NCBI RefSeq assembly: GCF_039541235.1
Contig: NZ_BAABFV010000001.1
Span: forward strand, 496,001 to 560,000
Length of the DNA: 64,000 nt
DNA from: Kangiella marina
GTDB taxonomy: Bacteria; Pseudomonadota; Gammaproteobacteria; Enterobacterales; Kangiellaceae
Direction: 5' to 3'
The notes beneath the pieces were generated by a model that saw nothing but the letters and a program-made list of their open reading frames with translations, did not search any database and was not told the DNA's origin. Positions 1 through 64,000 of this stretch are shown piece after piece. Within the stretch, counting starts at the first letter, position 1. Each line of letters begins with the position of its first letter. The position numbers and the translations under genes are program-made.

Positions 1-610
1 TAATGCCGCTAATAATGGCAAAGACCAGACCTGCTTGCTGCCAGGCCTCTAAATCAGTGTGTCCTACGGATTGTGACGTTTCTACCGGCAATGTAGCCAA
101 CAGAGGTAATAATGTCAGCATAGGAATGACGGCGATATCTTGGAATAGCAGAACCGAGAAAGCTGACTTACCTGCGTCTGTTCGAAGTAAGTCCTTCTCC
201 GACAAGGTTTGCAATACAATAGCCGTCGACGATAGCGCTAAAATCATTCCAATCGCCAGAGCCATTTTCCAGTGCAAATCGAATGCTAGGGCTAGCAGGG
301 TTAGTAAAACCATGGTGATCACGACCTGCAAACCACCGAGCCCTAAAATGGGCATGCGCATTTTCCACAATTTTTTCGGCTGAAGCTCTAATCCAATCAG
401 GAAGAGCATCATGACCACACCAAACTCAGCAAAATGCATAATGTCAGTAACATCTTGGCCAACCAACCCTAAAGCAAATGGCCCAATAATAATTCCCGCA
501 ATGAGGTAACCAAGAACCGAACCTAATCCTAACTGTTTAGCGATAGGTACGCCGACAACAGCAGCCAACAAGAAAACCAGTGCTTGATACAGGAAACCTG
601 CTTCTTCCAT
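1..610 (-). CDS. kefB: KefB/KefC-type K+/H+ antiporter, N-terminal part (cut by window edge)
   Basis: Glutathione-gated potassium efflux antiporter of the CPA2 family, located in the inner membrane. The 203 visible codons start [14 protein letters not shown] and give successive hydrophobic segments. They include the family signatures [35 protein letters not shown] and [12 protein letters not shown], which match the first six or so membrane helices of E. coli KefB. The reading frame is open to base 1, so the rest of the transporter and any RCK/TrkA-N domain lie outside. The ATG at 610-608 directly abuts the stop of the kefG-like gene. It is preceded by AGGAGG with an 8-base spacer, a strong ribosome site. 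The pairing with a KefG-type partner favours KefB over KefC; that choice is inference. Confidence 0.88.
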
Positions 611-1183
611 TTAGCTTGCCTCCTCTTCGCTCTGCTCTAAAAGCCCTAATGATGTAGCCAGCCCCTGAATATAATCTCGGTAACGCTCCGCTTCTTTTTC
701 AATCCGGCTATGGCTTAGGGTTTCGGCTTCATACAATACAAACGGCTTAACAAACTCCATACCACAGAAATCCGCCGTTTGTTCAAAAGGTCTCAGTAGC
801 TCGTCGGCAGAAAAATTATTAAAACCATGAGGCGTGTAGCTGTCTTCAGCGGCGCCTGCAGTGATGGCGCTTAACCAACGTCGACCGGCCAACTGATAAC
901 CCCCTTCACCGTAAGCAAAACCTTCGGCTAGGACCAGATCTTGCCATTCTTTGAGTAGTGACGGGCTGCTGTACCAATAAAAAGGATGTTGGAAGACAAT
1001 CAACGCATGATCCAATAGCAGTTTCTGCTCACGTTGAATATCAATAAAGTAATCCGGGTATTCTTCGTAGAGGTCATTAACTTTGACGTATTTGAGATCT
1101 TTAACCGCCTCTAGCATGGCCTGATTGGCCCACGATTTCTCAAAAATGGGGTGAACTAAATTTAGCAAAACACGAGTGGTCAT
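611..1183 (-). CDS. kefG: KefG/KefF-type ancillary flavodoxin-fold oxidoreductase
   Basis: Soluble quinone-oxidoreductase-like partner that activates the KefB/KefC antiporter. The 190-residue protein has the family pattern in order: an N-terminal LLNLVHP strand-loop, a YPDYFIDI segment near residue 45, then IVFQHPFYWYS near 62-72. LLKEW and a glycine-rich YGEGGYQLAG flavin loop follow, and then LRPFEQTADFCGM. The IDIxREQ...VFQHP and LLKEW wording is closer to E. coli KefG than to KefF. The gene directly precedes kefB with no intergenic base, the usual order for this pair. The C-terminal tail is acidic (EQSEEEAS). A 16-bp palindrome lies 34 bases upstream of the start. No strong Shine-Dalgarno sequence is visible; a GGAAG lies about 12 bases upstream. 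Confidence 0.85.
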   Translation of the reverse strand: MTTRVLLNLVHPIFEKSWANQAMLEAVKDLKYVKVNDLYEEYPDYFIDIQREQKLLLDHALIVFQHPFYWYSSPSLLKEWQDLVLAEGFAYGEGGYQLAGRRWLSAITAGAAEDSYTPHGFNNFSADELLRPFEQTADFCGMEFVKPFVLYEAETLSHSRIEKEAERYRDYIQGLATSLGLLEQSEEEAS

Positions 1184-1216
1184 TGATTGTCAGCGCTTCC
1201 GTTATTGTGCTTATTT

Positions 1217-1232
1217 ACAAACCGTGGTTTGT
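1217..1232. promoter_or_regulatory. 16-bp palindrome upstream of kefG, possible operator
   Basis: ACAAACC and GGTTTGT are perfect inverted repeats around a 2-base centre (GT). The site sits 34 bases before the kefG start codon, where a dimeric regulator of the kefGB pair could bind. No regulator is visible nearby, so the role is inferred from position and symmetry only. Confidence 0.4.
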
Positions 1233-1363
1233 CCGATAACTACTACTGAGTCTACACAAATTTGCACTGAAAAAGAAATGAAGGCTCAATGAATCAGCAA
1301 GCCGCAACTAGGATGGTTATATCGCTTAGAAAAAAGATGTTTCACGCAAAATTTAGATAAAAT

Positions 1364-1385
1364 AAAAGCGGCCTAAGCCGCTTTT
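1364..1385 (-). terminator. intrinsic terminator-like hairpin
   Basis: A 9-bp perfect stem (AAAAGCGGC with GCCGCTTTT) has a 4-base loop. On the minus strand it is followed by TTTTATTTTAT, typical of a rho-independent terminator. It lies 350 bp past the stop of the NAD-kinase-like gene, so it either ends that long transcript or an unannotated small RNA. The A/T flanks would also let it work on the plus strand. Confidence 0.65.
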
Positions 1386-1687
1386 AATATAGGATGAGTC
1401 CGTCCCACAGTTTTCTGGTATCCAACCTTGGATAATAATTCCTTTTATTTTGTCCTAAATTATTATTCCTTAACCTATCGTTAGATAGTCGATTTGTAGA
1501 TAGTGTGTTCTCCCTGAACACGAGAGGTACTTTAGCAAATCATTCCAATAGAACAATCTACAAATCTAAGAAAAATGAAACCGCAGAAAAGCTGAAAAAC
1601 CATCAAATCCTTATAATTCAATCAGTTACAAAAGATGCATTTAAAAAACCGCTTAAAGCTCCGATGCTTTTCAGACTATGCTCAATA

Positions 1688-1711
1688 CTTTGTGCGAGAT
1701 CTCGCACAAAG
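1688..1711. repeat. perfect 24-bp palindrome without loop
   Basis: CTTTGTGCGAGA is followed immediately by its exact reverse complement TCTCGCACAAAG. It lies 26 bases beyond the stop of the NAD-kinase-like gene. No T-tract follows on either strand, so it is a poor intrinsic terminator and looks more like a protein-binding site or a cruciform-forming element. Confidence 0.6.
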
Positions 1712-1736
1712 CCAAGTGACAAAAGCTTAAAAATTA

Positions 1737-2876
1737 TTAACTTTCGATACCGACAGGGTACAAAATAAAGTCTTCATAGCCTGTGATCACTCTTATCACG
1801 CCTGACAATCGCTGATTCAACGCCTCATCGTCACTGTCAACAATCAAAGGTTTACCCTCCAGCTCTTTCAGCTTGGTCTTGGTGGCGATAACGTAAATAT
1901 CCTCTTTATCGAGCTGTGACAAGACTTTAGCGCTTAACTGCTGATTACCTCGGCCAATAATATGACCTTGCCCACCGATCACCGTAATCACCAGCTTTAC
2001 GTTCCCCGGATGCTCTGACAGTAGATTCAGTATACCGCTCTCGGTCATGTCGCTGGCAACCACCGCGCCATCATGCACACAGTCAATCCCTAACAACGTA
2101 TTCTCAAGCGACATTGTCTCCATCAAGAAAGCACAGGTGGAGCCTGAGCCAACAAGGTAGTAATCGTCATCATCCATGTTATCAATAATAAACTCTGCGA
2201 TGTCTTGTAACACCAGCTCTTCAAGCTCTCGGCCGCCGGACTTGGTCGCCTGAACGTAGCGATGCTCGGCTGGAACCTGCATCTCACCATACTGTTTAGC
2301 GCGAACAACACCCTTTCGAAACGCCTCCTCGTCAATATCCATGACCGAGGTTTCAAGTAAGCTGACCAACTCCTTGTTGATCATTTTTTCAATGACCAAG
2401 CCAGCGGCATGGGGCGTCACCGCATAAACACCAGAGTGTATTTTTACGCCTGCAGGAATTCCAAGTACGGGTACCGCACTATCTATGGCTTCATAAATGT
2501 TTCGGGCCGTACCATCGCCACCAGCAAACAGTAACACATCGATAGGTCGAGAAGCGGAGGCATCACCGACCATGCTTCGAGCTGCGGCGATAGTGTCTTC
2601 GAAAGTTGATGGTTCTTGGCTTTGGTGCACCACTTTAAACTGAAATCCCATCTCCTGTAAAAGCGCTTCCCCCATATCCCCAGAAGCAGTTAATACGGTC
2701 AACTGATCCTTATAAGGCTGTAACTTTTCTAAGGCAATTCTCGCTCGCTCGACGGCCTGAGGCTCAGCGCCACGGGCGAAGGCCTCAGTACGAATGGCTT
2801 CGCCGTCGCTGCCCTTGAGTCCGACTTTGCCACCAATTCCTGCAAACGGGTTGATAATAAAACCTAAAGTAAACAT
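1737..2876 (-). CDS. ATP-NAD kinase family protein (COG3199-like)
   Basis: Predicted polyphosphate- or ATP-dependent NAD kinase-like cytosolic protein, 379 residues, close to the family's usual length. It starts FTLGFIINPFAGIGGKVGL, the standard opening of this family. The nucleotide-binding FAGGDGTARNIYEAI motif is at about 117-131 (GGDGT 119-123) and PVLGIPAGVK follows. The C-terminal part has VGSGST, LGIDCVHDGAV and VIGGQGHIIGRGN, as in the acetoin-catabolism X-type group. The start overlaps the end of epmC by 13 bp, so it is the last gene of the 6745-1737 operon. The physiological substrate of this branch is not well established. NAD kinase activity is the family expectation, not something the sequence proves. 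Confidence 0.85.
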   Translation of the reverse strand: MFTLGFIINPFAGIGGKVGLKGSDGEAIRTEAFARGAEPQAVERARIALEKLQPYKDQLTVLTASGDMGEALLQEMGFQFKVVHQSQEPSTFEDTIAAARSMVGDASASRPIDVLLFAGGDGTARNIYEAIDSAVPVLGIPAGVKIHSGVYAVTPHAAGLVIEKMINKELVSLLETSVMDIDEEAFRKGVVRAKQYGEMQVPAEHRYVQATKSGGRELEELVLQDIAEFIIDNMDDDDYYLVGSGSTCAFLMETMSLENTLLGIDCVHDGAVVASDMTESGILNLLSEHPGNVKLVITVIGGQGHIIGRGNQQLSAKVLSQLDKEDIYVIATKTKLKELEGKPLIVDSDDEALNQRLSGVIRVITGYEDFILYPVGIES

Positions 2877-3448
2877 GACTCTCTTTTGGGTAAGTTAATG
2901 GGTTGTGAGGAACGATAAAGCTGACATAACAGTTGTATCATACGCGCAGCTCTTTGCGGAAATCCCACTGTAAAATAATGCTGAAGCTGCTGATGAACCT
3001 GCTCTCGAAAAACTTTCGCCTCTTTTACTGCAGAGTCTCCTGCATCTAAGTTATCAAGACTAACGCGAAAAGGGATACCAGCGGCTAAGCTAAAAGCCCA
3101 CTCTAAGGCTTGAGGCTTAACCTCAACCTTAAAGAAAAGAGCCTGCAATTCGGCATTACGACCATCCGGTTCATACCAATAGCCATAGTCATCGCGATTG
3201 CGTCGCTCAACGCCTGCAATACACCAGTGCGCTACTTCGTGTAACGCACTAGAAAAGTAATCGTGAGTAGAGTAAATGGTCGCTACCGACTCCACAGATT
3301 TAGGAGCTTGGTAGAAGGGTTCGTTCGCGCCTGGCTTGAGGACAACCCGGTGATCTGAAAAGTGCCGGTTAAAAGCTTGTGCTAACTGCTGGACACAGCG
3401 CTCAGCAGCAACCTTATTGAATGATGGTGGATTAGGTTCAAACAGCAT
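2864..3448 (-). CDS. epmC: elongation factor P hydroxylase EpmC
   Basis: Hydroxylates the beta-lysylated lysine of translation elongation factor P, the last step after EpmA and EpmB. The 194-residue protein carries the family core: SALHEVAHWCIAG near 87-99 (an HExxH metal-binding motif), then RRNRDDYGYWYEPDGR. VEVKPQALEWAFSLAAGIPF and VSLDNL follow, all close to E. coli YfcM. An extra 20-25 residue N-terminal segment precedes the conserved region. The gene starts 3 bases after prmB and overlaps the NAD-kinase-like gene. Its presence predicts that the organism modifies EF-P by lysylation, although epmA and epmB are not in this window. Confidence 0.92.
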   Translation of the reverse strand: MLFEPNPPSFNKVAAERCVQQLAQAFNRHFSDHRVVLKPGANEPFYQAPKSVESVATIYSTHDYFSSALHEVAHWCIAGVERRNRDDYGYWYEPDGRNAELQALFFKVEVKPQALEWAFSLAAGIPFRVSLDNLDAGDSAVKEAKVFREQVHQQLQHYFTVGFPQRAARMIQLLCQLYRSSQPINLPKRESCLL

Positions 3449-3451
3449 TAC

Positions 3452-4366
3452 TCAACTAAAGTGTTCCAATAATTGCTTTTTGGTTAAAACAAAAACGCCA
3501 TCCCCACCCTGCTCAAACTCAATCCAATGAAACTCAACTTCTGGGAAGGTTTCTTCAAGTGCAGGCCAGCTATTACCAACCTCGACGATAAGTACGCCTT
3601 GATCACTCAGGTAGTGGGCAGCATTTTCAAGGATTTGGCGAGTCAGATCGAGACCGTCAACGCCGGAGCCAAGACCGATCTCTGGCTCATGATGATACTC
3701 TTGTGGCATATCGGCGAGATCTTCAGCATCAACATAAGGCGGATTCGACACGATTAAGTCAAATACCTCACCTTCTAGTCCATCGAACAGATCCGATTGT
3801 ACCGCTCGCGCCTTATGATACAGACCTAAACGTTCAATATTAATCTCCGCCACCGTTAGCGCATCTTCCGAAATATCGGACATCACCACTTCGGCATCAT
3901 CAATAAAGGCTGCCGTAGCCAAACCAATACAACCACTGCCACAGCACAAGTCTAAGACTTTTGGATTATCCGCCTCTAACCATGGATAAAAGTCATTATG
4001 AATCAGTTCAGCAATAGGCGAACGAGGCACTAAAACTCGCTCATCCACGTAAAACTCTAAACCAGCGAAGTAAGCTTTATTGGTGATAAAGGCTAATGGC
4101 TTGCGTTGAGTAACACGCGTTTTAATGGCATGAGCAAGGTGTTTCTTTTCCTCAGAAAGCACAGTTGCCCCCAGCATGCTCTGGGGATAATCCACTGGCA
4201 AATCAAGCATTTGCAATACAATTGCAACCGCTTCATCCCAAGGGTTATCGGTGCCATGGCCAAAGTACAGGTCAGACTGATGAAACTGGGTCGCGGCAAA
4301 ACGAACAAAGTCAGCAATAGTGTTGAGCTCTTGTTGAGCTTGTTGATAGATATCTTGATCACTCAT
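3452..4366 (-). CDS. prmB: 50S ribosomal protein L3 N5-glutamine methyltransferase PrmB
   Basis: S-adenosylmethionine-dependent methylation of a glutamine in ribosomal protein L3. The 304-residue length is typical. An N-terminal helical domain is followed by the Rossmann methyltransferase fold, with motif I DLCCGSGCIGLA at 139-150 and the catalytic NPPY at 208-211. YVDAEDLADMPQEYHHEP and GLDLTRQIL follow, which separate PrmB from PrmC. The start overlaps plsC by 4 bp (ATGA arrangement), so translation is probably coupled. It belongs to the PfkB kinase-sixA-plsC-prmB-epmC operon. Confidence 0.94.
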   Translation of the reverse strand: MSDQDIYQQAQQELNTIADFVRFAATQFHQSDLYFGHGTDNPWDEAVAIVLQMLDLPVDYPQSMLGATVLSEEKKHLAHAIKTRVTQRKPLAFITNKAYFAGLEFYVDERVLVPRSPIAELIHNDFYPWLEADNPKVLDLCCGSGCIGLATAAFIDDAEVVMSDISEDALTVAEINIERLGLYHKARAVQSDLFDGLEGEVFDLIVSNPPYVDAEDLADMPQEYHHEPEIGLGSGVDGLDLTRQILENAAHYLSDQGVLIVEVGNSWPALEETFPEVEFHWIEFEQGGDGVFVLTKKQLLEHFS

Positions 4367-5181
4367 GGTGCTACCTCATCCTGCTGTTGGCGTAACATGC
4401 TGTATAATGAATTATATACTACTTCCGTCAATTCATTGCGGTGGGCAACGTCATATTCGCGACAATCGATCGCTTTTCCAACTTTGACCGTGACTTTTTG
4501 ATTCAATCGCATCTGTAACCACTTTTTATTTGGCAGGACTTTATAAATATCCTCAATCGCGACAGGAATAATCAAGGCATCGGTATCAATGGCTAAGCGA
4601 ATGGCGCCTTTTTTAAGAGGAAATAACTCTCCGGTGCTGGATCGCGTTCCCTCTGGAAACATACAGATACGAATCCCACTCTCCATTTTTTCTTTGGCGA
4701 TTTCGAGATCTTTAATCGCTTGTTGACGGTTTTGTCGATCGATAGAAAGGATTTCAGCCGTTTTCATGGCTCGAGATAGCAGTGGTATTTTGAACAGTTC
4801 CTTCTTAGAAATCATACGGATACTGCCTGGAAGAGCTGCAAAAATCAGTGGAATATCGTAAGCACTTGAGTGGTTCGCAACAATAATCACACGCCTTCCT
4901 GCTTGCGCCTCTGCTTCCAAATCACCCTCTAGCGTCCACCGTAATCGAACCGCATTAGTTAGACTGTTACCCCAGCGGTGAATTACATGATCGATCTTCG
5001 GTCGAACCGTCTTTTTTAATGACTCACTTCGATTAAACAAGGCCGTGACAAGAGTGAGCAGGCTGTACTTTCCTGTCGCTGCAATAGATACCAGAATGAC
5101 CCACCAAGCTCTAAGTAGGCTAGCTTTTTTGACTTGTTGTTCGTTCAAAACCAATGTCACGCAAATGTCATAGAAACGCAA
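4363..5181 (-). CDS. 1-acyl-sn-glycerol-3-phosphate acyltransferase (PlsC family)
   Basis: Membrane-associated acyltransferase that makes phosphatidic acid from lysophosphatidic acid. The 272-residue protein has an N-terminal hydrophobic segment near 25-48. The catalytic NHSSAYD (H104 and D109, the HX4D motif) and the FPEGTRSS glycerol-phosphate binding motif at 175-181 follow, and then LFPLKKGAIRLA and a VPVAIED-like block. It is 47 bp from sixA and overlaps prmB by 4 bp. Housekeeping plsC and specialised acyltransferases cannot be told apart here, so no symbol is given. Confidence 0.88.
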   Translation of the reverse strand: MRFYDICVTLVLNEQQVKKASLLRAWWVILVSIAATGKYSLLTLVTALFNRSESLKKTVRPKIDHVIHRWGNSLTNAVRLRWTLEGDLEAEAQAGRRVIIVANHSSAYDIPLIFAALPGSIRMISKKELFKIPLLSRAMKTAEILSIDRQNRQQAIKDLEIAKEKMESGIRICMFPEGTRSSTGELFPLKKGAIRLAIDTDALIIPVAIEDIYKVLPNKKWLQMRLNQKVTVKVGKAIDCREYDVAHRNELTEVVYNSLYSMLRQQQDEVAP

Positions 5182-5228
5182 TGCTAGCTATTTTTACGAT
5201 GGACTTCCAGTTTATTCTGAGAATAAGC

Positions 5229-5708
5229 CTACTCTGGGCTAGAAAAGGCCAGTTTTCTTGCACTAGAAGCTGAGCCGTCGGTTGTTAGGCCTAAAGAGCC
5301 AATGGCCGCTGTTGGGAAGTATTGGGACTGCCCTGGTAGCCATCCACACCAAAGATGCGACACTAATGGCATATGACTAATTAATACCGTGGTGCCCTGT
5401 GTGGCTTCTTCGACGAAAGGAATCGTCATTGCGGGATCCGACTCGGAGGTCAACAATGACTCTGTCTGTCGAGTCCAGTCATAATCCACCAAGTCTTTAA
5501 ACGTTTTCTCAAAAGTATCAGCCGTTTGCTGGGCTCGCAACGTCGGGCTGACCAACAAGGTTTCTAGCTGAACGTTCTGCTCCGCCAAGTGCTGTGCATA
5601 CCAACGCACCATGTGCTGTACTTGCTGATGGCCATGCTCGGAAATTTGACGCTCCCCATTGATATAGGGAGCATCTCCGTGGCGCATAATCGCAATATGT
5701 CTCATCAA
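5229..5708 (-). CDS. sixA: phosphohistidine phosphatase SixA
   Basis: Histidine phosphatase of the phosphoglycerate-mutase fold that removes phosphate from phosphohistidine in phosphotransfer proteins. The protein has 159 residues. The catalytic MRHG lies at 8-11 (H10), SPTLRAQQTAD near 54-64, and the second histidine in VLISHMPLVSHLW. These fit the SixA subfamily, which lacks the insertions of larger mutases. Two ATG codons lie in a row; either gives the same core. The start overlaps the upstream kinase gene by 4 bp, so the two are probably translated together. Confidence 0.9.
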   Translation of the reverse strand: MMRHIAIMRHGDAPYINGERQISEHGHQQVQHMVRWYAQHLAEQNVQLETLLVSPTLRAQQTADTFEKTFKDLVDYDWTRQTESLLTSESDPAMTIPFVEEATQGTTVLISHMPLVSHLWCGWLPGQSQYFPTAAIGSLGLTTDGSASSARKLAFSSPE

Positions 5709-6745
5709 CGGTTTGGAAACTCCTTGTTAAGATAAGATCTGAGTTCTTCAATCGCGGCTGGCTTGAGTCGTGGCCCAAACTGAGTGACAAGGTGTGCCGA
5801 AGCAAAACTCGCCAACTGCCCAGACTCTGCCCATGACAAGCCGTTTGTTAAACCGAATATAAAAGCACCTGCGAACATATCGCCAGCACCATTAGTATCA
5901 ACCGCCTTGACCACATGGGGTTCTATCGTTGATACGTCTTGCCCATCAAAACTCAAAGCGCCTTTTTTACCCAGTGTAATAACAACCTGCTTCGATTGCT
6001 GTGACAATATGGTTAAGGCTTTTTCGACGCTATCGACGCCCGTAAACTCAAGAGCCTCATCATCGTTACAGAATAATAAATCAACACCACCATCGAGAAT
6101 CTGCTCAATCTCAGGTTTAAAGAAACGAACCATGTTTGGATCAGACAGGGTTGTCGCAACTTTTACACCATTCTCACGAGCAAAGTCCCGCGCCTTTAGC
6201 GCTGCTTGATGTGCTTCTGGTGAACTTACCAAATAACCTTCAATGTACAGATACTGGCTGTCAGCAAGCGCCTCATAATTGATGTCTTGCTCTTTTAATT
6301 CACTGCTAATTCCGAGAAACGTATTCATGGTGCGATCAGCATCCGGTGTAATCATCACCAGACATTTACCAGTGGTACCGTGATTATCTTCTAGCTGACC
6401 CAGTGTATTAGTCACGCCCGCTTCATCCAAGTCATCAGAGTAGAACACGCCGGCTTCATCTTTAGCCACTTTGCAGGAATGGAAAGCCTTTCCGCCGAGC
6501 TGTGCCAGTGAAATAACACTGTTGGCTGCGGAGCCGCCTGAAGCACGCTGGTGAATATTACCCTGCAAGTGCCCCAATAAGTAGTCATGGCGCTCTTCAT
6601 CAACCAAGGTCATGACACCCTTTTCAACGCCTAAACGCTCAAGTTCGGTTTCGTTCACCTCAATCTCAACATCAACCAGCGCATTGCCAAGCGCGTATAA
6701 ATCATATTTTTTTGTCATCATCAAAATCTTCATTAGAGTTTGCAC
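5705..6745 (-). CDS. PfkB-family carbohydrate/nucleoside kinase (adenosine-kinase-like)
   Basis: ATP-dependent sugar or nucleoside kinase. Family features are ALGNALVDVE near residue 18, the GGSAANSVISLAQLGG substrate motif at 70-85, and the DTNGAGDMFAGAF anion-hole and catalytic base motif at 283-295. Length (about 337-346) and wording match proteins labelled adenosine kinase in Gammaproteobacteria, but the substrate is not proven. The frame can open with GTG at 6745, ATG at 6733 or ATG at 6718. The last (MTKKYDLYALGNALVD) fits the family start best. It heads the minus-strand operon and is divergent from the pterin synthase gene. Confidence 0.85.
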   Translation of the reverse strand: MQTLMKILMMTKKYDLYALGNALVDVEIEVNETELERLGVEKGVMTLVDEERHDYLLGHLQGNIHQRASGGSAANSVISLAQLGGKAFHSCKVAKDEAGVFYSDDLDEAGVTNTLGQLEDNHGTTGKCLVMITPDADRTMNTFLGISSELKEQDINYEALADSQYLYIEGYLVSSPEAHQAALKARDFARENGVKVATTLSDPNMVRFFKPEIEQILDGGVDLLFCNDDEALEFTGVDSVEKALTILSQQSKQVVITLGKKGALSFDGQDVSTIEPHVVKAVDTNGAGDMFAGAFIFGLTNGLSWAESGQLASFASAHLVTQFGPRLKPAAIEELRSYLNKEFPNR

Positions 6746-6750
6746 TGATT

Positions 6751-6760
6751 ATGCTATAAT
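6751..6760 (+). promoter_or_regulatory. extended -10 promoter element for the pterin synthase gene
   Basis: ATGCTATAAT contains a consensus TATAAT at 6755-6760 preceded by TGC, an extended -10. A start about 7 bases downstream would give a leader of some 35 bases before the ATG at 6802. No good -35 is seen at the normal spacing, as expected for extended -10 promoters. Confidence 0.55.
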
Positions 6761-6801
6761 TCACCTCAAGATTAAACGTTAACCACCCTTCGGTTTTGGC
6801 T

Positions 6802-7653
6802 ATGCCTGCACTCTTTGTTGACCAACTCACTGTCATTGACTTTGCATTCTTTGATATTCATCGTGGAATTGTGGGCGAAAGCTGGATTGTTGACCTCGTT
6901 TTAGAAGGTGAGCTGGATGATCAAGGCATGGTCTTTGACTTCGGCGATGTTAAAAAGCGTATCAAACAAGCGATCGATGCTACGGTTGATCATAAGTTTG
7001 TTGTTCCGGCTAACAGCGAGCATGTTAAGGCCGAAACGAATGACCAAGGCTTACAATTAACGCTTTCTGATACTGCGGGACACCGCTACCATCATCAATC
7101 GCCAGAGCAGGCTGTGGTTCTTCTTGATGCTGAAGAGGTGTCGATGGATGCCGTTATTAAGGTATTGAATAAGGCCTGCCTTGAAGTGGTGCCAAGTAAT
7201 GTCGCTAAAATCTACCTTACGCTCAGCACCGAAGCTATTGAGGGACATTACTATCACTACACACACGGCTTAAAGAAGCACCTTGGCGACTGTCAACGAA
7301 TCGCCCATGGTCATCGCTCACAGATCCATATTTATGATAATGGTCAGCGAAGCGAAGAACTGGAGGCGATGTGGTGTGAAAAGTGGGAAGATATTTATAT
7401 CGGTACGGAAGAAGACTTGGTAGCACCTGACAAAGAAAGCGCTGAGGATTATTACCGCTTCGCCTATACCAGCGAACAAGGTTATTTTTCTATAGAGCTG
7501 CCTAAAGCGCGCTGTCATATCATGAAGAATGACTCTACCGTTGAACTCATCGCGAATCATATCGTCAAGCAGCTCAAAGTTATTGAGCCACACGCCACGA
7601 TACAGGTTAAAGCTTTTGAAGGGGTCAATAAAGGCGCTATCGCCAACGGTTAA
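6802..7653 (+). CDS. tandem-domain 6-pyruvoyl/6-carboxy-tetrahydropterin synthase family protein
   Basis: Two fused domains of the PTPS/QueD fold, 283 residues from the ATG at 6802 (a TTG at 6796 is less likely). The second domain (about 135-283) has a complete active site pattern: HYTHGLKKH, then a Cys and the HGH pair in GDCQRIAHGHRSQIHIY near 164-178, and the conserved E near its end. The first domain (1-130) keeps the fold (VDLVLEG...MVFDFGDVKKRI, TVDHKFV), but the HGH zinc-ligand position reads GIVGESW, so it probably does not bind zinc. The role could be in queuosine or pterin metabolism; no pathway gene is nearby. It converges on the AsmA gene with only 5 bp between the stops. Confidence 0.85.
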   Translation: MPALFVDQLTVIDFAFFDIHRGIVGESWIVDLVLEGELDDQGMVFDFGDVKKRIKQAIDATVDHKFVVPANSEHVKAETNDQGLQLTLSDTAGHRYHHQSPEQAVVLLDAEEVSMDAVIKVLNKACLEVVPSNVAKIYLTLSTEAIEGHYYHYTHGLKKHLGDCQRIAHGHRSQIHIYDNGQRSEELEAMWCEKWEDIYIGTEEDLVAPDKESAEDYYRFAYTSEQGYFSIELPKARCHIMKNDSTVELIANHIVKQLKVIEPHATIQVKAFEGVNKGAIANG

Positions 7654-7658
7654 GAAGC

Positions 7659-10600
7659 CTAGTTACTGTCAGCTTCCTCAGCCTCAGTAGTTTCCGCGCT
7701 TTCAGTGTCTTGCTCTTCCTCTGGAGCATTAGGATCAATCGTTCGCTGTTGCTCTTTGGGGATAATTTCCGCGCCATCTTCTGGATGCGGAACGACGCCT
7801 TCATAAACCGCAGAACATGCGCCACCAGTGATCAGCCCAACGCCTTGTTTGAACAACCCCACAACTGAGCCTGTGACCGCATCAAAAGCAGCGGTAAAGG
7901 TCTCAATTTCAGGTGAGATTAGACTTCCATTAAGCGTTTGCCCATACTCGCTACACCCTTTTTCGTTAATAATATCGAACTCAAAGTCTTTAAATTCCTG
8001 CTGCGCCAGATCTATTTGGCCATTAAAGGCAAAGCGATACTTTAAGGTTGCCGCCGCCACATCTTTGGTCGTAAGAACACCATTTTCAATATCCATATCA
8101 AGGTTAAAGTGAGTGATATGGGTATCGCCCTCATCAGCACCCAACTGACCTAACGTGTCCTGCAAACTCACGCCTTGTGAAGCCAATAACCCTAGAGGTC
8201 CTGCCAATAAAAAGCCGCCGAAGTCCAATAACCCAAAGCTTTGGCTATCTAGAAAACTGCGCAGCACTTTATTCACATTTAAGCGGTGTAGCGTTAGCGG
8301 TGTTTGATTGGTAATTAAGACTTTTCCTTGCAGGCTGTCTCTAATGACATCTGGCTGTAGTCCCAAAAACGCAATATCAATATCACCTTTAAGGTTACCT
8401 GACATCGAAACACCCTTCTCATCAGCAGGCACCACCAGCTTGTCTAACGATAAGTCATTAAAGTCTGAAATATAGGTGGACTGATAGGGTTGTTGGCTTA
8501 AATCAATAATCCATCTTGCACTTAACGGCGCTTCATTGACCATCATTCGTAAAGGCTGAACGGTCACTATTTGATTATCCTGTACAGCGGTAGCAGTAAT
8601 ATTATGGATGATATTCTGCTCTTGTTGAACCTGTTCGACTTTAAGCGCAATCAACGTAAACGCGTTTTCGAGTTGGGAGTGATACCACTGGTCAATCGTT
8701 TGATGGTTTTTCGCTAGCATTATCTCAGTCGCACCAAGATAGCCATTTTTCACAGAATAAGTTTGCGCGCTCTCACCCTCACCACGCGATAGCTCTGCAT
8801 TAATACCTTGTAGCTTTAAATCGCCAATTTTAAAGGTTCTTAAGGCAAATTTATTCGCAGTCGGGGTTTCTGCCTCGCTCGGTGTATTGTTTGTCTCACC
8901 ACCCTGATCGCTCAATAAAAACTTTAAATCTGCCGAATTGGTGCGGAAATAATCCAGCATCAGATCTTTATTGCGCAACGTGCCTCGTGTTTCGAATCCT
9001 CTAATACGGCCTTCGGGCAAAACTAACTCACCCACATTGATAGCCACTCGATTAGTTTCACTGCCTGAATAACTAACCGGATCACTAACCAGTTCACCCT
9101 CTCTGACCAGAGGAAAACTGCTTAAACTTAAATTCGCGCCAGACAATTGATATCGCAGATCCTGATTTTGATACTTAATGTTAAGTCGCTTCAAATCAAT
9201 ATTGTTCAGTTGAACATAGTCTAACGGCAAAGCCTCGTTTGATGGTGCTGATGGATTATTATCATCAGCCTCGGCATCAATAGACAAGTCTGAGCCAGCC
9301 AAAGTGAACTTATTAATGGTCAACTGGTTGTTTTGATAAACCGCATCCACTGACACTCCGGACAAACTACCCTGTGGCAACTCTAAAGAATCTGCGCTCA
9401 ACGCTGACTCGGCCTGCTTCTGCCACGACTTTGGCTCAGCTACAACCCATGTTGCATCACTGTAAAGCGGTATATCTCTGCCAGTCAGTTTAAGGCCTTG
9501 GCCTGCATAGGTTTGCCCCGAAGACTCTAATGTAAACTGGGCCCCATCAAGGGTGAGTTGTCCTAAATGAATGGTATCAACAGGTAATGTGATTTCCGCA
9601 TCAGACGATGAAGTGTCCGACTCTTTTTTAACTGCCACTAACTGATAATTAATATTAGGTTGTGAAATCTTGAGCTCTTCGACATTGACCTCAGAGTTTT
9701 TTAACGACACCGTCGAAGACATCTTACTGATAGTACCAAGCGAACCTTGATAGTTGGCGTCACTTAATACAACGCTAGCTTGCTGCTCACCCACATTGAC
9801 CTTATCAAGCAAGAATACAGGCTTTTGATTCATGACGAGAGGCAGCTGTTTAAGCTCAAGATTAAGCTGTGACACCTCGTGCTTGTCGTCGCCATAAGCC
9901 AAAGAAATCTTACCTTGAGTAATCTCACCACCCACCAAGGTAACGGTTTTAAAAGGCAAAAGCAGCCCGCTCAAGTCTGCACTTGCTGACGAGTCGTTTT
10001 CAGCTTTTGGGGCAAGCTTAAGCACCGGCTGATTAAGACTAAAGCTGGGTATCAAAAAATCCCCCGCTTTTAAATTCCCTTTAAGGCTTAAACTTTCAAA
10101 ATCAATAACATCAGACTTCATCGCTTCAGAGCTTAATTGAAACTGGCTATTCTGTGCTTCATAGAATGATGGCCAATCAAGCCAAAGTGCTTTTTTATCC
10201 TGCACTAATAACAACTCAGAAAACTCAGCTTCAATGGCTTTAACCGAAAACTCTTGCTGATCTTGTATCGCCAAGTCCGTTTTACCCAGATGAATTTTTT
10301 CAATCACAATATCATTGAACGGCAAGTCCAGTTCAGCAACCTCTACCGAAGGGATATTAGACGTGCTATTGCCCTGAGATTCGCCAGTTGCCGCAGCTGC
10401 TTTAGAGTGTTCCAGTAAATTAATATTAATCGATGACTGGCCTGAGTTGATTTCATCAATAATCAGACGTTGCTGTTCGATATGTGCATTTAAACTAAGA
10501 TTATTTAAAGTAGTCTTTTCTGAACGAAGTGTTTTTAAATTCGCCTCTAGCGTCGTTTCGCTGGCTTTAACCAAGCGTTGTAAATCACCAAATAATAAAA

Positions 10601-11123
10601 AGCCATCTTCAGCCACAGGTAAGTTTCGGACTTTTACATCACCGCCTTCAGCAACTAATGAAACGTCCCCACGATACTCAAAGTTTAGGTTATGAATATC
10701 GATTGCAGCAACGTCTATAAAATCGAACGGTAGCGAAGTGTCTTCGGTATTTTCTTCGGACTGTTTGAAATTAAACTCGAAAGGATAACGAACTTTCGCA
10801 TTGGTCAGTTTTAACAACTCAACCGTTAACTGACTTGACCAAAGATGACTGTAATCCAGCTCACCTTCTAAACTGTCAAACTGGATAAAAGGATCATCTT
10901 TAGGCCCGATAACACTAGAACTTATTTTTACGGTACCACTCAGTAGTGAAACATCAAGCTCACCAACTGTTGCTTCAACGCCGAGATGTTCAGACAGATA
11001 GTCTTCTAGGTATGACTCAGAATTGATGATATAGACGAAAACGGAAACTGCTAAAAACAACAGCATAAAGAGTCCCAATAAGACCCATAATATCCTTTTT
11101 AACCACTTCCAGCTTTTCGTCAT
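7659..11123 (-). CDS. AsmA family protein (large, TamB/YhdP-like envelope protein)
   Basis: Very large (1154-residue) protein anchored by one N-terminal membrane helix (about 9-32, ILWVLLGLFMLLFLAVSVFVY), with the rest in the periplasm. The body is a long run of beta-strand-rich segments with recurring patterns such as LKLTNAKVRYPF, IDIHNLNFEY and VNLPEGRIRGFETRG. The C-terminal region (LKGDIDIAFLG, LQGKVLITNQTPL, DLDMDIENGVL) is typical of AsmA domains. Relatives bridge the periplasm and are linked to lipid transport to the outer membrane; that function is inference here. The C-terminus is strongly acidic (EEEQDTESAETTEAEEADSN). It lies 10 bp downstream of xthA. Confidence 0.82.
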   Translation of the reverse strand: MTKSWKWLKRILWVLLGLFMLLFLAVSVFVYIINSESYLEDYLSEHLGVEATVGELDVSLLSGTVKISSSVIGPKDDPFIQFDSLEGELDYSHLWSSQLTVELLKLTNAKVRYPFEFNFKQSEENTEDTSLPFDFIDVAAIDIHNLNFEYRGDVSLVAEGGDVKVRNLPVAEDGFLLFGDLQRLVKASETTLEANLKTLRSEKTTLNNLSLNAHIEQQRLIIDEINSGQSSININLLEHSKAAAATGESQGNSTSNIPSVEVAELDLPFNDIVIEKIHLGKTDLAIQDQQEFSVKAIEAEFSELLLVQDKKALWLDWPSFYEAQNSQFQLSSEAMKSDVIDFESLSLKGNLKAGDFLIPSFSLNQPVLKLAPKAENDSSASADLSGLLLPFKTVTLVGGEITQGKISLAYGDDKHEVSQLNLELKQLPLVMNQKPVFLLDKVNVGEQQASVVLSDANYQGSLGTISKMSSTVSLKNSEVNVEELKISQPNINYQLVAVKKESDTSSSDAEITLPVDTIHLGQLTLDGAQFTLESSGQTYAGQGLKLTGRDIPLYSDATWVVAEPKSWQKQAESALSADSLELPQGSLSGVSVDAVYQNNQLTINKFTLAGSDLSIDAEADDNNPSAPSNEALPLDYVQLNNIDLKRLNIKYQNQDLRYQLSGANLSLSSFPLVREGELVSDPVSYSGSETNRVAINVGELVLPEGRIRGFETRGTLRNKDLMLDYFRTNSADLKFLLSDQGGETNNTPSEAETPTANKFALRTFKIGDLKLQGINAELSRGEGESAQTYSVKNGYLGATEIMLAKNHQTIDQWYHSQLENAFTLIALKVEQVQQEQNIIHNITATAVQDNQIVTVQPLRMMVNEAPLSARWIIDLSQQPYQSTYISDFNDLSLDKLVVPADEKGVSMSGNLKGDIDIAFLGLQPDVIRDSLQGKVLITNQTPLTLHRLNVNKVLRSFLDSQSFGLLDFGGFLLAGPLGLLASQGVSLQDTLGQLGADEGDTHITHFNLDMDIENGVLTTKDVAAATLKYRFAFNGQIDLAQQEFKDFEFDIINEKGCSEYGQTLNGSLISPEIETFTAAFDAVTGSVVGLFKQGVGLITGGACSAVYEGVVPHPEDGAEIIPKEQQRTIDPNAPEEEQDTESAETTEAEEADSN

Positions 11124-11133
11124 AATGTTTATT

Positions 11134-11952
11134 CTATTGAGTTAAATCAAACTCCGTCCACACTGGCGCATGGTCCGATGGACGCTCCATACTGCGAATA
11201 TCATAATCAATATCGGATGCCACAGCACGCTGATTAAGCCAGTCACAGGCAAAAACGGAGTCTATGCGTAATCCTCGTTTAGGGTCACGCTCGAAACCAC
11301 GGCTACGATAATCAAACCAGCTGAATTTATCGTCTTTATCAGGGTTTATTGTGCGGTATGTATCATACAAGCCTGCACTTAACATGCGCTGAACCCACTC
11401 ACGCTCTTCGGGTAAAAAGCTACATTTACCATCTCGCAGCCAACGCTTACGATTCGACTCACCAATACCTATATCAATATCCAGTTGTGAAATATTGATA
11501 TCGCCTAAAACAATAGTTCGCACATTGTCGATATCGTGCCCTTCCAAGTACTCTTGCAAATCCTCATAAAACTTTTGTTTATAAGGAAACTTCGTTGGGT
11601 GCTCTCGGTTTTCCCCTTGCGGGAAATAACCGTTCAATACTTTGATCGTTTCATCACCATATTCAAAGGTGGTAATAATCATACGACGTTGTGCATCTTC
11701 TGGATCATTTGGAAAGCCCTTCTCAACCGCAAGTGGCTTCTTTTTACTGAAGGTTGCCACTCCATAATGCGCCTTTCCGCCGTGGATTTCTATGTGATAG
11801 CCCAAGTTTTCATACAGGTCAAAGGGAAACATATCATCATGAACTTTTGTCTCCTGAACACAAATAATGTCAGGATCATGCTTCTCCACCAAAGCTTCAA
11901 TTTGATGGGCTCGAGTTCGAATACTATTAATATTAAATGTCACTATCTTCAT
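11134..11952 (-). CDS. xthA: exodeoxyribonuclease III
   Basis: AP endonuclease and 3'-5' exonuclease of base excision repair. The 272-residue protein is of typical length and shows all family blocks: MKIVTFNINSIRTR at the start, the metal-binding CVQETKV near 31-37, and NGYFPQGENR. VLGDINIS (catalytic Asp and Asn near 148-155), LRIDSVFAC and the C-terminal SDHAPVWTEF catalytic His motif follow. It lies 4 bp after the M61 peptidase gene and 10 bp before the AsmA gene, so the three are likely cotranscribed. Confidence 0.95.
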   Translation of the reverse strand: MKIVTFNINSIRTRAHQIEALVEKHDPDIICVQETKVHDDMFPFDLYENLGYHIEIHGGKAHYGVATFSKKKPLAVEKGFPNDPEDAQRRMIITTFEYGDETIKVLNGYFPQGENREHPTKFPYKQKFYEDLQEYLEGHDIDNVRTIVLGDINISQLDIDIGIGESNRKRWLRDGKCSFLPEEREWVQRMLSAGLYDTYRTINPDKDDKFSWFDYRSRGFERDPKRGLRIDSVFACDWLNQRAVASDIDYDIRSMERPSDHAPVWTEFDLTQ

Positions 11953-11956
11953 GGTG

Positions 11957-13792
11957 TTATTGTCCAGAATCTTTTAAGTTTAACCAGTGCTCAAAATGGT
12001 CCTGATGTTGATCAAAGTCCTCAGCATAAGTGATATAAGCCGTATCACATTCGGCTTCCTCTAGCGTAACCTCAAAAGTCATCAGTTCATCGCGTCTAAA
12101 GCCAGTAATGCTGACTGTTTCGCCGACCGGGATTTGTTCAATCTGACGATCAAAGGTCGAGCTGTTGATGCGCAGGCCTTCTAAAGCGATTAAGTGATCA
12201 TCGGCTGAAATCCCCGCCTTGCCCGCTGGTGAGTCGGCATAAACGCTTTTAACCATCACTCCCGTTGCTTTAGATTTGTGTTCCAAGCCAAGATCAGACA
12301 ACTGCTTATTCGGTGGCAAGGTCGCTTTAAAGGAGCCACGGTCGTTTTTATCCACTCGTGGTAAATACTTTAACTCTACCCCAACAGCTTTTAGTAAGCT
12401 CGCTGTCGGCAATTCGTCGGTGGTATAAAGCGCAGCCTCAAAAAAGTCTTTAATAGCTTGATGCGATGTTTCAGGCGTTTCTTCTAAGACTAGGGTCTGA
12501 ATCGTGTCGTTCTCCACCCCTTTATCGACTTTGCCATACTCATTCCACAAACGTCCCATAATGTCTTTTAAAGATTTCTTCCAATCAGTTTTCTGGCGAA
12601 TCAAGAGATCTAAACACACTGAGATTTCCGCACCTTTAGTGTAATAACTCACGACCGCATTAGGAGCGTTTTCATCTTGCTTGTAAAACTTAGTCCAAGC
12701 ATCAAAGCTCGAATCAGTAACGGTTTGAATCAAGCGGCCCTTAGAGCGTCTCACCGAAGTTAGCGTTTTTGCCAATCGCGTTAAGTACTCTTCTTTATCG
12801 ATACAGGCAGTCTGCGCTAAAGCCAAGTTATCATAATACGAGGTAATCCCTTCAAAAGCCCACAACAACTCAGTGTAACTTTCGTTCTGTGTGTCGTACG
12901 GTAGAAACTCAGCTGGCTTAATGCGCTTGACATTCCAAGTGTGGAAATACTCATGAGAGCATAAATCAAGGAAGGTTTGATAAGTATCTTTGACCTTTCC
13001 AGGCTCGTCACTTTCTAAGGGTAAGTCCTCTCGGCTGCAATGGAGTGCCGTCGAATTGCGATGCTCAAGACCACCAAAACCACTGCCTAGGACATAAGTC
13101 ATAAAGATGTAACGATCCATCGGGGCTGAACCGCCAAAGAAGTCGATATGGTGCTCACAGATTCTGGTCAAGTCATCAGCCAAACGCTTTTCATCAACCT
13201 GATGACGGCCAGTCAGCGCCATATAATGCGGCACACCACAGGCTTCAAAACTGATCAGACGGAAATCTGACATTTCCACAGGGCAGTCAATCAGCTCATC
13301 GTAATCGGCCGCTTGATAACGGCCAAACGCAAACTCACTGGTGCCTTCGATTGGCTTTAGTCCCGTCGCTAGACGCCAATGGACATAATCCTCACCGTCA
13401 GGTCGATTGATATCGACATGACAGGTTTCGTCTTCACGTCCAGAAACCGCAAGAAACACACAGGTTCCGTTAAAGAAACCGTGGGTTTGGTCGAGGTGTG
13501 CCCCGCGCACAGACAAGTCCCATGCGTAAACCTGATAGACCACGGTCACTGCGGAGGATGAAGGCGGTAGTTTCCAAGTCGATTTATCAACTCGACCTAG
13601 CTCTAGTCGCCCCTTTTTATTCTCGGCGCGTATCCATTGAATATGCTTCGAAAAGTCCCTGACCATGTAACTACCAGGAATCCAGTTAGGCATATAGAGT
13701 AGCTGCCCATCAGCATCGACTTTGTCTAAATGAAGCGTGACTTCAAAAAGGTGAGCTTCGGGATTTATAGGATGGATCTCATAATGAATCAT
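11957..13792 (-). CDS. M61 family metallopeptidase with C-terminal PDZ domain
   Basis: Zinc aminopeptidase related to glycyl aminopeptidase. The 611-residue protein has an N-terminal beta domain (MPNWIPGSYMVRDFSKHI near 34-51, diagnostic of M61). GSGFGGLEHRNS and the zinc motif HEYFH at 280-284 follow, with the third ligand probably E314 in AFEGITSYY. A PDZ domain lies near 495-590 (GVMVKSVYADSPAGKAGISADDHL). No signal peptide is seen, so the enzyme is probably cytosolic. Family members trim Gly/Ala from peptides, which fits the peptide-degrading style of the organism. Confidence 0.92.
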   Translation of the reverse strand: MIHYEIHPINPEAHLFEVTLHLDKVDADGQLLYMPNWIPGSYMVRDFSKHIQWIRAENKKGRLELGRVDKSTWKLPPSSSAVTVVYQVYAWDLSVRGAHLDQTHGFFNGTCVFLAVSGREDETCHVDINRPDGEDYVHWRLATGLKPIEGTSEFAFGRYQAADYDELIDCPVEMSDFRLISFEACGVPHYMALTGRHQVDEKRLADDLTRICEHHIDFFGGSAPMDRYIFMTYVLGSGFGGLEHRNSTALHCSREDLPLESDEPGKVKDTYQTFLDLCSHEYFHTWNVKRIKPAEFLPYDTQNESYTELLWAFEGITSYYDNLALAQTACIDKEEYLTRLAKTLTSVRRSKGRLIQTVTDSSFDAWTKFYKQDENAPNAVVSYYTKGAEISVCLDLLIRQKTDWKKSLKDIMGRLWNEYGKVDKGVENDTIQTLVLEETPETSHQAIKDFFEAALYTTDELPTASLLKAVGVELKYLPRVDKNDRGSFKATLPPNKQLSDLGLEHKSKATGVMVKSVYADSPAGKAGISADDHLIALEGLRINSSTFDRQIEQIPVGETVSITGFRRDELMTFEVTLEEAECDTAYITYAEDFDQHQDHFEHWLNLKDSGQ

Positions 13793-13891
13793 AAACTAGA
13801 CTTTTGCCCAATCACATTGTAGATTTCGTTGCATCAATTATAGAGGTTTAAATCCCGAATTACAGGGCTATCTGCAAAAGACTGTTAAGCT

Positions 13892-14308
13892 ATGTCAAAA
13901 ACTGAATTATCAACCTTACATTTGTCGACAATCAGCGATGAAGAGCGATTAAAAATCACACAAGGCATCGTCGATGACCTGATTCGAGCTCTCAACCTCG
14001 GTAACTACTCCTTGGTTTGGCGCTATTTTAGCGACGCTTTCACCGAGCAATTTGGGCAGGAACAATTCGCTAACCTGCATCAACAGTTAATTCAAAAGCA
14101 CCAAAAGCTGACGGTCGTCGAGCCCATTAGCTCCAGTTTGGTGAATGCGGAGGATGTGAAGAGTCTAGAGGATGTGGGAAATGTAGAGAGTGATGTCCTG
14201 TCTGAAAAGTGGCGTTTATCAGATGCAGACGGTCATGAGCTATCGCTAACACTAACCTTCAAGCCCATCAAAGAGTTTTTAGTTATTGAAGCCTTCAGCA
14301 TTGCCTAG
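13892..14308 (+). CDS. hypothetical protein, 138 residues
   Basis: Small acidic soluble protein with no signal peptide or membrane segment. The middle (ALNLGNYSLVWRYFSDAF, then a strand-rich WRLSDADGHELSLTLTFKP) has the helix-then-curved-sheet look of NTF2/SnoaL-like folds, but no family motif is clear. It stands alone on the plus strand between the divergent M61 gene and the convergent DUF6580 gene. No strong ribosome site precedes the ATG. Codon use and the absence of overlap with other genes make it likely to be real. Function unknown. Confidence 0.65.
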   Translation: MSKTELSTLHLSTISDEERLKITQGIVDDLIRALNLGNYSLVWRYFSDAFTEQFGQEQFANLHQQLIQKHQKLTVVEPISSSLVNAEDVKSLEDVGNVESDVLSEKWRLSDADGHELSLTLTFKPIKEFLVIEAFSIA

Positions 14309-14339
14309 CCTATATGAGCCAGATGGCTATGAACCGAGA

Positions 14340-14879
14340 CTAACCACTGGCCTTGCGGCTTATTTCTAACGTATAGTGACCAAGAGACTTAGCGCAGTAC
14401 CAATAACTGATAAATAACACACCGTTAAACAGTAAATCACCGAATAAAGTACGCTGGAAGAAAGGGATTGCCATGGTGTAGCAAGTCATAAGCCCCTGCC
14501 ACGTCTTGGGATAATAGTCATTCATTGCCCAAACGCCAAAGTTGGTAATGACAAAGAACAGAATGGAGCCCGCGACTGACGCGCCAATCACTTTCAGAGG
14601 GCTGACAGAGTGTCGTAAAACAAACCCCATCGAAACGGCGAGCACAATAGCACCGTACACAAATAACATAGTGTTATGAAAACCAAGAACGAGATCCGCC
14701 AGAAACATCGACAGCAAAGGAATGACAACAGCCATCCACTTTTGATGAAAGTAAGTACCGGCGAAAAGTCCCATCGCCATAACCGGCGTGACGTTAAACG
14801 GATGTGGGAATAACCGGTAGCTGCCAATCACTAGAATGATGGCGATTAAGGTTAATGTTTTTACCTGTATTTTACTCAT
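14340..14879 (-). CDS. DUF6580 family membrane protein, candidate cobalamin uptake component
   Basis: Integral membrane protein of 179 residues with about five or six hydrophobic helices. Family-typical features are FNVTPVMAMGLFAGTYF near 27-44, a PLLSMFLADLVLG segment, FFVITNFGVWAMNDYYPKTWQGL and CYTMAIPFFQRTLFGDLLFNG. The layout resembles substrate-binding S components of ECF transporters. It follows the corrinoid adenosyltransferase by 44 bp in the operon behind the cobalamin riboswitch, and no BtuCD transporter genes are present here. The inference is that it moves corrinoids or a precursor across the inner membrane. An unrelated transport role cannot be excluded. Confidence 0.75.
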   Translation of the reverse strand: MSKIQVKTLTLIAIILVIGSYRLFPHPFNVTPVMAMGLFAGTYFHQKWMAVVIPLLSMFLADLVLGFHNTMLFVYGAIVLAVSMGFVLRHSVSPLKVIGASVAGSILFFVITNFGVWAMNDYYPKTWQGLMTCYTMAIPFFQRTLFGDLLFNGVLFISYWYCAKSLGHYTLEISRKASG

Positions 14880-14923
14880 ACCTTACTCTTTAATGATGCG
14901 TGCCCCACTTCGGGCGAAGCCTC

Positions 14924-15499
14924 TTAAACAGAAGACTTATGCCACTGGGGCTCAGTTTTCGAATCCAACCGTCCCGTTACCCTAGCAATGATAAAGAAAG
15001 CATCCGACAAGCGGTTCAAATAAATCAAAAGATCTGTTGATACAGTTTCTTGCTCCGAGAGTTTGATCACTTCCCGTTCCGCTCGACGAGCCACGCAGCG
15101 TGCAAAATGTGCATTCGCCGAAGCGACGTTTTGCCCGGGTATGACAAACTCCCTAAGTGGTGGCAAGCTGTCGTTAATGCTTTCAATAAAATGCTCAATA
15201 TCGCTAATCGCAGAATCAGACATAAAGTGATTGCTTGGCGATGCTAACTCTCCACCAACATTAAACAATTCATTTTGCACCTGATGGCAACATGCGGCGA
15301 TATCTTCATACTCATACAGTTTTTGCTCATCAATTAATTGATAAGCCGCTACAAACATTCCAATCGCTGCATTCAATTCATCAACAGCACCAATCGCGCA
15401 AATTCTTAGCGACGATTTAGACACTTCTTTACCATCAGCTAAACGCGTAGTACCACTATCACCAACCCCAGTTGTGATTTGCGTGAGACGATTTGCCAT
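14924..15499 (-). CDS. PduO-type cob(I)alamin adenosyltransferase
   Basis: Transfers the adenosyl group of ATP to cob(I)alamin to make adenosylcobalamin. The 191-residue protein has the family's N-terminal ATP-binding TGVGDSGTTRLADGK (near 10-24). The CAIGAVDELNAAIG helix near 35, EFVIPG, ARCVARRAER and the C-terminal YLNRLSDAFFIIAR also fit. All are diagnostic of the PduO fold rather than CobA/BtuR. It lies 19 bp after btuB and is presumably under the same cobalamin riboswitch, serving salvage of imported corrinoids. Confidence 0.92.
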   Translation of the reverse strand: MANRLTQITTGVGDSGTTRLADGKEVSKSSLRICAIGAVDELNAAIGMFVAAYQLIDEQKLYEYEDIAACCHQVQNELFNVGGELASPSNHFMSDSAISDIEHFIESINDSLPPLREFVIPGQNVASANAHFARCVARRAEREVIKLSEQETVSTDLLIYLNRLSDAFFIIARVTGRLDSKTEPQWHKSSV

Positions 15500-15518
15500 A
15501 ATTTTTTCGAGCTCTTAA

Positions 15519-17495
15519 TTAAAAACGATAACTCAGCTTAACATAACCGTAACGCCCATTCGCTGGATAGTAGCCGCCAAACTGTGCGTAATCGATATAT
15601 TCTTTATCCAAAAGATTGTCGACGCGAATCCCCAGTGTGAGCTGCTCCCAACTCCAGTTTATTGCTGAATTTAACACCGTATGGCTAGCAATTTTGGGTT
15701 GGGTATTGCTGACATCACCTTCTTGATAACGATCGCTACGGTAGTTCACTTCTAAGTACCCATTAGAAATACTGTCGATTTGCCAGTCAATCCAAGCGTT
15801 AGCCGTATGCTCAGACACTCCAGGAATACTATTGCCCTGACTACTTGGCTCGCCGCGTTTAATCTCAGCGTCAACATAATGATAGTTCACACCCGAGTTG
15901 ATATCGTCAGTAAGCTCCGCTTGGTAATCGACCATAAGCCCTATTCGCTCAGAGCGACCACCATTAACATTAGCCCCGGGAAAGAAAGCTGCTGGTGGTG
16001 GCGTTGCTGCAGGATCAAAGAAAATCTCGTCATCAAGTTCTAGTCGGTAGGCCGACAGTTTTAGAAAACCATACTTAAGGCCGCGCTCATAACCAAGCTC
16101 AAGGGAATGACCAGTTTGTGGTTCCAAGCCAATCACGCCATCTGCGGTGTATGACTGTTCATCAACCTTCGCAAAGCGGTAATTGTCACTGTAACGAACA
16201 TAACCTCTGCTATCGCGATCGAACTGATGGCTAACCCCAATATCATAAGCCGTTGCCGAATTTTTAAGGCTAATCCCACCAGGATAGATCGTCAGATCAA
16301 TTAGGTCGTCTTCTACGCGAGCATACCTTGCCGCGACTTCAATATCCGTACGTTTTGACAGTGGAATAAACAGCTGTGAGTACAAGCTTTTGACCTCTTG
16401 CTCATTACTACGGCCTAACAGCGAAAAAGCATATTCCGCATGATCATAATCGACTCCATTGGTCCAATCGATAGAACCTGAATCAGTCTGCCACTGTCCT
16501 TTTATACGAGGGTAAACACTCCACTGAGTCCGATCGGTGGTATTAACCGTCGTCGTTGGAAAGCCAACAAAACTATTGATACTGTCAATGTCAGAGTCTA
16601 AATAATTGACATCAATCGCATACTTCCAATTGTTATCGATGGTTTCTTGACCAAAAACACGCAACACATCTTGCTGAGTATTCACATAATCATTAGCGAA
16701 CTCTGGGCGTGACTGAGTCGGTTCGCTTAAGTCCGGCTCTAGCAAAGCCCCGGGCGTATCCAAGTCTTCATGATTGGTATTAAACTCAAACAGCCAGTCT
16801 GACATTTCCGTTAAATAATGAAACTTTAACGCTAACTGCGATTGCTCACGCTCATTGTGATCACGGTAGTTATCCGTTTCTAAATAGTTCGCACTCAGCA
16901 AAAATGACCAATCCTGATTTAGCGCATGGTTAAGGTTCAAGTTAGCTTGAGCCGTGCCATAACTTCCACCAGTTAGGCTCGCATTAGACTCTTTGTTTTT
17001 GCCCGAGTGGGTGATGATATTGATCACGCCAGCAACCGCTTGGTCGCCATACAAAGTACTTGCCGCGCCTTGGATAATTTCGATGCGCTCAATATCCGAC
17101 ACTAATACAGACTCTAGGTCTGGCGCTGCGATATCCGTATAATTTAAGCGACGGCCATCGACTTGAATCAATACATTGTTACTCGCTTGCTCTGCTGAAA
17201 TACCACGCATGCTGACGGTGGTTTTGCCGCTAACCGACGATATTTGAATTCCGGCTACACGCTTTAGTAGCTGTACAACCTGAGTGGCGTTGCTACGCTC
17301 AATGTCCTCTTTGGAAATGATCGTGATGTTAGTCGGCAGTCGAACGCTCTCTTCCTTAAAACGAGAAGCCGTAATAACCACCGTATTTTCATCATCGGTT
17401 ACTTGTTCTTCTGCGTACGCAGTTGATGCGCCAAAACCAACGGATGCTGTTATTACTGCTGCCACCGAACGGGCAACTAATTGCTGATGTGTCAT
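15519..17495 (-). CDS. btuB: TonB-dependent vitamin B12 outer-membrane receptor
   Basis: Outer-membrane receptor that takes up cobalamin using TonB energy. The 658-residue protein has a signal peptide (about 1-28, ending TAYA before EEQ) and a TonB box (NTVVITASR near 37-45). The plug domain follows (NITIISKEDIE, VSMRGISAEQASNNVLIQVDGR, IERIEIIQGAASTLYGDQAVAGVINII). A long beta-barrel ends YGYVKLSYRF, with the C-terminal Phe of outer-membrane proteins. The cobalamin riboswitch directly upstream makes the substrate assignment strong even without close receptor comparison. It is the first gene of a three-gene B12 operon. Confidence 0.92.
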   Translation of the reverse strand: MTHQQLVARSVAAVITASVGFGASTAYAEEQVTDDENTVVITASRFKEESVRLPTNITIISKEDIERSNATQVVQLLKRVAGIQISSVSGKTTVSMRGISAEQASNNVLIQVDGRRLNYTDIAAPDLESVLVSDIERIEIIQGAASTLYGDQAVAGVINIITHSGKNKESNASLTGGSYGTAQANLNLNHALNQDWSFLLSANYLETDNYRDHNEREQSQLALKFHYLTEMSDWLFEFNTNHEDLDTPGALLEPDLSEPTQSRPEFANDYVNTQQDVLRVFGQETIDNNWKYAIDVNYLDSDIDSINSFVGFPTTTVNTTDRTQWSVYPRIKGQWQTDSGSIDWTNGVDYDHAEYAFSLLGRSNEQEVKSLYSQLFIPLSKRTDIEVAARYARVEDDLIDLTIYPGGISLKNSATAYDIGVSHQFDRDSRGYVRYSDNYRFAKVDEQSYTADGVIGLEPQTGHSLELGYERGLKYGFLKLSAYRLELDDEIFFDPAATPPPAAFFPGANVNGGRSERIGLMVDYQAELTDDINSGVNYHYVDAEIKRGEPSSQGNSIPGVSEHTANAWIDWQIDSISNGYLEVNYRSDRYQEGDVSNTQPKIASHTVLNSAINWSWEQLTLGIRVDNLLDKEYIDYAQFGGYYPANGRYGYVKLSYRF

Positions 17496-17574
17496 TGCTA
17501 GATCTCTTAATTCTAGCGGGCATTAAATAAATAAAGACTTCATATCGAGCAAGAGCCCACCGATCTGCTCAACG

Positions 17575-17750
17575 TCTAACAAGGCCGGTCTCCGGACTCA
17601 AAAGATCTAGCATAGGAAACATTCCATTATGCTAAGTCGCTCCGCCTTCCCAAGTGTGTACTCAGTGGCCATGGAGCAACGCTCTTTATTACCGTTGCGG
17701 GGGCAGTGCTGGATTTCCACCAGCTTCCCGATTAATCCCAAGGAACCTTA
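17575..17750 (-). ncRNA. cobalamin riboswitch controlling btuB operon
   Basis: Read on the minus strand, the leader shows the conserved core GGGAAGCTGGTG...AATCCAGCAC, followed by TGCCCCCGCAACGG and ending with GGAGACCGGCC. These are the hallmarks of the AdoCbl riboswitch (B12 box region). It ends about 80 bases before the btuB start, leaving room for an expression platform that controls translation or termination. Cobalamin binding would switch the btuB-adenosyltransferase-DUF6580 operon off. The exact 5' and 3' ends are estimates. A plus-strand frame over it is a shadow. Confidence 0.93.
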
Positions 17751-17971
17751 TTAGTCAGTCGTTATATCGAAATATTCTCGTTTTGAAGAAACCTGAACCC
17801 ACTGGTTTGATAAATAAGCACAAAACTGTTCACCCTTCCTCAACTCGGTGGTATTATAGCCACAAGCTATTTAGACGTCTATACTTCTTTTTAAAGATTT
17901 TACTTGAGACACTTTTCGATAGCAATCACATAAAACCATTAACTGAAAGACCTTTGCACTTGGCTTAAGCG

Positions 17972-20900
17972 ATGACAAAAGTAGTAGAAAATCACCGTAT
18001 TATCAAACAGTTACTTAAAGACAGAATCCTTGTGTTAGATGGCGCTATGGGTACTATGATCCAGCAGTACACTCTGGAAGAAGAGGATTATCGTAGTACA
18101 CGCTTTGCTGATTGGCACTGTGATGTTAAAGGCAATAACGACCTGTTGAGCCTGTCTCAGCCACAAATCATTCGGGACATCCACGAAGAATACCTTAAAG
18201 CGGGCTCGGACATTATTGAGACCAATACCTTCAATGCAACTCGAATCGCCATGGCTGATTACGACATGGAGGACTTGTCAGCCGAAATTAATTACGAATC
18301 TGCTCGTTTAGCCAAAGAAATTGCTGAAGAGTACTCTACTCCCGAGAAACCTCGATTTGTTGCAGGCGTTCTTGGTCCAACCAACCGCACCTGTAGCATA
18401 TCACCGGACGTTAACGATCCTGGCTTTCGAAACGTCAGCTTTGATCAATTAGCGGATGCTTATTACGAATCAACCGACGCCTTATACCGTGGTGGAGCTG
18501 ACCTGCTCCTCATCGAAACGATTTTCGATACTTTGAATGCGAAAGCCGCTATTTATGGTGTTAAAAAATACTTTGATGATCATGATGTTGAATTACCAAT
18601 CATGATCTCTGGGACTATAACTGACGCCTCAGGGCGAACGCTAACCGGACAAACTACAGAAGCTTTTTACAACTCAGTGCGTCACGCCAAGCCAATCTCC
18701 ATAGGCTTGAACTGCGCACTAGGGCCAAAAGATCTACGTACTTATGTCACCGAGCTCAACCGTATTAGTGAATTTAATATCTCGGTTCACCCTAACGCAG
18801 GTTTACCTAACGAGTTTGGTGGGTACGACGAAACGCCACAAGATATGGCCAGAGAAATGATGCAGTGGGTCGATGATGGCATGATCAATATCATCGGCGG
18901 TTGCTGCGGAACCACGCCGGAACATATTGCGCATTTTGCAGAGTTGGTCAAAAGCAAAAAACCTCGCACACAAGCCAATCAAGACAGAAAATGTCGCCTG
19001 TCAGGATTAGAGCCATTACTGATTGATGAAGACAGTCTATTCATCAACGTCGGTGAACGTACTAACGTTACTGGCTCCAAACGTTTCCTGCGCTTAATTA
19101 AGGAAGACGAGTACGAAGCCGCGATCGAAGTCGCACTACAACAGGTAGAAAACGGCGCGCAGATCATTGATATCAACATGGACGAAGCCATGTTGGATTC
19201 TACCGCAGCGATGCAGCGATTTTTAAACCTGATTGCTTCCGAGCCTGATATCAGCCGTGTTCCTATTATGCTCGACTCATCCAAGTGGGAAGTCATTGAA
19301 GCTGGCCTAAAGTGTATTCAAGGCAAAGGAATCGTCAACTCTATCTCGCTCAAAGAAGGCGAAGAAATATTCTTAGAACAAGCCAAACTGGTACAGCGTT
19401 ACGGCGCGGCAGTGATTGTCATGGCCTTTGATGAACAAGGACAAGCCGATACGTTTAAGCGCAAAACTGAAATTTGTGCGCGAGCTTACAAAATACTCAC
19501 CGAACAAGTTGGTTTAGATCCTTGCGACATTATTTTTGATCCGAACATCTTCGCTATCGCCACAGGTATCGAAGAACATAATAACTATGCGGTGGACTTT
19601 ATCGAAGCGACGGAATGGATCAAAAAGAATCTGCCCCACGCCATGATTTCAGGCGGTGTCTCCAATGTATCCTTCTCTTTCCGCGGTAATGATAAAGTTC
19701 GCGAAGCGATTCATGCGGTGTTTTTGTATCATGCGATTAACGTTGGCATGGATATGGGTATCGTTAACGCAGGTCAGCTTGAAGTGTATAGCGAAGTCCC
19801 TAAAAAGTTACGAGAAGCAGTAGAAGACGTTGTGCTCAATCAGACAGATAATGCAACCGATACCTTACTCGAACTGGCTGAGGAATATCGTCAAGATGGA
19901 GCCAAAGAGAAGAATAAGCAAGATCTGGAATGGCGAACCTGGGAAGTGAATAAGCGTCTTCAGCATTCATTAGTCAAAGGCATCACCGAGTTTATTGATG
20001 AAGATGTTGAGGAATCTCGCCAAGGGTTTGAGCGTCCGCTTCATGTTATCGAAGGGCCTTTAATGGACGGCATGAATGTGGTTGGGGACTTGTTTGGTTC
20101 AGGGCAGATGTTCCTGCCTCAAGTGGTCAAATCCGCTCGCGTCATGAAAAAAGCCGTGGCGTATCTCTTCCCTTTTATGGAAGAAGAAAAAAAGCGATTA
20201 AATCTTGCCGATAAACCTAAAGGAAAAATTCTCATGGCCACCGTCAAAGGTGACGTTCATGATATTGGTAAAAATATTGTCGGTGTTGTTTTGCAGTGCA
20301 ATGGTTATGAAGTGATTGATTTAGGCGTCATGGTGCCGACGGATAAAATTCTTGAAACCGCCATTAACGAAAACTGCGACATCATTGGCTTATCTGGACT
20401 GATTACGCCATCGCTCGAGGAAATGGTTAACGTGGCAAAAGAAATGCAACGTCGCGGCATGGACTTGCCGCTTCTTATTGGTGGCGCCACCACCTCGAAA
20501 ATACACACTGCCGTTAAAATCGAACCGCAATATGATCATGCAACCTTGTATGTCGCTGATGCATCACGCGTCGTTGGCGTTGCTAGTAAATTACTGGGCG
20601 AGCATAAAGATGCATTCGTGAAAGAAAACAAAGACGAGTACGACAAGCTTCGCATACAACGCGAACAGCGCATGAAAAAGAAAACCCTGACGTCATTGGA
20701 AAGTGCTAGAGAGTTTGCCTTAGATATCGACTGGAAAGCTGACGATATCGTTAAGCCATCATTTTTAGGCACAAAAGTGTTTGATGATTACCCGCTAGAA
20801 AACCTCTTAGAAAGAATCGACTGGACACCTTTTTTCCGCTCATGGCAGCTTGCAGGGAAGTTTCCTAAAATTCTAGATGACGAAGTGGTCGGTGAAACAG

Positions 20901-21667
20901 CGACCAAACTTTACCACGATGCGCGGGCCATGTTGAAAACCATTATTGAGGAAAAGTGGTTAACGGCTCGTGGCGTCATAGGTTTCTTCCCAGCGAACTC
21001 AACTGGTGACGATATTGATGTTTATGCTGATGATACGCGTCAAAACAAAACCTATACACTTCACCACCTGCGCCAACAGAAGCAGACACGCAAAGGCAAG
21101 TTTAACTTCTGTCTATCGGACTTTATCGCACCTAAAGATACCCAACTCAACGACTACATTGGCGGCTTCGCAGTTACCGCTGGTATTGGTATCGATGATC
21201 ATATCGAACGCTTTGAAAAGAATCATGACGATTACAATTCAATACTTTTAAAATCTCTAGCGGATCGCTTAGCAGAAGCCTTCGCAGAAAAAATGCATGA
21301 ATTAGTCCGAAAAGAATACTGGGGCTATGCTAAAGATGAGAAGTTGGGCAACGAGCAATTAATTTCAGAGGAATACCAAGGCATTCGCCCTGCCCCAGGC
21401 TATCCCGCATGCCCTGACCATACCGAAAAAGGAACCCTGTGGGAGATGCTAAAGCCCGATAAAACCATTGACTTAAATATCACCGAGCACTTCGCCATGT
21501 ACCCTACTGCGGCAGTCTCAGGCTGGTACTTTGCGCACCCACAATCTAAATACTTCGGTACAGGTAAAATTGAAAAAGATCAGGTTGAGGATTATGCTAA
21601 ACGAAAAGGTTGGTCACTAGAAAAAGCTGAGCGATGGCTGGCGCCCTCCCTCAATTACGATCCATAG
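17972..21667 (+). CDS. metH: cobalamin-dependent methionine synthase
   Basis: Makes methionine by moving a methyl group from methyltetrahydrofolate to homocysteine through cobalamin. The 1231-residue length is full. The homocysteine domain (1-335) keeps the zinc cysteines in GLNCALGP (about 246) and [10 protein letters not shown] (about 309-310). The pterin domain starts near 350 ([15 protein letters not shown]). The cobalamin domain has [11 protein letters not shown] near 760, whose His is the cobalt ligand. The C-terminal activation domain binds S-adenosylmethionine ([15 protein letters not shown]). It faces away from the B12 uptake operon, so supply and main consumer of the cofactor are side by side. 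No riboswitch is seen on its own strand. Confidence 0.97.
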
Positions 21668-21723
21668 TTATGATCCTTTACTGATCCTTGATCGATAAAC
21701 GAATCAATTGACAGGAAGCTACG

Positions 21724-22014
21724 ATGAGCACAAACACAAAAAGAGGTTTCTTTTGGTTAACGGCAATAGGCATGATACTAGCCATTCCTTTAATCGCCAT
21801 GCAGTTTACTCAAGAAGTGAACTGGTCACTGAGTGACTTCCTCATCTTTGGTGGTTTACTCGCTTGCGTAGGACTCACCTATGAATTTATCATCCGGAAG
21901 TTCAGCCACTCGATTAAGCGCACTGTATTAACCCTCGCATTGATCGCAGCATTTGTACTGATTTGGGCTGAGCTGGCAGTTGGTATCTTTGGTACACCAT
22001 TCGCTGGCTCATAA
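21724..22014 (+). CDS. small membrane protein, 96 residues, unknown
   Basis: Three predicted membrane helices (about 9-28, 37-57 and 68-90) with short polar loops and no catalytic motif. The start codon follows AGGAAGCTACG, giving an AGGAA ribosome site 6 bases away. It lies 56 bp after metH on the same strand and may be cotranscribed with it. It converges with another small membrane protein gene ending at 22042. Similar small proteins are widespread and uncharacterised in Gammaproteobacteria. Confidence 0.75.
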   Translation: MSTNTKRGFFWLTAIGMILAIPLIAMQFTQEVNWSLSDFLIFGGLLACVGLTYEFIIRKFSHSIKRTVLTLALIAAFVLIWAELAVGIFGTPFAGS

Positions 22015-22041
22015 CTCGATAACTGAACAGGTATTATCGAG

Positions 22042-22254
22042 TTACTTTCCGGAAATAGCGTACTCTATGATGCCTGTTGCAAAACAGGTAAACGACAGCG
22101 CTATAAAAACAACTGTATTAATTGCCTTTCCCGCTGTTTCGCTCACCGAGAAAAGACGTTGCGCAATTTGCTGTACTAAAAAGCTAATCATGATAATGGC
22201 GACGGTTATCAGACCAAGAAACCAAAAGTTTATATCACTACTAGAGCTATCCAT
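22042..22254 (-). CDS. small membrane protein, 70 residues, unknown
   Basis: Short protein with two hydrophobic segments (about 9-28 and 44-66) and a polar N-terminus DSSSSD. The ATG is preceded by AGGGAA with an ideal spacer (CACAGGGAATACCC), which supports a real gene on this strand rather than the opposite-strand frame at 21980-22288. It lies downstream of the S8 protease terminator and converges on the plus-strand membrane protein gene. Function unknown. Confidence 0.65.
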   Translation of the reverse strand: MDSSSSDINFWFLGLITVAIIMISFLVQQIAQRLFSVSETAGKAINTVVFIALSFTCFATGIIEYAISGK

Positions 22255-22309
22255 GGGTATTCCCTGTGTAAAGTTTTTTTGCCATTAAAACACATCTTAA
22301 GTTTTTAGC

Positions 22310-22345
22310 AAAAAAAAGCCCCAAACCTTTTTCAAGGCTGGGGCC
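22310..22345 (-). terminator. intrinsic terminator after the first S8 protease gene
   Basis: On the minus strand GCCCCAGCCTT pairs across a short GAAA loop with AAGGTTTGGGGC and is followed by a run of T residues. It lies 28 bp beyond the protease stop codon. Confidence 0.88.
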
Positions 22346-22373
22346 AAAAGTATAGAAGTAGGAAAGTTAGCTT

Positions 22374-25300
22374 CTATTTATCATTTCCCAGTGACTTACC
22401 TTTACCGCGTTTCTGCTCCTCCGTTGGCTCAATAGTAATTACCACTGAACATATAGTTGAACCTTGCTCACAAACTTGGTAAGTAAAACTCGTTGCATTA
22501 GAGTTAAAGCGGTCAGTGTAGGAGCCATTGTTACTTGCTTCTCTAACCTTTACCCCGTCACGATAAACATCCACTTTTGATGTTTTACCACCTGACCAAG
22601 TTAGATCTGCAGTGACTTTGCCATTGCGAGTTGTTGCACTTGCTGACAAGTTGATCGCGGCAGTCACCGATACTGACTTGTTCACGGAGTGTGTAGCGCC
22701 TTGATCATCAGTTACTGTTAAACTAACCGAATAAGTGCCTGGCGCAGCATAGCTATGAGCTGGGCTAGCTAAGCTTGAACTTATGCCGTCACCAAAATCC
22801 CAATTCCAAGTAACTACAGAACCATCTATATCTCCACTTGCGTCAGTAAACTGAACATTTAGGTGGTTTGCTACAAAGTTAAAGTCAGCCAAAGGTGCTT
22901 CATTTACAGGCGCAGCGTTAACGACTATGCCTACTTGAGCAGAGCCGGAGACTGACTGTGAGTCATTCACTTGCGCTGTGATATTATGAGTACCAGCGCT
23001 CAAAACTGATGTAGTAAATGAAGAACCACTACCGATAACTCCATCAAGAGATGATATCCAAGTAATGTTATTGCTCAAGTCACCATCTTCTGCGTCACTT
23101 GCATTTGCAGAGAATGTTACTGCATCACCTTCTACATAGTTACTACCACCGGTTGGCGATGTAATAGATACTGCGGGTGCTTCATTTGCAGGAGGCGTAA
23201 CAATATCACCGTTGCTCATTGAGATTACCCAGCTGTTTAACACCGCATTGTTATCAAAACTAGAACTATCCATGACTTCAAGTGACCATTCGCCATAAGA
23301 GCTTTCACCAACAAACTCAACAGGCATATAAGTTTTTACCAAGTTGGTGTCACTGTAGCCTTCAAAGTTGTGTAAGATAACGCTTGTACCAGCTGGTGAA
23401 GTCAGCTTCACACGCAAGTCGCCAATCCAATCAAACTGAATGTCCACTGAGACTTCAAAATTATCGATAACTAAGCCATCTGTCGCGTTAATGATGCTAG
23501 TTTCAGTGCTATTCTCAAAGCTCAATGGTGTAGTATTGCTATAACTTACAGTAGTATTGCTAGCAACAACCGATACATCAAATGTTTGCTCTTGAGTTTG
23601 TCCAGCAGAGTCTGTAGCGCTGACCGTGATCTGGTGTGTGCCAGCGCTTAGAGAACTCGTAGTTACTGTTGGACCATGACCGATCAAGCCATCAATTGAT
23701 GAGTTCCAAGAAATGCTTGAGCTTACATCACCATCTTCTGGATCAGTTGCCTGAGCATCAAAAGTCACCGGTTCATTAACTAAAAATGACGAACCGTTGT
23801 TTGGGCTGTTAACCGTAATACTCGGCAAGAAGTCAAACTCTCCGTTAAAAGAACCTGTAACATCAATTGACCAGTTATTTAAAGTACCGGTATCAGCTCC
23901 AGCATTATCTGAAACATTGAGAATCCAATCGCCTTGAGCGTTCTCAAACTCAAATTTAGACATATCAAAAGAAGCGACGATATTATCAGTGTTCCCGCCT
24001 GCTCGTTCATGCATGATTTCTGTTGTTCCAGCAGGAGAAGTTAGACTGACAATTAAGTCACCAATATAAGTGTGATCAATATTGACGTTCGTCACAACGT
24101 TAGTGATGGTAATGTCGTCTGCAACTGTAATCGTGCTTGAAACACCTGTCGCATTGTTATCAGGAATAGCAACTGCCTGATTATTGCTGTAGTTGTTAGT
24201 CAAAGTACCTGCAGGCATTACTTTCAATGTGACATCGGTACTTTTACTCAAGCTTCCATCTTCAGCAGTAACAGTAATGGTGTAGTTACCAGGCGCTGCA
24301 CTTGAGTTCGTATCAACCGTCATTGCTGTCGTACCACCGGGACCAACTTGTGATGGAGAAAAGCTAATAAAGCCGTCTAAAACTGGAGAAGCAGAAGCAG
24401 TCATGGTGGCAGTACCATTATAACCAGCCACAGCATTCAAAGTTAGGTTATAGATTGCAACTTGGCCTTGATTCACTGTGTTTGAGTATGGCGTACTTCC
24501 TAGGTAATAGGTTGGACCGCCACCTCCAGCCATGTTCATCGCATTTTCAACGTTTAAACGGCGACCTGATACTGTTAAACCATCAAGTGCTGGGATTGGA
24601 TCACCTGACGTCATTAAGATTTCTTTTACCTGGGCTGTTGTTAAGCTCGGGTTTGCTGCAAGAATTAGCGCAGCCGCGCCAGCAACATGTGGTGTTGCCA
24701 TTGAAGTGCCGCTAAAGATACCATAACGGTTACCTGGCAAAGTAGATAAGATAGAAGAGCCCGGTGCACCCATATCAACAGTAGTAGCTCCCCACTGGGA
24801 GAAACTCGACATATCATCATTAATCGTCGTTGAGGCAATCGCCAAAACATTAGGTACGTCATAGTTTGAAGGGAAGTTATCAGTTATGTCGTTATCACGA
24901 GCACTATTACCCGCTGCTGCAACAAAAATCATATCTGCGTTATTAGCAGCTGTTATCGCGTCTTTCATCGTCTGAGAGAAGCCACCACCACCCCAAGAGT
25001 TGTTTAATACACGAACATTAGTACCACGATTTTTTAGATCGACCATGTAATTAATACATTCAACGCCATCAGCCAATGTACCGCCATTTTGTCCTAAAAA
25101 GCTACAACCAACCATATCAGTCTGCCAGTTCACACCAACAACACCTTCTCCGTTATTACCGGTAGCGCCGACAGTTCCAGCAACATGCGTGCCGTGCTCA
25201 CCAGTATCCATTGGATCGCCATTATCATTAATAGCTGAGATGCCATGAACATCATCAATGTAACCATTGCCATCATCATCAAGGTTGTTACCTGGAATTT

Positions 25301-25844
25301 CATTGGGGTTAACCCACATATTTCCGGCTAAATCGGGATGTGTATAATCAATGCCCGTATCAATAACGCCAACAACAATACTCTTGTCACCAACGCCCAT
25401 ATCCCAAGCTAAATCAGCTTTAGTTTTGTGCATACCCCAAAGTTCACCATAGCGTGTGTCATTTGGCGTTGCTAATGGCTTTAAAATATAGTTAAGTTCT
25501 GCATACTCAACATCTGCATTATGCTTTAACTGTTCGACGTAGGTTTTTGGATCCGCCCCTTTTGGTAGCTTTAACTGTGCGAGACGTCCCTTAGCAATAT
25601 GACGATATCGGTCATCTACCCCGTCATTGTTTTTGTCTTTAAAACTTGCTCCAAATGACTTACTTAATTGCTTACGGTTATCTTTACCAACATTCGATTT
25701 AAATTTCACAATAATCGAACTTGGATCATACTCAGGCAATTTTTTACCTTTTGCATTATCTGCTGCATTAGCATCAACACTCAATCCAGTGATAAGTGTT
25801 GTCGAAAGCAAGGCGGCAAAAACCTTGTTTGGCTTAAATTTCAT
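22374..25844 (-). CDS. secreted S8 (subtilisin-like) protease with P-domains and PKD domain
   Basis: Extracellular multidomain serine protease, 1156 residues. A signal peptide (1-28) and an I9-type propeptide (about 41-122) precede the S8 catalytic domain (about 130-440). The triad is D162 in VIDTGIDYTHPD, H217 in HGTHVAG and S381 in GTSMATPHVAG, with oxyanion N312. Two proprotein-convertase P-domains follow (near 545-665 and 780-885), each paired with an Ig/PKD-like domain carrying ...DPEDGD or DAEDGD. A clear PKD domain (WNWDFGDG) and a C-terminal strand-rich domain end the protein. AGGAG precedes the ATG. A 22-bp palindrome lies in the promoter region. Confidence 0.95.
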   Translation of the reverse strand: MKFKPNKVFAALLSTTLITGLSVDANAADNAKGKKLPEYDPSSIIVKFKSNVGKDNRKQLSKSFGASFKDKNNDGVDDRYRHIAKGRLAQLKLPKGADPKTYVEQLKHNADVEYAELNYILKPLATPNDTRYGELWGMHKTKADLAWDMGVGDKSIVVGVIDTGIDYTHPDLAGNMWVNPNEIPGNNLDDDGNGYIDDVHGISAINDNGDPMDTGEHGTHVAGTVGATGNNGEGVVGVNWQTDMVGCSFLGQNGGTLADGVECINYMVDLKNRGTNVRVLNNSWGGGGFSQTMKDAITAANNADMIFVAAAGNSARDNDITDNFPSNYDVPNVLAIASTTINDDMSSFSQWGATTVDMGAPGSSILSTLPGNRYGIFSGTSMATPHVAGAAALILAANPSLTTAQVKEILMTSGDPIPALDGLTVSGRRLNVENAMNMAGGGGPTYYLGSTPYSNTVNQGQVAIYNLTLNAVAGYNGTATMTASASPVLDGFISFSPSQVGPGGTTAMTVDTNSSAAPGNYTITVTAEDGSLSKSTDVTLKVMPAGTLTNNYSNNQAVAIPDNNATGVSSTITVADDITITNVVTNVNIDHTYIGDLIVSLTSPAGTTEIMHERAGGNTDNIVASFDMSKFEFENAQGDWILNVSDNAGADTGTLNNWSIDVTGSFNGEFDFLPSITVNSPNNGSSFLVNEPVTFDAQATDPEDGDVSSSISWNSSIDGLIGHGPTVTTSSLSAGTHQITVSATDSAGQTQEQTFDVSVVASNTTVSYSNTTPLSFENSTETSIINATDGLVIDNFEVSVDIQFDWIGDLRVKLTSPAGTSVILHNFEGYSDTNLVKTYMPVEFVGESSYGEWSLEVMDSSSFDNNAVLNSWVISMSNGDIVTPPANEAPAVSITSPTGGSNYVEGDAVTFSANASDAEDGDLSNNITWISSLDGVIGSGSSFTTSVLSAGTHNITAQVNDSQSVSGSAQVGIVVNAAPVNEAPLADFNFVANHLNVQFTDASGDIDGSVVTWNWDFGDGISSSLASPAHSYAAPGTYSVSLTVTDDQGATHSVNKSVSVTAAINLSASATTRNGKVTADLTWSGGKTSKVDVYRDGVKVREASNNGSYTDRFNSNATSFTYQVCEQGSTICSVVITIEPTEEQKRGKGKSLGNDK

Positions 25845-25886
25845 TAGTTACTCCTCGCATTAGCGATTTATTACCCCATCGAGATC

Positions 25887-25908
25887 AATGTATATTTATT
25901 TATACATT
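25887..25908. promoter_or_regulatory. 22-bp inverted repeat upstream of the S8 protease, possible operator
   Basis: AATGTATA and TATACATT flank a 6-base AT centre, 43-64 bases before the protease start. Three copies of CATTTG follow in the next 40 bases. The right arm (10 bp, TTTATACATT) recurs in the promoter of the adjacent response regulator. AT richness makes chance matches likely, so the regulatory role is tentative. Confidence 0.4.
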
Positions 25909-26105
25909 TGTAACTAATAAAACACATTTGCATGCATTTGTAAAATATATTTAATATTTAAACATACAAAAGATGAGCTTTTTTAATTAATTAACCACTA
26001 GTGTATTTTCGGGAAAAGTAGGCATATATTAATTATTTCAATAAGATAGAGTGGTTCTTGAGGTGTACCAAAGGCTGCTATGATTTGTATTAAAAAAAAT
26101 ACACT

Positions 26106-28367
26106 TTATTTGCGGGGCCAGCTTAATATAAAGCTCGAACCGCCCAGGTGACTGTCTGAGATCGTTACTTTTGCGCCATATAGCTGAGCTAATCGCTGGA
26201 CAATGGCTAGGCCTAGCCCCGTGCCTCCGGTGGTTCGAGCACGACTTGGATCAAGCCGCACAAAGGGTTCAAAAACTTTAGCCCTGTCCTTTTTCGGAAT
26301 GCCAGTCCCATCATCATCAACTTGAATGCTCAAATCCTTAGGCGAGCTGCTGTAACTGATCCGTACTGTTGATTGGCTGTAATGCATCGCATTGCTAAGC
26401 AAGTTACTTAAAATCCAACTTATGTGCTTTCTAGGTAGGTCGAACTGTTGCTCCCCGTTGCTACCAACCAGTTCTACGGACTTATCCGGATGAAAAGACT
26501 GGTACGAATGGATTTGCTCTCGAATCAAATCATCAAGCAGAGTCGGTTCTAATGGCTCCAGTTCTTTCAGGCTCTCCATTTTAAGCAACTCAATAATTTC
26601 TTTGAGTAAAGAGTCGAGCTGCGAGGTTCCTTTATGGATGCTGTCAAAGAGTTTTTTATCATTGGGATTATCGCTCTCTTCTAGCATATCTACTGCAAAT
26701 TGAACCTTAGCAAGCGGAGCACGGAATTCATGCGCCACAGCCTGCATAAGCCCTCTTTGGATATCGAGGTGATTTGATAAAGCCTTATTAACCTTTCGTT
26801 GACTGAAACGTCCGTAGAGCAGCAGTGCAACCACCAGCGCTAATAACAAGGTAGCGATCCACACATTTCTCTCAAACCTTTGCTGCTCTATCTTGGCTTT
26901 TTGTAGCGCTTTATCACGCTCCAGTAATTCTATTTGCTGGGCTTGCTTTTCAGCTTCATATAAACTTTGAAGTTGAGCCAGCTTATCACTATTATTCTGG
27001 CTGAAAATTTCATCATTAATCGTTTTATATTTTTTAAACGCGATTAGAGCTCTTTGAAAATCATTTCTTGCTGTGTAAATTCGTGATAGTAACTCTTGCG
27101 CCGAACTTTGCTTAGCCTTTTCTTTAAGCTCTATGGCTAACTCAAAAGCACTTCTGGCCTGCACTAGCGCTTTATCTAGCTCACCTTCAAGAAGATATAT
27201 TTCAGCCTGGTCAAAATAGGCCTGTGCTCTAAGTGAGCGTAAACCCAACTGTTCAATTTTTTGGAAAGCTAGATCAAGATAATGCTGCGCTTCCACTGGG
27301 TTCTTTTGCGAAATGTTGAGTTCAGCAATTGCAATAAGAACATGGCTAGCAATTGCCTGGTCATCAGCTTGCTGAGCATAATCTAGTGCTTTTTGAAAGT
27401 TCACTCGAGCTTGCTCATACTGCTTTTGATGATGATAGGTTAACCCAGTTGCGTTAAGCGTTTGAGCGATAGCCCTTTTATCGCCGAGCGGAGAAAAAAT
27501 CTTGATAGAACGTGAGTAGTACTCATGAGCTTCTTCATAATTTCCAATATGATCATAAGTAATGCCAATATTAAGCAATATTTCAGCAATCCCAGGTGGG
27601 TCTTTTAACTCTTCTCTGATTCTTAAAACTTCAAGCTGTACCTCGAGAGCATCACTATAGTTACTTTGGGCCGAGTGAATACCGGCTATGTTATTCATAG
27701 CAATTGAAAGCTTAGCCTTATTACCTTCTGCTTCGTGCAATAACCGAGCTTGATTGAAGTATTGAAATGCTTTAGGGCTATCTCCGCGCTCAATATAAAT
27801 TAAGCCAATGTTGTTTAAAGTAGTCGCCTTTCCACTAACATCAACCAGGCTTTCAGTTACCTCAAGTGCGCGAAAGTAAAAGGTTAATGCCTCGTCATAA
27901 CGACCTTGTCGCCAGTAAAGCAGTCCTGCAATATTTAGCGGTACGATTAATGCTTTTTCGTCACTAACTTCTTCAGCGATAGCAACGCCCTTTTCTGCCA
28001 GAGCTACCCCAGACTCGTAATCGCCTAATATCATGTGCGACCACCCCATATTCGAAAGGATTAAAATTTCTTGCTCACTGTCGGGGTGCTTTTTGAGCAG
28101 CTCTAAAGCTTGCTGCCCGTAGTTAAGGGTTTCTTGAGGCTGATGGTTTCGGTTGTTCACCGATAGCTGGAGCAAAATATCAATTCTCTCTGGCGGAGAA
28201 GCTTGCTCGAGTGCGGATAAGAGTTGTTGCTCAGTGTAATCGTCATAATTCGCTTCACTGGATTCTGAGGCAGCGTACAAAGCGCTCGAAAAAGACAGGA
28301 CAAAACAGCATAGCATCAGCCACATGAAGAGGCTCCGTTGAATGCGATGTCTGCAAGCTTGTTTCAT
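26106..28367 (-). CDS. TPR-repeat sensor histidine kinase
   Basis: Membrane sensor kinase of 753 residues. A signal peptide (1-33) precedes an array of about nine tetratricopeptide repeats (60-450) in the periplasm. A coiled coil (460-500), one membrane helix (501-519) and a HisKA domain with phospho-acceptor H546 in AVAHEFRAPLAK follow. The HATPase domain has N-box LSNLLSNAMHYS, DDGTGIP and GGTGLGLAIVQRLA. The TPR array takes the place of a usual small-molecule sensor domain, so the signal may be a protein or peptide. It overlaps the response regulator gene by 1 bp and sits between two secreted proteases that it may regulate (inference). Confidence 0.93.
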   Translation of the reverse strand: MKQACRHRIQRSLFMWLMLCCFVLSFSSALYAASESSEANYDDYTEQQLLSALEQASPPERIDILLQLSVNNRNHQPQETLNYGQQALELLKKHPDSEQEILILSNMGWSHMILGDYESGVALAEKGVAIAEEVSDEKALIVPLNIAGLLYWRQGRYDEALTFYFRALEVTESLVDVSGKATTLNNIGLIYIERGDSPKAFQYFNQARLLHEAEGNKAKLSIAMNNIAGIHSAQSNYSDALEVQLEVLRIREELKDPPGIAEILLNIGITYDHIGNYEEAHEYYSRSIKIFSPLGDKRAIAQTLNATGLTYHHQKQYEQARVNFQKALDYAQQADDQAIASHVLIAIAELNISQKNPVEAQHYLDLAFQKIEQLGLRSLRAQAYFDQAEIYLLEGELDKALVQARSAFELAIELKEKAKQSSAQELLSRIYTARNDFQRALIAFKKYKTINDEIFSQNNSDKLAQLQSLYEAEKQAQQIELLERDKALQKAKIEQQRFERNVWIATLLLALVVALLLYGRFSQRKVNKALSNHLDIQRGLMQAVAHEFRAPLAKVQFAVDMLEESDNPNDKKLFDSIHKGTSQLDSLLKEIIELLKMESLKELEPLEPTLLDDLIREQIHSYQSFHPDKSVELVGSNGEQQFDLPRKHISWILSNLLSNAMHYSQSTVRISYSSSPKDLSIQVDDDGTGIPKKDRAKVFEPFVRLDPSRARTTGGTGLGLAIVQRLAQLYGAKVTISDSHLGGSSFILSWPRK

Positions 28368-29083
28368 TATTGTATTGCCAGCTGATAGCCTTTACCTCGA
28401 ATCGTCTTAATTAAACTGGGCACGCGCGGATCATCTCCTATCTTGCGCCTCAAGTGAGAAATTCGCAAATCAATGGTCCGAGTAGAGCTATCGTAACCCA
28501 TGTCTTTAAAAGCTTCTGAAATATAATCACGAGTCACCACATCACCCGCATTCTCGACCAAAATCCACAGCAGCTCGAACTCTGACGTCGTAAGCTCCAA
28601 CGCTTTATCATGAATTGATGCGCTACGAGACACTTTATCTATGGTTAAGCCATTTACCTGCAATCGGTAATCATGCCCCGACTCTTCTGTCTCATCCTGG
28701 TACTTTGATAACAAGTTATAACGACGCAGTAGCGCTCTAACTCTGGCCAATAATACTCGTGAACGAACGGGCTTCGCCAAATAATCATCAGCACCAATCT
28801 CTAAACCAGTGACTTCATCGACATCATCCTCTAAAGCCGTCAGCATTAATATCGGCCCATGATAATCGTTGCGTACCTCACGGCAGACAGACAAACCATC
28901 AAGATCGGGCAGCATGACATCAAGTACTACAAGCTTAGGTTGCTCCTCAATAATTCGTTGAACGGCATCAGCACCATTAGCCACCGACTTCACCTGAAAG
29001 CCATTTTTTTCTAAAAATGCCTCCAGTAGCTCGGTCAGCTCAGTGTCATCATCAACAATTAATATCCAATCATTCAGTTTCAT
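28367..29083 (-). CDS. OmpR/PhoB-family response regulator
   Basis: DNA-binding partner of the TPR kinase. The 238-residue protein has a receiver domain with the acidic pocket DDD at 11-13, phospho-acceptor D55 in VVLDVMLPDLDG, and K104 in YLAKPV. A winged-helix domain follows (LTTSEFELLWILVENAGDVVTRDYI, RTIDLRISHLRRKIGDD, IKTIRGKGYQLA). It is the first gene of the two-gene operon, behind a sigma70-like promoter. Target genes are not known; the flanking S8 protease genes are the natural candidates. Confidence 0.95.
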   Translation of the reverse strand: MKLNDWILIVDDDTELTELLEAFLEKNGFQVKSVANGADAVQRIIEEQPKLVVLDVMLPDLDGLSVCREVRNDYHGPILMLTALEDDVDEVTGLEIGADDYLAKPVRSRVLLARVRALLRRYNLLSKYQDETEESGHDYRLQVNGLTIDKVSRSASIHDKALELTTSEFELLWILVENAGDVVTRDYISEAFKDMGYDSSTRTIDLRISHLRRKIGDDPRVPSLIKTIRGKGYQLAIQ

Positions 29084-29120
29084 ATAGCCTTCTGCGTTTA
29101 TCCTAAACTCTCAGAATTGT

Positions 29121-29149
29121 ATCATAATGTATAAATTAGCGTTCAACAA
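29121..29149 (-). promoter_or_regulatory. sigma70-type promoter of the two-component operon
   Basis: On the minus strand TTGTTG (29149-29144) and TATGAT (29126-29121) are separated by 17 bases, with the response regulator start about 38 bases downstream. The spacer contains TTTATACATT, shared with the palindrome before the S8 protease gene. Confidence 0.55.
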
Positions 29150-29187
29150 AATACAATCTTCACAAAAGTAGAATCATTCTGATCAAT

Positions 29188-29217
29188 AAAAAAGGCGACC
29201 ATTGGCCGCCTTTTTGT
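29188..29217 (-). terminator. intrinsic terminator after the second S8 protease gene
   Basis: GGCG and CGCC arms extended by A/T pairs give a hairpin, followed on the minus strand by TTTTTTATT. It is placed 26 bp beyond the protease stop. Confidence 0.82.
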
Positions 29218-29242
29218 TAAGTGAGTTGAGTCTGTGCTTGTA

Positions 29243-32200
29243 TTACTTCAGTAAGTAAGCACGAACCATGGTTTGATCAACGGTAGCACCGTTTTGACCC
29301 GACATAATCACTCGTAAGTGGACATACTGCCCTGCTTCAGCATCGTTAGGAATAGTCACAGACCAGTCATCGCCATTTTGTTCAGCGTCAACTGACTGCC
29401 ACTCAATGCGTGGCCAGTAAATGTTTTGCTGAGTACCATAACCATACTCAACATGAACCGATGATAATGGCACACTACCCAAACCATCGATTAGACCTTC
29501 GATAGACAAAGTTGTCGGTTGACCAGCAGCGACCGCGTTATCCAAGTCTAGCGGAGCATCAATGCTTGGCACGATTAAAGGCTGTGCACCCTGCATAGAG
29601 CTATCAGTCATAAACTCCCAAGTAGTAACATGCGATACACCAATACGCTGGTTTGCAAGACCACGGTCAGCCATTCGCGTAAAGCCTGAGTCGATAGTAA
29701 CCAAAGCTGGTGACTCAGGAAGCACAATCATGCCGTGGGCTTTCGGTGACACTCTCTGACCATTAACTTTAATGCTGCTCAAAATACGGTCACGTAAAGT
29801 ACCTGAGCCGACACTATCGTGTCCAGCAGCGTCACCAAAGTGTGGAATACTGACTTTGATATCGTTGTTAAAACGATTGACCAGAACCGAACCATTGGTC
29901 AGCTGGCTTGAGCCGAAAGGACCTTTGTACCAAGTCGTTTCTTCAGTATGGCCTTTGCTATAGACAAGTGGGCCTTCAAAAGTACCACCACCATTGGTGT
30001 GGATAGGCATCACTTTATTGGTCCAGCCGAATGTCTCTGGCGTGAAATACTCCACACGCTCAAGAGGCGCTCTCACCGTTTGAGACGTACCTGTTGAATA
30101 GAAGCCTGCAGCTCCAGGAACGTGCGCATAAACGTCTGCATAGATTGAACGCTCATCACCTTGTGAGAAGTATTGAGACGTTACTTTCGCTAAGTCGCTA
30201 TCGCTCACTTTAACGGTTCCAGATTGTATTTTTCCGCTTGAGTGATGCCCTAAAGAGTAAGCGTAAGGCGAGTTCTCTGGTGCAGTGCCAGACCAGTTAA
30301 TCTCGAGAGGACCTTGGGCAAGTTCTTGATGCAACATCTGACCCACATCTGACGATACGGTAAGCACCGGGAAGTCGTAATAAACAGCGTTAGGGTTGTG
30401 ACGTCCCACAGAGTTCGGGAAGTTCGCAATCAAACCTGATACACCAGCATTACGAGCGTAAACCATCTGCTGACCTAAAATCACATCGACATCAATCAAC
30501 GCAATCTTGCCTTCAACATCAACTTCGCTAAACGCTTGGTGGCTACCGTTACCGGCATAAACCACTTCGAGACTACCTTCGCCGTTAAACATGCGCGCAA
30601 GACTTGGTAAGAAGTAAGGAACCGAAGTACCGTTACTGGTAGTTAGCACTGGCGGCGGTGTTGTCGCTCGAGTGGTCGCATAAAAGTCAAAGTTCTCATC
30701 GTGACCGTGTGACCAACCGTACATTGATTCCACATACTGAGGCGCTAAATCAAAGATCGCAGCTTTCAGTCTATCGTTGGCACTCATGTCATAAGTAAAA
30801 CCACCGCTGAAACCTTGCATATCGATTGGCTGGTCAGTTTTAAACTCGATTTCACTCGCTTTACGCGCGTCTAAAACTATTTCCGTTGAACCATCAACCT
30901 TACGATCCAAGTCTGCTAAGAATGACACTGACTCAACCAACCCTTGGTTAGTTTCCTCGTCACGCGTCATGACGCTTGAAACAATGGTGTAATCGCCTGA
31001 TGGCACACTTATACGCAACTCACCACCACTAAGGCCAAAGCGATTAACACGCTGATCTTCGTGATTCAAAATGGTCACTGTCGATGGTGAATCCGCTGGA
31101 TTACCGAAGCGATCGAAGGCCGTAATGGTCAATAACGAGCGAGGCTCTTCTAGCCATACCGATACTGGCACAGTAACCTGATCACCTTTATTCGACGTAC
31201 CGATCAGACGACCAGTAATCGTACCGTAAGCACTGTTATTGACCGCTGCCGAGGTGTCGATAGTCACAGGCACATCCACCGAACCGCGCGCCGGAACCAC
31301 CACTTTATGCGTCGCTAACTTCATCAGTTTCGCTGGAACATTGGTCTGACCGTCATCACCAATCATCTTAAGCTTGAGATGAAGCGTAACGTCTTGTTCG
31401 CCAAGGTTGCTCAGAGTGACATATTTCTCAACCACATCGTAATTATGCGGGTAGTAGAAGTCACCTAAGCTTAGATTAGCATGACCAATGATATTCTGTT
31501 GAATCGCACGCGACACGTCCATAGGACCTGCGCCCTGCTCCATGATAGGAGCATCGGTATCGCTTACCGAAGAGGTCATAACAGCTTTTAATTCATCCGG
31601 TGATAACGTTGGGTTAGCCTGCAACACTAGCGCAGCCCCACCTGAAACATGCGGTGTCGCCATCGAAGTACCTGATAATAGTCGGTACTCGTTACCACTG
31701 ATCCCGCCTGCTGATGCTGAAACCACGTCAACACCTTGTGATACGATATCCGGTTTAGCCGTTTTACCATCAATCGAAGGGCCGCGGCTTGAGAATTCAG
31801 CCGTATTGCCATCACGATCAATCGCGCCGACTGTTAACGCTTTTGGAGAGCAGCCTGGCGTTGAAACCGTTTGACGAACGTAACTATTACCAGCAGCTAC
31901 CACAAATAATGCTTGGTCACTTAAAGCTTCGAGCATATCGACTGCCGGGCCCACACAATCAGAGCCACCGCTAGCACCCAGCGACATGCTGACAATATCT
32001 GCGCCATTTTCAACAGCCCAAGTCATGCCCTGTAAAATTCCGCTGGTAGAGCCTGAGCCATTATCGCCAAGAACCTTACCTACCAACAATTTCGCGCCGG
32101 GTGCAACACCGGTGTAAACGCCGTCAGAAGCAACACCAGTACCGGCAATAGAGCCTGCTACGTGAGTACCGTGACCATCGAAGTCGTGACCTTCAGAACC

Positions 32201-32956
32201 CCATACAAACGACTGAACGCCGACAACTTGACCGGTTAAATCTGGATGCTCGAAATCATACCCCGTATCCAGTACTGCTACCGTTACGCCAGTGCCATCA
32301 AATCCGGCTTGATACGCTGATAAAGCGCCAGTTAAAGGAACGGTAGCTGAAGGCAAACCCAAGTCCATAGACTCGTACACTTTGTCCAACCACACTGATT
32401 TAATACGACTGTCACTGGTTAATTCGTTATAAGAAGCGATGATCTCTTCTTTACCCACCGTCAAACTGGCGCTATCGATAACGTCAAAACGGTGCGTCAT
32501 GCGAGAACCTGAAACCTGAACAGGGGCAACGCCATCTTGATACTCAACAATAATCGACAAATCCTCAGAGCGCTCGTCGTCATAACCGCTTTGATACAAT
32601 CTTGTTAGGTTAAAGAGTTCTTTATCCAACTTTCCAGCATCAACCAAAGGTTGAGCCTCAGCAGGTATCACGTAAAGGTTTGACCCAACTTGCAAAGTGC
32701 TGGTAATGACTTCTGAGCCATCAGCTTTGGTTAAACGAGCACCCAACATCTCACCACGGCTATTCACGGTAGCATGCGCTACGTCACCCGTGATCAATGT
32801 AAAAGTCAGCGCTTTAGCACCAACGGTGGCGTCGACTTTATTGACCGGCTCACCATTTGGACCGCTATGGACGACTGCTTGCGAACTTGCCGAATAACTC
32901 ATCGATACAGCTAAGGTTACCGCGGTAACACTAGGCAAAAACGATTTGAATTTCAT
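29243..32956 (-). CDS. secreted S8 (subtilisin-like) protease with PA domain
   Basis: Large extracellular serine protease, 1237 residues. A signal peptide (about 1-27) and a long propeptide region (about 45-200) precede the catalytic domain. D230 lies in VAVLDTGYDFEHPD, H262 in HGTHVAG, S431 in GTSMATPHVSG and oxyanion N357 in AAGNS. Beta-rich domains follow, then a protease-associated (PA) domain near 810-910 (VEGKIALIDVDV...YARNAGVSGLIAN). The C-terminal beta region ends MVRAYLLK. The domain layout differs from the other S8 protease at 22374-25844, so they are not recent duplicates. It may belong to the regulon of the neighbouring two-component system (inference). Confidence 0.94.
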   Translation of the reverse strand: MKFKSFLPSVTAVTLAVSMSYSASSQAVVHSGPNGEPVNKVDATVGAKALTFTLITGDVAHATVNSRGEMLGARLTKADGSEVITSTLQVGSNLYVIPAEAQPLVDAGKLDKELFNLTRLYQSGYDDERSEDLSIIVEYQDGVAPVQVSGSRMTHRFDVIDSASLTVGKEEIIASYNELTSDSRIKSVWLDKVYESMDLGLPSATVPLTGALSAYQAGFDGTGVTVAVLDTGYDFEHPDLTGQVVGVQSFVWGSEGHDFDGHGTHVAGSIAGTGVASDGVYTGVAPGAKLLVGKVLGDNGSGSTSGILQGMTWAVENGADIVSMSLGASGGSDCVGPAVDMLEALSDQALFVVAAGNSYVRQTVSTPGCSPKALTVGAIDRDGNTAEFSSRGPSIDGKTAKPDIVSQGVDVVSASAGGISGNEYRLLSGTSMATPHVSGGAALVLQANPTLSPDELKAVMTSSVSDTDAPIMEQGAGPMDVSRAIQQNIIGHANLSLGDFYYPHNYDVVEKYVTLSNLGEQDVTLHLKLKMIGDDGQTNVPAKLMKLATHKVVVPARGSVDVPVTIDTSAAVNNSAYGTITGRLIGTSNKGDQVTVPVSVWLEEPRSLLTITAFDRFGNPADSPSTVTILNHEDQRVNRFGLSGGELRISVPSGDYTIVSSVMTRDEETNQGLVESVSFLADLDRKVDGSTEIVLDARKASEIEFKTDQPIDMQGFSGGFTYDMSANDRLKAAIFDLAPQYVESMYGWSHGHDENFDFYATTRATTPPPVLTTSNGTSVPYFLPSLARMFNGEGSLEVVYAGNGSHQAFSEVDVEGKIALIDVDVILGQQMVYARNAGVSGLIANFPNSVGRHNPNAVYYDFPVLTVSSDVGQMLHQELAQGPLEINWSGTAPENSPYAYSLGHHSSGKIQSGTVKVSDSDLAKVTSQYFSQGDERSIYADVYAHVPGAAGFYSTGTSQTVRAPLERVEYFTPETFGWTNKVMPIHTNGGGTFEGPLVYSKGHTEETTWYKGPFGSSQLTNGSVLVNRFNNDIKVSIPHFGDAAGHDSVGSGTLRDRILSSIKVNGQRVSPKAHGMIVLPESPALVTIDSGFTRMADRGLANQRIGVSHVTTWEFMTDSSMQGAQPLIVPSIDAPLDLDNAVAAGQPTTLSIEGLIDGLGSVPLSSVHVEYGYGTQQNIYWPRIEWQSVDAEQNGDDWSVTIPNDAEAGQYVHLRVIMSGQNGATVDQTMVRAYLLK

Positions 32957-33321
32957 AAACTATACCTACTCTCACTTGAAATCTGATTGGATGAGCCAAT
33001 ATCTTTAGCGTTAAAACCAGCGGCGATTCTGTTTCTTTTATTGTATGAACCTAGTGCTTGTCGATGACTAAAGGTGTGACACTCACCTCATGACTTATGG
33101 AAAAACTCTAAAACCTTCTGCTAATTTTTTTAATGAATCAGCATTAGCTTTTCTCATCTCAAGTAAAGTAGCACGGAGCAAGAATTTAAAACTATCGGGG
33201 AAACCCTGATATTTGGTCGCCAGAAGTGCTGGATGTGAAATCGGTGTAAAAATACTGGACAAACTGGAAGGGTTTAGCCTTTTAGCACTAAGCTAGGAGC
33301 TTACTGGTAAAATGCGATGGT
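32957..33321. other. intergenic region before the second S8 protease
   Basis: This 365-bp gap lies upstream of the protease and downstream of the diguanylate cyclase. A small inverted repeat (AGGTG at 33072-33076 with CACCT at 33084-33088, 7-base centre) could be an operator. No convincing gene, RNA or strong terminator was seen. Confidence 0.5.
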
Positions 33322-35160
33322 TTAGAAGTGAGTCTGATTCCGCCCTTTACGCTTTGCGGTATAAAGAGCTTCATCGGCAGCGCTCATTAAGCTATCAAGA
33401 CTTTGGTTGGCGTACCAGGATGCCATACCAATCGAAATCGTGACATTAATGGTATGCCCTTGGACTTTAACCGTTTTTGCTTCAACCGCGGCTCTTAATC
33501 GCTCGACCATTTGCAAAGCAGTTTGCTCATTCTCAGCTTCTACTATCACTGAAAACTCCTCCCCGCCCAATCGAGAGACTAAATCAACGTTGCGTACGTT
33601 TTCCAGCAACGTATCAGACACGGCTTTTAACACGAAATCGCCAACATTGTGGCCATAAGTATCGTTAACCTTTTTAAAGTGATCAACGTCAATAATGGCC
33701 AAATATAAAGACTTATCGATATTTTGGGCCGCCAGTTCAATATGTTGATTGGCAATTTCGATAAAGGCCCTGCGGTTCGTCAGTTGAGTCAAAATATCAA
33801 TTCGTGCATCCTGCTCCGCCTGTTGTTTAGCCAGCTTCAACTGTTTTGTCTTTTCATCGACCTGACGCTTTAACTCTTCTGCGGCTTTTTCAAGATGTCG
33901 ACGATAGCGACGCTCGACATCGACTTTTTCTTTTTGAAGATCGCGGAAGCGTAAGTACATGATGGTAGAAAGCAAGAAAATTTCGATAAAACCACCGTAA
34001 AAAATTAACCACTTTGCCACGGAAGAGTCGACGATATAACCTCTTAATCGAGCGGATGCCAGCACCATCCCCATGATGAAGACAATCCAGCTACTGGTAA
34101 ATAGTAGCGAATGCGGGACACCTTTTTTATGGGAATAGAGCCCGATTGGAATTAACGCAAAGTAACCGATTGCGGTGTAATCAATGATGATTCTTGAAAG
34201 ATAAGGATAACCGGCTAAGTTCAATATCAAGCCAACTAGGCAAATGCCGACGACTGCGGTCATCATCTTGTGAACTAAGGGCATGTGTTCTTTTGTTTTC
34301 AGGAAGTACTGAACAAAGACAATAGCCGCCATCTGGCACAAGCTTATCTGTAGCACAACCATCCGTAACTCATAACTCTCTGTGGCAATTAAATACGGCC
34401 ATAAACCACCGAATGCCGCGAAAAGAGATGCTGCGGAAAAGGCAAACACCGAGTAATAGAGGAATACCTTATCCTTACTGGAAAAATATATCAGCAAGGT
34501 CGCAATCCCCATGAAGATCTCCACACAGAGCAGAATGCTCATTAAGATCAGTTCTACGTGAGTCGATTTATAGAATGGCTTTTCGTGCCAGATCAGCATT
34601 TCGGTGAAAGAATGCATTGGAAAGTCGTCACCGGGAAACATTCTCAAGTAAACATCAACGGTATCTGACGCAGGAGCCTCTAAGGCAAAAGCCGGACGGT
34701 AAAACGACACCGGTCTTGTGGCGCTGGGGTTGCTGTAGGTGAAATTCTGATGGTTATATTCGAGCTCAGAGGACGACTTGTAATAGACGTCTAACGTTTT
34801 GATAGCGGGATCAATGTATTCCAAAATAAAGCGTTTGGCTTCGTCCTCAGAGTTCTTAAACTGGAGCTTCATCCAGATAACATGCTCAGTGAAGCCGCGG
34901 TTGTTGCGCTTTGATTCTGGCGCTTGCCAGCGATCGGACTGAAGCGCCTCCTCAAGAGTTACTTCACGACTACTATCGTAAAAATAGTAAAAGTCCGTTC
35001 CCGTTGACTGCCCCTGTTGAATAACTGCTAAGTCGATCGCTTGTGGAGGAGGAATATCATCTTTTGCATAGAGGCCGGGCGTGCTAAAGCCTAACACCAG
35101 CAGCCCTAATGCTAGTGTTATCAGTTTTTGACTATTTGCTATTATATTTTTTAAACCCAA
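33322..35160 (-). CDS. membrane diguanylate cyclase with 7TMR-DISM sensor
   Basis: Makes the second messenger c-di-GMP from two GTP. The 612-residue protein has a signal/anchor segment (about 11-31) and a periplasmic 7TMR-DISM extracellular domain (about 40-195). Seven membrane helices (about 203-402) and a coiled coil (408-452) lead to a GGDEF domain. The active site is GGEEF at 532-536, a functional variant. An inhibitory I-site RNVD lies at 523-526, exactly five residues before it, so product feedback is expected. No EAL domain is present. It lies 48 bp after the lipoxygenase gene on the same strand and may share its transcript. Confidence 0.94.
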   Translation of the reverse strand: MGLKNIIANSQKLITLALGLLVLGFSTPGLYAKDDIPPPQAIDLAVIQQGQSTGTDFYYFYDSSREVTLEEALQSDRWQAPESKRNNRGFTEHVIWMKLQFKNSEDEAKRFILEYIDPAIKTLDVYYKSSSELEYNHQNFTYSNPSATRPVSFYRPAFALEAPASDTVDVYLRMFPGDDFPMHSFTEMLIWHEKPFYKSTHVELILMSILLCVEIFMGIATLLIYFSSKDKVFLYYSVFAFSAASLFAAFGGLWPYLIATESYELRMVVLQISLCQMAAIVFVQYFLKTKEHMPLVHKMMTAVVGICLVGLILNLAGYPYLSRIIIDYTAIGYFALIPIGLYSHKKGVPHSLLFTSSWIVFIMGMVLASARLRGYIVDSSVAKWLIFYGGFIEIFLLSTIMYLRFRDLQKEKVDVERRYRRHLEKAAEELKRQVDEKTKQLKLAKQQAEQDARIDILTQLTNRRAFIEIANQHIELAAQNIDKSLYLAIIDVDHFKKVNDTYGHNVGDFVLKAVSDTLLENVRNVDLVSRLGGEEFSVIVEAENEQTALQMVERLRAAVEAKTVKVQGHTINVTISIGMASWYANQSLDSLMSAADEALYTAKRKGRNQTHF

Positions 35161-35208
35161 GCCAAATATGCCTAAAACATCCCCAATAATTGGCTATATT
35201 AGCCTGAT

Positions 35209-37407
35209 TTATATACTTATGCTATTCGGAATCAGCGATGGCAGCTGGCACAAGTAAGGAAACGGTCGCTGTTCATTACGCTTGTGCACTCGTATCTCAA
35301 TCTCCTTAAGTGCAAACTGGAACTCAGACACCACGCGTCTAACACGAGGATCTGCAAAATACGGTTGTCTAGGATTATCGCTGTAGTACCCCAATACATC
35401 GTACTGCACCTCTGTCAGCAAATAACCAAAAGAAGCCTGATATAAGGCCACGTCTAATGGTGGCAACCAGTCCAAAAATGACTCCTCAGTCAGCTCTTGC
35501 GCCTTAGTCGGAGCTGGCTGGTAAATCGAGCCTGTAACACTCGGTATGTACGACATTAATGGATACTGAGCATAATTCACGGCGGCATGCTGCGCACTCG
35601 CGGTATAGATAATCAATGCAACGACTTCGACTAAATACGCAAAGTCGTCAATCGCATAGGGCTTATCAGGCTCACCCGTTTCCACTAATCCGTCCATGCC
35701 TTTAATGGCGGCATACTTCGGGTTAACCATTTCGTTAATCCAGTTTTGCAACTCATAATCTTCTTTGACATGAATATTGCGTTCGTCATCAGTGCTGCCC
35801 TGATAATAAAGCTCCAAATAATCACGCACATATTGCTTAATCGCCGCCCACAGCTCTAGAGTATCTTCTCTAAAGGGGAAGCTTGGTAGACGCTTGTCTG
35901 ATACGCCACGCTGCTCAAACAACACCTCTGGATTTTGCTTGTCAAAGCGCCATTTTTCATGAGCCTTTACGATGAGTTCACCGCTGCTTTGGATACTCGT
36001 TGACAGTACCGAGGCTACAACACCGCCCGGCACGATTAAGCTATGGATCGCGCCATTGTTAATATCTAATGTGAATCGAAAGTGCGGCTTTAAAAGCACC
36101 ATCAAAGGGTGCGTTTGCGCCAGCTGACGATTCGCCGCCACCACCATCGGCTCAATCACCAAGTGACACGCCCCCAAGTGGGCAACGGTTTCATGCTGTA
36201 TCGCGCAGGTGTTTTGCACAATCAGTTTAGCAATCTGCCACTTAACACCATTCTCATCGTTAGCATTAGCGCAATCGTTCGGCGTAAAAATTGGCGTTTT
36301 ATTCTCATCAAATGACTGCCCGAGCTGTATTGCGATTGGCTGCAATGCTCCACCCGTCGGAAACCCTTTTGGAGGGTTTGGATTCCAGTAAAACACCGCA
36401 ATCGGTGCTGCTGGGTAACGTTTTAGATCATGCAGCTCACTTCCCTCTAGTCCTTCAAACTGCTCATAATCACAAACATAAAGTAAGCCGTCTTGAGTTG
36501 CCTGCTCGAGACTCAAGGAGCTATCTCCAGTTACTGACTGGAGTATTTTATCGCTAAGCGGCATCTTCGCCTGTAACTCAGTCAATGATACAGACTCTGT
36601 GGCTTGAGACGTATTAGTACTCACCGCCTTTAGGTTTGTGGTGTTAAACCCTCCTATTTGACAGTAACCAAAATACCAATCTTGTTGCGTAATATCATGC
36701 GTCGAGTCAATCTCAGGATCCTTGATCATCCAAGGCTTCTGCTCCAACTGTAAGTTTTCTGGAGCCCCAAGATCACTCAATAAGTTGGCATAATCTTTAA
36801 TACTTTTAGCTTTTAAATAGTCCCGGCCATTACCGGAATCCAGCATGTCATAAAGCGTATTTTTTAGGAAAGCCGTAAAACCTTCTGTCTCAAACTGTTT
36901 GAAAATTTTGCCGAAGCCTTCCACCATATGCAGCAAATCTTCGGGGAGTCTTGCGACAGCTTTAATCACACTCTCAAGCTCTTTGGGTACTTTCGATAAA
37001 GCATGCAGTAGCTCTTTAATATCCTCAACTTCCGTCACAATCTTTAATGGATTTGAACTTTTCTTATCCTGCTTTAACTTCTCGTAGGCGACTTCCACCG
37101 CCTTAACCGACGACAAAGCCGCTGACGGTAAGTCATCCTGTAACTCTTTCTTTAACAGCCCGATCACCACGTCTTTAAAGTTTTCAATAAGTGGTAGAAA
37201 CACCTGCAAAACCTTAGCTTCGTACGCAGGCGTGAAGGCTTCACCTTTTGGCAAGTCCGCTGAGATAGGGATCGGCTCCAAATAACTAAACATATAGTTA
37301 TAGGATGTTTTCGCAAGTGACGTATCGAAGGCACGCTGTTTCTGTTGTTCAGGCGAATCGTTTTGCGGCAGAACCGGTACCGGAGCTTTAGGTGTCGAGT
37401 TGAGCAT
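35209..37407 (-). CDS. bacterial lipoxygenase (non-heme iron dioxygenase)
   Basis: Oxygenates polyunsaturated fatty acids to hydroperoxides. Of 732 residues, the C-terminal two thirds carry the full lipoxygenase iron site. H405 and H410 lie in HETVAHLGACHLVIEP, H607 and N611 in AQHAAVNYAQYPL, and the C-terminal carboxylate ligand is I732 in the ending PNSISI, the same ending as plant enzymes. ANRQLAQTHPL and LLKPHFRFTLDIN are also diagnostic. There is no PLAT domain; instead an insertion of helices (about 60-215) resembles the lid region of Pseudomonas LoxA. Unlike LoxA no signal peptide is seen. Lipoxygenases are sparse in bacteria, which suggests transfer. It precedes a diguanylate cyclase by 48 bp. 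Confidence 0.93.
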   Translation of the reverse strand: MLNSTPKAPVPVLPQNDSPEQQKQRAFDTSLAKTSYNYMFSYLEPIPISADLPKGEAFTPAYEAKVLQVFLPLIENFKDVVIGLLKKELQDDLPSAALSSVKAVEVAYEKLKQDKKSSNPLKIVTEVEDIKELLHALSKVPKELESVIKAVARLPEDLLHMVEGFGKIFKQFETEGFTAFLKNTLYDMLDSGNGRDYLKAKSIKDYANLLSDLGAPENLQLEQKPWMIKDPEIDSTHDITQQDWYFGYCQIGGFNTTNLKAVSTNTSQATESVSLTELQAKMPLSDKILQSVTGDSSLSLEQATQDGLLYVCDYEQFEGLEGSELHDLKRYPAAPIAVFYWNPNPPKGFPTGGALQPIAIQLGQSFDENKTPIFTPNDCANANDENGVKWQIAKLIVQNTCAIQHETVAHLGACHLVIEPMVVAANRQLAQTHPLMVLLKPHFRFTLDINNGAIHSLIVPGGVVASVLSTSIQSSGELIVKAHEKWRFDKQNPEVLFEQRGVSDKRLPSFPFREDTLELWAAIKQYVRDYLELYYQGSTDDERNIHVKEDYELQNWINEMVNPKYAAIKGMDGLVETGEPDKPYAIDDFAYLVEVVALIIYTASAQHAAVNYAQYPLMSYIPSVTGSIYQPAPTKAQELTEESFLDWLPPLDVALYQASFGYLLTEVQYDVLGYYSDNPRQPYFADPRVRRVVSEFQFALKEIEIRVHKRNEQRPFPYLCQLPSLIPNSISI

Positions 37408-37604
37408 AATAAAGGCTTATAGAAATTATGGTTTTAGTATCTGATTGATTTTAATGAGGATAGTAGATTTTGCAATGCAATTTTGCATTCACAGCTATGA
37501 TTTTTAGATATTATTTAGATTTAGCAAATAAGCCAAAATCTAAAACTAGAAAAGTAACGCATGAAGTAAAGAGGATTTGATAAAGCGAGGGGATACACTT
37601 AAAC

Positions 37605-37634
37605 GAAAAAAAGCCTTGTTATCACAAGGCTTTT
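37605..37634 (-). terminator. intrinsic terminator of the pgsA-tRNA transcript
   Basis: An 11-bp stem (AAAAGCCTTGT with ACAAGGCTTTT) around a 4-base loop is followed by a T run on the minus strand. It lies 65 bp beyond the tRNA-Leu 3' end. Confidence 0.87.
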
Positions 37635-37698
37635 AGATTCTCTACAGACTATATTTAACAGACTATAACTAACAGGCTATCTATAAAGCAATAAAGAA

Positions 37699-37785
37699 TG
37701 GTGCCCAGGGCCGGAATCGAACCGGCACGGTGTCGCCACCGAGGGATTTTAAGTCCCTTGCGTCTACCAATTTCGCCACCTGGGC
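37699..37785 (-). tRNA. tRNA-Leu (anticodon UAA)
   Basis: The acceptor GCCCAGG pairs with CCTGGGC, discriminator A, with encoded CCA. The anticodon arm AGGGA-CTTAAAA-TCCCT gives UAA. A long variable arm (CGGTGGCGACACCG) marks a class II tRNA. It is third in the Gly-Cys-Leu cluster, as in E. coli glyW-cysT-leuZ. Confidence 0.97.
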
Positions 37786-37812
37786 AGATGACTGATATTC
37801 AGAGAAAGTTAA

Positions 37813-37886
37813 TGGAGGCTGAGGCCGGAGTCGAACCGACGTCCACGGATTTGCAATCCGCTGTATAGCCACTCTACCACTCAGCC
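37813..37886 (-). tRNA. tRNA-Cys (anticodon GCA)
   Basis: The acceptor GGCTGAG pairs with CTCAGCC, discriminator U (typical of tRNA-Cys), with encoded CCA. The anticodon loop TTGCAAA gives GCA. It is second in the cluster. Confidence 0.97.
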
Positions 37887-37947
37887 AAAACCGACTTCTC
37901 TGATATAAAAAACCTCGGACTAATTTAGCACCGAGGTTTTAAGAATT

Positions 37948-38023
37948 TGGAGCGGGAAACGAGATTCGAACTCGCGACCCCAACCTTGGCAAGGTTGTGC
38001 TCTACCAGCTGAGCTATTCCCGC
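37948..38023 (-). tRNA. tRNA-Gly (anticodon GCC)
   Basis: The acceptor GCGGGAA pairs with TTCCCGC, with encoded CCA. The anticodon loop TTGCCAA gives GCC. It is first in the cluster, about 150 bp downstream of pgsA. Confidence 0.97.
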
Positions 38024-38174
38024 GTCGTTTTGATGGCGTGCATTTTACTGTGAAATCTGATTGTGTCAACAACAAAACCCACTTTTTTTCGCACTTTTCT
38101 TACGATTGATTAAGGCTTAAACAAAACGTCGTTTTTTCGACCAAAATCAAGGTGCTATCCGTAAGAGAGCATTA

Positions 38175-38741
38175 TTATCCGTCATTCTTCTCGCTTGTCA
38201 AGTAAGGCCAAGCCGCCTTTAAGTAAACCAACATCGACCAAAGCGTTAGTAGCGCGGCAATCCACATGAAGACGTAGCCGAATGCTTTTGGAAGCCCAAA
38301 AATTGCTGGTGAAGCGATTAATAATAAGAAAATTGCTAAGAGTTGGCACATGGTCTTTATTTTGCCAATAACAGAGACACCAACCACAGCACGACTACCC
38401 AGCTCAGCCATCCACTCTCTCAGCGCAGACACCGTGATTTCCCGACCGATGATGATCATGCCGGGTATGGCTAACCATGGAGAGCCTTCACGAGCAATCA
38501 ATAGGATCAACGTAATAGCGACCATCAACTTATCAGCAACTGGGTCAAGAAAAGCACCAAAGGGAGACTCAATATCCAATTTACGGGCTAAAAAGCCATC
38601 CAACCAATCAGTCCAAGCCGCCGTACAGAAGATCGCCAATGTGATCCAACGTGCCGCCACGCCATCAATAAAGAAGAAAATCACGAACAGTGGTATTAAG
38701 AGTATTCTAAAAAAGGTGATGATGTTGGGTATGTTCCACAT
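38175..38741 (-). CDS. pgsA: CDP-diacylglycerol-glycerol-3-phosphate 3-phosphatidyltransferase
   Basis: First committed step to phosphatidylglycerol and cardiolipin, in the inner membrane. The 188-residue protein opens WNIPNIITFFRI and carries the full CDP-alcohol phosphotransferase motif from DWLDGFLAR through FGAFLDPVADK near 42-72. Four or so further hydrophobic helices follow. It lies 75 bp after uvrC, and the order uvrY-uvrC-pgsA-tRNAs matches E. coli. Confidence 0.96.
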   Translation of the reverse strand: MWNIPNIITFFRILLIPLFVIFFFIDGVAARWITLAIFCTAAWTDWLDGFLARKLDIESPFGAFLDPVADKLMVAITLILLIAREGSPWLAIPGMIIIGREITVSALREWMAELGSRAVVGVSVIGKIKTMCQLLAIFLLLIASPAIFGLPKAFGYVFMWIAALLTLWSMLVYLKAAWPYLTSEKNDG

Positions 38742-38816
38742 ACAGTTCCCAGTGTCTTAGTCTTAAGGCGCTTTTTAATGGAGGTTATTGTACCCTAAGA
38801 AATTATAAAAATGTTG

Positions 38817-40652
38817 CTAACTATGTAAATAATCGTAGATTTTCTGAGCGATGGCTAGACTAATCCCAGGCGCTTTCGCAATATCTCTGGCACTGGCCTT
38901 TTCAATCTCCTGCCACCCACCAAAATGGCGCAATAAAGACTGTCGACGTTTCGCTCCTACCCCCGGTATTTCCTCCAGCAAGGACTTAGTCCCAGACTTT
39001 TTACGCTGATGTCGGTGCTTGGTAATGGCAAAACGGTGTGACTCATCACGGATATGCTGAATAAAATGTAGCGCTTTCGAGTCCTCATCCAGCAGCAAAG
39101 GCCGATGTTGACCGGGAAACCACACTTGCTCCATGCCGACTCGTCGATCGGAGCCTTTGGAGACACCAATTAAAGGCACGTTTGTGATGTCCAGTTGGTT
39201 AAACACATCCTCAGCTTTCGCTAACTGCCCTTTACCACCATCAACGATCACTAAGTCAGGAAGTGACTTTTCTTCGTTTTTAAGGCGCTTGTAACGACGA
39301 GTTAAGACCTGTTCCATCGCCGCATAATCATCACCGGGCTCGATACCTGAAATGTTAAAAATTCGATAGTCAGACTTTTTCGGCCCATTGTCATCAAACA
39401 CCACACAGGAGCCAACCGTTTGATTTCCTTGTGTGTGGCTGATATCAAAGCATTCGACATGCTTCGGCATTGACTCTAACTGCAAGGCTTTTTGCAGTTC
39501 AAGCAAACGTTTTGTGAAGTTCGACTTACTGTTCAGTCTAGCCCGCAGTGAGTGCTGAGCATTTTTATTCGCGAAGTCCTGCCACTCTTTGGTTTGCCCG
39601 CGGCTAGCTATTTTCAGCGTCACCTTCGACTGCTTGTGCTGTGTTAATGCTTCGCTAATAGCTTTAGCATCCTCAGGCAGTTTTTCCATGAATACTTGCT
39701 TCGGCACTTCGGCGCCTGACAAATAATAGAAACTCAAGAATGAGCTGACAATTTCATCCAAGTCACTGTGCTTAGGAATTTTTGGATAATAGGTTTTGTT
39801 ACCAACGATCATGCCATTACGAATAAACACCAACAAAATACAGCAAGTACCGGAAGCATAAGCAACCCCAACTACGTCCAAGTCTGATGCTGTGCCGCTA
39901 ATCACCTGCTGCTGCATAACGTGGCGCATTTGTTGGATCTGATCTCGATAACGTGCCGCCAGCTCAAACTCGAGACTTTCACTCGCTTTATCCATCTTTT
40001 TTTGCAGACGACCGATCACTTGATCGCTTTTGCCTTTATAGAACAAGCGAACGTTATCAACGTCCTTGGCGTAATCTTCTTTAGAAATATAATCAACGCA
40101 TGGCGCCGTACAGCGTTTAATTTGATACTGCAAACAAGGACGCGAACGGTTGGCAAAATAACTATCTTCACATTGGCGAATCTGAAACACCTTCTGAATA
40201 AGCGACAGGCTTTGTCGTACTGCTGAAGTGCTCGGAAATGGCCCAAAGTATTCGCCCTTCTCTTTTTTGGCGCCTCGATGATAGCTTAGTCGAGGAAAAT
40301 CTCCCGACGAAAGAAAGACAAAAGGATAGGATTTATCATCTCGGAAAATTACGTTAAAACGCGGTTTATACTTCTTGATCAGGTTGTTTTCTAGGAGTAA
40401 CGCTTCTGTCTCCGTTTCGGTGACAGTGGTATGGATATCCTCTATGTATGTTACTAATAATTCAGTTTTGGGAGAAAGGTGCTGCTTGGTAAAGTAACTT
40501 TTAACACGATTATTCAGATTTTTGGCTTTACCCACATAAATGGTTTCACCCGCTTTATCCAGCATCTGATACACGCCGGGCTTTTTGCTAAGGTGAGCAA
40601 GAATTTGCTTAATATGAGGTTTGGTAGCGCCTTTGGTGTCTTTGTCAGACAT
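38817..40652 (-). CDS. uvrC: excinuclease ABC subunit C
   Basis: Makes the dual incision in nucleotide excision repair. The 611-residue length is full. The N-terminal GIY-YIG nuclease (KPGVYQMLDKAGETIYVGKAKNL near 24-46) makes the 3' cut. A cysteine-rich stretch (CLQYQIKRCTAPC) and a UVR helix pair (about 203-237) follow. The RNase H-like C-terminal nuclease (CFDISHTQGNQTVGSCVVF, VIVDGGKGQL) and C-terminal helix-hairpin-helix repeats (IPGVGAKRRQSLLRHFGG) complete the protein. It starts 14 bp after uvrY. Confidence 0.97.
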   Translation of the reverse strand: MSDKDTKGATKPHIKQILAHLSKKPGVYQMLDKAGETIYVGKAKNLNNRVKSYFTKQHLSPKTELLVTYIEDIHTTVTETETEALLLENNLIKKYKPRFNVIFRDDKSYPFVFLSSGDFPRLSYHRGAKKEKGEYFGPFPSTSAVRQSLSLIQKVFQIRQCEDSYFANRSRPCLQYQIKRCTAPCVDYISKEDYAKDVDNVRLFYKGKSDQVIGRLQKKMDKASESLEFELAARYRDQIQQMRHVMQQQVISGTASDLDVVGVAYASGTCCILLVFIRNGMIVGNKTYYPKIPKHSDLDEIVSSFLSFYYLSGAEVPKQVFMEKLPEDAKAISEALTQHKQSKVTLKIASRGQTKEWQDFANKNAQHSLRARLNSKSNFTKRLLELQKALQLESMPKHVECFDISHTQGNQTVGSCVVFDDNGPKKSDYRIFNISGIEPGDDYAAMEQVLTRRYKRLKNEEKSLPDLVIVDGGKGQLAKAEDVFNQLDITNVPLIGVSKGSDRRVGMEQVWFPGQHRPLLLDEDSKALHFIQHIRDESHRFAITKHRHQRKKSGTKSLLEEIPGVGAKRRQSLLRHFGGWQEIEKASARDIAKAPGISLAIAQKIYDYLHS

Positions 40653-40666
40653 GCTGCAATTAAGTC

Positions 40667-41305
40667 TTACTGTGACTCAATAACTTTATAGCGCAAAGCT
40701 AAATGCGTTAAACCAACATCATTTTCAACACCTAACTTTTCAAACAGCCGATAGCGGTAACTATTGACGGTTTTTGGACTTAGGTGGAGTGTGTCGGAAA
40801 TGTTTTGCACCTTTTCGCCGCGCGTGATCATAAGCATGATCTGCATTTCACGCTCTGATAGCTTGGAAAAAGGATTGTCATCGTGATTTTTGAATTGGCT
40901 GATAGCCATTTGCTGAGCAACTTCTGCCGCTAAATAGAATTTACCACTATTAACCGAATGAATGGCTTTGACCATCTCTTCGATATCAGTCCCTTTGGTC
41001 AGGTAGCCCATAGCACCAGCACTAATGAATTGACTTGGATAAGGTTCATCACCATGAACCGTTAGCGCGATAACTTTTAAATCAGGATCGAAACGCAACA
41101 TCCTGCGGGTGGCTTCTAAACCTCCAATACCAGGCATATTGGCATCCATCAGCACAACGCTCGGCTGATGTTCCTTTTGTTTTGTGAGAGCTTCTTCGCC
41201 AGATTTCGCTTCACCGATAACCTCAATACCTTGTGCGTCCGACAAAAGGCGACTTAGTCCTGTACGAACCAAATCATGATCATCGACTAACAAAACCTTT
41301 ATCAC
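40667..41305 (-). CDS. uvrY: LuxR-type response regulator UvrY/GacA
   Basis: DNA-binding regulator of the BarA/GacS global system that drives CsrB/RsmZ-type small RNAs. The 212-residue protein has a receiver with the acidic pocket at 8-10 and phospho-acceptor D54 in VVLMDANMPGIGG. A LuxR-type helix-turn-helix (LSEREMQIMLMITRGEKVQNISDTLHLSPKTV) follows near 150-182. Its place directly before uvrC is conserved in Gammaproteobacteria and supports the orthology. It is divergent from the secreted protein gene at 41399. Confidence 0.94.
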   Translation of the reverse strand: MIKVLLVDDHDLVRTGLSRLLSDAQGIEVIGEAKSGEEALTKQKEHQPSVVLMDANMPGIGGLEATRRMLRFDPDLKVIALTVHGDEPYPSQFISAGAMGYLTKGTDIEEMVKAIHSVNSGKFYLAAEVAQQMAISQFKNHDDNPFSKLSEREMQIMLMITRGEKVQNISDTLHLSPKTVNSYRYRLFEKLGVENDVGLTHLALRYKVIESQ

Positions 41306-41398
41306 AAAACCTCCTAATAGAACTTCAATTTAGCGGTTCAATTATTATGAAATTAGGTTAAGATAGCAAGCAAGATCAAGATAAGTTTGGAAGATTGT

Positions 41399-41890
41399 AT
41401 GATTATTAAACGCATTATGATACTCAGCTCACTATTAGTGATCAGCTCGAGTCTACAGGCCGCTTCAACGCCGGAGGACTGCGCCGCTATTACTAATGAC
41501 AGTAAGCGCTTAGCATGCTATGACAATTTCCTGAAAAAACAAAAACAACAACGTGAAGAAGCTGCAGCAAAACCAGAAAAGCCTGCTGAAAAGCGCGAGC
41601 CTGTGCTAACAGCAGAGCAAAAGTTTGGTGCAGAAAAATTGAAAGACCCTGCAAAAAAACCTAAAAGCGTTAATCAAATTCGTTCGCAAGCAGTAGGCAC
41701 TTATAAAAGGTGGAAAAAAGGCCTACCTGTCACACTCGAAAATGGTCAAGTTTGGGAAATTACTGACTATAGAAGTACTTACTATAAAGTCAAAGACCCA
41801 ATTATTACTATCGAGAAAGGGATGTTTAGTAGTTACTTACTGGAGGTTGAAGGTCTAAATCAGCGTTTCAAAGCTAAACGAATTAAGTAG
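41399..41890 (+). CDS. secreted protein of unknown function, 163 residues
   Basis: Signal peptide (about 1-21, ending SLQA before ASTPEDC). The mature part opens with two cysteines (DCAAITND...RLACYDNF), a pattern often seen in small periplasmic proteins. A charged Lys/Glu/Pro-rich linker (about 48-75) leads to a C-terminal strand-rich domain with LENGQVWEITDYRSTYYKV. The ATG at 41399 is chosen over the upstream TTG at 41387 because GGAAG lies 5 bases before it and the signal peptide then starts correctly. It stands alone between uvrY and a bidirectional terminator. Function not recognised. Confidence 0.75.
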   Translation: MIIKRIMILSSLLVISSSLQAASTPEDCAAITNDSKRLACYDNFLKKQKQQREEAAAKPEKPAEKREPVLTAEQKFGAEKLKDPAKKPKSVNQIRSQAVGTYKRWKKGLPVTLENGQVWEITDYRSTYYKVKDPIITIEKGMFSSYLLEVEGLNQRFKAKRIK

Positions 41891-41902
41891 CCCTCATAAA
41901 GT

Positions 41903-41933
41903 AAAAAAGCCCGCAAATCGCGGGCTTTTTTCT
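41903..41933. terminator. bidirectional intrinsic terminator
   Basis: AAAAAAGCCCGC and GCGGGCTTTTTT form a stem with a 5-base loop and A/T runs on both sides. It serves the convergent genes ending at 41890 (plus) and 41954 (minus). Confidence 0.9.
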
Positions 41934-41953
41934 GATGCTATGAAAGGTATACG

Positions 41954-43288
41954 CTATTCACTTGGAATCAGAATCAGTTCCTCTTGGGGCGGTATCAGGT
42001 ACTCTGCACCCTCTTCGGTAATCACTACCATTTCCTCTACTGAAATAGTTTTAGTAGTTCCGTCGTCGCGCTTCCACGCATGAAAGCCATCAAAAGCAAA
42101 CACCATACCTGCTTTAAGCTTTTTCTTCGCTGCTGGGCGCACGGTAGCACCACGTGAACCACCTAAGTTTGGCCCCGTATCATGCGCCACATAGCCCACA
42201 GGGTGGCCTGTACTCCACATCACATGCTCAGAGCCATTCTGCTTCATGAGTACACTTTGCGCCGCATCGACATCAATCCCACGAACGCCCGGCTTCATCG
42301 CATCAAAAGCCGCACGACCACCAGCGCGAGCGCTTTCCCAATAATGCTGAATATCCTCTGGAGGTTCTGTCTCTCCTGGCTTTAGGACGTACGCAAAACG
42401 TTGAATATCGCTGACCCAGCGACCATGAACCTTAATTCCAAAATCCGTTTGGATCACATCACCCGGCATAATTACTTTGTTCGTCGCGTGGGAATGACCG
42501 CGATCGGGACCAGAATTCACGTTCGGGTTTTGATCCGGCGCCCAAGCATCGGTCACGCCATGCTCCGCCATCTTAGCTTTAAAAAAGCGCGCCACATCAG
42601 CATCCGTCGTCTTACCCGGAACTACCTGTTTATATGCCTCGATTTGCCACTCGGCAGTCAACCGAGCCGCCTCACGCATGATGTCCACTTCCTGCGGCAA
42701 CTTTATCGCTAACCACTCGTACACCAGTTCTTCTGAAGACACTAAACGTTGCGCAAACTTATCTCCCAAAGCATCTTCTAGCGCCAATCGTTGCGTATAG
42801 CTTAAACCATCCGCTTGAACATTGTTTATCGATGAATTCACCGCAATACGCTGAAAATCATGCTCTCGAATAAAGTCAGTCGCCTGCTTTAACGCAGACT
42901 CACCTCGTGGCACAGACACAACCTTGTCATGAATCTCTAACTCAGCCAGCGCCGTAGCCTCGCTCGATGGCGAAAACACCAACGAATGAAATTCGCCACC
43001 GTCTTTCTCATCGCTCAAACGATAAAACACATAAGCCGCAGGCGCCCCAGCATTCTCACACCCAACATGATCCGCCAAAGGATCATTATTGTTCTCACGA
43101 CACAAAATCACCCACGCATCAACATCCGCCGCCTCCAACGCACGAGGCAATAACGTATTAATACGCTCCTTACGAATCTCCGGCCATGGATTAACAGCCC
43201 CCTCTGCCTCTCCCGCCACAGCAGAAGCCTGAGCAAAAACTAGCGTACTAAAAATGAAACTACAGAATAAAACCAATCGCTGAATCAT
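41954..43288 (-). CDS. secreted M24 family metallopeptidase (Xaa-Pro aminopeptidase-like)
   Basis: Exported dinuclear-metal aminopeptidase of the pita-bread fold, 444 residues. It has a signal peptide (about 1-26) and an N-terminal creatinase-like domain (about 35-185). The catalytic domain carries metal ligands in DVIQTDFGIKVHGRWVSDIQRF (two Asp), STGHPVGYVAHDTGP (His), and Glu residues in VEEMVVI and near the C-terminus. Removal of N-terminal residues before proline is the family activity. It complements the secreted subtilases in peptide use. It converges with the gene at 41399 across a shared terminator. Confidence 0.9.
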   Translation of the reverse strand: MIQRLVLFCSFIFSTLVFAQASAVAGEAEGAVNPWPEIRKERINTLLPRALEAADVDAWVILCRENNNDPLADHVGCENAGAPAAYVFYRLSDEKDGGEFHSLVFSPSSEATALAELEIHDKVVSVPRGESALKQATDFIREHDFQRIAVNSSINNVQADGLSYTQRLALEDALGDKFAQRLVSSEELVYEWLAIKLPQEVDIMREAARLTAEWQIEAYKQVVPGKTTDADVARFFKAKMAEHGVTDAWAPDQNPNVNSGPDRGHSHATNKVIMPGDVIQTDFGIKVHGRWVSDIQRFAYVLKPGETEPPEDIQHYWESARAGGRAAFDAMKPGVRGIDVDAAQSVLMKQNGSEHVMWSTGHPVGYVAHDTGPNLGGSRGATVRPAAKKKLKAGMVFAFDGFHAWKRDDGTTKTISVEEMVVITEEGAEYLIPPQEELILIPSE

Positions 43289-43320
43289 AGCGTTCTCTTA
43301 TTATTGATGTGGAAAATCAC

Positions 43321-43346
43321 GTCGCAAGCACATTAAACCTTGCGAC
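43321..43346. repeat. inverted repeat before the M24 peptidase gene
   Basis: GTCGCAAG and CTTGCGAC are perfect 8-bp arms with a 10-base centre, 33 bases upstream of the peptidase start. It could be an operator or an mRNA leader hairpin. Confidence 0.4.
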
Positions 43347-43408
43347 AATCTATTCACAACATAAAGAAAAGAGTTAACAAAGTCGAATATACTTAAGGTA
43401 AGCCTTTA

Positions 43409-43449
43409 TACGAATAACTCTTTGGACAACCCAACTCAAAGTATTCGTA
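43409..43449. repeat. interrupted inverted repeat downstream of the HEPN gene
   Basis: TACGAATA...CTTTG pairs with CAAAG...TATTCGTA, with a 3-base bulge and a 12-base loop. It lies 57 bp past the HEPN gene stop on the minus strand. No T run follows, so it is not a clear terminator. It may mark the edge of the accessory block. Confidence 0.4.
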
Positions 43450-43505
43450 CACACGTTTATAAGTGCAATACAACGAGTAAAAATTAAATACGTTTAGCTG
43501 GTCGC

Positions 43506-43925
43506 TTACAAAGGTGGTAATCGCTCGACTAACTCTTTGAGCTCTTCAGTAATTTCAATAAGCTCTTTTAGCAATTGATTATCTATTTCGACATACCCTT
43601 CGTATTCTGCGAGGTTCCTAACCTGATGACACTTATCCAGCACCCGCCACTTTGCCTTTTCTAGCCCAACAGTATGTTGTAAACACTGGAAAACGATATA
43701 ACGCTTATCGGTCCTATAACCACAATATCGAAGAGCGGCTCTTGATAAAGCAAAAGCAGCACCATAAGCAAGAGAAAAGCGACTGTCATCGGATAAATCA
43801 ACACTTTGGCTATCCTTTAATTTATTATTAGCAGCTTGAACCAGCCCGTTAAACTCACTTTGGTCAGGCGCTTCATGCTTTAATTCATTAATTTTAACTA
43901 AATTGTCTAATGCTACTTTATCCAT
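43506..43925 (-). CDS. HEPN-like domain protein, partner of nucleotidyltransferase
   Basis: All-helical protein of 139 residues whose length, helices and position next to an MNT nucleotidyltransferase fit HEPN domains, the toxin half of many MNT/HEPN modules. The expected catalytic motif is R, four to six residues, then H. Here the matching place reads RNLAEYEGY at 103-111, so a Tyr (Y108) stands where His is expected. This suggests either lost RNase activity or a variant subfamily. It lies 29 bp after the nucleotidyltransferase gene, probably in the same transcript. The HEPN assignment is by pattern and context and should be treated as probable. Confidence 0.7.
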   Translation of the reverse strand: MDKVALDNLVKINELKHEAPDQSEFNGLVQAANNKLKDSQSVDLSDDSRFSLAYGAAFALSRAALRYCGYRTDKRYIVFQCLQHTVGLEKAKWRVLDKCHQVRNLAEYEGYVEIDNQLLKELIEITEELKELVERLPPL

Positions 43926-43954
43926 TTATGTCCTTATCGCTTCAGTTGCCTTCC

Positions 43955-44575
43955 CTAGCTCTCTGAGCTAATAATCCTGTCAAACGTTTCCTGGCCTAAG
44001 AGCCAAATCTTTGGTTGTTCGAGCACTTTTACCATAAAGTTTTGCTTATTTTCTAAACGCTGCTCAAACTCCTCTAAAGTCAAAATAGTAGGGTTTATCG
44101 TTCTGCCCAACTGCTTTTCAGCATCAGCAAACAACGCCATCACTTCGCTATACCCCAAATTCTTACCAACCAAAAATACATCAATATCACTGCCAGTATG
44201 CTCTTCCCCTTTCGCCATTGAGCCATAAACAAAAGCAAAGTCTAGTTCCTTTTTTATTGGCTCGATGGCTGATGACAAAACTCCTGCGAGCCCAAAAGTT
44301 TTCAGCACAATCGACTTCAGTTCATTAAAAATTGGTGCCTGCTGATTCGCTGAATAATGATTCTGATTTCCCTGTTTTTCTATATGAACCAAGCCACAAC
44401 TGACTAACTTATTAAGCTCACGTTGTATCGCCCCCTTACCCACACCGACCTTTCGAGCGATCTCATTGAGGTAAAAGCTCGATTCACTATTTCCAAAAAG
44501 AATCGCCAAAACACCTTGCTGTGTCTTAGTAAATAACGCATCTGCTATGTTTGATAGCTCAGTTTGTCGACTCAT
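43955..44575 (-). CDS. nucleotidyltransferase with N-terminal winged-helix domain (MNT-type)
   Basis: 206-residue fusion. An N-terminal DNA-binding winged helix (about 1-80; YLNEIARKVGVGKGAIQRELNKLVSCGLV) is joined to a minimal nucleotidyltransferase with the catalytic GSMAKGEEHTGSDID at 118-132 (G118, S119, D130, D132). In known MNT/HEPN pairs the transferase blocks the HEPN toxin by adding AMP to it. The added winged helix and two palindromes directly upstream suggest that it also represses its own operon. It is the first gene of the two-gene unit. Confidence 0.87.
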   Translation of the reverse strand: MSRQTELSNIADALFTKTQQGVLAILFGNSESSFYLNEIARKVGVGKGAIQRELNKLVSCGLVHIEKQGNQNHYSANQQAPIFNELKSIVLKTFGLAGVLSSAIEPIKKELDFAFVYGSMAKGEEHTGSDIDVFLVGKNLGYSEVMALFADAEKQLGRTINPTILTLEEFEQRLENKQNFMVKVLEQPKIWLLGQETFDRIISSES

Positions 44576-44586
44576 AATTTAGAAAA

Positions 44587-44623
44587 GTACCCAATTTAGG
44601 TACGATAATACCCAAAATGGGTA
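44587..44623. promoter_or_regulatory. tandem palindromic operators before the nucleotidyltransferase/HEPN operon
   Basis: Two related palindromes are present: GTACCCAATTTAGGTAC at 44587-44603 and TACCCAAAATGGGTA at 44609-44623. Both share the core ACCCA(n)TGGGT or its near form. Their centres (44595 and 44616) are 21 bp apart, two helical turns, so dimers would bind on the same face of the DNA. The first begins 12 bp before the start codon. The winged-helix domain of the nucleotidyltransferase is the obvious candidate to bind here. Confidence 0.7.
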
Positions 44624-44683
44624 CGGTAGGCAAGTTTATGAGCGGATTACAGCTATTATTCGGCTCATAAGCCAATTTCGATG

Positions 44684-45433
44684 TTATTGGTTCGCTATAA
44701 GGGAGTTAAGTGCACTACAGACATTACTTGCTAAAAGCTCTTCTTTCCTGCCCTGCGGGTGCTCGGCAATCACAAGAGGAATAGACTCGTCTCCACTTTT
44801 CCAGTAGCCGACAAAGTCGATGTATTTCAATAAAGGTTTATGCTCGCTTGCGACAACGTTGTTTTCTATAAACAGGTTTGCCCAGCTTTTGCTGGTTAGC
44901 ATCAATATTCGGCGTGGTTCCTGACTTCGGATTTCTTCTTTGAGAATATCGTTACAAACAGCTTGTTGAGCACGGATTAACGCATTCGAGGGATTGCCGC
45001 CACTGTGAGGTGCAACTTTATAGAGATTCGTCCAATACAGATGATGATACCAATCCTTTGCATCAGTAATACCGAGCTTAGTTAATACTTTCTGATTCAC
45101 GCGCCAAAAAGCCGAACGACGAGCGTTGTAGCCGCGCTCTTTATCTTGATTCTTATCATCATGACCACGCCGTAACCAAGCTTTATCGAGCCAAGCCATT
45201 TGGCTTGAGCTTTTCTTTACTTCAAAGTGCTCACTAAAACGTTCCTCTGAACACTCTGATAGCTTGATTCCTTTATGCCAACCATTAACAGCACGTCCAA
45301 TAACCATCAATTCTCGATTAGAACTATAACTCTTACCCTCTAAGCCACAAAACCCCGTGATTTCAGTATGCTTTTCACGCTGAGGTAAGTTCTTGATTAA
45401 ATCGTTATACAACTGCTTGATGTGGGTGTTCAT
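44684..45433 (-). CDS. uncharacterised protein with uracil-DNA-glycosylase-like motifs
   Basis: 249-residue soluble protein, last gene of the restriction operon (3 bp after the YgjP-like gene). Three short blocks recall the uracil-DNA glycosylase superfamily: VIGRAVNGW at 44-52 (nucleotide pocket region), NLYKVAP near 136-142, and EHPQGRKE at 224-231 (the HPS-like leucine-loop region). The family's catalytic GQDPYH-type motif is not present as such, so enzymatic activity is unproven. A role linked to the restriction system, for example acting on modified or damaged DNA, is inference from the operon. Confidence 0.55.
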   Translation of the reverse strand: MNTHIKQLYNDLIKNLPQREKHTEITGFCGLEGKSYSSNRELMVIGRAVNGWHKGIKLSECSEERFSEHFEVKKSSSQMAWLDKAWLRRGHDDKNQDKERGYNARRSAFWRVNQKVLTKLGITDAKDWYHHLYWTNLYKVAPHSGGNPSNALIRAQQAVCNDILKEEIRSQEPRRILMLTSKSWANLFIENNVVASEHKPLLKYIDFVGYWKSGDESIPLVIAEHPQGRKEELLASNVCSALNSLIANQ

Positions 45434-45436
45434 GAG

Positions 45437-46174
45437 TCAATACTCCCAGTCCTCATGTGCTAAAGGAGATGTATTTAGTAGTTTTCGTCTGGACTGCCAG
45501 TCTGGTAGGAATCTACCCATTAAAGACTTAAATCTTTCGTTATGATTTCGTTCATGCAAATGTATTAACTCATGAACGAGAATATACTCTAAGCATTGTA
45601 GGGGCTTTTTGGCCAACTCTAAGTTCATTAAAATTCGACGTTGCTCAATATTGCAACTTCCCCACTTAGTTCTCATTTTCCGAATTCCCCAACCGCTAAC
45701 AGAGCGATCCACAATTGGTTGCCACTTATCCAATAATTCAATAATTTTTTGGTTTAACTCAGCTCTGTACCAGGCACTCAGTAATTTTTCTTTGTTATGA
45801 ATTGAGCATCCAGGGTTTACAAGCATTTTTAACTTGCCGGACTTAAGTCTCTTGATTTCATGCTTTCCGTACCGCTCTATTAGTTCAAGGCGATATTTTT
45901 GCCCAAAAAAGTAATGACATTCACCCGAAATAAACTGTCTTTTTGATTGGCGGGGCTGTTCCTGAAAGTATTGTTGCTGTTTTTTTATCCAACTTAACTT
46001 TGAAATGACAGCTAATCGAATATTGTCATCAGTTGTACTATTGGGCACAGCAACACGAATATGACCACTGGGTGGGTAAACAGCTAAATGTAAGTTTTTA
46101 ATATCCTTTCGGACTATATGGACAGTGATACCATTTACTGTCAGTGTAGACTTAGATTCTCCCGCCTTAGTCAT
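45437..46174 (-). CDS. YgjP-like zinc metallopeptidase (DUF45), restriction-operon associated
   Basis: 245-residue protein of the YgjP/WLM-related metallopeptidase group. It has the N-terminal NLHLAVYPPSGHIRVAVP block (27-44), WIKKQQ and the TKWGSC motif at 169-174. The zinc site is HELIH at 201-205 with third ligand H211 in ERNHNERF. All ligands are intact, so it should bind zinc. It overlaps the end of hsdR by 8 bp, so expression is tied to the restriction subunit. Relatives are often found with type I restriction genes, possibly controlling HsdR levels by proteolysis as ClpXP does in E. coli; that role is inference. Confidence 0.87.
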   Translation of the reverse strand: MTKAGESKSTLTVNGITVHIVRKDIKNLHLAVYPPSGHIRVAVPNSTTDDNIRLAVISKLSWIKKQQQYFQEQPRQSKRQFISGECHYFFGQKYRLELIERYGKHEIKRLKSGKLKMLVNPGCSIHNKEKLLSAWYRAELNQKIIELLDKWQPIVDRSVSGWGIRKMRTKWGSCNIEQRRILMNLELAKKPLQCLEYILVHELIHLHERNHNERFKSLMGRFLPDWQSRRKLLNTSPLAHEDWEY

Positions 46175-49100
46175 ATTCTTTCTGATTTTTGACTATTTCC
46201 ATAACACTATCAACATCTACTTTATATTCACCAATCTCTTCTTTAACAGCATTTTCTACCCTTTTCCTTCTAAAGCGATTACTCTTCCAGTCTGCTTTTT
46301 TTGTATAGCGTATCGCTGTGTCAATCCGAGTAACAAGCTCTTCGTTTTGATCTAGATTATCATATAAAGATTGCTTCGCTTTAGTGTTCATAGACTTTGG
46401 ATAATTACTTTCACAGCTTCCATCGCTAGTAATACCTTCAGCAATTTTTTTAACTTGTTTTAAATACTCTTCATAACTAACAGCCTCTTCACGTCGCTGC
46501 TTGATTAAAGCATCGAGTAGTGCAGACATTTTGTCATAATACTTTGGATTAATCGGCTGTCCCTCAATAATGACTTTTCGAATATTATTTTCAATTGTCT
46601 CAGCCATTGCCTCTGGAACTTTTGTATTCTCTGGACTAGCTGGGTTTTGCTTTGATTTTTCAACAATTAACTCGATAAGTCCTAGCTTCTCAAAATCGAT
46701 AACCGTTTCACTATCTTCTGCTTTAATATAAGTATCAAGCAAACGCCTCATGGCGGGCTCATACTGCTTCATATCGACTTCATCTTTTGATGCAAGTTTA
46801 ATCTCTTTGCGCATATGGCTGAAATGCTCTACTTCCGCTTTAATATCTTTAGCTTCTTTGGCGTTGTAGCCCGCAGCATGCATTTCATTCGCCATATTAG
46901 AGTATGCACGCACCAAAGCGGCAACATTCTTGTACAATGTGACACGTTTAGACTCGTTAAGCTTCAAGTCTTCGCTTTTAGCCACATCCCCACAAAAATA
47001 GCGGATATAATCAATCAACTCCTTAGGTTCTAATACAGGTTCACAAAGAGCCTTAGTCGCCTCTCTAGCTTCTTCAAGCCGCTCTTTACTAGTAACGAGC
47101 CTATCCGTCAATAAACCTTGGACATCTTCTTTGTCGTAATCATCAAACGCTCCGCTGGTGTAGTCGCTAATCGATGACTCCAAACTATGAAAAAGGTCTT
47201 TATAGTCAATGACATAACCATACTCTTTATCTTCACCATCGAGACGATTAACCCGGCATATTGCCTGAAACAACCCGTGGTCTTGCATCTTTTTATCAAT
47301 ATACAAATAGGTGGCTGAAGGTGCATCGAAACCAGTCAGCAACTTATCCACCACAATCAAAAGCCGCATTTGCCCTGGCTCTTTTTTGAAGAGTTTCTTA
47401 GCTTTAGTTTCAAAATTCTCCGCTTTCTTAATCGCTTCTTCTTTGGGGATTTCATAAAAATCAGCGAGCATTTGCTGATAAATTTCATACTGATGGAGTT
47501 TTTCAGTTGCGCCAGCTCCAGTTTCTTCTCCTTTGATATCATTGGGTGATGGCAAATAACTGGTAACAATAGCGCACTTATCTTTTAAGTCAGTCTTCCT
47601 AAATAATTCATAAACCTTACAAGCTTGATAAATGTTGGCACAAACTAACATGGCGTTACCCCGCCCATCTGCTAGACGTGGCTTGGTTTTCATGTCTTTC
47701 CAGATATCGTTGACGATCATCCCCAAGCGCTCCTGACTTGAAAGGACTTTTTGCATCGTTCCCCAACGTTGCTTTAACTGTACCTTAGCCATATCAGTTA
47801 AGCCCTTAGTGTTGATATCAAACCACTCATCAATCCTTTCTGGTTTACGAATATATTGGTCGATATCCCTTGCCTCATATTGCAAGTCTAATACAACCCC
47901 GTCTTCGACAGCTTCATCAAACTTGTAGGTATGAATAAAGGAGCCAAAAACCTCAATACTTTTCTGCTTATCTTTTTTCAACAACGGCGTGCCAGTAAAG
48001 CCAACAAAAATAGCCTCTGGAAGAATAGCCTTCATGGCGGCATGCAGCTTCCCAGATTGAGTACGATGGCATTCGTCCACAAAGACAAACAAGTTGCCTT
48101 TAGCTTCAAAGTCTGTAGGTAAGTTATTTTTTAACTCTTCCAAATAATCGTCGGTCGCCTTGTCATCATTTTCATCATCGTTTGCGCTTTGACGACCAAA
48201 CTTATGAATCAAAGAACAAATAAGCCACGGTTCAGCTTCATTCAAGATACTAACTAAGTCAGCACCACTCTTACTACGCCTAATGTCTTCATCAACGCCT
48301 TTAAAAACACCTTCAATCTGCTCATCAAGTTCAGTTCTATCAGTTATTACCAGCACTCTGGCGTTATTAACATGCTCCCTTATCCATTTTGCTAACCAAA
48401 CCATGGTCAAGCTTTTACCCGATCCTTGTGTGTGCCAAATAATTCCACCGTCTTTTTTCTCCAGGCGCTCCTGTGAAGCTTTAACACCAAAGTACTGGTT
48501 TTGACGACAGGTTTTCTTGTAGCCTGCGTCAAACACAACAAAGTCATGAATAATTTCAAGGAGCCGTTCTTTATTACAAAGGTTACAGATATCGAAATCC
48601 AAAATTTCGTCTGTATAACTCACGTCATTAATAGATAAGTGCTTGCTGCTTCGCTCATCAGCGTCTGGAGTATAATCGGGGTTTTCTTCTTTCCAGGTAT
48701 AGTAGTGACTTTCGGGTGTTCCTATCGTTCCATAACGTAGTCCCTCAGTATCGTTTCCGGCCATAACTAGCTGTACTGTGCTATAAAAGTCACGGATAAA
48801 AGATTTCTTTTGGTTATCAAGGTTTTGGCGAATGCCTTCTGTTACCGATACTGATGAGCGCTTTAGCTCAATAACACCTAAAGCAATACCATTCACATAC
48901 AAAACAATATCCGGGCGTTTGTTGTTTTGTCCTTTGACAGTGACCTCTTCTGCGATAGCAAAATGGTTATTTGAAGGATTATTCCAATCAATTAGCCAAA
49001 CAGTCTTGGTCGTTTCCCCCTGACCTTGGCGTACTTTGACACCATAACGTAATAAGCTATAAATATCTTTATTGGCATGATAAAGCTTTTTACCATCGCC

Positions 49101-49316
49101 CATAGTCGCAGCGAGCTTAAACTGGCGAATAGCCTTGGTGATAATGGAGTCACCAACCCCTTGCTTAATAAGCCAAGAACGCACATACTCCTCTTCGATA
49201 CAAGAATTACTCTCACGGTCTTGCCAATCACCATAGTAATCATAACCGAGTTGATTTTGAAACAGTGTAACCACGCGATTTTGAGTGGCACGCTCCTTTT
49301 GCCCTACTTTACTCAT
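46167..49316 (-). CDS. hsdR: type I restriction enzyme, R subunit
   Basis: Motor and nuclease subunit of a type I restriction system, 1049 residues. The PD-(D/E)XK nuclease is N-terminal, with RPDIVLYVNGIALGVIELKRS containing D136, E150 and K152. The SF2 helicase follows with Walker A TQGSGKS at 296-302 and DECH at 414-417. VGFTGTPLLKKDK and the second RecA domain (LLIVVDKLLTGFDAPSATYLYIDK, QAICRVNRL) complete it. The C-terminal helical region presumably binds the methylase. All catalytic residues are present, so it appears functional. It overlaps hsdS by 4 bp. Confidence 0.96.
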   Translation of the reverse strand: MSKVGQKERATQNRVVTLFQNQLGYDYYGDWQDRESNSCIEEEYVRSWLIKQGVGDSIITKAIRQFKLAATMGDGKKLYHANKDIYSLLRYGVKVRQGQGETTKTVWLIDWNNPSNNHFAIAEEVTVKGQNNKRPDIVLYVNGIALGVIELKRSSVSVTEGIRQNLDNQKKSFIRDFYSTVQLVMAGNDTEGLRYGTIGTPESHYYTWKEENPDYTPDADERSSKHLSINDVSYTDEILDFDICNLCNKERLLEIIHDFVVFDAGYKKTCRQNQYFGVKASQERLEKKDGGIIWHTQGSGKSLTMVWLAKWIREHVNNARVLVITDRTELDEQIEGVFKGVDEDIRRSKSGADLVSILNEAEPWLICSLIHKFGRQSANDDENDDKATDDYLEELKNNLPTDFEAKGNLFVFVDECHRTQSGKLHAAMKAILPEAIFVGFTGTPLLKKDKQKSIEVFGSFIHTYKFDEAVEDGVVLDLQYEARDIDQYIRKPERIDEWFDINTKGLTDMAKVQLKQRWGTMQKVLSSQERLGMIVNDIWKDMKTKPRLADGRGNAMLVCANIYQACKVYELFRKTDLKDKCAIVTSYLPSPNDIKGEETGAGATEKLHQYEIYQQMLADFYEIPKEEAIKKAENFETKAKKLFKKEPGQMRLLIVVDKLLTGFDAPSATYLYIDKKMQDHGLFQAICRVNRLDGEDKEYGYVIDYKDLFHSLESSISDYTSGAFDDYDKEDVQGLLTDRLVTSKERLEEAREATKALCEPVLEPKELIDYIRYFCGDVAKSEDLKLNESKRVTLYKNVAALVRAYSNMANEMHAAGYNAKEAKDIKAEVEHFSHMRKEIKLASKDEVDMKQYEPAMRRLLDTYIKAEDSETVIDFEKLGLIELIVEKSKQNPASPENTKVPEAMAETIENNIRKVIIEGQPINPKYYDKMSALLDALIKQRREEAVSYEEYLKQVKKIAEGITSDGSCESNYPKSMNTKAKQSLYDNLDQNEELVTRIDTAIRYTKKADWKSNRFRRKRVENAVKEEIGEYKVDVDSVMEIVKNQKEYD

Positions 49317-50680
49317 ATCAGTCGAGTTCTCCCCGTCAATAGTTCTTGCATCATACCTTGTTTAATACTTTTAGTTTTATTAAGACGTTGCTTCAGTGCC
49401 TGAATCTCTTTGTCCATATCCGACAGGATGTTGGCGATGGCGGTTTGTTCAGCCGCATTTTGCGGAATGGCAACATGAGTACCATTAATCAGCTCGGTAT
49501 TCAGATTCATCTGTGATCCTGTCTGCCCCTGCTTACCCCACTCATCCTCAAGCTCTTTAAGGATGTAATACATGTAATCTTGATCTACTGAAAGCCCATT
49601 AAGCACTACAAACCCATCGTGGATACATAAATCTTTCTTAGTGATAATGGGTTTTCCAACCGTTGCACAGATACTCATAACTAAGTTATTCTTAGCCACA
49701 AATCGGCTATTGGCAATACCTAATTCTGAGAGGCTTTGCGTTGTCTCAGTTAAATACTTATTAGTTTTAGAAACATCAGAAATACGTAACCAACCAACTG
49801 TTGAATTTCGTTCAAACCAAATAGGATTATCTATTGGTCTTGGCGAAGCTCCTCTCTGAATCTTGGCTAGTTCCTCCATTTTAACAGCATCCCAATCCTC
49901 CGGTATTTCCCCCAACTCACTTGGCTCATAGCCTTTCTTTGAACCATCTTCGCGCAGGGAAAATTGTGGCAGTCGGGTACGGCCAGTGAGGAGCTGTTGC
50001 ATGGTAGCGGTTTTGATGGCCTGTTTTTTGGAGATCAACTTTTCCAGTACACTGATCAGAGCGTCAACGTCAGATAAAGCATTGGCAATGGCGGCTTGTT
50101 CGTCATGCTTTTTAGGTATGGGAACCAGATAATTAGCTACTGCTTTCTGGGATAAAGTCGGAATTGCACCACCAACAATTGTTTCTTCAATTTGGTTTTG
50201 CACAAGTTCAAATTGCATCACATAAGAAAGCAACGGACTTGGACACTTAACCTTTTTTAATACAACTACCTGCGGGTTTAGGGTTGCTTCACGCTCTAGG
50301 GAACTAACAAGCCCTACTTTTCCATAAGTTGAACCGGTTTTAACGAGTAACACATCGCCATTAAAGATTTGAATCTCAGGGGACTCATGATATTTCGACC
50401 ATGAGATATATGTGCAATGATCAAAATCTAAAGTACCTTGCAAAATATTTGAAGGGCTTATACTTAATACACCTTGATCTTGTTCTACGATGTCTGCCTT
50501 GGTATAACCCCTAAAACCTATACGTCCAAATATCGTACACAGACTCCCAATTGGAACAACTTCCCAATCCTCTGGAATAAGCCCAACTTCCGTTTGTTTG
50601 TAACCAACCGCCACAGTGCTCTCAGCCATTTCCGCTAGATAATTTGTATTTACTTCAGCTACTCCACTCATAACGCCCAC
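49313..50680 (-). CDS. hsdS: type I restriction enzyme, specificity (S) subunit
   Basis: Chooses the bipartite DNA target. The 455-residue protein has two target-recognition domains, each opened by a GLIPEDWEVV or GEIPEDWDAVKM block (near 33 and 255). Each is followed by a conserved helix (DEQAAIANALSDVDALISVLEKLISKKQAIK near 195-225; AEQTAIANILSDMDKEIQALKQRLNKTKSIK near 407-437). The two conserved helices each end in QQLLTGRTRLP or QELLTGRTRLI, the usual twofold repeat of HsdS. The start overlaps hsdM by 13 bp; ATG three codons downstream is an alternative start. Confidence 0.95.
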   Translation of the reverse strand: MGVMSGVAEVNTNYLAEMAESTVAVGYKQTEVGLIPEDWEVVPIGSLCTIFGRIGFRGYTKADIVEQDQGVLSISPSNILQGTLDFDHCTYISWSKYHESPEIQIFNGDVLLVKTGSTYGKVGLVSSLEREATLNPQVVVLKKVKCPSPLLSYVMQFELVQNQIEETIVGGAIPTLSQKAVANYLVPIPKKHDEQAAIANALSDVDALISVLEKLISKKQAIKTATMQQLLTGRTRLPQFSLREDGSKKGYEPSELGEIPEDWDAVKMEELAKIQRGASPRPIDNPIWFERNSTVGWLRISDVSKTNKYLTETTQSLSELGIANSRFVAKNNLVMSICATVGKPIITKKDLCIHDGFVVLNGLSVDQDYMYYILKELEDEWGKQGQTGSQMNLNTELINGTHVAIPQNAAEQTAIANILSDMDKEIQALKQRLNKTKSIKQGMMQELLTGRTRLI

Positions 50681-53121
50681 TCCACCCCCATGGCTTTTAA
50701 GTGGCCCGCCACTTTATCACTCAAGTTTTCTACCGACTGGGTAATAACAGGCAAAGGCTGGCTATAGCGTTCTTCCAGTTCTTTGACTCGGTTAGCTAGT
50801 TGCTGGGTGACACGTTCGATTTCAGCCTTGATATTGGCCTCTAGAGTCACAAGCCATTTAGCTTCGACGATAAGAGACTTAATTTCTTCCTCGGTTAATG
50901 TTGGATAGTGTTTCAATACGTCAACATCCAAGGCTTCTTGGGCTTCTTTTAACGCTTTTTTCCCCAGCGTCTCATCGTCGAAAAGCTGCTTGGCCTGCTT
51001 GAGTGCAGAGAGTTCCTCTTCATCTGTTGCTTCTTTAAGTCGAGTATTTATCGTGGTTTTGGTTACTTTATCCTTATCATTCATGGCTTCAGCCAGAAGT
51101 CCATCTTCACCTGTATGCTCTTCAATATAGCTTTCCAACTCTATAGTAACTCTATCCAGTTCTGACTGAATTTGTTCAATATTCGATTGCTGCCCTTTAA
51201 AGTATCGCTGAATAATTAAAGCTGGCGGAATGTGTTCTGCTCTGTACTTTTTCTTTTTTATTACCAGATCCGGTGTTTCTTTGAGTTTTTCGCCTTTTTT
51301 AGCCACCAGTTCTCGTAGTGTGGTTCCAGACTCCCAACCATCTTGAGCTATAACGTATACGTCGTCTTGCATCATTTCCGACCAATAGTCCATCAGAATT
51401 TGATAAATATCGTACTTACTTAATAGTGGGCTCTTGGAATAGCTGTCTAACAAATCTTCACTGATATCATGAATAATAGCTTTAGGTTGTTCGCCTGGCT
51501 GAATAGATTTTAAATTGACTCTTTCAGCCCATTGGTGAAAAGGTTGCAGGCTTTCTTCAGCGAACTGTTTGAATTCGCGATGATTTAGAATGGTACTTTT
51601 TACTTCATTGGCTTTTACTAATGCTTTACTGTAGCCCTCGCGCTCAGGCTCGAATAAAGTTTCTCTCAGGCTAGGGAATACCTGCCAATAATCCTTTAAC
51701 GCATCAATATCAGCGTTAGGAATCCCACCTTGTAAGTGACCGCTTAGATCATGTAGATCCTCTTCTACCGAACTATCTATATAACGGGGAATGTTGAGAT
51801 TATATTGATGCTGCTCTATTTCAGAGAAGCTAACCATACGGCTATAGCGTGGTATTTCAATTTGATTATTAAAAACATCTACAATTTTATGGATATCCTG
51901 AGAGCGAAGGCGGTTTTTCGGGCCATCTTTCATAAATCCTTTACTGGCATCGATCATGAAAATCCCGCTTTCAGGATTGTTTAAACGTTTTTTTGCATCG
52001 GCTTTGTCAATCACGATGATGCAGGCAGGGATACCAGTTCCGTAAAATAGATTTGCGGGCAAACCGATAATACCTTTGATGTACCCTTGCTTTATTATGT
52101 TTCGGCGAATGGTAGCTTCAGAATTACCGCGAAATAATACACCATGTGGCAAAATAACAGCTGCTTTGCCTGTGCTCTTTAGAGATTTAAGGATATGCAG
52201 CAAAAATGCATAATCACCATTTTTTTCAGGAGGTGCGCCATACTCAAAGCGTTGATAAATATCAGCCCCATTATCATCAAGACGCATACCGCTGTTCCAG
52301 GCCTTAAAAGAGAAAGGAGGATTAGCTACAGCAAAATCAAACCGCTTTAGAGCTTCGTTACCTTCTTTAAATTCAGGTTCAGCGATAGTGCTGTGTCCAC
52401 CTGGAGCAATCTCCGCATCCGCATTATTATGCAAAATCATATTCATACGACACAATGCAGTCGTCGCGACATCCTTTTCTTGGCCGTAAATACTTAAACC
52501 ATTAATCGTTTCATCAGCCGCTTTCAATAATAAAGAACCTGATCCACATGTTGGGTCATACACAGTCTGATCTTGGCGTGTATCTTTAGTAATACCAACA
52601 ACTTTTGCGACGACACGGGAGACCTCTGCTGGTGTATAAAACTGTCCTTTGCTTTTACCTGACTCCGTTGCAAAGTTTCGCATCAAATATTCATACGCAT
52701 CACCCAGTAAATCATCCCCTTGTGCGCTATTGCTACCAAACTCAAGCCGTTCAAAAATACCAATCAACCGAGAAAGACGATCGACCATTTCCTTACCTTT
52801 GCCAAGGCGCTCCTCATCATTGAAGTCATTATCTTTATTAGCCAGCCAAGGCAACTCATTTTCCTTAGCAATCTGCTCTAACAAAATATTGAGCTTTTCA
52901 CCGATTTCCTTATCTCCTTTTAGCTCAACCATATCGTCAAAGCTACATCCCTTAGGTACGACAATTAAGGCCTTAGGCTCTTTTTTGTACTTATCTGAAA
53001 CATACTTAAGGAACAGAAAGGTCAGAACATAATCTTTATATTGTGAGGCATCCATACCACCTCGTAATTCATCACAACTTGCCCAAAGGGAAGAATATAG
53101 TTCTGTTTTTTTAATGGCCAT
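50668..53121 (-). CDS. hsdM: type I restriction enzyme, methyltransferase (M) subunit
   Basis: Adenine-N6 methyltransferase subunit, 817 residues, much longer than E. coli HsdM (529). An N-terminal helical HsdM domain (1-135) and GQFYTPAEVSRVV at 159-171 precede the AdoMet-binding DPTCGSG at 189-195. The catalytic NPPF lies at 267-270. The long C-terminal extension (about 570-817) is charged and largely coiled coil, as in the HsdM subgroup that goes with long-form systems. It is the first gene of the five-gene operon; a weak GGAA lies upstream of the ATG. Confidence 0.95.
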   Translation of the reverse strand: MAIKKTELYSSLWASCDELRGGMDASQYKDYVLTFLFLKYVSDKYKKEPKALIVVPKGCSFDDMVELKGDKEIGEKLNILLEQIAKENELPWLANKDNDFNDEERLGKGKEMVDRLSRLIGIFERLEFGSNSAQGDDLLGDAYEYLMRNFATESGKSKGQFYTPAEVSRVVAKVVGITKDTRQDQTVYDPTCGSGSLLLKAADETINGLSIYGQEKDVATTALCRMNMILHNNADAEIAPGGHSTIAEPEFKEGNEALKRFDFAVANPPFSFKAWNSGMRLDDNGADIYQRFEYGAPPEKNGDYAFLLHILKSLKSTGKAAVILPHGVLFRGNSEATIRRNIIKQGYIKGIIGLPANLFYGTGIPACIIVIDKADAKKRLNNPESGIFMIDASKGFMKDGPKNRLRSQDIHKIVDVFNNQIEIPRYSRMVSFSEIEQHQYNLNIPRYIDSSVEEDLHDLSGHLQGGIPNADIDALKDYWQVFPSLRETLFEPEREGYSKALVKANEVKSTILNHREFKQFAEESLQPFHQWAERVNLKSIQPGEQPKAIIHDISEDLLDSYSKSPLLSKYDIYQILMDYWSEMMQDDVYVIAQDGWESGTTLRELVAKKGEKLKETPDLVIKKKKYRAEHIPPALIIQRYFKGQQSNIEQIQSELDRVTIELESYIEEHTGEDGLLAEAMNDKDKVTKTTINTRLKEATDEEELSALKQAKQLFDDETLGKKALKEAQEALDVDVLKHYPTLTEEEIKSLIVEAKWLVTLEANIKAEIERVTQQLANRVKELEERYSQPLPVITQSVENLSDKVAGHLKAMGVEWAL

Positions 53122-53397
53122 TATTGTTGTTCCAATGCTTTATTTGATAGTTCGTGATCGGTGGCTATTTTACTATGTCGAAAAGACTTTGCACTCAATT
53201 GAATCATTTATTGTTTTGAGATCGTACATCCGCCTAATAAGCAGGTACTTTTTATGTTATGCGGTCTTTCTAACTACCATTGATACTAGCTGTTTCAGTA
53301 AACCAGTTCAACTTACGAAACAAAGCAAGTTAGCAGGTAGGACTTCATGAGATTACAATCGATATGGGAATGACATGGGTGTATTTGTTGTAGGCAT
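53122..53397. other. intergenic region between hsdM and tRNA-Ser
   Basis: This AT-rich 276-bp gap must contain the hsd operon promoter, but no strong -35/-10 pair was identified. A plus-strand frame (53114-53350) lacks recognisable features and is not called. No direct repeat of the tRNA-Ser 3' end was seen here. Confidence 0.4.
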
Positions 53398-53425
53398 AAA
53401 AAAACCGGCTATTAAGCCGGTTTTT
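53398..53425 (-). terminator. intrinsic terminator of tRNA-Ser
   Basis: AAAACCGGCT pairs with AGCCGGTTTT around a 4-base loop, with a T run on the minus strand. It lies 19 bp past the tRNA 3' end. Confidence 0.88.
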
Positions 53426-53443
53426 GAATCTCTTTCGAGAATA

Positions 53444-53534
53444 TGGCGGAGAGGGTGGGATTTGAACCCACGAAGGGCTACAAACCCTTGCTGGTTTTCA
53501 AGACCAGTGCATTCAGCCGCTCTGCCACCTCTCC
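53444..53534 (-). tRNA. tRNA-Ser (anticodon UGA)
   Basis: The acceptor GGAGAGG pairs with CCTCTCC, discriminator G, with encoded CCA. The anticodon loop CTTGAAA gives UGA. A long variable arm (AAGGGTTTGTAGCCCTT) marks a class II serine tRNA. It borders the accessory block on its 3' side. Confidence 0.97.
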
Positions 53535-53636
53535 TGATTTGCGCGAAATAATACCGTAACAAATGGTTAGATGGAAGCCCTTTTTTGAAAAAAATGGTAC
53601 TTTTTAAGGCTTCTACCTAACATTTGTACAATTCGC

Positions 53637-56600
53637 TTAATATTTACCCACGAAGTTGATAAACCAGCCTTCGTAGTTGAAGTCTAGGTTAGCTAGGTTG
53701 TCGCTGAACTCGGTGAAGTTGTAGCCTAAACCAATCTTGAAGTTGTTGCTGATGTGGTAATCCGCTCCGGCTAACCAACCTTCGCGTTCGTCTTGGCTTT
53801 CTTCAAGTTCTAACCAACGGTACTCTAGCAATGCGTCCCATTCGCTGATTAGGTGGTAACGAGTTTGGGCTGCATATAAGTTGGCTGTACTTTTGAACCA
53901 CTGACCTGAGCCGCGGTTTTCGCGGACTTGACCACGGCGGTGTGCGACTTTGGCGGCGACTTTCCAGCGTGGGTTAAAGCTGTAGATACCTTCGAATGAG
54001 TAGATATCTGACTTCTGGTCCGCACCCGTGGTGACTTGCGCTAGCGTTCTTAGGTCATATAGGTAGGTATATTTACCTAACACTGCCCAGCGGGTGTTAT
54101 CAACAGGACGGTATGCGAAACCTAAGTTACCTTCGACGAATTTCGCGTTTTGTGCTGGGTCGATAAGGTCTTCAGTGTCGGCGTAGTTAATACGCGCGGC
54201 TAAACGCCAGTCTTCAGTTAAGCGATAGGTTAAGCGGTTGGTGGTTAACCATTGCTCACGCTCTTCTGCCCCGCTATCTTCACGGTATTCGATTTTCGAG
54301 CTCCAGTCAGCGTCTTTCGAGCGGTAGCCACCACTAATGGTTGCTGCCTGGCGGTCTACTGGGCCTGAAAGCGCATCAAGATTACCGTCCTGTAAGTTGA
54401 AGCCAATGGTCCAGCCTTGCGATGGGTAGTAGTCCATACCGAAGGTGTGCACGATGCCTGATTCTTGTGGCGCCTTGAAGTGTTGGCTTTCGTTATAAAT
54501 CGTCACTTGGTTCGATAGGCGAAGTTTTTGCCCCAATACGATACCGTCGTTAATTTGCGAGCCGAACACGTTTTGCGTGGTGTCTGTCGAATAGGTGTAA
54601 CGACCATACACTTGGTGCTCGTTGTTGATCTGGTATTCCGCAGTTAAGCTGGCGGCGTCACCACGGTGCCCTGTGGTATATTCTGCGCCAATCGACGAGC
54701 GATCACCGAACAAGTAGCGTGTACCCAATGTGAATAAATCATTGTTATCGTACTCGCCACCATCGTTTTCTAGCGTAAATTGGCCTATACCGTAAACATC
54801 CCACGTTTCACCGATACGCTGGTTATATTGAAGTGCAGCTAACGTAGCCGACGTTTCGACGCCCAGAATGGTTTCTTCCAGTTGACGTAGTTCAGTGGTG
54901 ATATCAATCTTTGGCGTAATCTGATAATTCACGCCGACTTGTGCCTGGCGTAAGCTGTTATCAGCACCACGTTCATAATTGCTTGCGCGAGTGGTGATCG
55001 ATACTTTATCAGTAAAGTAGCCGTTTACCTCTGCGCCTGTTTCAGTAGTCTCTTCGTTTAGCGTACGACGAGCGACCGAGAAGCCTGCGTCGGTTTCACG
55101 GTGCCATGCGCCGGCTTTCCATTCATGCTCAGACCAGCCTAACTCTTTAAAGTTAGCGCGAGCTTCGACGGAGTAAGCGCCGCCATTCTTGTCGGTCACT
55201 TCTTCTGTCGGATCAGGCACGACTTCATCAAAAGTGAAACCACCGTTATCCGAGAAGAAGGTTGCTGCCTGATTCGCTTCAGAATCAGCTGACTCAACTT
55301 TAAGGTAAGTGCCGCGACCTGCTTGTAGCGTGACGTCTACGCCCGCTAACTGGTAATCATCACCGGAGCGATTTTCATCAACGAAAGTACCGCCGACGGC
55401 CACATGTTCACCCAACCATACTTTTGCGCGACCACCTAATGTGGTGTTATCGGCTTCAAAGCCTGTTGGGCGGTATTCATAATCCACCAATAAGACGTTA
55501 TCAAAACCATCTAAAGGCTGATCACGAATAATGGTGTCTAGATTACGACGCGAAATTTGTGATAAAGGCGTAGTCAGGATAATACGACCTTGTAGCTCGT
55601 CGATTTCGTAATCAGCGCCACGCTGTAAATCAACGCGCGTTTCGACGCGGCCTGTGGTGCTATCACGAACTTCTAAGGTAATTTTGTCTGAGCCAGGCAA
55701 AATGTCAGTATGCTTTAAGTAATACAAGCTACCGCCAGTTCCTAAGAACTCAACGTGGCCCAGTGCCGTTTGTGCTTCAGAGGCAAAGGCTTTCACTTGA
55801 GTTTTCGCTTCACCAAGCTCAGTGGTATCAAGAGAGCGCCAGTTAATCGCTGCACCATAAAGCGAGCGCGAATACTGGGCAAATTCGTTACCTGTAATAC
55901 CCGTATTAAAGTTACCCCAAAGCGCTTGGCTCTTATCCCAATCGACGCGAACGTAGAAGCGACCTTGCGTATCGACGTCACGATACGTTGTGGAATCATC
56001 GCCATAGACAGGATAATAACGGTCAGGGTCCAACCGGCGGAAAATATCCTGCGGATCTTTATCCAAGAAGCCATCAAACATTTCGTCTAATTCACGCTCT
56101 TGCGTATCCGCCTGTGCCGTTATTAAGTATTTACCTTTGATCTTACCTTTTAAGTAAAATGCTAAACGTCCTTCCATTAAGAAGTCGTCTTCAAACTGAT
56201 CGCCTTCATCTACTGCTTGAATACTGTCCGAAACAGAATTCTTAGAAGCGGTTAAGTCCGCCAACGCGACCATGAACATATGTTCACCAGTCACATCAAC
56301 CGTCATTTGGTTAACGATTTGCTCGGCTTCATCATTACCAATAACCACATTAAAGTTATGTTGGCCGACAGGCAGTAGATATTCGGCAACGAAACGACGC
56401 TCTAAATCAATAGGAATAATATCGCCATTAATTGTTAGCGGCTGGTTTTCAGGAATATCTTGACCAAAAATACGCACACGGGATCCGTAAATCGGAATGT
56501 TTTGCTGACGCAAATTGTTCTGACCAAAAGTTTCACTTTCAATCAGTTGATTAGTGATTTGCTGATCTGAAATATCATCTTCGGATTCACCACGTCGAAC

Positions 56601-57353
56601 TTGGTCCGCAAACTGCGCAATATTATTTTTCTTTTCTTCCGGGGAAACCAGTAACAAGCCCTTCGTCGTGGTTTCATCCATGCGCCCTTCTTTATCGTAG
56701 GCACGAAGGACATAAATCAGTCTATCGCCCTGCACTAAAGGACGATCGAGCGTTAACTCACCATCCCACGCGTAGCGACCATTATTGGTTACTTCCAATG
56801 ACTCTGTCGCCAAGGGCGTGACTAAGTCAGTATCGTTAGCGTCGAAAATAGTAAGCTCTAAGCGATCAATAAAAGCTGCGTAGTTTGAGTAGTAACTAAA
56901 GTTAACCGGCTCGACAATACGGCCATCTTCAAAGGCTACAACAGTGGTACCACTAACGCCAAGAGCTGGCGGCGTTAAGGCTGGATCTTCCGTCGCCCAC
57001 ATAATACCGCCGTTAGGAAGCTGTACCAGCATTCTCCCCGTAACATCAGCACGCTTTTGATCAGGTCTAAAGCCAGCTTCGTTATAGGAGTAAATATCTC
57101 GATAACCAACATCGACACGACGATCTTGGTTCATTTCAGACTCATTAACCGCCGTCGCTGCCGATTCTCCCTGGCTTTTGACTCTGAAAATCAAACCTTC
57201 TTCAGTTTTACATTTAGTACTGTCGCAGCTGAAATCCTTCTCAGAATCGCTTTGTTCAGCGCTAAACGCTTGTGGCGCAAGACTGAATAAGATAGCACCC
57301 AAACCAAAGCTCAGTAACGGCTGTGTGATATGCCTTACCATCAACTTACTCAT
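53637..57353 (-). CDS. large outer-membrane beta-barrel protein paired with giant repeat protein
   Basis: 1238-residue predicted outer-membrane protein. A signal peptide (about 1-32, ending AFSA) is followed by a periplasmic or surface beta-rich region (about 50-390, with repeated strand-loop domains). The segment after it (about 395-560) includes RYYPVYGDDSTTYRDVDTQGRFYV. A long C-terminal barrel of alternating strands (about 630-1238) ends NFVGKY, an aromatic end suited to outer-membrane assembly. The ATG at 57353 is preferred over GTG at 57362 because GGAGG lies 8 bases before it. It overlaps the giant protein gene's stop by 8 bp, so the two are translationally coupled. The function is not recognised; export, anchoring or display of the giant protein is inferred. 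Confidence 0.82.
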   Translation of the reverse strand: MSKLMVRHITQPLLSFGLGAILFSLAPQAFSAEQSDSEKDFSCDSTKCKTEEGLIFRVKSQGESAATAVNESEMNQDRRVDVGYRDIYSYNEAGFRPDQKRADVTGRMLVQLPNGGIMWATEDPALTPPALGVSGTTVVAFEDGRIVEPVNFSYYSNYAAFIDRLELTIFDANDTDLVTPLATESLEVTNNGRYAWDGELTLDRPLVQGDRLIYVLRAYDKEGRMDETTTKGLLLVSPEEKKNNIAQFADQVRRGESEDDISDQQITNQLIESETFGQNNLRQQNIPIYGSRVRIFGQDIPENQPLTINGDIIPIDLERRFVAEYLLPVGQHNFNVVIGNDEAEQIVNQMTVDVTGEHMFMVALADLTASKNSVSDSIQAVDEGDQFEDDFLMEGRLAFYLKGKIKGKYLITAQADTQERELDEMFDGFLDKDPQDIFRRLDPDRYYPVYGDDSTTYRDVDTQGRFYVRVDWDKSQALWGNFNTGITGNEFAQYSRSLYGAAINWRSLDTTELGEAKTQVKAFASEAQTALGHVEFLGTGGSLYYLKHTDILPGSDKITLEVRDSTTGRVETRVDLQRGADYEIDELQGRIILTTPLSQISRRNLDTIIRDQPLDGFDNVLLVDYEYRPTGFEADNTTLGGRAKVWLGEHVAVGGTFVDENRSGDDYQLAGVDVTLQAGRGTYLKVESADSEANQAATFFSDNGGFTFDEVVPDPTEEVTDKNGGAYSVEARANFKELGWSEHEWKAGAWHRETDAGFSVARRTLNEETTETGAEVNGYFTDKVSITTRASNYERGADNSLRQAQVGVNYQITPKIDITTELRQLEETILGVETSATLAALQYNQRIGETWDVYGIGQFTLENDGGEYDNNDLFTLGTRYLFGDRSSIGAEYTTGHRGDAASLTAEYQINNEHQVYGRYTYSTDTTQNVFGSQINDGIVLGQKLRLSNQVTIYNESQHFKAPQESGIVHTFGMDYYPSQGWTIGFNLQDGNLDALSGPVDRQAATISGGYRSKDADWSSKIEYREDSGAEEREQWLTTNRLTYRLTEDWRLAARINYADTEDLIDPAQNAKFVEGNLGFAYRPVDNTRWAVLGKYTYLYDLRTLAQVTTGADQKSDIYSFEGIYSFNPRWKVAAKVAHRRGQVRENRGSGQWFKSTANLYAAQTRYHLISEWDALLEYRWLELEESQDEREGWLAGADYHISNNFKIGLGYNFTEFSDNLANLDFNYEGWFINFVGKY

Positions 57354-60300
57354 GGCTCGCACCTCCGTCTAGAGTTTCAAACTCTGTTGGAGCCATCTCA
57401 ATTCTAACTTTCTTAATCAACTCTTTACCTAAATATTGATTCAATGCAGTATAAACTGCATCAGCGCGCTTTAAACCAAGGCGGTAGTTATATTCCGCGC
57501 TACCTCGACTATCTGCATAACCAGATACCCAAATAGCTCCCCCGCCTTTTGCTTTTAAATAATTTGCTATCGACTCAAGTACCGTCTGATGACTTTCGTC
57601 AATCGATGCTTTATCGGTATCGAAGAAGAACTGACCTATTTCAATCCTCTCTCCAATGGTAATAAATTTTCGACCTTGTACCATTTCGGCTGGGTGAGTA
57701 TTAATGGTCACTTTAACGTTTTGAACAATATCCTTGTTCACTCTCCCAAGAATCGCTTCGCGTAAAACAACCGCTCTATCAAGAGCAATCGGGACAGCGC
57801 CACCATAACCATCAATGGTTAAAGTCGCTCCTTTAGCACGATTGATTTTATCAGCCATATTCTCTATGGCAGACTGGTATTGGTCTTTAATCTCAGTGCT
57901 ATTGTCATCAAAAATAACCGTGCCCATTTCGATCTCGAGAATTTTAGGCTTATTAAAACTTGATTCCTTAGGCTCTGGTAGCTTAATTCCAAAGTCAAAT
58001 CGAGTTGACATACCTTGAGTTAAGCGCTGAACCCTTGGGTTCTCAGTCGTGAATACACTACCCGCTGGTAACGTCGCTGGATCAACTTTCATGATGAAGT
58101 TTTTACCGCGGCCATAATTGTCAACATCAAGTGCATTTAAGTGGAATCGACCGTATGCATCGGTCTCGACAATCAAACCTTCCACCGTAGCAATACGAAC
58201 ACCCGGCACACCACGCTCATAAATACCGTAGTTACTGATGACAAAATCAACGCGATAACTCTCACCAACACGAGTGATACGACGTTCAACTCTGATATCT
58301 TGCCCTGACAAACCATCTGCGACATCACCTGATTGCTCGACACGTGTCTTGCCTTCAGCATCCATCAAGACTTTTGTGCCTTCGTCAGTGGTTAAAACAA
58401 AGCCGTCGGTGAAGCGTGGTTCACTCATCAGCTGAGAAATAACCATCTTATGGTTCGATGCAGGATCCATCACTGAGTTACGACCACGTAGTGTGCCTAA
58501 CTCAATACCGTGATTTATCGGTGCACTAGCATCAGCTTTAGGTTGCGGACCGTTGCCGCGATCAACCGTGGTAGAGTCTGCGATATAAGTCGACTCATCA
58601 ATACCACCGCTTACGCGGATACCCGATGCTGTCGCATCATCCTGCCAGCCGTCGCCGTCACGGTCATTAAACACTTTGCCCATGATCGTCGCTTGTTCAA
58701 AATCTGGATCTGCGGTCATGAAAACAGATGCTGTCGCCGTATTACTGACTTTGTCGCCGTTGAAGTAAGCAGTAACACTGTTGATATGTTCAGAGCCTAC
58801 TGCCGATGGCCCAACTCGCATCATGTATTTAATCGTTGCTGTCTCGCCTTGACTTACGTCTACCCCTTCGAACTGTAGCGGCCTATACGGCGTTATGACG
58901 TTATTTTCAGCGTTAGGATCATCGATTTCACCACTGTTATCAACGTAGCCAAAACCAAGCGGCGGGGAATCCATAACTAAGACATCAGCGGCATCGGCCG
59001 TTCCGACATTCTCTACGGTAATGGTGTAATTGACAAAGTCACCCAGCTTCACCTGATCAGTATTAACGGTTTTTACGATTCGCAACTGTGGCTTTTCGGA
59101 CTGCTCAATAATCAACTCGCCCGCAGTAGAATCATCAGCTGTATTGCCAGCGGCGTCACTCACGCTTGCTGTCACATCATAAGTGCCGTCTGTCAGAACA
59201 TCAGAATCCGGAATGGTCAATACCCAAGTACCATCACCGTTATCCACCAGGTTGCCGTCACCTTCAGTGTAGGCAATACCGTGGACTGTGACGCTTAACT
59301 CATCACTGCTATCCGCAGTACCGGTAATGGCTGGTGTGTTGTCGTTGGTGGTTTGTACGTTCACTGTTGGTGTCGTGATTTGAGTATCGACCACCATCTC
59401 ATCAGTTGTTGTATCGGATGCTGTATTGGTGCCATCAGTGACCGTCGCCACGACATCATAAGTACCGTCAGCAATCTCGTTACCCGCTGGGATGGTCAGT
59501 GTCCAAGTGCCGTCACCATTATCCACCAAATTGCCATCACCCTCGGTGTAAGTCACGCCATTAACAGTGACGCTTAAGTCATCGGCGCTGTCTGCGGTAC
59601 CTGTGATGATAGGTGTGCCATCGTTGATAATTAACGAATCCACTGTAGGCGTCGTGATTTGAGTATCAACCACCAACTCGTCAGTGGTTCCATCACTCAC
59701 AGTATTAACGCCATCAGTCACCGTTGCTGCAACGTCATAGGTATCATCAGGTAACTCACTGCCAACAGGTACTGTTAAGCTCCAGGTATCATCACCATTA
59801 TCTACTAAGTTGCCATCGCCCTCAGTGTAAGTCACGCCATTAACAGTAACGCTTAAATCATCCGTGCTATCAGCAGTACCAGTAATCACAGGTGTACTGT
59901 CATTGGTGGTTTGTACGTCCACCGTTGGCGTCGTGATTTGGGTATCGATTACAAGCTCATCCGTTGTTGTATCGGATGCCGTATTCACACCATCGGTTAC
60001 CGTTGCAGTGACCTCATAAGTCCCGTCAGCTAACTCACTGCCGGCTGGAATGGTCAATGTCCAAGTGCCGTCACCGTTATCAACCAAGTTGCCATCACCC
60101 TCGGTGTAAGTCACGCCATTAACGGTGACGCTTAAATCATCCGCGCTATCAGCTGTCCCCGAAATAACAGGGGTATCATCGTTAGTCGTTAATGCGTTTA
60201 CTGTTGGCACAGCAACAGCAGTATCGACAACTAATTCACTGGCGGTGCTATCAGTTAAGGTATTAGTGCCATCAGAAGACTGAGCAACCACATCGTAGGT

Positions 60301-63300
60301 TCCATCAGGAATTTCATTACCCGTGGGGATTACTAATGTCCAAGTATTATCACCATTATCCACTAGGTTGCCGTCACCTTCGGTGTAGGTGACGCCATTG
60401 ACGGTGACGCTTAAATCGTCAGCACTGTCAGCTGTACCGGTTATCGTTGGCGTGCTGTCATTAGTGGTTTGAGCGTTGACCGTTGGTACAGTTTCTGTCA
60501 CGTTTTCAACCGTTACTGTCGCTAACTCAACGGCTGTATTGCCATCACTATCGGTGGCCGTGATTTGAACCTCATAGACATTATTAGTATCCGCATCCGC
60601 AGGACTCTCGAAGTCTTGTGCGGCGAGTGTTAATTCGCCAGTATTGGCGTCAATCGTAAACAAGCCTTGATCCGCGCCGCCAGTAATTGTGTAAGTCACG
60701 GTGCCTACAGGTGCATCGCCCGGTGATAAGTCAGCAGGTGCTGTAGTGTGCGCAGTATTTTCAGCAGCGCTTTCATTGATGGCGGCAATATCTAAGTTTG
60801 CAGTTTCCGCCACATCAGTGACTTCGACCGTCGCCAGTTCATTCGCTGTATTGCCGTCGCTGTCCGTTGCTGTGATCTGCACTTGGTAGATATTGTCTGC
60901 GTCCGCATCTGCCGGGTTCTCGAAGTCTTGTGCGCCAAGGGTCAATTCACCCGTCGATGCGTCAATCGTAAACAGTGCTTGATCAGCGCCACCAGTAATG
61001 GTGTAAGTCACCGCACCAACAGGCGTGTCTCCGGGAGATAAATCAGCTGGTGCGGTAGTGTGTGCCGTGTTTTCTGCCGTCGACTCAGTAATGGGGGCAA
61101 TGTCCAATGCTGCCGCTTCATTCACGTCTGTCACAGTCACTGTGGCGTCTTCACTTGCCGTATTCCCTGCTGAGTCTGTCGCAGTTATTTGAACCTCGTA
61201 CACATTGTTCGAATCCGCATCCGCAGGGCTTTCAAAGTCTTGCGCGGCCAGTGTTAACTCACCGGTATTGGCATCAATCGTAAACAAACCTTGATCCGCA
61301 CCGCCAGTAATACTGTAAGTCACCGCACCAACAGGCGTATCTCCGGGAGATAAGTCAGCAGGTGCCGTGGTATGCGCGGTATTTTCTGGCGTTGACTCAC
61401 TGATTGGAGCGATATCAAGATTTCGGTCATCATCAGCAATAGTTACGGTGTCACTCGCATTATTAATGTTGCCGCTTGAAACTGCGGTAATGGTTCCAAC
61501 CACCGTTTCATCACCTTCGACAGTATTATCATCAATGACCTCAACTGCTACCGTGGCTGTGGTGTCACCGGCAGCTATGACAACAGAGGTTGTTCCGTCG
61601 GCGCCCGTTAAACTGTAGTCGGATGCTTCCGTTGCCGTACCTGAGTAGTTGATCGTTACGGTAGTGTCTGTAGTGCTTGTGTTACTTAAACTGATCGTAA
61701 ACTCACCATCAGTTGCAGGCTCCGAAGCGGCTAGCGTTGCTGCAATAGAAACCTGTAAACTTTCATCGTCAGTAATAGTTCCTGTCGCGGTATCGCTATC
61801 CGTCACTAAGGTATTCACAGCGTTTAAGTTAACGGTAAAGGTTTCATTTCCTTCTGAAATAGCATCATCAACAATCGTGACATCAAAAGTCTGTGCTTCG
61901 CCATTGGTGCCGGCAAAAGTTACAGTGCCAGCCGTACTGTCATAATCAGTACCGCCACCTGTTGCCGTACCATCAGTGAAGCTATAGTTGACATCAGTTC
62001 CACCAGCGACTTCACCGTTTAAAGTAACCGTGAAAGTTGCTATACCAGCATTTTCATCAACCGTCACATCAGCAACAGTCACGCTAGCCGAGTCGTTATC
62101 TGAAATGGTTACCGTATCACTCGCAGTATTGATAGAGCCATTGCTAACCGCAGAGATCGTGGCTATGACGGTCTCATCACCTTCTAATACAAAGTCATCG
62201 ATGACGTTAACCGTTACTGTCGCACTCGTGGCACCCGCAGGAATAACCACACTGGTTGTTCCTGCGCCTCCGCTAAGATTGTAATCATCAGTATCTGTTG
62301 CAGTGCCTGTATAACCAATCGTTACGGTAGTATCAGTAGAGCTTGTGGTATTAAGGCTAATGGTGAACAAGCCATTAGCGCCGCCCTCAACGGCAGCCGA
62401 AGTCGCAGCAACCGACACTTCCAAGGTATCATTGTCGGTGATGGTGCCAGTAGCGGTATCCGTATCGGTTATAGAAGCGTTAACTGCATCGATATTAACG
62501 GTAAAGGTTTCCGCTTCTTCGACAATAGTGTCCTCATTGATAGTGACAACAAATGTTTGAGTCTCACCGGCGTTACCAACAAAGGTCACACTGCCAGCAG
62601 TATTAACAAAATCATCGCCACCAGTAGCAGTACCATTGGTAAAGCTGTAGTTTACATCCGTTCCGCCAGCCACATCACTATCCAATGTCACCGTGAAGGT
62701 AGCCGTCCCAGCAGCCTCGCTCACAGTCACATCATCAACCGTTACCGTCGCCGTATCATTATCGGTAATGGTAGCCGCACCTTGAGCATCACTAAAGCTC
62801 ACGCTGGCGTTACTCAAATTGGTTAAATCTAGAGAAAAGCCTTCGTCACTTTCGACGATTGTATCGTTCGTAATCGGCACATTGATGGTAATGGTTTCAC
62901 CACTATTACCAGTAAACGAGCCACTGCCAGAAGTCGCTGTATAATCACTACCCGCTGTCGCTGTACCGTCAGTTGTGGCGTAGTCAAAACTCACGCCACC
63001 ATCAACGTCACCCGTTAAGGTCACCGTGAAGACGGCATTAATTCCATCTTCTGCAACCGTCACGTTATTCACCGCAACCGAAGCGGTGTCATTATCCGTA
63101 ATCGTACCTGCGCCTTGAGCATCGCTGAAGCTGACGCTAGCATTACTTAAGCCGCTTAAATCAACGGTAAAGCCTTCATTGCCTTCAACGATGGCATCAT
63201 CGGTAATTGGCACCGTAATCGTTTGTGTCTCACCGTTCGTGCCGTTAAAGCTTAAACTGCCGCTCGCCGCAGTATAGTCACTGCCTGCCACCGCCGTACC

Positions 63301-64000
63301 ATCATTGGTGGCGTAATTGAGCGTGAAGCCATCTTGAACGTCGCCCGTTAACGTCACGGTAAAGGTCGCATTCGAGCCATCTTCGCCAATACTGACGTCG
63401 TCAATCGCCACCGTCGCCGTGTCGTTATCGGTAATGGTGCCTTGGCCTTGATTGTCCGAGAAGGTAACGCTCGTATTATCCAGATTACTTAAATCAAGGG
63501 TGAAGCCTTCATTGCCTTCAACCACCGCATCGTCAGTGATCGGCACATTAATCGTAATCGTCTCACCATTGGTACCGGTAAAGGTTTCCGTACCAGAAGT
63601 CGCGGTGTAATCGCTGCCCGCTACTGCAGTACCGTCGGTCGTGGTGTAGTTGAAACTCACCCCGCCTTGAACGTCGCCCGTTAACGTCACCGTAAAGACG
63701 GCGTTAATACCATCTTCCGCCACCGTGACATCATTCACCGCCACCGTCGCGCTGTCATTATCCGTGATCGTGCCCAAGCCTTGATCATCGGCAAAAGCCA
63801 CACCGGTGTTATCCAAGTTGCTTAAGTCCAGCGTGAAGGTTTCATTGCCCTCGACCACTGCATCATTGGTAATCGGCACATTAATCGTCACCGTCTCACC
63901 ATCGTTTCCGACAAAACTTCTAGTTCCTGAAACAGCAGTATAATCGTCACCCGCCGTCGCTGTGCCATCGGCTGTCGTAAAGTCTAGGTTGAAGCCATTC
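57346..64000 (-). CDS. giant surface repeat protein with C-terminal OmpA domains (5' end outside window)
   Basis: At least 2217 codons, open to the window edge with no start in view. From the N-terminal side there are about eight Calx-beta repeats, three cadherin-like repeats (each with ESTAENTAHTTAPADLSPGD or similar), and five Ig-like repeats of about 94 residues. One DUF11 domain (LRIVKTVNTDQVKLGDFVNYTITV), an SdrD-like FNDRDGDGWQDD segment and further beta-rich modules follow. Two OmpA-like domains end the protein. The last (FFFDTDKASIDES to YADSRG...KRADAV) keeps the peptidoglycan-binding Asp and Arg; the one before it lacks the Asp. It is probably a cell-surface or periplasmic adhesin tethered to peptidoglycan, working with the barrel protein encoded 8 bp into its end. 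Confidence 0.9.
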   Translation of the reverse strand, partial: NGFNLDFTTADGTATAGDDYTAVSGTRSFVGNDGETVTINVPITNDAVVEGNETFTLDLSNLDNTGVAFADDQGLGTITDNDSATVAVNDVTVAEDGINAVFTVTLTGDVQGGVSFNYTTTDGTAVAGSDYTATSGTETFTGTNGETITINVPITDDAVVEGNEGFTLDLSNLDNTSVTFSDNQGQGTITDNDTATVAIDDVSIGEDGSNATFTVTLTGDVQDGFTLNYATNDGTAVAGSDYTAASGSLSFNGTNGETQTITVPITDDAIVEGNEGFTVDLSGLSNASVSFSDAQGAGTITDNDTASVAVNNVTVAEDGINAVFTVTLTGDVDGGVSFDYATTDGTATAGSDYTATSGSGSFTGNSGETITINVPITNDTIVESDEGFSLDLTNLSNASVSFSDAQGAATITDNDTATVTVDDVTVSEAAGTATFTVTLDSDVAGGTDVNYSFTNGTATGGDDFVNTAGSVTFVGNAGETQTFVVTINEDTIVEEAETFTVNIDAVNASITDTDTATGTITDNDTLEVSVAATSAAVEGGANGLFTISLNTTSSTDTTVTIGYTGTATDTDDYNLSGGAGTTSVVIPAGATSATVTVNVIDDFVLEGDETVIATISAVSNGSINTASDTVTISDNDSASVTVADVTVDENAGIATFTVTLNGEVAGGTDVNYSFTDGTATGGGTDYDSTAGTVTFAGTNGEAQTFDVTIVDDAISEGNETFTVNLNAVNTLVTDSDTATGTITDDESLQVSIAATLAASEPATDGEFTISLSNTSTTDTTVTINYSGTATEASDYSLTGADGTTSVVIAAGDTTATVAVEVIDDNTVEGDETVVGTITAVSSGNINNASDTVTIADDDRNLDIAPISESTPENTAHTTAPADLSPGDTPVGAVTYSITGGADQGLFTIDANTGELTLAAQDFESPADADSNNVYEVQITATDSAGNTASEDATVTVTDVNEAAALDIAPITESTAENTAHTTAPADLSPGDTPVGAVTYTITGGADQALFTIDASTGELTLGAQDFENPADADADNIYQVQITATDSDGNTANELATVEVTDVAETANLDIAAINESAAENTAHTTAPADLSPGDAPVGTVTYTITGGADQGLFTIDANTGELTLAAQDFESPADADTNNVYEVQITATDSDGNTAVELATVTVENVTETVPTVNAQTTNDSTPTITGTADSADDLSVTVNGVTYTEGDGNLVDNGDNTWTLVIPTGNEIPDGTYDVVAQSSDGTNTLTDSTASELVVDTAVAVPTVNALTTNDDTPVISGTADSADDLSVTVNGVTYTEGDGNLVDNGDGTWTLTIPAGSELADGTYEVTATVTDGVNTASDTTTDELVIDTQITTPTVDVQTTNDSTPVITGTADSTDDLSVTVNGVTYTEGDGNLVDNGDDTWSLTVPVGSELPDDTYDVAATVTDGVNTVSDGTTDELVVDTQITTPTVDSLIINDGTPIITGTADSADDLSVTVNGVTYTEGDGNLVDNGDGTWTLTIPAGNEIADGTYDVVATVTDGTNTASDTTTDEMVVDTQITTPTVNVQTTNDNTPAITGTADSSDELSVTVHGIAYTEGDGNLVDNGDGTWVLTIPDSDVLTDGTYDVTASVSDAAGNTADDSTAGELIIEQSEKPQLRIVKTVNTDQVKLGDFVNYTITVENVGTADAADVLVMDSPPLGFGYVDNSGEIDDPNAENNVITPYRPLQFEGVDVSQGETATIKYMMRVGPSAVGSEHINSVTAYFNGDKVSNTATASVFMTADPDFEQATIMGKVFNDRDGDGWQDDATASGIRVSGGIDESTYIADSTTVDRGNGPQPKADASAPINHGIELGTLRGRNSVMDPASNHKMVISQLMSEPRFTDGFVLTTDEGTKVLMDAEGKTRVEQSGDVADGLSGQDIRVERRITRVGESYRVDFVISNYGIYERGVPGVRIATVEGLIVETDAYGRFHLNALDVDNYGRGKNFIMKVDPATLPAGSVFTTENPRVQRLTQGMSTRFDFGIKLPEPKESSFNKPKILEIEMGTVIFDDNSTEIKDQYQSAIENMADKINRAKGATLTIDGYGGAVPIALDRAVVLREAILGRVNKDIVQNVKVTINTHPAEMVQGRKFITIGERIEIGQFFFDTDKASIDESHQTVLESIANYLKAKGGGAIWVSGYADSRGSAEYNYRLGLKRADAVYTALNQYLGKELIKKVRIEMAPTEFETLDGGASHE
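59100..60490 (-). repeat. five tandem Ig-like repeats in the giant gene
   Basis: Units of about 282 bp (94 codons) each contain TPxITGTADSxDDLSVTVNG, then YTEGDGNLVDNGDxTW and DGTYDV. Several 60-90 bp stretches are almost identical between units at the DNA level, so unit number may vary by recombination. Confidence 0.85.
60490..61430 (-). repeat. three tandem cadherin-like repeats in the giant gene
   Basis: Units of about 315 bp share TYxITGGADQxLFTIDAxTGELTL and VxITATDSxGNTA. The calcium-binding style DxNxP/DxD patterns of cadherin repeats are present in part. Confidence 0.8.
61430..64000 (-). repeat. tandem Calx-beta repeats in the giant gene (continue outside window)
   Basis: Repeats of about 333 bp (111 codons) have the pattern VAVNDVTVAEDG, FTVTLTGDVxGG, GTAxAGSDYTAxSG, GETxTIxVPITxDAxVEGNE and GTITDND. 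The units nearest the window edge are the most alike, and the later ones diverge. The array runs off the edge. Confidence 0.88.

Follow-up and report, generated by a model that had tools for sequence, protein, structure and literature searches.

A giant repeat protein of Kangiella marina and its co-inherited large barrel partner: a candidate two-gene surface-fibre system

The gene pair

What do a giant repeat protein and a large barrel protein do together when their genes overlap, and could the barrel provide both the exit and the holder of the giant? The question is raised by one end of a 64,000-nucleotide stretch of the Kangiella marina genome (2.51 Mb), here called the window, where both genes lie on the minus strand:

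53637..57353, minus strand: barrel gene, 1,238 aa (ORF list, AlphaFold2 model, homologues)
57346..64000, minus strand: giant gene, C-terminal 2,217 codons (ORF list and genome sequence)
57346..57353, minus strand: 8 bases, ATGAGTAA, shared by the start of the barrel gene and the stop of the giant gene
57361..57366, minus strand: GGAGGT, strong ribosome site for the barrel protein, lying within the giant gene

The barrel gene starts with an ATG at 57353 and the giant gene ends at 57346. A sequence-only reading of the window had reported this overlap together with the 1,238-residue barrel and its strong ribosome site, all of which we confirmed. It had also argued that the overlap implies joint action; an overlap of 8 bases is ordinary translational coupling and not special evidence, so that argument falls, while joint action itself is borne out by the comparisons across genomes below. 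The next feature downstream of the pair is a tRNA-Ser (53444-53534), and a type I restriction-modification set, recognised by eye from the translations, lies just downstream at 46167-53121.

The giant protein

Extended to its start, as the same reading had proposed, the giant gene comprises 5,382 codons (about 546 kDa) and begins beyond the window, reaching G000:C1:569494. Its start is Sec-like by eye, as are those of several homologues, and the protein contains 818 Asp and Glu residues against 76 Lys and Arg. The part within the window is arranged as follows:

59092..64000, minus strand: repeat stalk of Calx-beta, cadherin and Big_13 domains (Pfam)
58714..59091, minus strand: anchor part 1, DUF11 (CLIPPER) domain with a Lys-Asp-Asn triad
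57967..58692, minus strand: anchor part 2, SdrB-like domain, with conservation highest over the final 80 residues
57682..57966, minus strand: anchor part 3, degenerate OmpA-like domain
57349..57681, minus strand: anchor part 4, peptidoglycan-type OmpA domain (PF00691, 3.9e-16)

Over the whole giant, Pfam recognised 33 Calx-beta stretches (25 + 8), three Cadherin and five Big_13 domains, which gives the protein the long stalk of tandem Ig-like repeats found in Gram-negative fibrillar adhesins. Such adhesins have been treated in general (PMC9210967), and forms with OmpA-like anchors have been described (PMC12617251, PMC10952558). The Kangiella giant shares with the latter the Ig-like stalk and the C-terminal OmpA domain; it differs in that its stalk is mainly Calx-beta and that no N-terminal adhesive domain was recognised in it by Pfam. 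One of the published Gram-negative fibrillar adhesins, B9T28_05395 of A. silvestris (PMC12617251), corresponds to the giant of one of our loci (L119; 9ifr, E 6.7e-69), in which a barrel homologue lies directly downstream. This homologous giant carries GEVED and the N-terminal adhesive domain CshA_NR2. Surface adhesion, as the sequence-only reading had suggested, is therefore likely, with a surface location that we infer. In the available main texts of PMC12617251 and PMC10952558 the adhesin alone is treated, and barrel, periplasm and translocat- are absent from both.

The last 581 residues of the giant (4802-5382) form the conserved anchor. The Lys, Asp and Asn of the isopeptide site are present in 56 of 56 two-gene anchors, which suggests an isopeptide bond within the DUF11 domain. 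The Asp was matched by alignment column, as the published Asp number, once shifted to suit Lys and Asn, lands one residue before the aligned Asp. The terminal OmpA domain matches solved OmpA/Pal domains; among 43 anchor rows its Asp527 is kept in at least 90% and its Arg542 is invariant. These are the conserved residues of the peptidoglycan-type OmpA domain that we take to bind the peptide, and the giant's domain presumably binds peptidoglycan in this way.

The barrel protein

The barrel protein has a signal-peptide-like start followed by two Ig-like domains and a very large beta-barrel, modelled by AlphaFold2 with pLDDT 78.4 and pTM 0.73:

56259..56936, minus strand: N1 and N2, Ig-like domains, residues 140-245 and 270-365 (model strands)
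53640..56282, minus strand: barrel region, residues 358-1238 (model, fold matches)

Glucodextran_B matches in five of 17 barrel homologues support N1 and N2. The barrel region of the model has 42 strands of at least 8 residues, 37 of which lie outside a conserved insert, and we predict about 36-38 membrane strands, with an insert that may plug the pore. The longest fold match among solved structures is SprA, the type 9 translocon. This match is no better than those to LptD or TonB receptors, and the highest Z belongs to OprC (14.9, rmsd 21.4); the likeness to SprA thus appears to be generic barrel similarity, and we do not claim homology. FimD and TonB receptors were further fold matches, and Foldseek also returned a Deinococcus S-layer complex and SlpA entries.

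The barrel falls under no Pfam or NCBIfam model, in keeping with the earlier suggestion that it lies outside the named exporter families. Neither SprA nor PorP_SprF matched any of the 17 homologues (NCBIfam, E <= 10; Pfam, E <= 1). The Omp85 family (type Vb) appeared as PF01103 in a single homologue at E 0.068, and the usher family is absent from the 18 Pfam families that match these proteins, which places the barrel in neither the type Vb nor the chaperone-usher class. Barrel profiles gave no match to PDB sequences, with two chance-level matches at E <= 10, and the A. silvestris barrel searched alone gave none. In a literature search with most subscription journals outside its scope, we recognised no publication describing this family.

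Two candidate assignments were rejected. Plasmid-borne homologues are mostly annotated as hypothetical protein or TonB-dependent receptor, and no TonB-receptor family was found for the 17 homologues in Pfam or NCBIfam. For T11SS, the link to DUF11 is a paper mainly on DUF1194 in which DUF11 is named in passing.

Coupling of anchor and barrel across genomes

The same draw of 398 Pseudomonadota genomes was searched with the barrel (E <= 1e-3) and with a DUF11-SdrB profile (E <= 1e-20). The barrel was found in 58 genomes and the anchor in 51, with both in 50, the barrel only in eight and the anchor only in one (Fisher p ~7e-54, not a strict probability because genomes are related). Homologues occurring usually alone, which would have counted against the pairing, are thus not what is seen. 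Three of the barrel-only genomes (G183, G282, G447) have weaker DUF11 and SdrB matches on the barrel's own chain; the other five are G148, G235, G264, G279 and G325.

Anchor and barrel are also neighbours. A barrel is adjacent on the same strand to 54 of 59 anchors, 53 of which precede it and one of which follows it (G238). Four of the remaining five anchors lie at contig ends (G260 twice, G109, G313), and the fifth, G337:C67, has a divergent barrel downstream. A scan of genome contigs confirmed 585 barrel relatives, the best 80 of which were kept as loci. The anchor gene adjoins the barrel in 78 of these best 80, the other two being cut inside the barrel, and no more than 150 bases separate the giant's stop from the projected start of the barrel in 73 of the 78; in four the distance is slightly greater, and in one (L073) the order is reversed. 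Reversed loci (L073, and L168 of G238) have the barrel first and the giant second, still as neighbours. In Roseovarius sp. THAF9 the pair (WP_152477347.1 and WP_152477346.1) is annotated as 'DUF11 domain-containing protein' and 'TonB-dependent receptor', with a one-base overlap. Distances among anchors correlate with those among barrels (r = 0.947, 56 pairs; none of 2,000 permutations as high), to which shared species history contributes. The barrel is therefore a strongly co-inherited partner of the giant's anchor.

The closest named relatives of the barrel among the best 80 of 585 are from Kangiella. Within the genus its presence is patchy (12 of 20 genomes, G000-G019; two of the eight without it are incomplete). 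Some Pseudoxanthomonas and Stenotrophomonas genomes have two or three pairs (L059/L061, L062/L079/L089). The barrel of L020/L169 (G138) is split between two reading frames, with ORFs of 1,122 and 180 aa, which could be a broken gene or an assembly error. Weak relatives of the barrel core on two cyanobacterial plasmids (L176, hits H22 and H23, E ~1e-11) suggest that the family may reach beyond Pseudomonadota.

A movable OmpA module

Forty further stretches were chosen from 58 + 13 positive genomes; two of the stretches (L147 and L165) hold upstream DNA only. Depending on the relative, one, two or three genes carry the modules. The OmpA domain is on the giant and the barrel is separate in Kangiella and Xanthomonadales. 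At three loci (L126, L127, L130) the giant ends at SdrB and is followed by the barrel and then by a separate protein with two OmpA stretches, which has a lipoprotein-like start in L126 and L130. OmpA precedes the barrel in one chain in L128, L131 and L132 (by Pfam) and in L016. Anchor and barrel are fused in a single chain at 13 loci (L133 and twelve others), in the order anchor, (OmpA), Ig, barrel; Pfam found OmpA in the fusions of L143, L038 and L039 and not in those of L133, L145, L152 and L155. By Pfam, peptidoglycan-type OmpA is likewise absent from six of seven further barrel chains (L134-L137, L139, L141) and OmpA from the giant of L137. The giants of these six loci terminate in a domain whose profile is related to that of the degenerate OmpA-like domain of Kangiella (hhalign probability 92%, E 5e-7). 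Our in-house OmpA profile was less sensitive than Pfam, having missed L128, and it gave a weak match in L129 that Pfam did not see.

Stalks vary freely in type and length, with DUF7507 in Stenotrophomonas and Thermomonas and SpaA_3 with He_PIG in Halopseudomonas. As judged from these domain arrangements, the core that stays constant consists of DUF11-SdrB and the barrel. Peptidoglycan-type OmpA is a movable and optional module and therefore does not define the system. The earlier reading had called the giant peptidoglycan-bound. The OmpA domain and its conserved Asp and Arg agree with this in Kangiella; as a general statement it is too firm, OmpA being optional and located variously on the giant, in the chain of the barrel or on a protein of its own, or else not found by Pfam. 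That reading is thus right in substance and partly supported, with its peptidoglycan claim over-firm.

How the giant might be exported and held

In many other bacteria, relatives of the two genes are neighbours, and this hints at a hitherto undescribed mode of presenting sticky fibres on the cell surface. The reading that we favour, at about an even chance, is a two-gene surface-fibre system in which a fibrillar adhesin has a cognate barrel as its anchoring point and probably its exporter. The giant would enter the periplasm via Sec, and its anchor, consisting of the isopeptide-locked DUF11, SdrB and OmpA-like domains, would dock on the barrel, at the outer membrane or beneath it. Translated together with the giant, the barrel protein with its two Ig-like domains would take up the giant, give passage to the stalk and retain the anchor, so that the N-terminal end and the repeat stalk end up outside the cell. 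The OmpA domain would brace the complex on peptidoglycan.

The sequences themselves show the pairing, the fusions, the redistribution of modules, the triad and the OmpA residues; the surface location, the direction, the passage through the barrel pore, the isopeptide bond and the binding of peptidoglycan are our interpretation. If the stalk is outside and OmpA sits on peptidoglycan, a single chain spans the outer membrane with one end on each side, for which a dedicated pore holding the chain at its anchor is the simplest reading. The order of modules in the one-chain forms fits such a pore. Points that speak against this reading are the generic nature of the fold match to SprA, the insert that may block the pore, the lack of a recognised adhesive domain in the Kangiella giant, the barrel chains on which Pfam finds no peptidoglycan-type OmpA and the presence of a GspD in Kangiella.

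The nearest working analogue is found in type 9 secretion. SprB needs SprA for its passage and the adjacent barrel SprF for exit and holding, and PorE-PorP-PG1035 provides a link to peptidoglycan (PMC9143113, PMC12618676). Both these systems and the Kangiella pair combine a giant or cargo having a conserved C-terminal domain with an adjacent cognate barrel and a peptidoglycan-binding OmpA partner, although the Kangiella barrel differs from the 14-stranded FadL type and the anchor is DUF11-SdrB. SprA and PorP_SprF gave no match in the K. marina genome, a weak result since control genomes gave none either.

The SprB-SprF precedent also provides the strongest rival, in which the barrel only holds the C-terminal anchor and some other path takes the giant across the outer membrane. 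We consider this unlikely but worth weighing. GspD is present in Kangiella, where export by the T2SS is possible. Among 25 carriers picked of the 58, GspD is above the cut-off in 15, and all 25 have some lower secretin match; as a general route the T2SS is disfavoured because GspD misses the cut-off in the other ten. Nor does a common second partner occur near the pair: ORF clustering of the best 80 loci revealed no third universal gene, a response-regulator-like family being found in just 22. SprF is moreover 14-stranded, and the Kangiella barrel is predicted to be far larger. The barrel may itself constitute a secretion route, a tentative view to which we give somewhat less than an even chance.

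Another possibility is that the giant stays in the periplasm, or reaches no farther than the membrane, and joins the barrel in fastening the outer membrane to peptidoglycan in the manner of OmpM or SlpA. The OmpA domain and the Foldseek matches to the Deinococcus S-layer complex and SlpA are consistent with such a brace. It is improbable in view of 5,382 residues of rod-like repeats, which hardly fit the periplasm, of stalks that vary freely and include an adhesive domain, of patchy presence in the genus and of forms without recognisable peptidoglycan-type OmpA.

Equally doubtful is an usher-like platform that displays several secreted DUF11-type proteins, the giant being one of them; FimD is among the fold matches and DUF11 proteins occur near some barrels, but the next downstream feature in the window is a tRNA and no usher family is among the matches of the 17 homologues. 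One or two small DUF11 proteins lie just upstream in eight of 11 one-chain loci examined of the 13 (L142, L143, L145, L157-L160, L164), most with starts that look signal-like by eye, and could be separate cargo. The first gene downstream of the barrel encodes a DUF11 protein in nine of 62 loci (L051, L063-L065, L070, L087, L109, L113, and L073, where it is the locus's own giant), 18 of the 80 being left out as their barrel ORF was lost in picking. At other loci, other signal-bearing proteins, judged by eye, come first downstream.

Two further adhesins are comparable to the giant. AtaA is likewise very long and braced by a periplasmic partner, TpgA, but makes its own trimeric barrel (PMC13082670), whereas in the two-gene form here the barrel is one large chain encoded separately. 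TpgA is peptidoglycan-associated according to NCBIfam. BapP of Pseudoalteromonas tunicata shares Calx-beta and Big_9 domains, a predicted Sec signal and an unsettled export. It differs in its length (1,600 aa), in neighbour genes for a putative ABC exporter and in that OmpA is unmentioned in the available passages (PMC12153261).

Significance

An adhesin with a cognate outer-membrane partner is a known kind of system, to which we assign the present pair. OmpA-anchored fibrillar adhesins are already catalogued, in passages that, as far as they were searched, do not address the crossing of the outer membrane. A barrel partner in 58 of 398 genomes turns the exit and retention of these giants into a two-gene experimental question. 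We put forward, with a probability that falls a little short of one half, that the barrel family is a new, self-contained, Sec-dependent translocon of SprA-like size in Pseudomonadota. The isopeptide-locked DUF11-SdrB module would act as both export signal and stop, the stalk would exit via a dedicated pore with about 36-38 strands, and an exchangeable OmpA module would bolt the machine to peptidoglycan. If this is true, the barrel would supply the export route that is missing for Gram-negative fibrillar adhesins.
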